This document shows positions 1 to 33,617 of a DNA stretch of 33,617 bases, piece by piece. This stretch comes from an uncultured Oscillospiraceae bacterium (GTDB lineage: Bacteria; Bacillota; Clostridia; Oscillospirales; Oscillospiraceae). A program made the position numbers and the translations under genes. How positions within the stretch are numbered: position 1 is the stretch's first letter; each line of letters starts with the position of its first letter. Under the pieces are notes generated by a model. It ran no database searches and was not told the origin of the DNA. It saw nothing but the letters and a program-made list of their open reading frames with translations. The stretch lies in contig CANRFC010000033.1 in NCBI GenBank assembly GCA_947629795.1, forward strand, positions 1 to 33,617, in the 5' to 3' direction.

Positions 1-898
1 CGGCGGCCACCACGTTCTTGGCCACGTACCGGGCCATGTAGGCCGCGCTGCGGTCCACCTTGGTGGGGTCCTTGCCGGAGAAGCAGCCGCCGCCGTGACC
101 GGCCACGCCGCCGTAGGTGTCTACGATGATCTTCCGGCCGGTGAGGCCGGTGTCCCCCACAGGGCCGCCCACCACAAAGCGCCCGGTGGGGTTGACGTAG
201 AACTTGGTGTCCCTGTCGATGTACTGGGCGGGGATGACCGGCTTGATGATGGTCTCCACCACGGCCTCCCGCAGGTCCTTCAGGGGGATGTCCGGGTCAT
301 GCTGGGTGGAGACCACGATGGCCGGGCAGCGCAGGACCTTGCCGTCCTCGCCGTACTCCACGGTGACCTGGCTCTTGCCGTCGGGGCGGAGCCACTTCAG
401 CTCCCCCGCCCGGCGGACTTCGGCCAGCTTCCGGGAAAGCTGGTGGGCCAGGGAGATAGGGGCGGGCATGAGCTCGGGGGTCTCGTCGCAGGCGTAGCCG
501 AACATCATGCCCTGGTCGCCGGCACCGATGAGGTCGGCCTCGTCGGTGTCCCCGTTCTGGTGCTCGTAGGACCGGTTGACCCCCATGGCGATGTCGGGGG
601 ACTGGGCGTCGATGGAGCTCATCACCGCGCAGGAGCGGTAGTCGAAGCCGTAGTCGGGGTTGGTGTAGCCGATGCGCTGGATGGTCCGCCGGGCAATGGC
701 GGGAATGTCCGCGTAGTGGGAGGTGGTGATCTCCCCCATGACCACCACCATGCCGGTGGTGGTGAAGGTCTCGCAGGCCACGTGGGCCGTGGGGTCGTGG
801 GCCATGATGTCGTCCAGGACGGCATCGGAGATCTGGTCACAGACCTTGTCGGGATGGCCCTCGGTGACCGATTCTGAAGTGAAAAGCCGCTTTGCCAT
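1..898 (-). CDS. metK: S-adenosylmethionine synthetase (3' part outside window)
   Basis: Makes S-adenosylmethionine from methionine and ATP in the cytoplasm. Reading from the ATG at 898 the protein begins [20 protein letters not shown], the family signature that holds the ATP-binding GHPDK motif. Further on it has [12 protein letters not shown] and a glycine-rich segment [20 protein letters not shown] near the window edge, both typical of MetK. About 299 codons are present, so roughly the last quarter of a usual ~395-residue enzyme lies before base 1. An AGGAAG ribosome site precedes the start. Expression is almost certainly controlled by the SAM-I riboswitch and terminator just upstream, so product feedback acts on transcription. 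Identification is secure. Confidence 0.97.
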
Positions 899-929
899 AT
901 CTGTCTCTTCCTTTCCGTTTTTTCCAATG

Positions 930-958
930 AAAAACGCCCTGCCACCAAGGACAGAGCG
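930..958 (-). terminator. Rho-independent terminator of the SAM riboswitch
   Basis: On the minus strand a 9-bp stem (two G-U pairs allowed) with a TTGGT-type loop is followed directly by five T residues, 32 nt before the metK start. It lies just 3' of the SAM-I aptamer, so it is the expression platform: SAM bound means terminator formed and metK off. Confidence 0.85.
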
Positions 959-970
959 CGCGCAGCCCGT

Positions 971-1066
971 CCTCATCTTTCGATTCCTCGCCGGATTTGG
1001 CACCTTGCGCTGCGCGCAGGTTGCCGGGTTTCATCGGGCCGTTCCCTCCACCACTCTCGATAAGGC
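971..1066 (-). promoter_or_regulatory. SAM-I (S-box) riboswitch aptamer upstream of metK
   Basis: Read on the minus strand, the region contains the S-box core in order: CTTATCGAGAG, then GGTGGAGGGAACGGCCC, GATGAAACCCGGCAACC, then AAGGTGCCAAATCC and GATGAGG. The outer ends CCTTATC and GATGAGG pair to form helix P1 (one G-T pair). These are the conserved kink-turn, J-region and P3 elements of SAM-I. The aptamer binds S-adenosylmethionine and switches the adjacent terminator. Placement in front of metK is a known arrangement for Firmicutes. Confidence 0.96.
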
Positions 1067-1085
1067 GCTTTTCAGTTGTGAGGCT

Positions 1086-1114
1086 ATTATACCCAGGCCC
1101 TGCCCTGTTGTCAA
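1086..1114 (-). promoter_or_regulatory. Sigma-A promoter of metK leader
   Basis: Minus-strand TTGACA (1114-1109), a 17-nt spacer and TATAAT (1091-1086): both hexamers are perfect consensus. Transcription would start near 1079, just upstream of the SAM-I aptamer. Confidence 0.9.
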
Positions 1115-1173
1115 GAGCGGGGTGACAAGCTATATACTTTTTCATGGTCTGCAAAATATTCACAGTTTCTTCC

Positions 1174-1202
1174 TTTACTTTTCTGCGAAAAGCGGGTACA
1201 AT
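1174..1202 (+). promoter_or_regulatory. Probable sigma-A promoter of the rhomboid-like gene
   Basis: Plus-strand TTTACT (1174-1179), 17-nt spacer, TACAAT (1197-1202), about 40 nt before the TTG start at 1242. It is divergent from the metK promoter. Confidence 0.6.
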
Positions 1203-1241
1203 CCTCTCATACGCTCCCGAAGGTCAAAGGAGGTCTTTTCC

Positions 1242-2105
1242 TTGCGCGCTATCCAAACCTGGCTGGACCGGTTCTGTATGAAGCATCCCCGGTTCGGCGT
1301 CCCCAACCTGATGCTCTACATCGCCATCGCCAACGTGGCCATCTACCTCATCGACACCTTCTCCCTGGGCCTGGTGACCCTGTCCGGCATGCTGGAGTTT
1401 GACCGCGCCGCCATTTTCCAGGGGCAGGTCTGGCGGCTGGTGACCTTCGTCCTCCTCCCTCAGGCCGGCGATCTGTTCTTCCGGGGCACCGGGCTGTTCT
1501 TCGTGCTCATCTCTGCCTACTTCTATTACTGGATCGGTACTCTGCTGGAACGGGAGTGGGGCACCGCCAAGTTCAACGTCTTCTATCTGAGCGGTGTGGT
1601 CCTCAACATCGTCTTCGGCCTCATCGCCGGCTCGGCCAGCATGTACTACGTGAATCTCTCCCTCTTCCTGGCCTTTGCCGTCCTCTACCCCGATATGCAG
1701 GTGCTGCTCATGTACGTCATCCCGGTGAAGGTGAAATGGCTGGCCTGGATCGACGCCGCCCTTCTGGCCTGGGCGGTGATCTCTTCCCTGCTGGCCGGGT
1801 CGATCGTGGGGGCGCTGCTGCCCATCGTGGCCATTCTGAACTTCCTCATCTTCTTCTGGTCCGACCTGGCCGACGCCCTGGGCTACCGCAGGCAGCGCTT
1901 CCAGCACCAGCACTCGGCCCAGACCGTGAACTTCAAAAAGGCCACCAGGACCGCCTATGACAAGAAGGGCTACATCCACAAGTGCGCCGTGTGCGGCAAG
2001 ACCGACACCGACTTCCCCGACCTGGAATTCCGCTACTGCTCCAAGTGCAACGGCTACTACTGCTACTGCCCCGAGCACATCCATAACCACGTGCACATTC
2101 AGTGA
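1242..2105 (+). CDS. Rhomboid-like polytopic membrane protein with C-terminal zinc ribbon
   Basis: 287 residues from a TTG start, chosen because AGGAGG lies 8 nt upstream; an internal Met (1278) has no such site. Residues ~20-215 form about six hydrophobic segments with the layout of rhomboid-family proteins (IFQGQVWRLVTFVLLP near the first loop; YFYYWIGTLLEREWG; a later segment of the form YVNLSLFLAFAVLYPDMQ). The GxSx catalytic serine motif expected in TM4 is not visible, and no catalytic His was found, so it is probably an inactive rhomboid relative. Residues ~247-287 hold two CxxC pairs (CAVCGK, CSKC) followed by a Cys/His-rich tail, which would bind zinc at the cytoplasmic face. Role unknown. 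It is convergent with the rubredoxin gene and shares a bidirectional terminator with it. Confidence 0.75.
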   Translation: MRAIQTWLDRFCMKHPRFGVPNLMLYIAIANVAIYLIDTFSLGLVTLSGMLEFDRAAIFQGQVWRLVTFVLLPQAGDLFFRGTGLFFVLISAYFYYWIGTLLEREWGTAKFNVFYLSGVVLNIVFGLIAGSASMYYVNLSLFLAFAVLYPDMQVLLMYVIPVKVKWLAWIDAALLAWAVISSLLAGSIVGALLPIVAILNFLIFFWSDLADALGYRRQRFQHQHSAQTVNFKKATRTAYDKKGYIHKCAVCGKTDTDFPDLEFRYCSKCNGYYCYCPEHIHNHVHIQ

Positions 2106-2130
2106 GAGGGCGTAGATCACGCACCAACGC

Positions 2131-2168
2131 AAAAAATTGGCGGAGGCACAGCCTCCGCCAATTCTTTT
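2131..2168. terminator. Bidirectional rho-independent terminator
   Basis: A perfect 12-bp stem ATTGGCGGAGGC / GCCTCCGCCAAT (2136-2162) with a 3-nt loop, flanked by an A-tract on the left and TCTTTTA on the right. It lies between convergent genes and can terminate both. Confidence 0.88.
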
Positions 2169-2176
2169 ATGCTTGC

Positions 2177-2332
2177 TTACTCCTTCTCGAACACGTCCTT
2201 GCCCATGCCGCACACGGGGCAGGTCCAGGACTCGGGGACCTGGTCCCAAGGGGTGCCGGGGGCAATGCCGTTGTCGGGATCGCCCACAGCGGGATCGTAG
2301 ACGTAGCCACAGGGGCAGACATACTTATCCAT
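2177..2332 (-). CDS. Rubredoxin
   Basis: 51 residues, read directly from the minus strand: it starts [18 protein letters not shown] and ends [14 protein letters not shown]. The N-terminal iron ligands are in the form CPCG, so the first pair is Cys-x-Cys-Gly rather than the usual CxxCG, apparently one residue short; the second pair is the normal CPVCG. The middle [17 protein letters not shown] is a standard rubredoxin segment. It carries electrons from NAD(P)H-rubredoxin reductase to rubrerythrin or flavodiiron protein in oxygen/peroxide defence. A GGGAGGA ribosome site lies 8 nt before the ATG. It begins 19 nt after the rubrerythrin stop, so the two are one transcript. The gene is short enough to be missed by automatic calling. 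Confidence 0.93.
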
Positions 2333-2351
2333 TGCCGGTGTCCTCCCTGTC

Positions 2352-2918
2352 TTAGCCGAAGTAGCGCTTCAGCAGGCCCTCGAAGGCCTTTCCATGCCTC
2401 GCTTCGTCCCTTGCCATTTCATGCACGGTGTCGTGGATGGCATCAAGGTTGTACTGCTTGGCCAGCTTGGCCAGCTCGAACTTGCCCTGGGTGGCGCCGC
2501 ACTCGGCGTCCACACGCATCTCCAGGTTCTTCTTGGTGGAGTCGGTGAGGACCTCGCCCAGCAGCTCGGCAAACTTGGCGGCGTGCTCGGCCTCCTCCAG
2601 AGCGGCCCGGCGCCAGTACTCGCCGATCTCGGGATAGCCCTCGCGATGGGCCACGCGGGCCATGGCCAGGTACATACCCACCTCGGAGCACTCGCCCTCG
2701 AAGTTCATGCGCAGGCCGTTGATGATCTCCTCCTGGACCTCGGCGGGGACATCCACGCCGAAGGACTTGCCCACGCCCACCACGTGCTCAGCGGCCCAGA
2801 CCTTGTCGCCGCCCTGCTCCTTGAACTTGGAAGCGGGGGCCTTGCAGACCGGGCAGAAGTCGGGGGCGGTAGGACCCTCGTGAACATAACCGCAAACCGT
2901 GCAAACCCACTTTTTCAT
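2352..2918 (-). CDS. Rubrerythrin with N-terminal rubredoxin domain (reverse rubrerythrin)
   Basis: 188 residues. The ATG at 2918 is chosen because TTTTAGGAGG sits 9 nt upstream; an upstream in-frame extension would run through the promoter. Residues 1-35 are a rubredoxin-like Fe(Cys)4 site (C6, C9, C22, C25). Residues ~50-188 are a ferritin-like four-helix diiron domain with the expected ligands in [20 protein letters not shown] and DEARHGKAF. This order (rubredoxin first) is the reverse of classical rubrerythrin and is common in Clostridia, where such proteins reduce H2O2 and O2 to water using NADH via rubredoxin. It is followed 19 nt later by a rubredoxin gene, its likely electron donor. 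Confidence 0.94.
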
Positions 2919-2997
2919 ATTGATGTACCTCCTAAAAAATTTTGTCGGACTTATGGAAATGGTTCTCTTAACAGTAATTATTCCTGTTTGTGAGTAA

Positions 2998-3026
2998 AGC
3001 ATACCATATCGCTCTGTCAGTGTCAA
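2998..3026 (-). promoter_or_regulatory. Sigma-A promoter of the rubrerythrin-rubredoxin operon
   Basis: Minus-strand TTGACA (3026-3021), 17-nt spacer, TATGCT (3003-2998), giving an 80-nt leader. An AT-rich imperfect dyad lies downstream at about 2966-2985 where a PerR-like repressor could bind, but the match to a PerR box is weak. Confidence 0.8.
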
Positions 3027-3060
3027 GGAGTATTTTGACCTTTTTCAAAAAATTTTCGTT

Positions 3061-4893
3061 TCACTCCACGGTCACCGATTTGGCCAGATTGCGGGGCTTG
3101 TCGATGTCACAGCCCCGCTGAAGGGCCACGTAATAGGCGAAGAGCTGGAGAGGCACCACATCCAGGCTGGGCTGGAGCAGCGGATGGGTCCGGGGCACGG
3201 CGATCACATAGTCCGCCGTCTTGCCCATCTCCTCCGCCAGGTCGGCGGTAGTCAGGCCCAGCACCCTGGCTCCCCGGCTCTTGACCTCCACCACGTTGCT
3301 CATGAGCTTTTCAAACAGGGGCGAGTAGCTGGCCAGGGCCACCACCAGGGTCCCCGGCTCAATGAGGGAGATGGTGCCGTGCTTGAGCTCCCCGGCGGCG
3401 TAGGCCTCGGAGTGGATGTAGCTGATCTCCTTGAGCTTGAGGGAGCCCTCCAGCCCCACGGCATAGTCCAGATTCCGGCCGATGAAGAAGATGGAGGGGT
3501 GGTTGAAGCAGAGGGAGGCAAAATACTGCACGTCCTGCCGCCGCTCCAGGACCTCCTCCAGCTTGCCCGGCAGGGCCAGCAGCGCCTCCGCCAGGGCGGC
3601 GCCCTCCTCCTCACTGACGGTCCCCATGGTCTGGGCAAAGGAAAGGCCCAGCAGGTACACCACCGCCAGTTGGGTGGAATAGGCCTTGGTGGTGGCCACC
3701 GCGATCTCCGGGCCCGCCCAGGTGTAGAGCACGCCGTCGGCCTCCCGGGCGATGGTGGAACCAACCACGTTGACGATGGCCAGGACCCGGGCACCCAGGC
3801 GCTTGGCCTCCCGCATGGCCGCCAGGGTGTCGATGGTCTCCCCCGACTGGCTGATCACCAGGGCCAGGGTATTTTTTGTGACGATGGGGTCACAGTAGCG
3901 GAACTCCGAGGCCAGGGTGACCTCCACCGGCTTGCGCAGGAGCTTCTCCAGAACGTACTTCGCCACCATCCCCACATGATAGGACGAACCGCAGGCGATG
4001 ATGTAGAGCTTGTCCATATCCCGCAGGTACGCCGGGGAGAACTCCATCCCCTCCATGACCACCCTTCCCTCCCGGATCCGGGTAGAGATGGTCTTGCGCA
4101 CCGCCTGGGGCTGCTCCATGATCTCCTTTGCCATGAAGTGCTCATACCCGCCCTTCTCGGCGGCGGAGATCTCCCAGTCCACATGGGATACGGGCTTATC
4201 CACCCGCTGGTGGTAGCGGTCCATGACCTCCACCCCGTCCCGGGTGAGGATGGCGATCTCGCCGTCATCCAGGTAGGAGACCTCTCTGGTATACTTGATC
4301 ACGGCGGTGACGTCGCTGGCCAGCATCTGGAACCCCTCTCCCCGGCCCACGATCAGGGGGGAGTCCTGCCGCACGGCAATGAGCATATCCGGGTGGTCGG
4401 CGCACAGGATGCCCAGGGCATAGGCGCCCCGAAGGCGCTCCAGGGTCTTCCCCACCGCCTCCAGCAGCCCGCCCTTGTAGTAGTACTCCAGAAGTTGGGC
4501 CACCACCTCGGTATCGGTCTGGGAGACAAACTCCACTCCCTTGCTCTGCAGGAATTCCTTGATCTCCACATAGTTTTCGATGATGCCGTTGTGGACCACG
4601 GCGAACCGGCCGTCGGCGGAGACCTGGGGGTGGGAATTCACATCGGAGGGCTCGCCGTGGGTGGCCCAGCGGGTGTGTCCCACTCCCGCCGCGCCGTGGA
4701 GAGCGCGGCCGTTTTGGGTCAGCTCCTCCAGGACCTTCAGCCGTCCCTTGGCCTTGACCACCTGAAGGCCGCAGCCCTCGCCGTAGACCGCCACGCCCGC
4801 CGAATCATAGCCCCGGTATTCCAGCCGGGAAAGCCCGTCCAGGAGGATGGGCGCCGCCTCCTCCGCTCCGATAAAGCCCACGATACCGCACAT
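3061..4893 (-). CDS. glmS: Glutamine--fructose-6-phosphate aminotransferase (isomerizing)
   Basis: 610 residues, the usual GlmS length. It converts fructose 6-phosphate and glutamine into glucosamine 6-phosphate, the first step toward UDP-GlcNAc for peptidoglycan. The start is fixed by MCGIVGFIG, where Cys2 becomes the N-terminal nucleophile after Met removal. Residues 1-~215 are the class II glutaminase domain (RLEYRGYDSAG, GHTRWATHG, HNGIIENY). Two SIS domains follow, with CGSSYHVG, SQSGETIDTLAA and, near the end, the LKEISYIHSEAY segment and terminal KSVTVE. GGGAGGAAG precedes the ATG. No glmS ribozyme fits: the leader from the predicted promoter is only about 35 nt. It is divergent from the cell-wall hydrolase operon. 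Confidence 0.98.
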   Translation of the reverse strand: MCGIVGFIGAEEAAPILLDGLSRLEYRGYDSAGVAVYGEGCGLQVVKAKGRLKVLEELTQNGRALHGAAGVGHTRWATHGEPSDVNSHPQVSADGRFAVVHNGIIENYVEIKEFLQSKGVEFVSQTDTEVVAQLLEYYYKGGLLEAVGKTLERLRGAYALGILCADHPDMLIAVRQDSPLIVGRGEGFQMLASDVTAVIKYTREVSYLDDGEIAILTRDGVEVMDRYHQRVDKPVSHVDWEISAAEKGGYEHFMAKEIMEQPQAVRKTISTRIREGRVVMEGMEFSPAYLRDMDKLYIIACGSSYHVGMVAKYVLEKLLRKPVEVTLASEFRYCDPIVTKNTLALVISQSGETIDTLAAMREAKRLGARVLAIVNVVGSTIAREADGVLYTWAGPEIAVATTKAYSTQLAVVYLLGLSFAQTMGTVSEEEGAALAEALLALPGKLEEVLERRQDVQYFASLCFNHPSIFFIGRNLDYAVGLEGSLKLKEISYIHSEAYAAGELKHGTISLIEPGTLVVALASYSPLFEKLMSNVVEVKSRGARVLGLTTADLAEEMGKTADYVIAVPRTHPLLQPSLDVVPLQLFAYYVALQRGCDIDKPRNLAKSVTVE

Positions 4894-4935
4894 TGGTTCT
4901 TCCTCCCGCTGGGATAGATGGTCGCATACCTTGGC

Positions 4936-4964
4936 ATTATACACCCCACCGCCCCGCCGCGCAA
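4936..4964 (-). promoter_or_regulatory. Sigma-A promoter of glmS
   Basis: Minus-strand TTGCGC (4964-4959), 17-nt spacer, perfect TATAAT (4941-4936). The short leader leaves no room for a riboswitch or ribozyme. Confidence 0.72.
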
Positions 4965-5028
4965 GCCTATCTCCAAACACCTCTCCCCCCGCCTGCGCAT
5001 AGGCTGGGGAAAAAAGGAGGTCCTCACC

Positions 5029-5769
5029 ATGCCCATCATCTATCTCTCCCCCTCTACTCAGGAGAACAACTACTACGTCAACGGCGGCACCGAGGAGGAG
5101 TGGATGAACCGTCTGGCCGACGCCTTGGTCCCCTATCTCACGGCCTCGGGCATCCGCTATACCCGCAACACCCCCGACATGACCGCCGCGTCCTCCATCC
5201 GCGCCTCCAACGCCGGCAGGTACGACCTGCACCTGGCCCTCCACTCCAACGCCGCCCCCGAGGGGCTCTACGGTCAGCGCCGGGGCATCCTGGTGTTCTA
5301 CTACCCCGGCTCCACCCAGGGGCAGGCGGCGGCCAACCTCATCGCCGACGGGCTCAAGGAGATCTATCCCCTCCCCAACGACGTCCGGGCCGAGCCCTCC
5401 ACCTCCATCGGAGAGGTCCGCCAGCCCAAGGCTCCCTCGGTTTTCATCGAGCTGGGCTTCCACGACAACCGGGCCGACGCCGTCTGGATCAAGGGCAACC
5501 TGGACGCCGCCGCACGGAGCATCGCCCTGTCCCTCACCGAGTACTTCGGCGTGCCCTTCCTCACCCCCTCGGCGGCCAGAAACGCGGTGGTGGATGTGAA
5601 CTGGGGCTCCCTCAACATCCGGGACAAACCGGACACTGCCTCCTACGTGGTGACCCGGGCCCCCGACGGGGCGCGGCTGAAGGTCCTCAACCAGTACGGA
5701 AACTGGTACGTGGTGGACTACAACGGGGTCGTGGGCTGGGCCAGCCGGGACTTCGTCACCCTGGTGTAA
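5029..5769 (+). CDS. N-acetylmuramoyl-L-alanine amidase (Amidase_3 type) with C-terminal SH3 domain
   Basis: 246 residues; the ATG at 5029 has an AAAAAAGGAGG site before it. Residues 1-~175 are an amidase-3-like zinc hydrolase that would cut the MurNAc-L-Ala bond of peptidoglycan: the central HSNA metal ligand (LHLALHSNAAP) and the catalytic glutamate in VFIELGFHDN are present. The first canonical ligand motif (DPGHGG) is replaced by LSPSTQEN, so that His is absent; a Thr/Gln or a nearby Glu must substitute, as in other members of this subgroup that I recall. Residues ~185-246 are a bacterial SH3 domain (SLNIRDKP, VVGWASRDFV) for wall binding. There is no signal peptide, so release may be by lysis or loading into the spore. 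The next gene starts 4 nt downstream. Confidence 0.85.
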   Translation: MPIIYLSPSTQENNYYVNGGTEEEWMNRLADALVPYLTASGIRYTRNTPDMTAASSIRASNAGRYDLHLALHSNAAPEGLYGQRRGILVFYYPGSTQGQAAANLIADGLKEIYPLPNDVRAEPSTSIGEVRQPKAPSVFIELGFHDNRADAVWIKGNLDAAARSIALSLTEYFGVPFLTPSAARNAVVDVNWGSLNIRDKPDTASYVVTRAPDGARLKVLNQYGNWYVVDYNGVVGWASRDFVTLV

Positions 5770-5773
5770 GCCT

Positions 5774-7054
5774 ATGGTCATCCATGTTGTCAAGCCGGGA
5801 GACACCCTGTACGCCCTGGCCCTGGAGTACGGCGTGCCCATGTCCCGCATCGTTCAGGACAACGGCCTGGAGGAGCCCTCCCGCCTGGTGGTGGGGCAGG
5901 CTCTGGTGGTCCGCTTCCCCACCGTCACCCACACCGTTCAGCCGGGGGATACTCTGGAGTCCATCGCCCGGATGCACGACACCACCGTGCGCAGGCTCTA
6001 CCAGAATAACCCCATCCTGGGGGGCGAGCCCCAGCTCTGGCCGGGGCAGACCATCGTGGTCTCCTTCCGGGAGGAGGGCGGCCCCGCCATCTCAGTGAAT
6101 GGCTACGCCTACCCCTCCATTCCCCCTGACCTCCTGCGCTCGGTACTCCCCTACCTCACCAACCTGGCCCCCTTCACCTACGGCTTCACCCCCACCGGCT
6201 CCCTGGTGGAACTGGAGGACGCCGCCCTTCTCGCCGCGGCCCGGTCGGCGGGGGTGGCCCCCCTCATGCACCTGTCCACCCTCACCGAGACCGGCGGGTT
6301 CTCCAACGAGCTGGCCCACATTGCCCTCACCGACCCCGCCGTTCAGCGGCGGCTCATCGACAACGTCCTCGCCACCCTCCGGGAGAAGGGCTACGCCGGC
6401 CTGGACGTGGACTTCGAGTACGTCTACCCCGAGGACGCCGGGGCCTACGCCGCCCTTCTGGCGGCCTTCCGGGCCCGGCTGGCTCCCCTGGGGCTCCCCC
6501 TCATCGCCGCCCTGGCTCCCAAGACCTCAGCCGCTCAGCGGGGCGCCCTCTACGAGGGCCACGATTTCGCCGCCATCGGCGCCGCCGTGGACCAGGTGCT
6601 GCTCATGACCTATGAGTGGGGCTATACCTACGGCCCTCCCATGGCGGTGGCCCCCCTGCCCAACGTACGGCAGGTGGTGGAGTACGCCCTCACCGAGATC
6701 CCGGCGGAGAAGATCTGGCTGGGAGTGCCCGCCTACGGCTACGACTGGCCCCTCCCCTTCGTCCGGGGGGAATCCAGGGCCACCTCCATCTCCCCCCAGC
6801 AGGCGGTGGCTCTGGCCCGGCGGTATGGGCAGGCCATCCAGTACGACCAGCGTGCCCAGGCCCCCCACTTCAACTACACCGACGAGCGTGGGGTCCCCCA
6901 TGAGGTCTGGTTTGAGGACGCCCGGAGCATCCTGGCCAAGCTCTCCCTCATCCCCGAGTACGGCCTTTACGGGGCGGGGTACTGGAACCTGATGCGCCCC
7001 TTCCCCCAGAACTGGACCGCCCTGGTCTCCCGGTTCGACGTCCGCCCGGGGTAA
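5774..7054 (+). CDS. LysM-LysM-GH18 peptidoglycan N-acetylglucosaminidase, SleL/YaaH-like
   Basis: 426 residues. Residues 1-48 and 51-98 are two LysM repeats (HVVKPGDTLYALA and HTVQPGDTLESIA) that bind glycan. Residues ~105-420 are a glycoside hydrolase family 18 barrel with the catalytic signature in YAGLDVDFEY (last Glu is the acid/base) and LLMTYEWGY further on. The layout matches spore cortex-lytic enzymes SleL/YaaH, which cleave muramic-lactam-containing cortex fragments during germination and also lack a signal peptide, as here. It starts 4 nt after the amidase stop and must be co-transcribed with it. A role in germination is inferred from architecture only; general wall turnover is possible. 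Confidence 0.88.
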   Translation: MVIHVVKPGDTLYALALEYGVPMSRIVQDNGLEEPSRLVVGQALVVRFPTVTHTVQPGDTLESIARMHDTTVRRLYQNNPILGGEPQLWPGQTIVVSFREEGGPAISVNGYAYPSIPPDLLRSVLPYLTNLAPFTYGFTPTGSLVELEDAALLAAARSAGVAPLMHLSTLTETGGFSNELAHIALTDPAVQRRLIDNVLATLREKGYAGLDVDFEYVYPEDAGAYAALLAAFRARLAPLGLPLIAALAPKTSAAQRGALYEGHDFAAIGAAVDQVLLMTYEWGYTYGPPMAVAPLPNVRQVVEYALTEIPAEKIWLGVPAYGYDWPLPFVRGESRATSISPQQAVALARRYGQAIQYDQRAQAPHFNYTDERGVPHEVWFEDARSILAKLSLIPEYGLYGAGYWNLMRPFPQNWTALVSRFDVRPG

Positions 7055-7128
7055 CGTTCACAAATCATTCACAGAAGGTTCCTAATTCGTCCATCACTTT
7101 CCTCTGGGATGTGGTATCCTATGCTCGT

Positions 7129-7291
7129 AAGGACGAACAGACAAGAACACACAACCTCCTCTCTCTTTTCCTCTCTCTCCCAACTGCTGTCCCCCGGGAA
7201 CGGCAATCGCCGTTCCCGGGGCACAGACCAAAGCTCCCGCGCCATGGGCGCATTTTCCGGACGGCCAGCGCCGTCCTTTTTTGTTGTCCTT
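7129..7291 (+). ncRNA. Candidate structured RNA between wall-hydrolase operon and acyl-CoA dehydrogenase
   Basis: The 357-nt gap 7055-7411 has no credible ORF but strong structure on the plus strand. A closing helix pairs AAGGAC-AACA (7129-7139, one bulged G) with TGTTGTCCTT (7282-7291). Inside are a perfect 13-bp hairpin with an AATC loop (7192-7221, extended by CTGT/ACAG after one mismatch), a 5-bp hairpin GCGCC-ATG-GGCGC (7239-7251) and the terminator hairpin (7259-7276). The 5' arm is pyrimidine-rich and unpaired. The size (~165 nt) and long-rod-with-open-middle shape recall 6S RNA, but I cannot match conserved 6S sequence. It could instead be the 3' UTR of the upstream operon. Confidence 0.4.
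7259..7282 (+). terminator. Rho-independent terminator
   Basis: Stem GGACGGC / GCCGTCC with loop CAGC followed by TTTTTT. It ends the transcript coming from the wall-hydrolase operon or the candidate RNA, and lies before the promoter of the next gene. Confidence 0.88.
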
Positions 7292-7326
7292 TTTCGGCGA
7301 AAGCTACATAAAGTGTCGGCAAAATC

Positions 7327-7355
7327 TTGACAGGCTTTGTACAAATTGGTATGAT
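7327..7355 (+). promoter_or_regulatory. Sigma-A promoter of the acyl-CoA dehydrogenase fusion gene
   Basis: TTGACA (7327-7332), 17-nt spacer, TATGAT (7350-7355), about 57 nt before the ATG. Confidence 0.88.
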
Positions 7356-7411
7356 AGAAATGTTAGGAACAAATCCTATTTATTGCACTTCAAACGCAAG
7401 GAGGTAACAGT

Positions 7412-9313
7412 ATGCTGTTTAAGACCACTCCCGAGCATGAAGCGTTCCGGGCCCAGATCCGCGCCTTTGCAGAGACGGAGGTCAAGCCCTACACCTTCCT
7501 CTGGGACAAGGAAAACCACTTCCCCCGTGAGGTGGTGGAAAAGATGGCCGCCAACGGCTGGATGGGCCTGCCCTACCCCAAGGAGTACGGCGGCGCCGGC
7601 CTGGACGTGATGAGCTACGCCATCGCCGTGGAGGAGCTCTCCCGGGTGGACGGCGGCACCGGCGTCATCCTCTCGGCCCACGTGTCCCTGGGCTCCTGGC
7701 CCATCTTCGCCTTCGGCACCGAGGAGCAGAAGCAAAAGTACTTAGTCCCCCTGGCCAAGGGCGAGAAGATCGGCGCCTTCGGCCTCACCGAGCCCAACGC
7801 CGGCTCCGACGCCGGCGGTACCGAGACCACCGCCGTGCTGAACGGGGACCACTACGTCCTCAACGGGGAGAAGATCTTCATCACCAACGGCGGCGAGGCC
7901 GACACCTACGTGGTCTTCGCCGTCACCACCCCCGGCATCGGCACCCGGGGCATCTCCGCTTTTATTGTGGAAAAGGGCTGGAAGGGCTTTGAATTCGGCG
8001 ACCATTATGATAAAATGGGGATCAGGTCCTCCGCCACCGCCCAGCTCCTCTTCAACGACGTGATCGTGCCCAAGGAGAACCTGCTGGGCAAGGAGGGCGA
8101 GGGCTTCAAGATCGCCATGGCCACCCTGGATGGCGGCCGCATCGGCATCGCCTCCCAGGCCCTGGGCATCGCCCAGGGGGCCTACGAGTCCGCCGTGGAG
8201 TACGCCAAGGAGCGGGTCCAGTTCGGCAAGCCCATCGCCTTCCAGCAGGCCCTGTCCTTCAAGATCGCCGACATGGCCACCAAGCTGCGCTGCGCCCGGA
8301 TGCTGGTCTACTCCGCCGCCGAGCTGAAGGAAGCCCATGAGCCCTACGCCTCCGAGGCCGCCATGGCCAAGATGTACGCCTCCGACATCGCCCTGGAGGT
8401 CACCAATGACGCCCTCCAGATCTACGGCGGCAACGGCTACCTCAAGGGCATGGACGTGGAGCGCGCCTATCGGGACGCCAAGATCACCACCATCTACGAG
8501 GGGACCAACGAGATCCAGCGGGTGGTCATCTCCGCCGGCATCCTGGGCAAGCCCCCCAAGGCCGCCAAGGCGGCCGCCGCTGCCGCTCCCGCCGGCAATG
8601 TCACCGGTGCCCGGAAAAAGCAGATCTGGAAGGGCGGCGACGCCAAGGAGATGGTGGACGCCCTGGTGGCCGACCTGAAGAAGGACGGCTACGACTTCAC
8701 CGTGGGCATCCCCGCCGACACCCCCATCACCAAGGCTGAGCGTGTGGTCTCCGCCGGCAAGGGCATCGGGGACAAGGCCAACATGAAGCTCATCGAGGAC
8801 CTGGCCAAGGCCGCCGGCGCCGCCATCGGCTCCTCCCGCCCGGTGGCCGAGACCCTGCGGTATGTGCCCATCGAGCGCTATGTGGGCATGTCCGGCCAGA
8901 AGTTCATGGGCAACCTGTACATCGCCTGCGGCATCTCCGGCGCCGTCCAGCACCTGAAGGGCATCAAGGACGCCGCCACCATCGTGGCCATCAACAAGAA
9001 CGCCAACGCCCCCATCTTCAAGAACTGCGACTACGGCATCGTGGGCGACGTGAAGGTCATCCTGCCCCTGCTGGCCCAGGCCCTGGGCATGGAGGACAAG
9101 AAGCCCGCGCCTCCCATGGTGAAGATGAAGCGGGCCACTCCCAAGAAGGAGAAGAAGTCCGTCAAGGTCTGCCTGGGCTGCGGCTTCGAGTACGACCCCG
9201 CCAAGGGTGACCCGGAGAACGGCATCGCCCCCGGCACTCCCTTCGACAAGCTCCCCGAGGACTGGGTCTGCCCCGAGTGCGCCGAGCCCAAGGATTCGTT
9301 CATCGAAGGCTGA
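7412..9313 (+). CDS. Acyl-CoA dehydrogenase / ETF-alpha C-domain / rubredoxin fusion (butyryl-CoA dehydrogenase type)
   Basis: 633 residues in three parts. Residues 1-~380 are a complete short-chain acyl-CoA dehydrogenase: FAD/substrate motifs [13 protein letters not shown] and [10 protein letters not shown], and the catalytic base Glu363 in [10 protein letters not shown]. An Ala/Pro-rich linker (381-~400) leads to residues ~405-560, which match the FAD-binding C-terminal domain of ETF alpha ([35 protein letters not shown]); the ETF-alpha N-domain is absent. Residues ~583-633 are a rubredoxin with C587, C590, C620 and C623. The fusion would pass electrons between acyl-CoA, two flavins and an iron centre in one chain, probably crotonyl-CoA/butyryl-CoA interconversion in butyrate metabolism. 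The partner ETF-beta is not in the window. AGGAGG lies upstream of the ATG, and the gene has its own promoter. Confidence 0.93.
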
Positions 9314-9341
9314 CCTACTTTCTTTTGAAAAAGAAAGTAGG
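9314..9341. repeat. Hairpin CCTACTTTCTT / AAGAAAGTAGG, possible dispersed repeat
   Basis: Starts immediately after the stop codon. An 11-13 bp perfect inverted repeat with a very small loop is followed by GCAAAGAAAACTTT rather than a T-run. I recall similar CTACTTTCTTT...AAAGAAAGTAG hairpins scattered in gut Firmicute genomes, but cannot check. It may act as an mRNA 3' stabiliser or weak terminator between this gene and the flavodiiron gene. Confidence 0.55.
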
Positions 9342-9430
9342 CAAAGAAAACTTTAAACTATTTTCCTTTTCCGGAAGATAGCGCATTCTGAGAACCACCT
9401 CAAGAAGCCCAAAAAGGAGGAATAAAGTAT

Positions 9431-10648
9431 ATGCACTGTGTAAGAAAGGTCACTGACGATCTCTATTGGGTGGGCGCCAACGACCACCGGCTCCACCTGT
9501 TTGAGAACATCCACCCCATTCCCCAGGGGGTCTCCTACAACTCCTACCTGCTCCTGGATAAGCAGACCGTCCTGTTCGACACCATCGACTGGTCCTCCTG
9601 CCGCCAGCTTTTGGAGAATGTGGAGTACCTGCTGGGCGACCGCCCCCTGGACGTGCTGGTCATCAACCACCTGGAGCCCGACCACGGCGCCTCCATGGAG
9701 GAGATCCTCATCCGCTGGCCCAAGGTGAAGGTCATCGCCTCCGCCAAGTGCTACATGCTCATGCGCCAGTTCGGCTTCCATCTGGACGGCCATGAGTGCG
9801 TGGAGGTCAAGGAGGGCGACACCGCCACCTTCGGCAAGCACACCGTCACCTTCATCGCCGCCCCCATGGTCCACTGGCCCGAGGTGCTCATGACCTTCGA
9901 CACCACCAACGGCGTGCTCTTCGCCGCCGACGCCTTTGGTTCCTTCATTGCCCTGGACGGCAAGCTCTTCAACGATGAGGTGAACTTCGACCGGGACTGG
10001 ATCGACGAGGCGAGACGGTACTACACCAACATCGTGGGCAAGTACGGCCCCCAGGTCCAGGCGGTGCTGAAGAAGGCCGCCGGCATCGTGGACCAGATCA
10101 AGTTCATCTGCCCCCTCCACGGGCCTGTATGGCGCAATGACTTCGGCTATCTGCTGGACAAATACCAGCACTGGGCCACCTACACCCCCGAGGACAAGAC
10201 GGTGATGATCGCCTACGCCTCCATGTACGGCAACACCGAGTCCGCCGCCCAGGCCCTGGCCGCCCGGCTGGTAGAGAAGGGCGTGAAGGGCGTGGTGGTC
10301 TACGATGTGTCCAACACCCACGTCTCCACCCTCATCTCCGAGGCCTTCCGGTGCAGCCACATCGTGCTGGCCAGCGTCACCTACAACCTGGGTATCTACC
10401 CGGTGATGGCCAACTTCCTCCACGACATGAAGGCCCTGAACCTCCAGAACCGGACCTTCGCCATCATGGAGAACGGGTCCTGGGCCTGCAAGTCCGGGGA
10501 CCTGATGCAGAAGTTCCTGGACGAGGAGCTCAAGGGCATGACCGTCCTCAATGAGCGGGTAAGCATGGCCTCTCACCTGGGAGAGGGCAAAGCCGACGAG
10601 CTGGAGGCCCTGGCCGACGCCTTGGTGGACAGCCTGGCGGGCAAGTGA
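9431..10648 (+). CDS. fprA: Flavodiiron protein (FprA-type A flavoprotein)
   Basis: 405 residues. Residues 1-~250 are a beta-lactamase-fold diiron domain with the ligand set H80-x-E82-x-D84-H85 (HLEPDH), H148 (MVHWPE), D167 and H230 (PLHG). Residues ~256-405 are a flavodoxin domain with the FMN loop ASMYGNTE (263-270). These enzymes reduce O2 (and sometimes NO) to water in strict anaerobes, taking electrons from rubredoxin. No C-terminal rubredoxin is fused, so the stand-alone rubredoxin at 2177-2332 is a plausible donor. AGGAGG lies 10 nt before the ATG. It lies 117 nt downstream of the fusion gene with a hairpin between; co-transcription is possible. Confidence 0.95.
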   Translation: MHCVRKVTDDLYWVGANDHRLHLFENIHPIPQGVSYNSYLLLDKQTVLFDTIDWSSCRQLLENVEYLLGDRPLDVLVINHLEPDHGASMEEILIRWPKVKVIASAKCYMLMRQFGFHLDGHECVEVKEGDTATFGKHTVTFIAAPMVHWPEVLMTFDTTNGVLFAADAFGSFIALDGKLFNDEVNFDRDWIDEARRYYTNIVGKYGPQVQAVLKKAAGIVDQIKFICPLHGPVWRNDFGYLLDKYQHWATYTPEDKTVMIAYASMYGNTESAAQALAARLVEKGVKGVVVYDVSNTHVSTLISEAFRCSHIVLASVTYNLGIYPVMANFLHDMKALNLQNRTFAIMENGSWACKSGDLMQKFLDEELKGMTVLNERVSMASHLGEGKADELEALADALVDSLAGK

Positions 10649-10662
10649 CCCCACGTAAAAAG

Positions 10663-10711
10663 CCACAAAAGAGGAGCGCCGCGGCGGCGCTCCTCTTTTT
10701 GTGGACTTTTT
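10663..10711. terminator. Bidirectional rho-independent terminator
   Basis: A long stem CCACAAAAGAGGAGCGCC / GGCGCTCCTCTTTTTGTGG (10663-10704) with one bulge and loop GCGGC, followed by ACTTTTTT. It separates the convergent flavodiiron and HAD genes. Confidence 0.88.
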
Positions 10712-11473
10712 TCAAGCGATCCGGGCCTTCAGGAGGTCCCGCAGGATGGGGTAGACATCGTAAATGTCCTCCACCATGTAGTCGGGCTCAAACTCCCGCC
10801 GGATCCCCTGGTCCTTCATCTTGGTGAGCTGGGAGCAGATCTGGATGGCCTTGGCGAAACCCGCCCGCTTGGAGCCGATGATGTCCCGGGAGACCGTGTC
10901 CCCCACATAGACGCACTCCTCGGGCTTGGACTGGATCTGCCGCAGGGCCACCTGGAAGATGTCCGGGGCAGGCTTGCGCATCCCAGTGACCGAGGAGAGG
11001 GTCACATCCTGGAAATAGTCCCGGATGCCGTACTCCTCCAGGATGTCGAAGACCTGATAGAGGGCGGCGGTGTTGCTGATGATGCCCAGCTTCAGCCCCA
11101 TGCCCTTCAGGCCCTCCAGCATCTCGGCCACCCGGGGCCGCAGGGCGCGGTGATAGTGGGTGACCTCCCACATGTGGGCGATCTCCTCGCAGTGGGGCTC
11201 CAAAAGCTTGGGGTCAAAGTGGAAGTCCTCCAGCACATAGTCCCGCCAGATGGGAATGGGCTTGAGCTCCACGTCCCTGGCGTCCCGGTACTCCCCGTAG
11301 CGGACCCAGCCGGCGTCCACCCGCTCCTTGAGTTCCTCATAGGGCACCTTCGGGTCCAGGCCATAGCTTTTCAGCATGGCCTGGAGCTTCTCAATGGCCT
11401 CCCGCTCCGAGCGGTCATCCACGAAGATATCCTCCAGGGTGCCGCCCATATCGAATAAGACTGATGTGATCAA
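10712..11473 (-). CDS. HAD-family hydrolase
   Basis: 253 residues from a TTG start at 11473, supported by GGGAGG 8 nt upstream; the first residues after it, ITSVLFDMGGTLE, are the HAD motif I. Nucleophile Asp8 is present, but the usual second acid of DxD is Gly (DMGGT), a known variant that may change or weaken phosphatase activity. Motif II is IISNTA, motif III the Lys in RKPAPDIF, motif IV YVGDTVSRDIIGSKRAG. The long helical cap between motifs I and II is type C1. Substrate unknown; likely a small phosphorylated metabolite. It is the last gene of a tightly packed operon, 5 nt after the beta-lactamase-fold gene. Confidence 0.85.
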   Translation of the reverse strand: MITSVLFDMGGTLEDIFVDDRSEREAIEKLQAMLKSYGLDPKVPYEELKERVDAGWVRYGEYRDARDVELKPIPIWRDYVLEDFHFDPKLLEPHCEEIAHMWEVTHYHRALRPRVAEMLEGLKGMGLKLGIISNTAALYQVFDILEEYGIRDYFQDVTLSSVTGMRKPAPDIFQVALRQIQSKPEECVYVGDTVSRDIIGSKRAGFAKAIQICSQLTKMKDQGIRREFEPDYMVEDIYDVYPILRDLLKARIA

Positions 11474-11478
11474 AATAT

Positions 11479-12432
11479 CTACCTCCCACCGCCTGCGCGG
11501 CTTTCGGGGGCAATGATTTCCCCATTGTTTTTGATTGTGAGATCCACCGATCTCCAGCAGGGGCTTCCATCATAGGAATCGGTAAAGCAGACCCGGGTCC
11601 CCTGCTCTCTCAGCAGTTCCAGGGTCCATTGGGAGGGGCGGTCCTTCTTCGGGTCATATTCCGACCCGCAGGAGATCACCGCCCAGGAGGGCTTCAGCTC
11701 CCGGACCAGTCCGGGGGTTAAAGCCTTGGCGTCCCCATGGTGGGGGACCTTAAGCACATCGCACGGAGAGACGGGTCTCCCCTTCCAGTTTTCGCCGTAG
11801 CAGTCTCCCCCCAACTCCACCCTACGGCCGGCATAGGTCAGCCGCAGGCGGAGGGAATTGGGGTTCCGGGACTTGGACGCCCAGTACTTCACCCCATCCG
11901 GCACGGTCTCCCCCCGCAGCATGGCGTTCCAGACCAGGCGCTGGGCCTGGTTCACGCCGGCGTTAGGGCAGATGAGATCCATCCCCAGTCCCCCGGTCAG
12001 GCAAAGGCCCTCCACCGTGTCCTCCACGGGACAGAGCCGACAGCCCTTCCCCTTCAGCCTTTTCACCGTCTCTGCCCAGCGGTTCAGGCACTGGGCCAGG
12101 CCCCGGACGGTCTTCTGGTCCTCCGGGTCCTCAAAAGCCCGCAGTCCCGGCGTGTCGGGGAAAAAGCCGGAATAGAGCTTGTCGATGCGGACCTCCTCCA
12201 TCAGGGCGGCGAGGCCGCCGAAGTGGTCCTCGTGCAGATGGGTCACCACCAGGACGTCGATATGTCCGATCCCCCGCTCCCGCAGGTGCCGGGCCACTGT
12301 CCGGCGCATGGAATCCGGGGCCGGGTCCACATTTTCCTTACCGCAGTCCACCAGCAGACGAAAATCGTGGTCCCTGTCCTCTGCCAGGATGGCGTCCCCA
12401 TCCCCCACGTTCAAAAAATGAAGCTCCAGCAT
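11479..12432 (-). CDS. ComEC/Rec2-like metallo-beta-lactamase-fold hydrolase
   Basis: 317 residues. The start at 12432 (MLELHFLNVGDGDAILAE) matches the family N-terminus, with GAGAGAAGG overlapping the end of the previous gene; a longer upstream frame runs through that gene and is rejected. Metal-binding THLHEDHFGG gives H65, H67, D69 and H70; later ligands are in GGDCYGENW and KVPHHGDAKAL. The sequence resembles the soluble C-terminal domain of ComEC, which is thought to degrade DNA during uptake, but here it is free-standing with no ComEC channel nearby. Substrate is unknown. It lies between a membrane protein gene (7 nt gap) and the HAD gene. Confidence 0.82.
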   Translation of the reverse strand: MLELHFLNVGDGDAILAEDRDHDFRLLVDCGKENVDPAPDSMRRTVARHLRERGIGHIDVLVVTHLHEDHFGGLAALMEEVRIDKLYSGFFPDTPGLRAFEDPEDQKTVRGLAQCLNRWAETVKRLKGKGCRLCPVEDTVEGLCLTGGLGMDLICPNAGVNQAQRLVWNAMLRGETVPDGVKYWASKSRNPNSLRLRLTYAGRRVELGGDCYGENWKGRPVSPCDVLKVPHHGDAKALTPGLVRELKPSWAVISCGSEYDPKKDRPSQWTLELLREQGTRVCFTDSYDGSPCWRSVDLTIKNNGEIIAPESRAGGGR

Positions 12433-12439
12433 CCTTCTC

Positions 12440-13030
12440 TCACCGCCGCTCGGTGTACTTCTTCCAGGCGGGCTTTTCCTCTGTCTCCCGGACAGGAGGC
12501 ACATAGTCCTTCCGATAGAGCAGATAGGTGACGACAAGGCCCATGGCCACGGGAATGGCGGCAAACCAGAGGACGAACACCAGCATGACCCGGATGGTCT
12601 CCCAGTCCCTGAGCATGAAGCACAAGGTGATGACGGCCGCCACGATGTAGAGGGCCAGCCAGATGTGGGTGCCAAAAGCCAGGCGCTTGTCGGGCAGCAG
12701 GACATGGAGCAGCGCGCTGAGGGCCGACCCCGCCGCTCCCACAATGAGGGAGATGACCAGGTTACCCCAAAAGGCCGGCATGGCAGTGGCCAGCGACATG
12801 GCCACCCCCTCGATGACGAAGTAAAAGCCGGCAATGTAGAGCCCCACAAATACAAAGCTCAGGCAGAAGGTGTAGATGAGGAAGCCGCTCTTGGGCTTAC
12901 CGTCCTCGGTGAAGAGAAAGGTCTTCCAAAAGCCCTCCTCCCGCTTCTTCCACTTGGCCTTGCGGGCCTTTTTCCGCTCTTCCCGCTCCAGATCTCCCAC
13001 CTTTTGGTAGAAGTCATTTTGTTTGTCCAT
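12440..13030 (-). CDS. Conserved membrane protein of unknown function
   Basis: 196 residues with a highly charged N-terminus (residues ~15-32, EREERKKARKAKWKKREE), probably cytoplasmic, then about five hydrophobic segments: ~48-72, ~78-105, ~118-138 and ~145-170 are clearest. The C-terminus is again charged (YRKDY...KKYTERR). I do not recognise a family or catalytic residues. It is the first gene of the operon with the beta-lactamase-fold and HAD genes, which suggests a shared job at the membrane, but no function can be given. Confidence 0.75.
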   Translation of the reverse strand: MDKQNDFYQKVGDLEREERKKARKAKWKKREEGFWKTFLFTEDGKPKSGFLIYTFCLSFVFVGLYIAGFYFVIEGVAMSLATAMPAFWGNLVISLIVGAAGSALSALLHVLLPDKRLAFGTHIWLALYIVAAVITLCFMLRDWETIRVMLVFVLWFAAIPVAMGLVVTYLLYRKDYVPPVRETEEKPAWKKYTERR

Positions 13031-13056
13031 GCCGCCCTCCTGTGGTCATCGTCACC

Positions 13057-13098
13057 AAGAAAAGCCCCGCGGGGCGGGTCTCAGCTCGCCCCGCGGGG
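13057..13098 (-). terminator. Terminator of the ABC importer operon
   Basis: A perfect 12-bp stem CCCCGCGGGGCG / CGCCCCGCGGGG (13065-13098) with a 10-nt loop; on the minus strand it is followed by CTTTTCTT. It lies 49 nt past the binding-protein stop. Confidence 0.82.
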
Positions 13099-13146
13099 AG
13101 TTTATATGCCTGGGTCTTCGAAACGGGTCATCCTCCGAGGGCCTGC

Positions 13147-14466
13147 TTACTTGGTGTAGGGGCTGACGCTCAGCCAGTAGGTCCACAGGTCCTGGGTATC
13201 ACGGAAGATGTTGTTGATGGCAGCCAGATCGGGCTCGATGGCGCCGCAGTCGGCCAGGGACACGGGGTTCCAGTCGCCCTCCACGTCAGAGCGCACAGGC
13301 CAGTTGCCCTCCTTGGAGAAGGGCTTCAGGCCGCCGGACTCGCCATCGGCGCCGCCGGTGACCCAGCGGATGAACAGACGGGCGCCAGCGGGGTGCTTGC
13401 AGCCCTCCACCACGTACAGGTACTCGCAGTTCTCCAGGCCGGTGTAGGGAGCCAGGTTGGTCAGCCAGGCAATGTTGTAGCCGGACTCGTCCCGGTTGCC
13501 GATCTTGCCGCCGGAGGCCAGAGCCAGGGCGGGATCGTCCTTGGTGGAGTTGTGGACGGCCTGGACCAGCTCATCACCGTCGCCGATGAAGGTCATCTGC
13601 ATCTGGCTGAAGCGCCACATATACTCCAGGCCGGCGTTGTTCTCAGGCACGTCGAAGCCGAAGCCGGAGCCATCGTAAGTATACTCCAGATCGGTGCCGT
13701 AGAGGTCCTTATAGGCCTGCTCCATCTGGTCGGCGTTGACCACGAAGGAGGCAAACAGGGACAGGTACGCAGTCTCGGTGCCGATCTCCTTGGTGAACAG
13801 GCGGTACTTCTGGGAGCCATCGTCGTTCTTCTCAATGATCTGCCACCAGTTGGTCACAGGCTGCTCATCGGGATAGGCCTCGGTATTATAATACCAGAAA
13901 GACTGGGAGGCGTAAAGGGGGTAACCGAAACGAAGCACATCCTCGTCGATCTTCTCGGAGATGTCCCGGGGATAGAAGGCGGAGCAGATGCCCTGCTCAT
14001 AGTAGTCAAAGAACACGTTGCCGTTGACGTCCTTGGCCTGGAGCACATCGCCCAGGATGGTGCCGGAGTCCACCTCCAGCTTGCACTTGTCCAGGACCTC
14101 ATCCTGGTCCATGTCCAGAATGGAGATGTCCAGGTCGGGATAGGTCTCCAGCCACTTGTCCTCATTCTTGAGCATCTTGGAGGAGGTAGCGTAGATGTTG
14201 ATGGGGCCCTCCTTGGCCACTTCTTCCTTGGCCAGCTCGTAGAGCTCCTCGTCGGTCATGTCGCTCCACTCGTCATAGATGGGACCGAAGAACTCGGACT
14301 TGGTCACATCCACGGTCTCCTCGGGGGGAGCCTCGCTCTCCGCCACAGGCTCACTGCCCTTTTCGGGGTCGGGAGCCTTGCTCTCAGCGGCGCCGCCGCC
14401 GCAGGCCGCCAGGCCCAGGATCATGGAGCCCGCCAGCAGAAGGGATAAGAGTCGATTCCTTTTCAT
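13147..14466 (-). CDS. ABC importer substrate-binding lipoprotein
   Basis: 439 residues. The N-terminus MKRNRLLSLLLAGSMILGLA leads to a lipobox ending at Cys22, so it is a lipid-anchored surface protein. An acidic, Pro/Glu-rich linker (~25-55) precedes a two-lobed periplasmic-binding-protein fold of the class that includes Fe3+, organophosphate and sugar-phosphate binders. Two Tyr residues in a row, as in iron binders, occur only in FWYYNTEAYP and FFDYYEQG, so iron cannot be asserted. It is the last gene of the operon, 100 nt after the ATPase; that gap holds a short GC hairpin (~14535-14557) that might protect or raise this mRNA segment. Substrate unknown. Confidence 0.85.
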   Translation of the reverse strand: MKRNRLLSLLLAGSMILGLAACGGGAAESKAPDPEKGSEPVAESEAPPEETVDVTKSEFFGPIYDEWSDMTDEELYELAKEEVAKEGPINIYATSSKMLKNEDKWLETYPDLDISILDMDQDEVLDKCKLEVDSGTILGDVLQAKDVNGNVFFDYYEQGICSAFYPRDISEKIDEDVLRFGYPLYASQSFWYYNTEAYPDEQPVTNWWQIIEKNDDGSQKYRLFTKEIGTETAYLSLFASFVVNADQMEQAYKDLYGTDLEYTYDGSGFGFDVPENNAGLEYMWRFSQMQMTFIGDGDELVQAVHNSTKDDPALALASGGKIGNRDESGYNIAWLTNLAPYTGLENCEYLYVVEGCKHPAGARLFIRWVTGGADGESGGLKPFSKEGNWPVRSDVEGDWNPVSLADCGAIEPDLAAINNIFRDTQDLWTYWLSVSPYTK

Positions 14467-14566
14467 GTTCCAGATCTCCTTTCAAAATGGTGGTTCTCTC
14501 TATGGGATCGCCAGGGGTACGGAGCACTCTATTTCAGCGCCGCTGACCGCGGCGGCAGAAAACGGA

Positions 14567-15685
14567 TCAGTAGGCCCTCTTGATCAGGCGGGTGCTTTCG
14601 GCATTGTAGATGTTGATCTTCTCATGGGGGATGTGGATATAGACGGTCTGGTCCATATCGTAGCTGGTCAGGCCGATCTGCTTGGAGAGGAAATCGCTCT
14701 CGCCGGCCCGGAGAGACACCAGAGTCTCGGACCCTGCGAACTGGTTGGCGTAGACCTTCACCGCCAGGCTGTCCTCCACCGACTGGGTGGTGATCTGGAC
14801 CTGCTCAGGCCGGACGCCCAGCACGCAGGGGAAGACGCCCTCGGGAATGGGCTCGTCGGTCATGTCAGAGCCGGGGAAGACGTAGTCGCCCAGCTCGCTG
14901 GTGACATGGAGGTCTCCGCCCTTCATCTCGGCGGTGCCCTCCAGCAGGTTGATACGGGGGTTGCCGATGAAGTCGGCGGCCTGAAGGTCGATGGGATTCA
15001 TGTACAGCTCCAGGGGGGTGGCCACCTGGCTGAGCTCGCCGGCCTTAAAGAGGGCGATCTTGGTGGACATGGTCAGGGCCTCGGTCTGATCGTGGGTGAC
15101 GTAGATGACCGTGGTACCCAGCTCGTGGTGGATGCGCTGGAGCTCGGAGCGCATGTCGATACGCAGGCGGGCGTCCAGGTTGGACAGGGGCTCATCCAGC
15201 AGGAGGAGCTTGGGGTTGGAGGCCACGGCCCGGGCAATGGCCACCCGCTGCTGCTGGCCGCCGGAGAGCTCGTTGGGATAGCGGTCGATGTACTCCTGGA
15301 TGCGCATCATGCGCAGGGACTCCTGGAGGCGCTTCTCGATCTCCTCCTTGGGCAGCTTCTGGATCTTCAGGCCGAAGGAGATGTTCTCCCGCACCGTCAT
15401 GTGGGGCCACAGGGCGTAGGACTGGAAGACCAGGTTCAGTCCCCGCTTGCTGGGCTCGGCATAGTAGGCGGTCTCGGCGTTGATCATCTCCACGCCGTCA
15501 ATGGTCATGATGCCGTTCTGGGGCTTCTCCAGGCCGGAGACCACACGCAGGGTGGTGGTCTTGCCGCAGCCCGAGGGGCCCAGCAGAGTCATGAAGTCGC
15601 CGTCCTCGATGGTGAGGTTGATATCCCGCAGGACGTGGTTGTCGCCGTAGAATTTGTCGATATGTTTCAGTTCGATCTTACTCAT
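14567..15685 (-). CDS. ABC importer ATP-binding protein
   Basis: 372 residues. Walker [10 protein letters not shown] (~37-45), Q-loop in [14 protein letters not shown] signature [14 protein letters not shown], Walker [14 protein letters not shown] and switch His in VTHDQTEA are all intact. Residues ~240-372 form a TOBE-like regulatory domain, as in PotA/FbpC/UgpC ATPases. It drives uptake through the fused permease encoded 25 nt upstream. The start is supported by an AAGGAAGGGATG site. Confidence 0.93.
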
Positions 15686-15710
15686 ATTCGTTCATCCCTT
15701 CCTTTCTCTG

Positions 15711-17531
15711 TTACCAGGCCTTGCCGATGTCGGCACCGAAGCGGTTGGCGATGATGTAGCACACCAGAATGAACAGCAGCACGCACACGGAAATGGCGTC
15801 GGCCATCTGGTTGTAGCCCTCCTGGGAGTAGGTGAAAGCCAGGTAGGACATGGTCTGGGTGTGCTTATCCATCATGATGATGATCAGGTCCAGCTCCTTG
15901 GCGATGCTGATGAAGGTGAGCATGAAGCCGGAGATGAAGCCGTTCTTGGCCAGGGGGAGGACGATCTTACGCAGCTTCTGGAAGAAGCTGGCGCCGTTGA
16001 TCTCGGCGGCCTCCTCCAGCTCCACGGCGATCTGCATCATGTTGGCCTGGCCCGACCGGCTGGCGAAGGGGAAGTGCTTGACCACCGAGGTCAGGACGAT
16101 GAGGGTAAAGGTGCCGTACAGGGCGGGGATCAGGCCGCCCAGGCGGGGACGGTTGAACATGGCCACGTACATGGAGGAGAAGGCCACGCCGGACATCAGG
16201 TAGGGGATGAACACCAGCTGCTCGGTGAGGTTGCCGTACCACTTGCCCCGGCCGCGGGTGGCGATATAGCCCAGGAACTGGCCGCAGATGGCGGTGATGA
16301 TGGAGCCGATGGCGGTGAGACGGATGGTGTTGAACACGGCATTACCGAACTCCTTGTTCCGGAAAATGCCCTCCATAGAGGTGTAGACCTGGGCCTCATC
16401 CAGCGTGCCGATCCAGTTGTAGAGAGTCAGGTTGCTCAGGCCGTAGCCGTTGCCGGTGGTGACCTGGAAGGTCTCCATGATCAGCACGAACATGGGGGCC
16501 ACCATGGCGAAGAACAGGAAGACCACGATAAAGGCCATCAGGGGACCCTTGGCCTTGCCCAGGTGCATCTCGGTGGACCGGCCGCCCTTGCCGCCGATGG
16601 TGGCGTAGGACTTGCGCACGCCCACGATGCGCTGGTTGGCAAAGATGATGAGGGCGGCCAGGGCGATGAGGACCAGGCTCATGGCAAAGCCCACGGCCTG
16701 GGGTCCGCCGTTGATGAAGGTCTTCATCTTGGTGGCCAGGGTGAAATACCCGATACGGGAGCCCAGGTTAGCCGCCACGCCGTATGTACCGATGGACTTG
16801 CTCAGGGTCATGACGACGGCCGAGAGGATGCTGGGCATGACCAGAGGCAGCGTGATGGACTTGAGGATCTGGAGCTGGTTGGCGCCGCAGATGTCGCCCA
16901 TCTCCTCCAGCTCCGAGTTGATGGAGCGAAGAGCCGAGGAGACGTGGATATAGGAGAAAGCGTAATAGTGCAGGGACATACACAGCACGATGGCCACAGG
17001 GCCGTAGGCCAGCCAGTCGGGAATGGGGATGCCCATGCCGGCCAGGAAGCCCAGGGAGCCGGAGGTCTTGTTGCGGAACACGGCCAGCCAGCAAAGGGCT
17101 TTGCACCAGGAGGGGATCATGTAAGGGATGACCACCAGCATGCCGATGAGCTTTTTGCCGGGCAGGTCGGAACGGACCACCAGCCAGGCCAGGATGGAGC
17201 CCAGAGGCACCGAGACCAGCACGGTAAAGAAGCCGCATACCAGGGAGTTCTTCAGCGGGCCCCACAGGGTGGCCCCGGAGAGCTTGCCCACCAGAAGGTA
17301 CTTCCAATAGTACAGGGTAAAGTCGCCCACCTGACCTCCGATCCGCTTAATGTCGTCCCGGGCGGCGGTAAAGGTGGATGCGATCATCTGGAGCAGGGGG
17401 ATCACGATCAAGCAGAACAGAACTACCAGCGTGATAGCCACAATGATGTTGAACGGGTTCTTGACCACGTTCAGGACTTGGTTCTTCAGCCTCGTCTTGT
17501 TGAAGGGCCTGCGCCCTCTCTTCTCTTTCAC
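15711..17531 (-). CDS. Fused two-domain ABC importer permease (FbpB/AfuB type)
   Basis: 606 residues. The GTG at 17531 is preferred because GAAAGGAG precedes it by 7 nt; a longer in-frame extension runs back through the leader toward the promoter. After a basic N-terminus, two copies of the binding-protein-dependent permease fold follow. Their coupling EAA loops read EEMGDICGANQLQILKSITL and EEAAEINGASFFQKLRKIVL. Both halves in one chain are typical of Fe3+ transporters and of AfuABC-type hexose-phosphate importers. With the ATPase and binding protein it makes a full importer. Its nearness to the inositol operon (365 nt) makes a related substrate conceivable but unproven. Confidence 0.9.
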   Translation of the reverse strand: MKEKRGRRPFNKTRLKNQVLNVVKNPFNIIVAITLVVLFCLIVIPLLQMIASTFTAARDDIKRIGGQVGDFTLYYWKYLLVGKLSGATLWGPLKNSLVCGFFTVLVSVPLGSILAWLVVRSDLPGKKLIGMLVVIPYMIPSWCKALCWLAVFRNKTSGSLGFLAGMGIPIPDWLAYGPVAIVLCMSLHYYAFSYIHVSSALRSINSELEEMGDICGANQLQILKSITLPLVMPSILSAVVMTLSKSIGTYGVAANLGSRIGYFTLATKMKTFINGGPQAVGFAMSLVLIALAALIIFANQRIVGVRKSYATIGGKGGRSTEMHLGKAKGPLMAFIVVFLFFAMVAPMFVLIMETFQVTTGNGYGLSNLTLYNWIGTLDEAQVYTSMEGIFRNKEFGNAVFNTIRLTAIGSIITAICGQFLGYIATRGRGKWYGNLTEQLVFIPYLMSGVAFSSMYVAMFNRPRLGGLIPALYGTFTLIVLTSVVKHFPFASRSGQANMMQIAVELEEAAEINGASFFQKLRKIVLPLAKNGFISGFMLTFISIAKELDLIIIMMDKHTQTMSYLAFTYSQEGYNQMADAISVCVLLFILVCYIIANRFGADIGKAW

Positions 17532-17660
17532 AACATTACTCCTTTCTAAGGTTTCCTGTCCCCTTCTCCACTCCGGCCGCCATGGCGTGGCCGGAACCTC
17601 CCAGGGTGTGTCCGTTCTTCTTCCGAACACGTTTCCGCTCATCAATTTTTTACTGTTCAC

Positions 17661-17689
17661 ATTATACCAAGGCCCCACATTTTCGTCAA
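17661..17689 (-). promoter_or_regulatory. Sigma-A promoter of the ABC importer operon
   Basis: Minus-strand TTGACG (17689-17684), 17-nt spacer, perfect TATAAT (17666-17661). The leader to the GTG is about 120 nt and contains a GC-rich hairpin CCGGCC / GGCCGG near 17573-17594 without a T-run. The intergenic stretch 17532-17895 holds this promoter, the dyad next to it and the terminator of the iol operon; no gene is seen. Confidence 0.85.
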
Positions 17690-17701
17690 TGACTTTGGTC
17701 A
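17690..17701. promoter_or_regulatory. Possible operator dyad beside the ABC promoter
   Basis: TGAC-TTTG-GTCA, a 4+4+4 perfect dyad that abuts the -35 box. A bound repressor or activator here could control the importer. The dyad is short, so chance is possible. Confidence 0.35.
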
Positions 17702-17845
17702 TTTATGAATTTTTTTCGGCGGTTTTGCCTATTTCAGAAGTCCATTTCTTGTGAAAATGCACAAACATCTTCTTAGTGTCCGGGAATTTTCGAACGTTTT
17801 TCCCCTCCTCAGCGGATTTTATGCAAATGTTTCCGTAACAGTCAA

Positions 17846-17881
17846 AAAAGAGGTGCGGACCCGCGGGTCCACACCTCTTTT
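17846..17881. terminator. Terminator of the nine-gene inositol operon
   Basis: AAAAGAGGTG...CACCTCTTTT with an inner palindrome GGACCCGCGGGTCC and one mismatch. T-runs on both sides make it bidirectional. It lies 14 nt after the iolG stop. Confidence 0.88.
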
Positions 17882-17895
17882 CGACCGCTTTCCTC

Positions 17896-18933
17896 TTATT
17901 TGTACAGCTCAGGCTTCTCCATGGTCTCCACCTTGCGGAACTGGGAGGTCCCCCGGGAGGCGTTCATGGCGTCACCGGCCACGCAGGCCACATAGCCGTC
18001 CCAGGCGGAGGGCCCGGTGAGCTTGCCGGCGAGCACCGACTGGACCCAGGCACACAGCTCGATGTCGTAGGCCTCGATGAAGCGCTCCTTCCAGTCGGTC
18101 ATGATGGGCATGCTCTCGGCGGGGTTCAGGCTGTCCCAGCCGGCGGGGCGGGAGCGGCGGACCACGGCGTAGGGGTCGGGCAGCTTCACCGTGCCGTTCT
18201 CACAGACCACCTCGCACTGGATATCGTAGCCGTAGCCGTCGGCCACCTGGACCTCCACGTCGATGAAGCAGCCCTTCTTGGTCCGCATGAGCATGACCTG
18301 GGGGTTGTCGTAACCCTTGGTGGAGTTGGCGCTCTGGCGGACCTTCACGCACTGGACGTCCTCATACTCGTCCCCCAGCAGCCAGCGGCAGATGTCCAGC
18401 TCGTGGATGGCCACGTTGGTCACGCCGTTCTCGGTCTTGAAGCCCGGGCCCTGGCTGACGTTGCGGTGGCAGGCCTTGATGACCAGAGGCGCGCCGATCT
18501 CCCCGGAGTCGATGATCCGCTTCATCTCGGCGTAACCCCGGTCATAGCGGCGCATGAAGCCCACCTGGACCAGCCGCTTGCCGATCTCCAGCTCCTTGTT
18601 GATGATCTCCTCGCAGTCCTTGCCGTTGAGAGAGAGGGGCTTTTCACAGAAGCACCACTTCTTCTCGGCCAGGGTCTTCATCACGTAGTCGTGATGGGTG
18701 GGGTCGATGGAGGTGATGACCACAGCCTCCACCTCGGGGTCCTTGATCATGCCGTCGCAATCGCTTCCGAAGGAGCGGATGCCGTACTTGGCGGCGGTCT
18801 CATCCGCGGCGGCGGGGACGTAGTCGGACACGGCCACCACCGTGGCGCCGGGGACGGTGTCCATGATGCGGCGGCAGTGGTCCTTGCCAATGGCGCCGCA
18901 GCCGATAATGCCGATTTTCAAAACCTTATCCAT
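17896..18933 (-). CDS. iolG: Inositol 2-dehydrogenase (Gfo/Idh/MocA family)
   Basis: 345 residues. It would oxidise myo-inositol to scyllo-inosose (2-keto-myo-inositol) with NAD+. Residues 8-19 are the Rossmann loop GIIGCGAIGKDH; EKP (97-99) carries the conserved Lys98. In NVAIHELDICRWL the His177 is kept, but the position four residues earlier, usually Asp in characterised IolG as I recall, is Asn173; this could shift substrate preference among inositol isomers. The neighbours iolD, iolB and iolE fix the pathway. AGGAAGGG precedes the ATG, 16 nt after iolD. It is the last gene of the operon, unlike operons led by iolG. Confidence 0.85.
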   Translation of the reverse strand: MDKVLKIGIIGCGAIGKDHCRRIMDTVPGATVVAVSDYVPAAADETAAKYGIRSFGSDCDGMIKDPEVEAVVITSIDPTHHDYVMKTLAEKKWCFCEKPLSLNGKDCEEIINKELEIGKRLVQVGFMRRYDRGYAEMKRIIDSGEIGAPLVIKACHRNVSQGPGFKTENGVTNVAIHELDICRWLLGDEYEDVQCVKVRQSANSTKGYDNPQVMLMRTKKGCFIDVEVQVADGYGYDIQCEVVCENGTVKLPDPYAVVRRSRPAGWDSLNPAESMPIMTDWKERFIEAYDIELCAWVQSVLAGKLTGPSAWDGYVACVAGDAMNASRGTSQFRKVETMEKPELYK

Positions 18934-18949
18934 GGAAAATCCCTTCCTT

Positions 18950-20881
18950 TTAATATTTTCTGGCGTCCTTCACGTGGGCCAGATGGTCCTGGTAGGCGGC
19001 AACGTTTTCAGGCCGCTCCGAGACCTCAGTGTCCCCCACCCGCCACCAGGAGCCGTAGCCGTCGGTCATGGTCTTGGGCAGGACCTTGATGTCGAAGAGC
19101 ACCGGGCGGTCCTTGATGGTCTTGGCCTCAGCCAGGGCGGCCTTGAGCTCGGCCAGGGTGCGGACGGAGTAGCTCTTGCAGCCGTAGGCCTCAGCCACCT
19201 TGGCGTAGTCGATGTCCAGGAACTTGCCGGAGAGCTTGCCGTCGGCGCCCCGCTCGCGCAGCTCTGTGCACAGGGTCAGGTTGCCGTGGCCCACCTGGAG
19301 GTTGTTGATGCAGCCGAAGCTGGCGTTATCAAAGACGCAGATGTTGACCTTCTTCCCCTCCTGGACGGCGGTGATGAGCTCGCCGTGGAGCATGTTGAAG
19401 CTGCCGTCGCCGCAGAAGGCGTAGACCTCGTGCCCGTCGCCGATGGCCAGCTTGACCCCCAGGGCGCCGGCCACCTCGTAGCCCATGGTGGAGTAGCCGT
19501 ACTCCATGTTGTAGGTGTCGATGCCGGTGGGGCGGAACATCCGCTGCATGTCGCCGGGAAGGCTCCCCGCCGCGCCGATAGCCACATCGCCGAGCTCCAT
19601 CAGGGCGTTGATGGCCCCCAGGGCGGTGGTCTGGCAGAGCTGGGCGTCCAGATCGTGGGCGAACTTCCTGGCCGAGGCGAAGTTGGCGTCGTTGATGATG
19701 GGCCGCCACTCCTCGGTGTCCTCGAACTCCACCCCGTCCAGGCGGATCAGCTCCTCCGCCCACTTCCGGCGGGCGGCCTCCACCTCACCCTGATAGGGGG
19801 CCTTGTACCCCTCCACCAGCCTGAGCAGCCGGGGCAGGGCGTCCTTGGCGTCGGCCACCACGGGAATGGCGTCCATTTTCAGGGCCTGGAATTCCGAGAC
19901 GTTGATGTTGATGAACTTACAGGTGTCCTTGAAGAGCCACTTGGAGGAGGTGGTGAAGTCGGTATACCGGGTGCCCACGCCGATGACCAGGTCGGCCTCC
20001 ACGGCGATCTCATTGGCGGCGGAGCAGCCGGTGACTCCCAGGCCGCCCAGGTTCAGGGGATGGGTCCACTCCACGGCGGACTTGCCCGCCTGGGTCTCTC
20101 CAAAGGGGATGCCGGTCTTCTCAGCGAACTCCCTGAACTCCTTATGGGCCTCGGAGTAGCGCACGCCGCCGCCACACACCAGCATGGGCTTCTTCGCCGC
20201 CTTGATGGCCGCGGCGGCCCGGGCCAGGGCGGCCTGGGTGGCAGGGCGGCGCTCCAGCCGCCACACCCGCTTGGCCAGGAAGCTCTCGGGGTAGTCATAG
20301 GCCTCCCCCTCCACGTCCTGGGGCATGGCCAGGCACACCGCGCCGGTGTTGGCCGGGTCGGTGAGGGTGCGGAAGGCGTTGATACAGGCGCTCATGAGCT
20401 GCTCGGGCCGGACGATGCGGTCCCAGTAGCGGCACACCGCCTTGAAGGCATCGTTGGTGGTGGTGGCCATGGAGTTGATGTGCTCCACCTGCTGGAGCAC
20501 CGGGTCGGGCTGGCGGCAGGCGTAGGTGTCGCCGGGGAGCACCAGCAGGGGGATATTATTGGCGGTGGCGGTGCCGCAGGCGGTGACCATGTTGGCCGCG
20601 CCGGGGCCGATGGAGGAGGTCACGGCAAAGATCTGCTTGCGCTTCATCTGCTTGGCGAAGGCCACGGCGGCCTGGGCCATGCCCTGCTCGTTCTTGCCCT
20701 GGTAGATCTCCAGGCGCTTGCCCTCCTGGGTCAGGGCCTGGCCCAGCCCCACCACGTTGCCGTGGCCGGGGATGATGAACACGCCCCGGACAAAGGGGGT
20801 CTCCACCCCGTCCACGTCGAGGTACTGATTCTCCAGGAAGCGGACCAGGGCCTGGGCCATGGTCAGTCGGACGGTTTTCAT
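18950..20881 (-). CDS. iolD: 3D-(3,5/4)-trihydroxycyclohexane-1,2-dione acylhydrolase
   Basis: 643 residues, full IolD length. This thiamine-diphosphate enzyme opens the ring of trihydroxycyclohexanedione to 5-deoxy-D-glucuronate. It has the acetolactate-synthase-like fold: an N-terminal PYR domain with VFIIPGHGNVVGLGQAL and TSSIGPGAANMVT, a central domain, and a PP domain with the TPP/Mg motif GDGSFNMLHGEL at 491 followed by VFDNASFGCINN. The ATG at 20881 shares its A with the iolB stop (TGATG) and has GGGGAGGAG upstream, so translation is probably coupled. Very similar in order and length to known IolD proteins. Confidence 0.96.
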   Translation of the reverse strand: MKTVRLTMAQALVRFLENQYLDVDGVETPFVRGVFIIPGHGNVVGLGQALTQEGKRLEIYQGKNEQGMAQAAVAFAKQMKRKQIFAVTSSIGPGAANMVTACGTATANNIPLLVLPGDTYACRQPDPVLQQVEHINSMATTTNDAFKAVCRYWDRIVRPEQLMSACINAFRTLTDPANTGAVCLAMPQDVEGEAYDYPESFLAKRVWRLERRPATQAALARAAAAIKAAKKPMLVCGGGVRYSEAHKEFREFAEKTGIPFGETQAGKSAVEWTHPLNLGGLGVTGCSAANEIAVEADLVIGVGTRYTDFTTSSKWLFKDTCKFININVSEFQALKMDAIPVVADAKDALPRLLRLVEGYKAPYQGEVEAARRKWAEELIRLDGVEFEDTEEWRPIINDANFASARKFAHDLDAQLCQTTALGAINALMELGDVAIGAAGSLPGDMQRMFRPTGIDTYNMEYGYSTMGYEVAGALGVKLAIGDGHEVYAFCGDGSFNMLHGELITAVQEGKKVNICVFDNASFGCINNLQVGHGNLTLCTELRERGADGKLSGKFLDIDYAKVAEAYGCKSYSVRTLAELKAALAEAKTIKDRPVLFDIKVLPKTMTDGYGSWWRVGDTEVSERPENVAAYQDHLAHVKDARKY

Positions 20882-21690
20882 CAGCTCTCCTCCCCCTTGA
20901 AAATATGGTCGTTGGCGTCGGCCTTCCAGAGCCACTCGTGCTCAGGGTCGTCGATGCGGGTCTTCTCCCAGGGGTCTCCCTCCAGGTGCCGGATGCCCCA
21001 GGCGTAGCACATAGCGTACCCAGGGGCGGCGGTCTGGGAGTGGAAGCCGCGGTTGATGACGGCCAGGCCGTTGTGCCCGGTCTGATAGATCTCCCCGTTG
21101 GCGAACCCGGCGCCAAAGCCCTGGGGATGGTCAAAGCGGTAGAAGTACACCTCGGGCTGGGGATGGTGATGGGGCGGATAGGAGGACCACTTCCCCGGGA
21201 AGTTCAGCACCTCCCCCAACACCATGTTGGAGAAGGGGGCGTTCTCGTAGTCGAAGAAGGTCTTGATCTCCCGGCGCATGCAGCCCATGAGCTCGCCCTG
21301 GGCCCCGGCGTGCTGGACCTGGACGGTCTCGGGGGTGTACATCACCGCCTCATAGGGATTTTCGTTGACGGTCTTCTGGATGTAGAGCTCGCTGTGGCTG
21401 TGGGCGGTGAGGACGATTTTGGTCCCCTTCCCCGCCAGCAGGCAGTAAGCCTCATAGCGGAAGCAGTCGGGGCGGCTGGCCTCCACGGTCTTGTCGTCCC
21501 ACTGGTAGGTGACGGAGCCGGCGAAAAGGAGCACGGCGGTCTCCTTTTCCTTCTCCTCGATGGTGAAGGTGTCTCCCTCCTCCATCACCAGCAGTCCCAC
21601 GTCCATCTGGGTGCCCATGTCGTCCACCGAAGCGTCGATATAGGCGTTGTAGCCCCGTTTGAGCTCCTCGTTCTTGTTAAAATAGCTCAT
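20881..21690 (-). CDS. iolB: 5-deoxy-glucuronate isomerase
   Basis: 269 residues. It converts 5-deoxy-D-glucuronate to 2-deoxy-5-keto-D-gluconate (DKG). It is a double-cupin protein; the metal site is seen in PPHHHPQPEVYFYRF (H174-H176, E180) with a further His in RGFHSQTAAPGY. Length and motifs match IolB throughout. It starts 9 nt after iolE and overlaps iolD by one base. DKG is the last product that the clearly recognisable iol genes of this operon can make. Confidence 0.96.
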   Translation of the reverse strand: MSYFNKNEELKRGYNAYIDASVDDMGTQMDVGLLVMEEGDTFTIEEKEKETAVLLFAGSVTYQWDDKTVEASRPDCFRYEAYCLLAGKGTKIVLTAHSHSELYIQKTVNENPYEAVMYTPETVQVQHAGAQGELMGCMRREIKTFFDYENAPFSNMVLGEVLNFPGKWSSYPPHHHPQPEVYFYRFDHPQGFGAGFANGEIYQTGHNGLAVINRGFHSQTAAPGYAMCYAWGIRHLEGDPWEKTRIDDPEHEWLWKADANDHIFKGEES

Positions 21691-21699
21691 GTCCTCACC

Positions 21700-22602
21700 T
21701 CACAGCCCGGTGTGCTCCCGGATGTACTTCCGGGCCTTCTGGGCGTACTCCAGGGGGTCGGCCTTGGCGGGGTCCTGCTCGGCCTCCACCAGCAGCCAGC
21801 CCTCATAGCCGGCCTGGGACAGGACCTCAAACACGGGGTCGAAGTCCACGTCCCCGTCGCCGGGGACGGTGAAGGCCCCGTTGCGCACCGCCTGGAGGAA
21901 AGACCAGTTGTTCTTCCGGGCCTCCTCCACCACAGGAAGGCGCATATCCTTGAGGTGGACATGGCCGATGCGGTCCACGTACTTCTTCAGCATGGCCAGG
22001 GGGTCCTCCCCGGCAAAGGTGAAATGGCCGGTGTCATAGCACAGGAAGACATACCGGGGATCGGTGCTGGCCATCATCCGGTCGGTCTCGTCGGCGGTCT
22101 GGACCACGGTACCCATGTGGTGGTGGAAGCAGAGCTTGAAGCCCCGGTCGGCGGCCACCTTGCCCAGCTTGTTCAGCCCGTCGCAGAAGCGGTCCCACTC
22201 GCCGTCGTCCATCACGTGCTTGTGGCCCCCGGTGAGGATGGGGGTATCCACCTGGCCCTGGATGCTGTAACTCTGCTCGCTGACGTTGATGCGGTCGGCC
22301 CCCACGGCGTGGAGGAACTCCAGTTCCCTGATAAAGTCGGCCTCCACCTGCTCGTAGGGCTGGGTGAGCAGGAAGGAGGAGAACCACCGGCTGGCGATGC
22401 GCATCCCCCGCAGGTCCAGCTGAGCCTTGAGCTCAGCGGGGTCGGAGGGGTACTTGTTGCCGATCTCACAGCCGGTAAAGCCGGCCAGGGCCATCTCGCT
22501 GACGGTCTGCTTGAAGGTGTTCTCAGCTCCCAGTTCGGGCATATCGTCGTTGCACCAGCCGATGGGAGCGATGCCCAGTTTCACTTTGTTGGGATCAAAC
22601 AT
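21700..22602 (-). CDS. iolE: Myo-inosose-2 dehydratase
   Basis: 300 residues. It removes water from scyllo-inosose to give 3D-(3,5/4)-trihydroxycyclohexane-1,2-dione. It is a TIM-barrel of the xylose-isomerase-like class with metal/active-site segments IAPIGWCNDDMPELG (11-25), CFHHHMGTVVQT (159-169), CYDTGHF (188-194) and HVHLKDMR (214-221). The ATG at 22602 is the family start; a longer frame runs upstream into the larA 3' end. An AAAGGAG site lies upstream. Gap of 34 nt after the LarA-like gene is the widest in the operon but has no terminator. Confidence 0.94.
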   Translation of the reverse strand: MFDPNKVKLGIAPIGWCNDDMPELGAENTFKQTVSEMALAGFTGCEIGNKYPSDPAELKAQLDLRGMRIASRWFSSFLLTQPYEQVEADFIRELEFLHAVGADRINVSEQSYSIQGQVDTPILTGGHKHVMDDGEWDRFCDGLNKLGKVAADRGFKLCFHHHMGTVVQTADETDRMMASTDPRYVFLCYDTGHFTFAGEDPLAMLKKYVDRIGHVHLKDMRLPVVEEARKNNWSFLQAVRNGAFTVPGDGDVDFDPVFEVLSQAGYEGWLLVEAEQDPAKADPLEYAQKARKYIREHTGL

Positions 22603-22636
22603 GAAAGAAACAACTCCTTTTTTATCCGTATCTCGC

Positions 22637-23887
22637 TCAGCCCGCGATCCAGGGCAGCGTGGAGCCGCCGTAGGGCATGGAGAGCACCGAGGCGTCCGCC
22701 CCCAGCTCCTCAAAGGCCCTGTCCAGGGCGGTCTGGGCGTCAGGCATGGGCTTGAGGAAGATGGAGCGGACAAAGTCGGGCTCCATCTCCGAGACCAGCC
22801 ACACCTGGGCCTTCTCCAGGGTCATGGCGATGGCGGCTGCCTTGTGGCCCCCCAGCTGGAAGTCCCGGCCGATACGCTCGATCATGGCCTGGGGGGACTC
22901 CGACTGGGTCATCCACTCCTCGAAGACCCGCTCCCCCATCCCCTCCTTGCAGGAGCCGATGAGGATGATGATGCCCCCCTGGCGCACGGCGTGGCGGGCG
23001 TTGTCCAGGGCCTTCTGGGTCTGGTAGAGGTTCATGTCCTTGGGGGCGCCCCCCTGGCTGACCAGCACGATGTCCGCCGGGTGGGGCAGTTCCTTGCGGT
23101 AGAGGGTGTCCAGGAAGGCGCAGCCCGCCCGGTGGGCCTTCACCGCGTCTCCCGCCACCGCCCGGAGGATCTCCTTGTGCTCGCTGAGGACCACATTGAC
23201 GATGAAGTCGATGCCGCAGATGGCCCCGGCCTCCTCGATGTCCATGCGCACGGGATTGTCCTCCAGATCGCCCGCCCGGGCCTCGGGACGGACCATCATG
23301 GAGTGGTTGGACTGGATGGCGTCCCGGGTAGAGACCCCGGGCATGATGGCCTTGGCCCCGCCGGAGTAGCCGGCGAAGTAGTGGTACTCGATGTTGCCCA
23401 GGCAGATGCGGCGGTCGGCCTCGGCCACCACCCGCACGATGTCCACCGGGGTGCCCTTCTTTGTGGTGCCCATGTGGACGCAGTCGGCGGTGTCGCCGTC
23501 CACGCAGGCGATCTCAGCAAAGGCCCGCTCCCCCGCCAGCTTCCGGCGCTCCTCGTCGGTGTGCTTGCGGTGAGAGCCCAGGGCGAAGACCAGGGTGATA
23601 TCCTCCGGGGCGCACCCGGCGGCGTAGAGCTCGTCCAGAAGGGCGGGCATCACCTTGTAGGTGGGCATGGGCCGGGTGATGTCGCTGGTGACGATGGCGA
23701 TCTTCTCCCCCGGCTTTACGATCTCCCTCAGACGGGGGGAGCCGATGGGCTCGGCCAGGGCCCGGCGGACCTCGGCCTCGCCGGTGAGCCCGACTTTCAC
23801 CTCATTGGCGTGGAGCTCCCCCATCAGGTTCTTCTCCGGGACCTCCACCTCTTGGGTAGAGGTCCCGAAACCAAAGCACAGCTTCAT
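22637..23887 (-). CDS. LarA-type nickel-pincer racemase/epimerase, possible malate racemase
   Basis: 416 residues. It has the full set of LarA catalytic landmarks: SDITRP (68-73), His106 in ALGSHRKHT, His169 in EYHYFAGYSGGAK, Lys179 that would hold the nickel-pincer nucleotide, and His195 in SNHSMM. These line up with H108, H174, K184 and H200 of Lactobacillus lactate racemase. LarA homologues racemise or epimerise 2-hydroxy acids; lactate and malate racemases are among those known. The cofactor-making larB, larC and larE genes are not in the window. The gene sits 3 nt after the transketolase subunit and before iolE, so its substrate should be a hydroxy acid formed by this operon; D-malate is proposed. 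Substrate is inference. Confidence 0.85.
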   Translation of the reverse strand: MKLCFGFGTSTQEVEVPEKNLMGELHANEVKVGLTGEAEVRRALAEPIGSPRLREIVKPGEKIAIVTSDITRPMPTYKVMPALLDELYAAGCAPEDITLVFALGSHRKHTDEERRKLAGERAFAEIACVDGDTADCVHMGTTKKGTPVDIVRVVAEADRRICLGNIEYHYFAGYSGGAKAIMPGVSTRDAIQSNHSMMVRPEARAGDLEDNPVRMDIEEAGAICGIDFIVNVVLSEHKEILRAVAGDAVKAHRAGCAFLDTLYRKELPHPADIVLVSQGGAPKDMNLYQTQKALDNARHAVRQGGIIILIGSCKEGMGERVFEEWMTQSESPQAMIERIGRDFQLGGHKAAAIAMTLEKAQVWLVSEMEPDFVRSIFLKPMPDAQTALDRAFEELGADASVLSMPYGGSTLPWIAG

Positions 23888-23890
23888 GGC

Positions 23891-24853
23891 TCAGCCCTTC
23901 CTGGCCAGCACGGCCTTGGCCTGGCTCACCACGTGCTCGGCGGTGAGGCCGAAGCGCTCCTGGAGATAGCCCTGGGGGCCCACCTCGCCGAACTCGTCCT
24001 CCACGGCCACACAGGCGGCGGGGACGGGGCACTTCTCAGCCAGGACCTCCAGGACGGCGGAGTAGAGCCCGCCGTGGCGGCTGTGATTCTCGCACACCAC
24101 CGCCGCGCCGGTCTTCCTGGCCCAGCTCTCCACGGCCTCAGCGTCCAGGGGCTTGACGGTGAAGCAGTCCACCACCGCGGCCTGGATGCCCTCCTGGGCC
24201 AGAGTCTCAGCGGCCTTCATGGCCTCGTGGACCATGATGCCCGAGGCGAAGAGCACGATGTCGCTCCCCTCCCGGAGGGTCACCGCCTTGCCGATGGGCA
24301 GGTCGCTTCCGTCGGCGTAGACCTTGGCGTACTGCTTCCGGCCCACCCGGATGTACTTCACCCCGGGGCGGTCCACGCACTGGCGCAGCACGCTCTTGAG
24401 GCAGTTGGGGTCGGTGACGTCAATGACGGTGGCGGTGGGGATGGTGCGGTAGAGGGCCATGTCCTCAAAGGGCATATGGGTGCCGCCGTTCATAGTGGCG
24501 GTAACGCCGGGGTCGGTGCCGATAACGGTGATGTCGTTCTTGGCGTAGCCGGCGCTCAGAAACACCTGGTCGAAGCACCGCCGGGAGGCGAAGGGCCCGA
24601 AGGTGTGCACGATGGGCTTAAAGCCCGCGCTGGCCAGACCGCAGGCCACACCCACCATATTGGCCTCGGCGATGCCGCAGTCGATAGCCCTGGCGGGGTT
24701 GTTCTTGGCGTACTTCCCGGTGCCGATGCAGGCCATCAGGTCGGCATCCAGATAGACCACATTGGGGTCTTCCTCCAGGATGGCGGGGATCTCCTCCCCC
24801 AGCACCGCCTTGCACAGGCGGGGATCCAGTTCTCCATTGTATACGATTTCCAT
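23891..24853 (-). CDS. Transketolase C-terminal subunit (split type, divergent active site)
   Basis: 320 residues covering the PYR and C-terminal domains of a two-polypeptide transketolase. The TPP-activating glutamate is Glu63 in DCGIAEANMVGVA. In the stretch equivalent to THDSIGxGEDGPTH of ordinary transketolase this protein reads TDPGVTATMNGGTH (113-126): the first His, a substrate-phosphate contact in yeast transketolase as I recall, is Asp114, and the Asp of EDG, which contacts the donor hydroxyls, is Asn122; the last His (126) is kept. This suggests a donor other than a normal sugar phosphate. The gene starts 3 nt after the N-subunit and ends 3 nt before the LarA homologue. Confidence 0.88.
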   Translation of the reverse strand: MEIVYNGELDPRLCKAVLGEEIPAILEEDPNVVYLDADLMACIGTGKYAKNNPARAIDCGIAEANMVGVACGLASAGFKPIVHTFGPFASRRCFDQVFLSAGYAKNDITVIGTDPGVTATMNGGTHMPFEDMALYRTIPTATVIDVTDPNCLKSVLRQCVDRPGVKYIRVGRKQYAKVYADGSDLPIGKAVTLREGSDIVLFASGIMVHEAMKAAETLAQEGIQAAVVDCFTVKPLDAEAVESWARKTGAAVVCENHSRHGGLYSAVLEVLAEKCPVPAACVAVEDEFGEVGPQGYLQERFGLTAEHVVSQAKAVLARKG

Positions 24854-24856
24854 GCT

Positions 24857-25699
24857 TCAGCCCTCCAGTTCAGCCAGCTCGGCCTTCAGCTGAGCGGTCC
24901 ATCTTTCATACTGCTCGTCGCTTACCGGCAGGCTGTGATTCATCACGGTGTCGGCCACCTCCTGCACGCCAAAGCCCTTCACGGTGTCCATGACGATGGC
25001 GAAGGGCTTGCCCTTCCCCTCCCGGGTGCGCTCCAGGGCCGCAGCCAGGGCAGAGACGTCGTTGCCGTTGACCAGCACGGTGTCAAAGCCAAAGCTCTCG
25101 AACTTGGCCACATAGTCGCCCATGGGATAGACGTCATCGGCCCAGCCGTCCAGCTGCTTCTTGTTCCAGTCCAGCAGGAGCACCAGGTTGTCCAGCCCCT
25201 TGGCGGCGGCAAAGGAGCAGGCCTCCCAGACCTGGCCCTCGTCGCTCTCGCCGTCTCCCACGATGAGGAAGGTCCGGCTCTTGTAGCCCCGGAGCTTGTC
25301 GCCCATGGCCATGCCGCAGGCCAGAGAGGTCCCCTGACCCAGAGACCCGGTGGTCATGTCCACGCCGGGGGTCTTGTTCCTGTCGCAGTGGCTGGGCAGC
25401 CGGGTGCCGGGATGATTCAGGGTCTTCAGCTCCTCATAGGGGAAATACCCCTTCAGAGCCAGGGTGCCGTACACGGCGGGGCCGGCGTGGCCCTTGGAGC
25501 ACACCAGCTTGTCCCGGTCCGGCTTCCTGGGGTCGGCGGGGTCAATGTCCATCTCCCGGCCATAGAGGACAGCCAGCACGTCGGCGATGCTCAGCGCCCC
25601 GCCGATGTGTCCCGAGCCGATGGAATGGATGGCCTCGATGGCCGCCATGCGGATCTGGACGGCGAAGGCCTTCAGCTCTCTCACTTCACGCTCTTCCAT
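24857..25699 (-). CDS. Transketolase N-terminal subunit (split type)
   Basis: 280 residues, the thiamine-diphosphate (PP) domain. Core residues are present: His31 in GSGHIGGALS, SKGHAGPAVY (His71), GSLGQG (118-123), and the TPP/Mg motif GDGESDEG (148-155) with Asn179. The start at 25699 is preferred because AGGAG lies 8 nt upstream; an ATG seven codons earlier overlaps the pgk stop (ATGA) but lacks a ribosome site. With the next gene it makes one enzyme that moves a two-carbon ketol unit from a ketose to an aldose. Its position inside an inositol operon points to DKG as donor (inferred). Confidence 0.9.
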   Translation of the reverse strand: MEEREVRELKAFAVQIRMAAIEAIHSIGSGHIGGALSIADVLAVLYGREMDIDPADPRKPDRDKLVCSKGHAGPAVYGTLALKGYFPYEELKTLNHPGTRLPSHCDRNKTPGVDMTTGSLGQGTSLACGMAMGDKLRGYKSRTFLIVGDGESDEGQVWEACSFAAAKGLDNLVLLLDWNKKQLDGWADDVYPMGDYVAKFESFGFDTVLVNGNDVSALAAALERTREGKGKPFAIVMDTVKGFGVQEVADTVMNHSLPVSDEQYERWTAQLKAELAELEG

Positions 25700-25716
25700 A
25701 TTCTTCACTCCTTCTT

Positions 25717-26967
25717 TCATTTGGAGACCTCCGCCCCATGGCGGAGGGCCTTGACCACCGGCAGCTCCTCTCCGCTCAAAAAGCGGATGAGGGCGCCGCC
25801 GCCGGTGCAGATATAGCCCATCTTGTCGGTCAGTCCGTACTTTTCGGTGGCGGTGATGCTGTCTCCGCCGCCCAGGACGGTAAAGCCCCCGGTGTCGGCC
25901 AGGGCCTGCCAGATCTCCTTGGTGCCGTACTCGCTGGGCGCCTGCTCAAAGACCCCCATGGGCCCGTTGACGAAGACCGTTTTTGCCCCCAGGATGACCT
26001 CCCGGTAGAGCTTGACGCTCTTGTGGCCGATGTCGATGGCCCCGATGTCGCCGGGCACGGCGCCCAGTTCGGCCTCCTGCCGCTCCCCGTCGGTCACCCA
26101 GGCCAGGTCCACCGGCAGCACGATCTTCTCCCCGTACTGCCCGTAGAGCTCCCTGGCCCGGTCGATGTACTCGCCGTAGTTGGACTTCAAAATGAAGTCC
26201 ACGCTCCCCTTTCCGATCTCCTTGCCCAGGGCGGTGAGGAAGATGTTGCCCACCAGTCCGCCGGTGAGGATGGTGTCGGCCACCCCCCGGCTGAGCACGG
26301 TGTTCATCATCAGGAAGGCATCGGAGATCTTGGCCCCGCCCAGGACGAACACACAGGGCCGGTCGGGCTCCTCCATCACCTGGGACACGGTGCAGTACTC
26401 CTTCTCGAAGAGCCGGCCCATGTAGGAGGGCAGCACCTGCTCGAAGCCGCACAGGGAGGGCTGGTCCCGGTGGGCGGCGGCAAAGGCGTCGCACACGTAG
26501 AGGTCGGCCAGGGGGGAGAGTTTCTCCACCAGCAAGGTCCTGGCCTGCTGCTCATGGGTCAGCCGCAGCTTCTGCTCGAAGAGGGTCTGCTCCTCCGAGA
26601 CGAAGCGCACATTGTCCAGCAGCAGGATCTCCCCGTCCTTCAGGGCCTGGATGGCCTCCCGGGCGGCGGGACCGCACACGTCGTCGATCCACTTCACCTC
26701 CCGGCCCAGCAGCTCGGTGAGCACCGCGGCGTGGGGCTTGGTGGTGTAGAAATTCTTGTACTCGATATCGCTGCCCTGATGGGCCAGGAGGACCACTCTG
26801 GCCCCCTTGTCGGACAGCTCCTTCACCGTGGGCACACAGGCCTTGATGCGGTTGACGCTCTTCAGCGTCCCCTTCTCCCGGTCCACCGGCTGGTTGATAT
26901 CCACCCGGCACAGCACGGTCTTTCCCGCCACCTGGGCCTCGTCCAGGGTCCTGATACCAAATCGCAT
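25717..26967 (-). CDS. Archaeal-type phosphoglycerate kinase homologue with altered substrate site
   Basis: 416 residues. Nucleotide-side motifs are normal: GGAKISDA (211-218), NGPMGVFE (334-341) and the GGGDS loop (366-370). The substrate side looks like archaeal PGK (RVDINQPVD, AFAAAHRDQPS) rather than the bacterial RVDFNVPL form. Asp23, Asn25, Arg40, Arg121 and Arg167 are kept. The HxxR motif (HLGRP or archaeal HQ.RP) is His63-Gln-Gly-Ser66: the arginine that binds the 3-phosphate of 3-phosphoglycerate is gone. An ATP-forming acyl-phosphate kinase acting on a non-phosphorylated analogue (malyl phosphate) is proposed. It follows the GAPDH homologue by 15 nt. It could still be an ordinary glycolytic PGK, but a catabolic paralogue is more likely. 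Confidence 0.85.
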   Translation of the reverse strand: MRFGIRTLDEAQVAGKTVLCRVDINQPVDREKGTLKSVNRIKACVPTVKELSDKGARVVLLAHQGSDIEYKNFYTTKPHAAVLTELLGREVKWIDDVCGPAAREAIQALKDGEILLLDNVRFVSEEQTLFEQKLRLTHEQQARTLLVEKLSPLADLYVCDAFAAAHRDQPSLCGFEQVLPSYMGRLFEKEYCTVSQVMEEPDRPCVFVLGGAKISDAFLMMNTVLSRGVADTILTGGLVGNIFLTALGKEIGKGSVDFILKSNYGEYIDRARELYGQYGEKIVLPVDLAWVTDGERQEAELGAVPGDIGAIDIGHKSVKLYREVILGAKTVFVNGPMGVFEQAPSEYGTKEIWQALADTGGFTVLGGGDSITATEKYGLTDKMGYICTGGGALIRFLSGEELPVVKALRHGAEVSK

Positions 26968-26982
26968 ATCGGGTCTCCCCTC

Positions 26983-28044
26983 TTACTGCTTCTTGAAGCG
27001 GCCGATCTTCAGATACTTGTTGGTCATGGCGGTGCCCTCTTCCCGGGTGAGCTGCATCTTCATGGCGGCCCGGATGGCGTCCATGGTCTCGGGGATGGTC
27101 ACGCTCTCCTGGGGGATGTGGATGGCGTACATGATGTCGTCGCCGCTCTCCACGATGGAGTCCTCCCAAAGGCCGATCTCATACAGGTCGCCCCGGCGGT
27201 TGCCCAGGTCACGGCCGTACTTGAAGAAGGAGGCGTTGCCCTGGAAGCCCTCGTCGATGGTGACGGTGCGGATGCGGGGATGGGCCCGGAAGGCAGCCAG
27301 GGCCTCGTCCCGGGTGATCTTGTGGCCGTTCTTGCCCCGGGCCAGCACGGTGATGATGTGGCCGTGGGTCACGGGAGTATGGACCAGGATGCCGGTGGCC
27401 TCCACGTGGGGCATGATGGTCATCAGGTCCACCGCCTGGTGAGAGGGGGCCTTGTCGATCTGCAGGGCGTTGGTCAGGCCCCGGTGATAGTCGCCGGGAT
27501 CGGCCACCCGGCGGATGATGGTGATGGCCACCTTCTCCACCCCGCCGCAGGCCCGATCCAGGCAGTCCACGGTGCGGATGAGGCCGGTGGTGTTGCAGGA
27601 GGTGAGCTTCAGGTAGTTCTGGCCCAGCCCCTTCTCATAGTTGGCGTAGCCGTGGAAGAACACGTCGGCCACGGTGTTCTTCTCGCCGCCCTGGAAGATG
27701 GCCTTCACCCCCAGCTTCTCGTAGATGACCTTGTTCTTGGCGCCCACGCCGCCGGGGGCGGAGTCCAGCATGATGTCCACGCTCCTGCACAGGTCCTCGA
27801 AGGAGCCGGCCACGGGAATGCCCTTGGCGTCAAAGGCGGCCTTGTCGGCGCCGTCCACCAGATAGAGGTCATACTTCACGCCGTTGGCCCCGATCATGTC
27901 GTTCTCGGCCAGGGCGCGCACCGCCAGGGTGGGAGCCAGGTCGGCAATGCCCACCAGCTCCATGTCCTCCTGCATGGCCACGCCGTCGGCCAGCCGCTGC
28001 CCGATGGTGCCGTACCCAGCCACGCCTACTCTTACCTTTGCCAT
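26983..28044 (-). CDS. Type II (archaeal-type) glyceraldehyde-3-phosphate dehydrogenase homologue
   Basis: 353 residues. NAD(P)-binding GYGTIG at 10-15, catalytic Cys150 in LTSCNTTGL, and the C-terminal region ending IGRFKKQ all match the archaeal class II GAPDH family, not the usual bacterial GapA (no SCTTN). The substrate-side segments differ from what I recall of archaeal enzymes: RRVADPGDYHRGLTNALQ where those have RRAADP..KKGP.NAI, and PSHQAVDLM where they have PSHHGPDV. This suggests a different aldehyde; malic semialdehyde is proposed. It is the first gene of the nine-gene operon, with TTAGGAGGAA before the ATG and its own promoter and operators. Product would be an acyl phosphate used by the next gene's kinase. 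Confidence 0.85.
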   Translation of the reverse strand: MAKVRVGVAGYGTIGQRLADGVAMQEDMELVGIADLAPTLAVRALAENDMIGANGVKYDLYLVDGADKAAFDAKGIPVAGSFEDLCRSVDIMLDSAPGGVGAKNKVIYEKLGVKAIFQGGEKNTVADVFFHGYANYEKGLGQNYLKLTSCNTTGLIRTVDCLDRACGGVEKVAITIIRRVADPGDYHRGLTNALQIDKAPSHQAVDLMTIMPHVEATGILVHTPVTHGHIITVLARGKNGHKITRDEALAAFRAHPRIRTVTIDEGFQGNASFFKYGRDLGNRRGDLYEIGLWEDSIVESGDDIMYAIHIPQESVTIPETMDAIRAAMKMQLTREEGTAMTNKYLKIGRFKKQ

Positions 28045-28073
28045 TTGAACATTCCTCCTAAAATTTTATTACA

Positions 28074-28092
28074 GAATTTGGTGTCAAAATTC
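28074..28092. promoter_or_regulatory. Possible operator in the operon leader
   Basis: GAATTT-7 nt-AAATTC, a perfect 6+6 dyad just downstream of the transcription start. Overlapping its right side, 28091-28105 has TCGCAAACGTTTCTG with core AAACGTTT, which partly matches a cre site (CcpA); the match has about three mismatches. Either could act as a roadblock. Confidence 0.4.
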
Positions 28093-28112
28093 GCAAACGT
28101 TTCTGTTTTGCT

Positions 28113-28141
28113 ATTGTACCATTCCTCCAATAAATTGTCAA
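28113..28141 (-). promoter_or_regulatory. Sigma-A promoter of the inositol operon
   Basis: Minus-strand TTGACA (28141-28136), 17-nt spacer, TACAAT (28118-28113). The -35 box lies inside the palindrome AAATTG-T-CAATTT, a likely repressor site. Confidence 0.88.
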
Positions 28142-28144
28142 TTT
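28132..28144. promoter_or_regulatory. Palindromic operator over the operon -35 box
   Basis: AAATTG-T-CAATTT, a perfect 13-bp palindrome covering the -35. The same half-sites recur as AAATTG (28195-28200) and CAATTT (28214-28219) around the -35 of the divergent regulator gene, as expected for a site set bound by the DeoR-family protein encoded next door. Confidence 0.55.
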
Positions 28145-28209
28145 CCAGGGGCATTTTTTTGGTCTCTTTTTTATTTTTTCACACAGACTTACCAAAATTG
28201 ATAAAAGAG

Positions 28210-28238
28210 TTGACAATTTCTTTTCCCGGCGTTATAGT
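28210..28238 (+). promoter_or_regulatory. Sigma-A promoter of the DeoR-family regulator
   Basis: TTGACA (28210-28215), 17-nt spacer, TATAGT (28233-28238). Divergent from the operon promoter, with 70 nt between the two -35 boxes, a T-rich tract there, and shared AAATTG/CAATTT half-sites. Confidence 0.88.
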
Positions 28239-28279
28239 AAGGACAGAAAATTTTCGAAACATCGAAGGGAGGCGGACCC

Positions 28280-29041
28280 ATGCGGGACAAGCGGAGAAAA
28301 GAGATGGCGGCCTATATCGCCCGCCGACAGTCGGCCACCATGGAGGAGCTGCGGGAGGTCTTCCATGTGTCCATGAACACCGTCCGCTCCGACGTCCACG
28401 CGCTGGTCCACACCGGTGCGGTGGAGAAGGTCTACGGCGGGGTCCGCTCCGCCGTCCGTCAGGAGGTCCCCTTGTTCACCCAGCGGGACTCCACCCACAC
28501 CGGAGCCAAGGAGCGCATCGCCCGCCTGGCCGAGACCCGCATCGCCGACGGCGACACGGTCTATCTGGACGCCGGCACCACCACCCTCCGGCTCCTGGAG
28601 TGCCTGGACCCGGCCAAGCACGTCACCGTCATCTCGGGCAACCTGGCGGCGGCCGGCCCGGCCTACAACCTCCCCCGGGTGGAGCTCATCGTCCTGCCGG
28701 GGCTGATGAACCGGCGGACCAATTCGGCCGCCGACGTGAGCACCCTGGAGTTCCTGGGCCGCTACCGCTGCGCCAAGGCGTTTTTGGGGGCCTCCGGGGT
28801 CTCCCCCGACGGCAAGCTCAACGTCTCCTCCTATATCGAATATGAGCTGAAAAAACTGGTCCTCCAGCAGAGCTCCCACACCTACCTGCTGGTGGACTCG
28901 GGGAAGTTCGGCGGCGAGAGCCTCATGTCCTACGGCTCCCTGTCCGACGTGGACGAGGTCATCTCCGACGCCGGCTGTCCCCCCGCCGTCCGGGAATTCT
29001 GCGCCCTCCGCGGCGTGAAGCTCACCCTCACCGAAACCTGA
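28280..29041 (+). CDS. DeoR-family transcriptional regulator, probable regulator of the inositol operon
   Basis: 253 residues. Residues ~1-55 form the winged helix-turn-helix (MEELREVFHVSMNTVRSDVH, GAVEKVYGGV). Residues ~75-235 are the DeoRC sugar-phosphate sensor domain with DAGTTT, SGNLAAAG and YLLVDSGKFG. Members such as IolR of Bacillus repress inositol genes until a phosphorylated intermediate binds. If the operon makes no phosphorylated DKG, the inducer here may differ, for example a pentose phosphate. GGGAGG precedes the ATG. It is divergent from the nine-gene operon and 55 nt ahead of the PHP gene, likely co-transcribed. Confidence 0.92.
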   Translation: MRDKRRKEMAAYIARRQSATMEELREVFHVSMNTVRSDVHALVHTGAVEKVYGGVRSAVRQEVPLFTQRDSTHTGAKERIARLAETRIADGDTVYLDAGTTTLRLLECLDPAKHVTVISGNLAAAGPAYNLPRVELIVLPGLMNRRTNSAADVSTLEFLGRYRCAKAFLGASGVSPDGKLNVSSYIEYELKKLVLQQSSHTYLLVDSGKFGGESLMSYGSLSDVDEVISDAGCPPAVREFCALRGVKLTLTET

Positions 29042-29096
29042 CGTGCCATTCCCGCCCGCTCCGGGCAGGCCAATATCACACAACGGAGGAATCGCC

Positions 29097-29762
29097 ATGC
29101 ATAAGATCGAGACCCATCTCCACACCAATCACGTGAGCAAATGCGGCTGGCTGGACGCCGAAGCTCTGATCAAGGGCTACCAGGACGCGGGTTACAGCGG
29201 CATCATCGTTACCGATCACTATAACCGCATCACCTTCGACTACCTGGGCATCGACCCCGCCGCCCCGGTGGACCGGGTGGGGCCCTTCCTGGAGGGCTAC
29301 CGCCGGATGAAGGAACTGGGGGAAAAGGTGGGCATCCACGTCTTCAAGGGGGCCGAGCTCCGCTTTGACGAGAGCGAGAACGACTACCTCCTCTACGGCT
29401 GGCGGGACGACCTGCTGGCCGACCCGGAATCCATCTTCCGCATGGGCATCGCCGCCTTCTATCCCCTGGCCCACGCCGCCGGGGCCACCCTCATCCAGGC
29501 CCACCCCTACCGGGCCAAGTGCACCCCGGCCATCGCCTGCTACCTGGACGGAGTGGAGGTGCGCAACCTCAACCCCCGCCACGACAGCCACAATCGCCGG
29601 GCCCAGGAATACGCCAGGCAGTTCGGCCTCATCGCCACCAGCGGCTCGGACTGCCACCGCACCGAGGACATCGCCCTGGGGGGCATCCTGTCCAAGACCC
29701 TCCCCAGCGACTCCATGGGCATGGCCCGTCTCATCCGCTCCCGGAACTATACTCTTCTCTGA
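29097..29762 (+). CDS. PHP-domain metal-dependent phosphoesterase-like protein
   Basis: 221 residues; the ATG at 29097 follows ACGGAGGA and begins MHKIETHLHTNHVSKCGW, the PHP motif I HxHT. Further metal ligands lie in IIVTDHYN, FKGAELRFDE, IQAHPYR and SGSDCHRTEDIALGG. PHP proteins are usually phosphoesterases (histidinol phosphatase and relatives) with two or three metals. Substrate unknown; being co-transcribed with the inositol regulator suggests a role with inositol phosphates or sugar phosphates (inference). Downstream, 29763-30020 carries no gene: it is T/C-rich, with a weak GC hairpin near 29901-29931 and two copies of GAGTTCCAAAA (around 29935 and 29957). Confidence 0.82.
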   Translation: MHKIETHLHTNHVSKCGWLDAEALIKGYQDAGYSGIIVTDHYNRITFDYLGIDPAAPVDRVGPFLEGYRRMKELGEKVGIHVFKGAELRFDESENDYLLYGWRDDLLADPESIFRMGIAAFYPLAHAAGATLIQAHPYRAKCTPAIACYLDGVEVRNLNPRHDSHNRRAQEYARQFGLIATSGSDCHRTEDIALGGILSKTLPSDSMGMARLIRSRNYTLL

Positions 29763-30020
29763 TCTCTCCCTCCCCTGCCCCTCCATTCTGGAAAATCCTT
29801 CCGCTTCTCTCCGAAAACATATTGGCCCATTTTTTGGCTCAGGCAATTTATCCCATTTTTCGTCTCACTTTTTCCTTGCCATTTTCTCCTCCCCTTTTTT
29901 GGGGGCCTGCAAGCCGGCCTTTTGAGGCCCCGCAGAGTTCCAAAACCGGGGGGTGGAGTTCCAAAAGGCAGGAGTAAAAGCGGCATGATTTCGCCCATAT
30001 TTTCCCTTTTTTGTCAAAAG

Positions 30021-30056
30021 CAGGACGCCTGGAAGCTCCGGGCGTCCTGTTTTTTT
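30021..30056. terminator. Rho-independent terminator between convergent genes
   Basis: Stem CAGGACGCC / GGCGTCCTG (30021-30029, 30041-30049) with an 11-nt loop, then seven T residues for the plus strand. On the minus strand it is followed by CTTTTG, so it can weakly stop the isomerase transcript as well. Confidence 0.85.
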
Positions 30057-30921
30057 AAGCGTTTTCGATCTCCTCCAGCACCCGCCGGCGGATGTCCCCG
30101 TTGAGGGGGTGGAAGAGCTGACTGTAATACTCACACAGCCAAATTCCGTCAAATCCGGCACTTTTCAGCACGGAAAAGGCCTCTTTCAGGGGGGCGGTGC
30201 CCCAAAACGGGGCCACATGGACGTCCCCCCGGTCAAAGGTAAAGCGATATCCCTTGCCCAGGGTGTTGTAGAGGTGGTAATCGGTGAGCCGCATGGGCTC
30301 AAACACCCCGCCGTTGTCGTTGACGTGGACGTGGCGGACCCTTGGGACGCAAGCCTTTACGGCCTCCAGGAAGTCGTAGTGGAACCAGTTGGCGGACAGC
30401 CACAGGTGCCCCAGGTCCAGGGTCATGCCCACATTGGGGTGGTCCAGGGTCTCCACCGCCTCCAGGGCGTAGCGGACGTCCTCCACCTCCACGTTCTCCA
30501 CGTTGAGGGCCACCCCCAGGCCGGCGGCCAGGTCGGCCCCCTCCCGCACCCGCTCCAGCCACCGCGCTTCCTTGGCGCGGTCATGGGAAAACTCCTCAAA
30601 ATGGAGGTTCAGCCGGTCGATGCCCAGGGCGGCGCAGACCCGGACGGAGGCGTCCAAGACCCGGTGGTGGAGCTCATCCGGGCTGCGCAGGTCCAGACCG
30701 TAGCAGACGTGGGCGGTATAATGCAGGGAGAACTTTTCAAACAGGGACCTGACATAGTCGACGGCGGGCTGCTGGAGCCGGCCCCCCAGGATGAAGGGGC
30801 AGGCTGCCAGGTTGAGCTCGGCGGCGTCCCAGCCATCGGCGGCGATGCGTCCCAGCTCCCCCTCCAGGCTCCCCATGGTGGCCGAGGAGGGCACGTTGAC
30901 CCCGATCACAGGCTTTTTCAC
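30055..30921 (-). CDS. Sugar phosphate isomerase/epimerase family protein (TIM barrel)
   Basis: 288 residues from a GTG start at 30921, supported by GGAG 8 nt upstream; an in-frame ATG 16 codons earlier has no such site and falls in the repeat-rich leader. It belongs to the AP-endonuclease-2/xylose-isomerase-like family: metal-site residues in RLNLHFEEFS, ALNVENVEVED, GMTLDLGHLWLS, RHVHVNDNGG and WLCEYYSQ. Such enzymes isomerise or dehydrate keto-sugars and inososes (IolE and IolI are relatives). A role as inosose isomerase for other inositol stereoisomers is possible. It lies downstream of the kinase gene on the same strand, 163 nt away. Confidence 0.82.
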   Translation of the reverse strand: MKKPVIGVNVPSSATMGSLEGELGRIAADGWDAAELNLAACPFILGGRLQQPAVDYVRSLFEKFSLHYTAHVCYGLDLRSPDELHHRVLDASVRVCAALGIDRLNLHFEEFSHDRAKEARWLERVREGADLAAGLGVALNVENVEVEDVRYALEAVETLDHPNVGMTLDLGHLWLSANWFHYDFLEAVKACVPRVRHVHVNDNGGVFEPMRLTDYHLYNTLGKGYRFTFDRGDVHVAPFWGTAPLKEAFSVLKSAGFDGIWLCEYYSQLFHPLNGDIRRRVLEEIENA

Positions 30922-30972
30922 GGCATTTTCTCCTCTCTTCTCCCCGGTTCCAACCCTGCCAGACAACATTTC

Positions 30973-31107
30973 CGGTCCCCACAGAGGACATTCATCAGTC
31001 CTGGCAGAAGGTATTTTTCAGTCCAGGCGATGGCATTTTTCAGTTCTGACAGAGGGTGCCTATCAGGACTGGCAGTTGGCTTTTTCAGTCCTGATAGAAG
31101 GCGTTTA
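30973..31107. repeat. Imperfect 22-23 bp tandem repeats at the 3' end of the kinase gene
   Basis: Six consecutive units, on the plus strand: 30973-30995, 30996-31018, 31019-31040, 31041-31063, 31064-31085 and 31086-31107, with a seventh, more decayed copy possibly at 30951-30972. The shared pattern is CAGTCCTGGCAGAAGG followed by a T-rich tail. The last unit is inside the kinase gene and encodes its C-terminal FYQD and stop, so the array looks like repeated duplication of the gene end into the intergenic space before the isomerase. Confidence 0.75.
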
Positions 31108-31969
31108 AGTACTCCAGCACGTCCTCTTTGGTCCCGGTGAAGACGCCGGGGGTCTCCATTTTCAGGGAGACGCAGGCGGTGGCGTAGCGCAGGGCCTCCT
31201 CCACTCCGGCGCCGGTGAGCCGCATGGCCAGGTAGGCGCCGGTGGTGGTGTCCCCCCGGCCGGTGCGGCCCGACAGGTTCCGTGCCTTTACAGGGCAGGT
31301 GTAGACCCGCTTTCCGTCATAGGCCAGCATCTCGGAGTTGTGGGAGATGAGGACCTCCCCGGCCCCCCAGGCGTGGAGCTGTTTGGCGGCAGCCACCCGG
31401 TCGGTGAGGCCGGTGAGGATCTCGGCCTCGGCGGCGTCGGTCTTGAGGAAGTCCAGGTAGGGCAAGTATTTCAGCTTGTCAGTCCAGTCGTGAAAGGCCA
31501 TCTTCCCTCCCTCGTTGTGGCGGAGAAAGCCCTGGGCGTCGGCGGCCAGCAGGCCCTTGGCGTGAAGGGCCTCCAGCAGCTCATTGGGAAAGTCGCCGTA
31601 GAGAAGCCCCGCAAGGTGATATAGTTTACAGGGCACGTCGGGGATCTCCGTTGGGGTGATGGGCCCGGACTGGGCGGGACAGGAGGAATTGCGCCGCTCC
31701 CGGTCGGCGGTGAAGTACTCATTGCGCATGAGGGTGGTCTTCTCCGAGGGCAGCAGGGCGATGTCGGCGGCGTCCATGTGGAAGCCGTCGATGATGTCGG
31801 TGTCCTCCGGGGCGATCTTCACGGCGGCGAAGACCTTCGCCCCGGCGGCTCTGGCGGCGGGGGTGCAGAAGGTCACCGCGCCGCCCACGCTGCGGTCCTC
31901 GGCGCCGGTATAGTCGATGTTCACGTCCCGGGTGGCGGGACCCACGATCATCAGGTCATAGGCTTTCAT
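31085..31969 (-). CDS. PfkB-family carbohydrate kinase
   Basis: 294 residues; ATG at 31969 with AAGGAG 10 nt upstream. Ribokinase fold: N-terminal substrate-binding GG (29-30 in RSVGGAVTF) and C-terminal motif GRTGRGDTTTG (234-244), in which the catalytic Asp240 and the Gly of the anion hole are kept but the usual DTxGAGD reads GRTGRGD. This variant sets it apart from IolC and fructokinases; it resembles a PfkB subgroup I cannot name. Substrate unknown. Linkage to the isomerase gene and to the inositol operon suggests an inositol or keto-sugar substrate, but it lies outside the main operon. Its 3' end has been copied into the adjoining tandem repeats. Confidence 0.85.
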   Translation of the reverse strand: MKAYDLMIVGPATRDVNIDYTGAEDRSVGGAVTFCTPAARAAGAKVFAAVKIAPEDTDIIDGFHMDAADIALLPSEKTTLMRNEYFTADRERRNSSCPAQSGPITPTEIPDVPCKLYHLAGLLYGDFPNELLEALHAKGLLAADAQGFLRHNEGGKMAFHDWTDKLKYLPYLDFLKTDAAEAEILTGLTDRVAAAKQLHAWGAGEVLISHNSEMLAYDGKRVYTCPVKARNLSGRTGRGDTTTGAYLAMRLTGAGVEEALRYATACVSLKMETPGVFTGTKEDVLEYLNAFYQD

Positions 31970-31993
31970 CAGGCAGTCTCTCCTTCTCTTCGC

Positions 31994-32031
31994 CGAAATT
32001 TCCCGTGCCGCCCGGGGCACGGGAAATTTCG
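31994..32031. promoter_or_regulatory. Perfect 16-bp inverted repeat in the kinase leader
   Basis: CGAAATTTCCCGTGCC and its exact complement flank a 6-nt loop, ending 25 nt before the kinase ATG. No T-run follows on either strand, so it is not a standard terminator. It may be an operator, an mRNA-stability hairpin or an attenuator acting with the predicted promoter. Confidence 0.6.
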
Positions 32032-32047
32032 ATGTGGTCATTGGAAG

Positions 32048-32053
32048 ATTATA
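32048..32053 (-). promoter_or_regulatory. Probable -10 box of the kinase gene
   Basis: Minus-strand perfect TATAAT, about 80 nt before the kinase ATG and 35 nt past the hppA stop. The -35 region (TGTTCT at 17 nt) is poor, so the promoter may need an activator. Confidence 0.45.
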
Positions 32054-32087
32054 CGACAGTTTTTCCCAAAAGAACAGGGATTTTTTC

Positions 32088-33617
32088 TCAGAACAGGTTC
32101 ATCAGGTTGAAGCTGACCACCAGGCCGGAGAACACGATGGAGACGGTGGAGCACAGCTTGATGAGGATGTTCAGGGCAGGGCCGGAGGTGTCCTTGAAGG
32201 GGTCGCCCACGGTGTCGCCCACCACGGCGGACTTGTGGCAGTCGGAGCCCTTACCGCCGTGATGGCCGGACTCGATGTACTTCTTGGCGTTGTCCCAGGC
32301 ACCGCCGGCGTTGGACATGAACACGGCCATGGCGAAGCCGGTGACCGACACGCCGCCCAGCACGCCCACCACGCCGGTGGGGCCCAGGATGAGGCCGGCC
32401 AGGATGGGCACGGCGATGGCCAGGAGGGCGGGAATGACCATCTCGTGGAGGGCGCCCTTGGCGCACAGGGCCACGCAGCGGGCGTAGTCCGGGCTGGTCT
32501 CCCCTTCCATGATGCCGCCGATCTCGTGGAACTGGCGGCGGACCTCCACCACCACCGACTGGGCGGCCTTCTGCACGGCGGACATGGTCAGGGCGGAGAA
32601 CACGAAGGTGAGCATGGCGCCCACGAACAGGCCCACCAGCACGTCGGGGCTGGTAAGGGTGAAGTTCAGGACCACGTCGGTCTTCTCCTGGACGATGTTG
32701 ACGTAGGAGACCAGCAGGGCCAGGGCGGTGAGGGAGGCCGAGCCGATGGCGAAGCCCTTGCCGGTGGCGGCGGTGGTGTTGCCCAGGGAGTCCAGGGCGT
32801 CGGTGCGCTCCCGGACCTCCTCGGGCAGGCCAGCCATCTGGGCGATGCCGCCGGCGTTGTCGGCCACGGGACCGTAGGCGTCGGTGGCCAGGGTGATGCC
32901 CAGGGTGGAGAGCATGCCCACACCGGCGATGCCGATGCCGTAGAGGCCCTGGTTGAAGGTCTGGGTGAACTTTCCGGCGGCGTCCACGATCTCGCCGGTG
33001 CCTCCGGCGGCAAAGTAGCTGATGAGCACGGCGGCGGCCACGATGAGGATGGAGGTCATGGTGGACTGCATACCCAGGGACATGCCGCCGATCATGATGG
33101 TGGCGGTGCCGGTCTCGGAGGCGGCGGCCAGGCGCTGGGTGGGCTTATAGGTGTCGGAGGTGTAGTACTCGGTGAAGTAGCCGATGGCGCAGCCGCCCAC
33201 CAGGCCGCAGAGGATGGCGATATACACGCCCCAGTCCTTCAGCACGGCGTAGGTCACCGGGGCGGCCAGCACGGCGGAGAGGGCGGCGGCCAGGTAGGTG
33301 CCGGTGCGCAGGCTGTGGAGCAGCTCCTTCTGGGAGGCATTCTCCTTGGTGCGGATGAAGAAGGTCCCGATGATGGAGCACAGGATGCCGCAGGCGGCCA
33401 GGAAGATGGGGAGCATGATGCCGTTCCAGCCGTAGCCGGCGGTGGCGCCCAGGGCAAAGGTGGCCAGGATGGAGCCCACGTAGGACTCGTAGAGGTCGGC
33501 GCCCATGCCGGCCACGTCGCCCACGTTGTCGCCCACGTTATCGGCGATGGTGGCGGGGTTGCGGGGGTCGTCCTCGGGGATGCCGGCCTCCACCTTGCCC
33601 ACCAGGTCCGCGCCCAC
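32088..33617 (-). CDS. hppA: Membrane-bound ion-translocating pyrophosphatase (5' part outside window)
   Basis: About 509 codons of the C-terminal part, open to the window edge; the true start lies beyond 33617. It hydrolyses pyrophosphate and pumps H+ or Na+ across the membrane. The pyrophosphate-binding segment VGADLVGKVEAG, followed by PEDDPRNPATIADNVGDNVG, lies at the edge; DAYGPVADNAGG, and near the end GGAWDNAKKYIE and VVGDTVGDPFKDTSGP, are also diagnostic. GNTTAATGKG has Ala at the position that is Lys in potassium-independent enzymes, so this is the K+-dependent class, many of which pump Na+. Multiple membrane helices run throughout. It fits an energy-limited anaerobe. Confidence 0.97.
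   Translation of the reverse strand: MGADLVGKVEAGIPEDDPRNPATIADNVGDNVGDVAGMGADLYESYVGSILATFALGATAGYGWNGIMLPIFLAACGILCSIIGTFFIRTKENASQKELLHSLRTGTYLAAALSAVLAAPVTYAVLKDWGVYIAILCGLVGGCAIGYFTEYYTSDTYKPTQRLAAASETGTATIMIGGMSLGMQSTMTSILIVAAAVLISYFAAGGTGEIVDAAGKFTQTFNQGLYGIGIAGVGMLSTLGITLATDAYGPVADNAGGIAQMAGLPEEVRERTDALDSLGNTTAATGKGFAIGSASLTALALLVSYVNIVQEKTDVVLNFTLTSPDVLVGLFVGAMLTFVFSALTMSAVQKAAQSVVVEVRRQFHEIGGIMEGETSPDYARCVALCAKGALHEMVIPALLAIAVPILAGLILGPTGVVGVLGGVSVTGFAMAVFMSNAGGAWDNAKKYIESGHHGGKGSDCHKSAVVGDTVGDPFKDTSGPALNILIKLCSTVSIVFSGLVVSFNLMNLF

Follow-up and report, generated by a model that had tools for sequence, protein, structure and literature searches.

What becomes of 2-deoxy-5-keto-D-gluconate (DKG) in a bacterium whose genes for making it share an operon with a transketolase, two glycolytic enzyme homologs, and a racemase? 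In the classical iol pathway, IolG-E-D-B-C-J-A, DKG is phosphorylated at the cost of ATP and split by an aldolase, and dihydroxyacetone phosphate (DHAP) and acetyl-CoA come out. The window considered here, which is the whole 33,617-nucleotide stretch of DNA that was analyzed, was read differently in an earlier note made from the sequence alone. It described a single operon uniting iolG, iolE, iolD, and iolB with a split transketolase, a type II glyceraldehyde-3-phosphate dehydrogenase (GAPDH) homolog, a phosphoglycerate kinase (PGK) homolog, and the racemase LarA. All nine genes were verified, and the operon is confirmed at positions 28044 to 17896 of the minus strand, where the earlier note had placed it. 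The operon and its surroundings contain the following features.

28280-29041, plus strand: DeoR/GlpR-type regulator, divergent from the operon, with relatives in 14 of the best 80 of 444 related loci
28113-28141, minus strand: predicted sigma-70-like promoter of the operon, TTGACA-17-TACAAT (11 of 12 matches; a consensus match only)
26983-28044, minus strand: type II (archaeal-type) GAPDH homolog (GAPDH-II), proposed phosphorylating (R)-malic semialdehyde dehydrogenase (NF003251, 385 bits; cut-off 185)
25717-26967, minus strand: PGK homolog, proposed D-malyl-phosphate kinase making ATP (PF00162, 391 bits; Arg65 replaced by Ser)
24857-25720, minus strand: transketolase N half with the TPP domain, TktN (PF00456, 4.7e-48)
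23891-24853, minus strand: transketolase C half with the Pyr and C domains, TktC (PF02779 and PF02780; closest solved relative, the split transketolase 6yaj)
22637-23887, minus strand: LarA, nickel-dependent malate racemase of the LarAH6 family (NF052593, 580.9 bits; cut-off 500; best solved match Mar2, 6d6z, E 6.4e-121)
21700-22602, minus strand: IolE, inosose dehydratase (TIGR04379, 410 bits; cut-off 290)
20881-21690, minus strand: IolB, 5-deoxy-glucuronate isomerase (PF04962, 3.3e-47; TIGR04378, 91.7 bits, under the cut-off of 205)
18950-20935, minus strand: IolD, trihydroxycyclohexane-dione hydrolase (TIGR04377, 870.8 bits; cut-off 715)
17896-18933, minus strand: IolG-type inositol dehydrogenase (NF052679, 366 bits, under the cut-off of 540; Pfam GFO_IDH_MocA above cut-off)
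15711-17702, minus strand: ABC importer, fused permease, downstream of IolG
14567-15685, minus strand: ABC importer, ATPase, beside the fused permease
13147-14466, minus strand: protein with no family match, possible binding protein, beside the ABC importer genes

Read 5' to 3' on the minus strand, the gene order is GAPDH-II, PGK, TktN, TktC, LarA, IolE, IolB, IolD, and IolG, with successive intergenic gaps of 15, -4, 3, 3, 34, 9, -55, and 16 bp. The 34-bp value uses a corrected start for IolE; the longer listed open reading frame begins within larA, and an AAAGGAG site precedes the likely start at 22602. No terminator-like site was found between 17600 and 28400, compared with 7.5 expected, and promoter-like sites numbered 5, compared with 1.3 expected. 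A gap of 193 bp separates IolG from the ABC permease, and at another locus (L150) relatives of all three ABC importer-region genes come after the iol genes. The PGK and both transketolase halves gave strong Pfam matches. The four classical upper enzymes, IolG, IolE, IolD, and IolB, are all in the operon, IolB and IolG being above Pfam cut-offs though below NCBIfam ones; no malic enzyme gene is in the operon of the window. The host genome comprises 2.86 Mb in 83 contigs and is 98.6% complete. The nearest cassettes among those listed have a GAPDH 93% identical to that of the window and come from metagenome genomes labeled Angelakisella or Clostridia; the host is accordingly likely to be a gut anaerobe belonging to the Clostridia.

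As judged from its genes, the operon probably equips its host to convert myo-inositol to L-malate through transketolase, GAPDH-like, and PGK-like steps, with a gain of ATP. IolG, IolE, IolD, and IolB would convert myo-inositol to DKG. The split transketolase would move a C2 ketol unit from DKG to a sugar-phosphate acceptor, for example, to glyceraldehyde 3-phosphate to give xylulose 5-phosphate, and (R)-malic semialdehyde would remain. The type II GAPDH homolog would turn the semialdehyde and phosphate into D-malyl 1-phosphate with formation of NADH, the PGK homolog would use ADP to release D-malate and ATP, and the malate racemase LarA would produce L-malate. Malic enzyme, found in the operon of many relatives, would take L-malate to pyruvate. 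We infer every reaction beyond DKG, the identity of the acceptor, and the preference for NAD; the observations behind them are gene content, protein families, synteny, the exclusion with IolC, and altered active-site residues. The stereochemical argument of the earlier note holds on re-derivation by hand. Viewed from C6, DKG is CH2OH-CO-CHOH-CHOH-CH2-COO, with a D-threo configuration like that of xylulose 5-phosphate, and the aldehyde left upon removal of the ketol unit matches D-glyceraldehyde 3-phosphate in configuration. Oxidation of that aldehyde yields (R)-malate, so that a racemase is needed ahead of an L-malate enzyme.

The proposal also did without the classical branch below DKG, and the host genome agrees. 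IolC, the DKG kinase, has no match above the cut-off in the host (best, 158.6 of 300 bits), and IolA/MMSDH, the malonate semialdehyde dehydrogenase, has no host match at E 0.001. A PfkB gene at 31085-32041 was considered as a hidden IolC and set aside, as it reached only 21.9 of 300 bits. The cassette had been predicted to replace IolC, and the two are mutually exclusive across the genomes that bear IolD. Among 398 genomes of the phylum, IolD is above the cut-off in 18 and IolC in 15, all within those 18. The IolD genomes that lack IolC (G000, G051, and G236) are exactly the three IolD genomes carrying the cassette, and all 15 IolC genomes are missing from the cassette-GAPDH matches in the 398. 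The probability of this exclusion arising by chance among the 18 IolD genomes is 1 in 816. The three genomes come from three different families; two are about 99% complete and G236 is only 75% complete, a figure weighed against the route. More widely, a set of 26 genomes that carry the cassette GAPDH contains no IolC above the curated cut-off on which this test rests; 24 of them have sub-cut-off kinases, and 19 bear Iol genes at the GAPDH locus. Such genomes are called cassette genomes on the strength of the GAPDH, and a few of the 26 (e.g., G280 and the genome of locus L082) are without LarA or Iol genes there. The best sub-cut-off IolC-like kinase scores 233 bits (G051), a level also reached in genomes without IolD. 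MMSDH is above the cut-off in 1 of 12 cassette genomes (G278).

A search of genome neighborhoods, the check on co-occurrence proposed in the earlier note, found the same gene set in dozens of genomes, and the arrangement is thus not due to chance. Eight others among the 398 genomes of the phylum carry a GAPDH 60 to 80% identical to that of the window. PGK is adjacent at all eight loci and LarA is nearby at seven; the LarA of locus L032 is on the opposite strand and only 36% identical. Two of the eight (L029 and L030) have transketolase and iol genes as well. Malic enzyme had been expected beside the racemase in relatives, and it adjoins LarA at L027, L028, and L030. A species genome collection yielded 444 relatives of the cassette GAPDH, of which the best 80 were kept. 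Many of these 80 loci lie on short contigs, so counts were restricted to the 42 that extend 8 kb or more downstream, here called long loci. Of these 42, 40 contain PGK. LarA was found in 37, and 37 have one or more of IolD, IolE, and IolB; 29 carry both transketolase halves, and 23 carry malic enzyme. These numbers come from best BLAST hits, at E 1e-8, against proteins of the window and relatives of these, so divergent genes are missed; LarA was counted via either of two references. In the 37 long loci bearing iol genes, TktC is beside the Iol genes in 27, and no transketolase half is nearby in 10. Record labels among the best 80 of 444 include Clostridia, four Spirochaetes, and one Synergistaceae, with many rumen or gut sample names. 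From this spread of labels we infer that the cassette may be mobile, keeping in mind that bins can be mislabeled.

Housekeeping enzymes separate from the cassette pair had been predicted. A type I GAPDH is present in all 12 cassette genomes examined, host included, and the host has a second PGK that outscores the cassette PGK (506 versus 391 bits); both housekeeping enzymes are encoded elsewhere in the host genome, away from the operon. The 3-phosphate in PGK is held by Arg65, Arg122, and Arg170, according to the available text of PMC7729029, and a phosphate-binding arginine had been predicted to be lost from the cassette enzyme. Arg65 is indeed absent from all 77 cassette PGKs, its position being occupied by Ser in 71, Gly in 4, and Asp in 2, while R21, D23, N25, R38, H62, R122, and R170 of the 3-phosphoglycerate site are unchanged in 77 of 77. 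The canonical trio of arginines is incomplete in the window PGK, with Arg122 and Arg170 present and Ser in place of Arg65. The same position is Lys in the host housekeeping PGK and Arg or Lys in five of five solved PGKs shown. The exchange of phosphoryloxymethyl for carboxymethyl in the substrate could call for the loss of one such phosphate-binding arginine. Arg65 also assists domain closure (PMC7729029), a role that was weighed against the route. The residue numbering in PGK, transketolase, and GAPDH was carried across by alignment. In GAPDH-II, the equivalents of Cys140 and His219, which we take to be the catalytic residues, are kept in 89 of 89 proteins together with Arg167, Arg168, and His193. 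All 89 have Gln in place of His194, a position at which three archaeal chains used for comparison have His, and Lys33 is Asp in 88 of 89. The Lys33-to-Asp change suggests a preference for NAD over NADP.

The transketolase pocket is altered in a recurrent manner. In 50 cassette TktC proteins, His461 is replaced by Asp in 48 and by Tyr in 2 (L031 and L032), Asp469 is replaced by Asn in all 50, and Glu411, His473, and Arg520 are kept in all 50. The canonical set, catalytic Glu411 with the pocket residues His461, Asp469, and Arg520, is thereby incomplete in the window TktC, which has Glu411, His473, and Arg520 with H461 changed to D and D469 changed to N. Both His461 and Asp469 are retained in the solved split transketolase and in the human enzyme. 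The roles given to H461, D469, and R520 draw in part on PMC3657141, in the accessible part of which mutations at the His461 and Asp469 sites are described as changing acceptor use. An Asp in place of His461 offers no obvious means of welcoming an anionic substrate. Twelve non-cassette split homologs were aligned; both His461 and Asp469 occur in three, the Asp/Asn pair in two (both from G410), and other combinations in seven. The value of the pocket changes as a DKG-specific mark is weakened, since non-cassette split transketolases share them, and they mark specialized transketolases rather than DKG in particular. The only other Transket_pyr match in the host, considered as a second transketolase, is DXS (640 bits; cut-off 466). 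The cassette enzyme is thus the sole transketolase found in the host and may serve the pentose phosphate pathway too.

The assignment of LarA as a malate racemase, also made in the earlier note, is borne out by a score above the curated cut-off of the LarAH6 malate racemase model. Mar2 is the best match among solved structures at 407 bits, and the runner-up is a lactate racemase at 222. A lactate racemase function was rejected (342.7 bits, below the cut-off of 460). Of seven cassette LarAs, six are above the LarAH6 cut-off, and the seventh is a partial match below it. Assay with malate identified Mar2 as a malate racemase (Km, 0.38 mM), and its Gln293 and Lys351 were tied to substrate binding in the available text of PMC7583248; the equivalents of both residues are conserved in the alignment with the window LarA. 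The Mar2 loop residue Lys173 aligns with Phe in the window protein. A Phe is mentioned in the group 6 signature (PMC7583248), and the Phe of the window protein may be the one meant. Activity of LarAH6 with malate was found by assay, and malate racemases epimerize tartrate too, as given in the portion of PMC11770544 at hand. The prediction that fared badly was that of LarA cofactor genes in the host; neither LarC nor LarE was detected in that genome, for all its 98.6% completeness in 83 contigs. Of the cassette genomes examined, 18 of 28 carry LarC. LarE was found in 7 of 12, and all seven also have LarC. The host may obtain the cofactor by scavenging, its cofactor genes may fall in an assembly gap, or LarA may be unused.

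The surroundings of the core vary between loci. An IolN hydrolase stands beside the core and transketolase at L031 (553 bits; cut-off 245) and L084 (268 bits), and these variants likely also end in a C4 acid, perhaps tartrate. At L027, PDH-like E1, E2, and E3 genes and molybdenum-hydroxylase-like genes take the place of the iol and transketolase feeder. The constant core over the variants is GAPDH-II, PGK, and malate racemase, often with malic enzyme. A permuted phosphoglycerate mutase is encoded in 25 of the best 80 of 444 loci. It would also suit a lower-glycolysis reading; as plain glycolysis it was rejected, being circularly permuted and accompanied by HAD phosphatases, with an unpermuted copy above the cut-off in 9 of 10 genomes examined. 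We tentatively suggest, with slightly less than even confidence, that GAPDH-II, PGK, malate racemase, and malic enzyme together amount to a shadow version of lower glycolysis that is portable and handles C4 acid aldehydes. Its several feeders would be DKG via transketolase, the IolN route (possibly through tartaric semialdehyde to tartrate), and the PDH-like E1/E2/E3 set. In many rumen and gut Clostridia it would belong to one island with HAD phosphatases and the permuted phosphoglycerate mutase, and with an ABC importer too in one examined genome, whose products would import inositol phosphates and, inside the cell, remove and rearrange their phosphates.

A more conventional explanation is that the GAPDH, PGK, and transketolase are extra glycolytic and pentose phosphate copies handling triose phosphate from an unlinked IolC-IolJ-IolA, and that LarA takes malate from elsewhere. 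All three are central enzymes, TktNC is the only transketolase found in the host, and the phosphoglycerate mutase-like gene just described fits such a role. However, an IolC above the cut-off is missing from every one of the 26 cassette genomes, MMSDH was not detected in the host, cassette and IolC exclude one another in the IolD genomes, a housekeeping GAPDH accompanies the cassette in all 12 genomes, and Arg65 is lost from every cassette PGK. The malate racemase and malic enzyme would, moreover, be left without a place, and we consider this explanation quite improbable. Equally small is the likelihood we attach to a scheme in which the core acts from malic semialdehyde onward but some different enzyme takes the place of TktNC in forming the semialdehyde from DKG, or the ketol unit goes elsewhere than to a sugar phosphate, as in an oxidative cleavage. 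The 10 long iol loci without nearby transketolase halves, the PDH-like set beside the core at L027, and the unusual TktC pocket residues fit that scheme; the 27 loci with TktC beside Iol genes, the retention of Glu411, His473, and Arg520 in all 50 cassette TktC proteins, and the close precedent of the sulfo-transketolase route argue against it.

A further possibility would add to the malate route rather than replace it, namely, that the host LarA is idle because its nickel-pincer cofactor cannot be made, with D-malate used directly or excreted. The lack of detectable LarC and LarE in the host points that way. We nevertheless think it rather unlikely, as the near-cassette genomes G398, G399, and G402 have LarC (though G408 does not), the LarA frame is intact and above its family cut-off, and gaps are possible in a genome of 83 contigs. 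For the route from DKG through transketolase to malate, the retention of the core with different feeders (the PDH-like set at L027; IolN at L031 and L084) was counted in favor. Counted against it were the 10 of 37 long iol loci lacking a nearby transketolase, the host lacking LarC and LarE, and the window operon lacking malic enzyme. The interpretation made in the earlier note is supported at the genomic level.

Phytate-derived inositol is abundant in the rumen and gut. An inositol catabolism variant in which glycolytic enzymes would work on a carboxylate analog appears to be new, in that none was met in the open-access literature searched. No transketolase route for inositol was found in that literature, and it may be described elsewhere. 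The word transketolase does not occur in the available text of a gut-inositol review, an iol survey (PMC9430895), and a phytate paper, and neither inositol nor transketolase occurs in the main texts of PMC7583248 and PMC11770544. PMC12130570, PMC5808187, and PMC13234733 have no bearing on such a route. If the proposal is true, inositol can be degraded in a way distinct from both the classical and the Thermotoga-type routes. ATP would then be gained through substrate-level phosphorylation, in contrast to the classical route, which consumes ATP to phosphorylate DKG; malate racemase would have a natural role; and GAPDH and PGK would have been recruited to a nonphosphorylated substrate. That large survey, as far as its available text goes, places iolC among the core genes that inositol degradation cannot do without and puts a missing fourth core gene down to possible incomplete sequences, assembly errors, or frameshifts (PMC9430895). 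With the cassette, the absence of iolC from one class of iolBDE clusters would have a biological explanation.

The operon shares with the classical iol pathway the first four enzymes to DKG. It differs in that the host has no IolC above the cut-off and no detected MMSDH, and in that the proposed end product is malate, with no ATP spent on DKG and no aldolase split. The Thermotoga-type inositol route, IolG-IolM-IolN-IolO, makes 5-keto-L-gluconate and not DKG; IolN is absent from the nine operon genes, and an IolN of this type is beside the same core at L031 and L084. Carnitine degradation likewise converts malic semialdehyde to malate, in the accessible part of PMC11353897, the semialdehyde there coming from carnitine and not from a transketolase. 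The window LarA belongs to the same family as Mar2 and shares its key substrate residues. In the sulfo-transketolase pathway (SqwGH) of sulfoquinovose degradation, a transketolase acts on a sulfonated sugar and passes the ketol unit to glyceraldehyde 3-phosphate, as outlined in the available text of PMC9594981. The operon resembles it in having a split transketolase, an anionic group in the stead of phosphate, and a proposed transfer of the ketol unit to glyceraldehyde 3-phosphate. No sulfoquinovose genes were found by family among the nine operon genes; the substrate here would be a carboxylate, and the leftover aldehyde would be oxidized with a gain of ATP rather than isomerized and cleaved again. 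With lower glycolysis, the cassette shares the GAPDH and PGK families, their order, and the stereochemistry. It is unlike lower glycolysis in that its GAPDH is a type II enzyme although the host is a bacterium, its PGK has lost Arg65, and both are additional to a housekeeping pair.

A predicted circularly permuted 2,3-BPG-independent phosphoglycerate mutase was found in 25 of the 80 cassette loci (the best 80 of 444 relatives), and contig C22 of the host genome also carries one. In three of the related loci, the mutase is immediately preceded by a tandem array of four HAD phosphatases, each some 250 amino acids long, as follows.

L060: 4251-7341, four tandem HAD phosphatases; 7348-8913, predicted permuted mutase, its first part matching profile positions 213-504
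L149: 3221-6229, four tandem HAD phosphatases; 1646-3208, predicted permuted mutase
L150: 9512-12576, four tandem HAD phosphatases; 12569-14128, predicted permuted mutase

The L060 copies share 27 to 49% identity with one another, and the four enzymes perhaps dephosphorylate inositol phosphates step by step. Further genes of the window are listed below.

10712-17702, following the iol genes: ABC importer, a protein at 13147-14466, an MBL-fold protein, and a HAD phosphatase
29043-29762: PHP-domain protein, possibly a phosphoesterase, with relatives in 27 of the 80 cassette loci (best 80 of 444)
32088-33617: membrane pyrophosphatase gene, reaching the window edge

The importer resembles phosphonate and polyamine types, and the 13147-14466 protein gave no family match. 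Since relatives of the importer, of this protein, and of the HAD phosphatase likewise follow the iol genes in L150, an inositol phosphate could conceivably be taken up.

The genome containing locus L099 (G410) has 19 Transket_pyr matches. Many are split transketolases whose pocket residues vary, a pattern that suggests many specialized sugar-acid routes. The core itself also occurs beside other possible feeder genes. At L027 (4803-18094), where no iol genes were seen, the core and malic enzyme adjoin PDH-like E1/E2/E3 and molybdenum-hydroxylase-like genes, a possible alternative source of malic semialdehyde. Two further loci encode an IolN hydrolase scoring above the curated cut-off.

L031: 12893-13888, IolN hydrolase
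L084: 7987-9108, IolN hydrolase

In both, IolN adjoins the type II GAPDH, PGK, LarA, and transketolase set; here the same core is coupled to a Thermotoga-type upper pathway.
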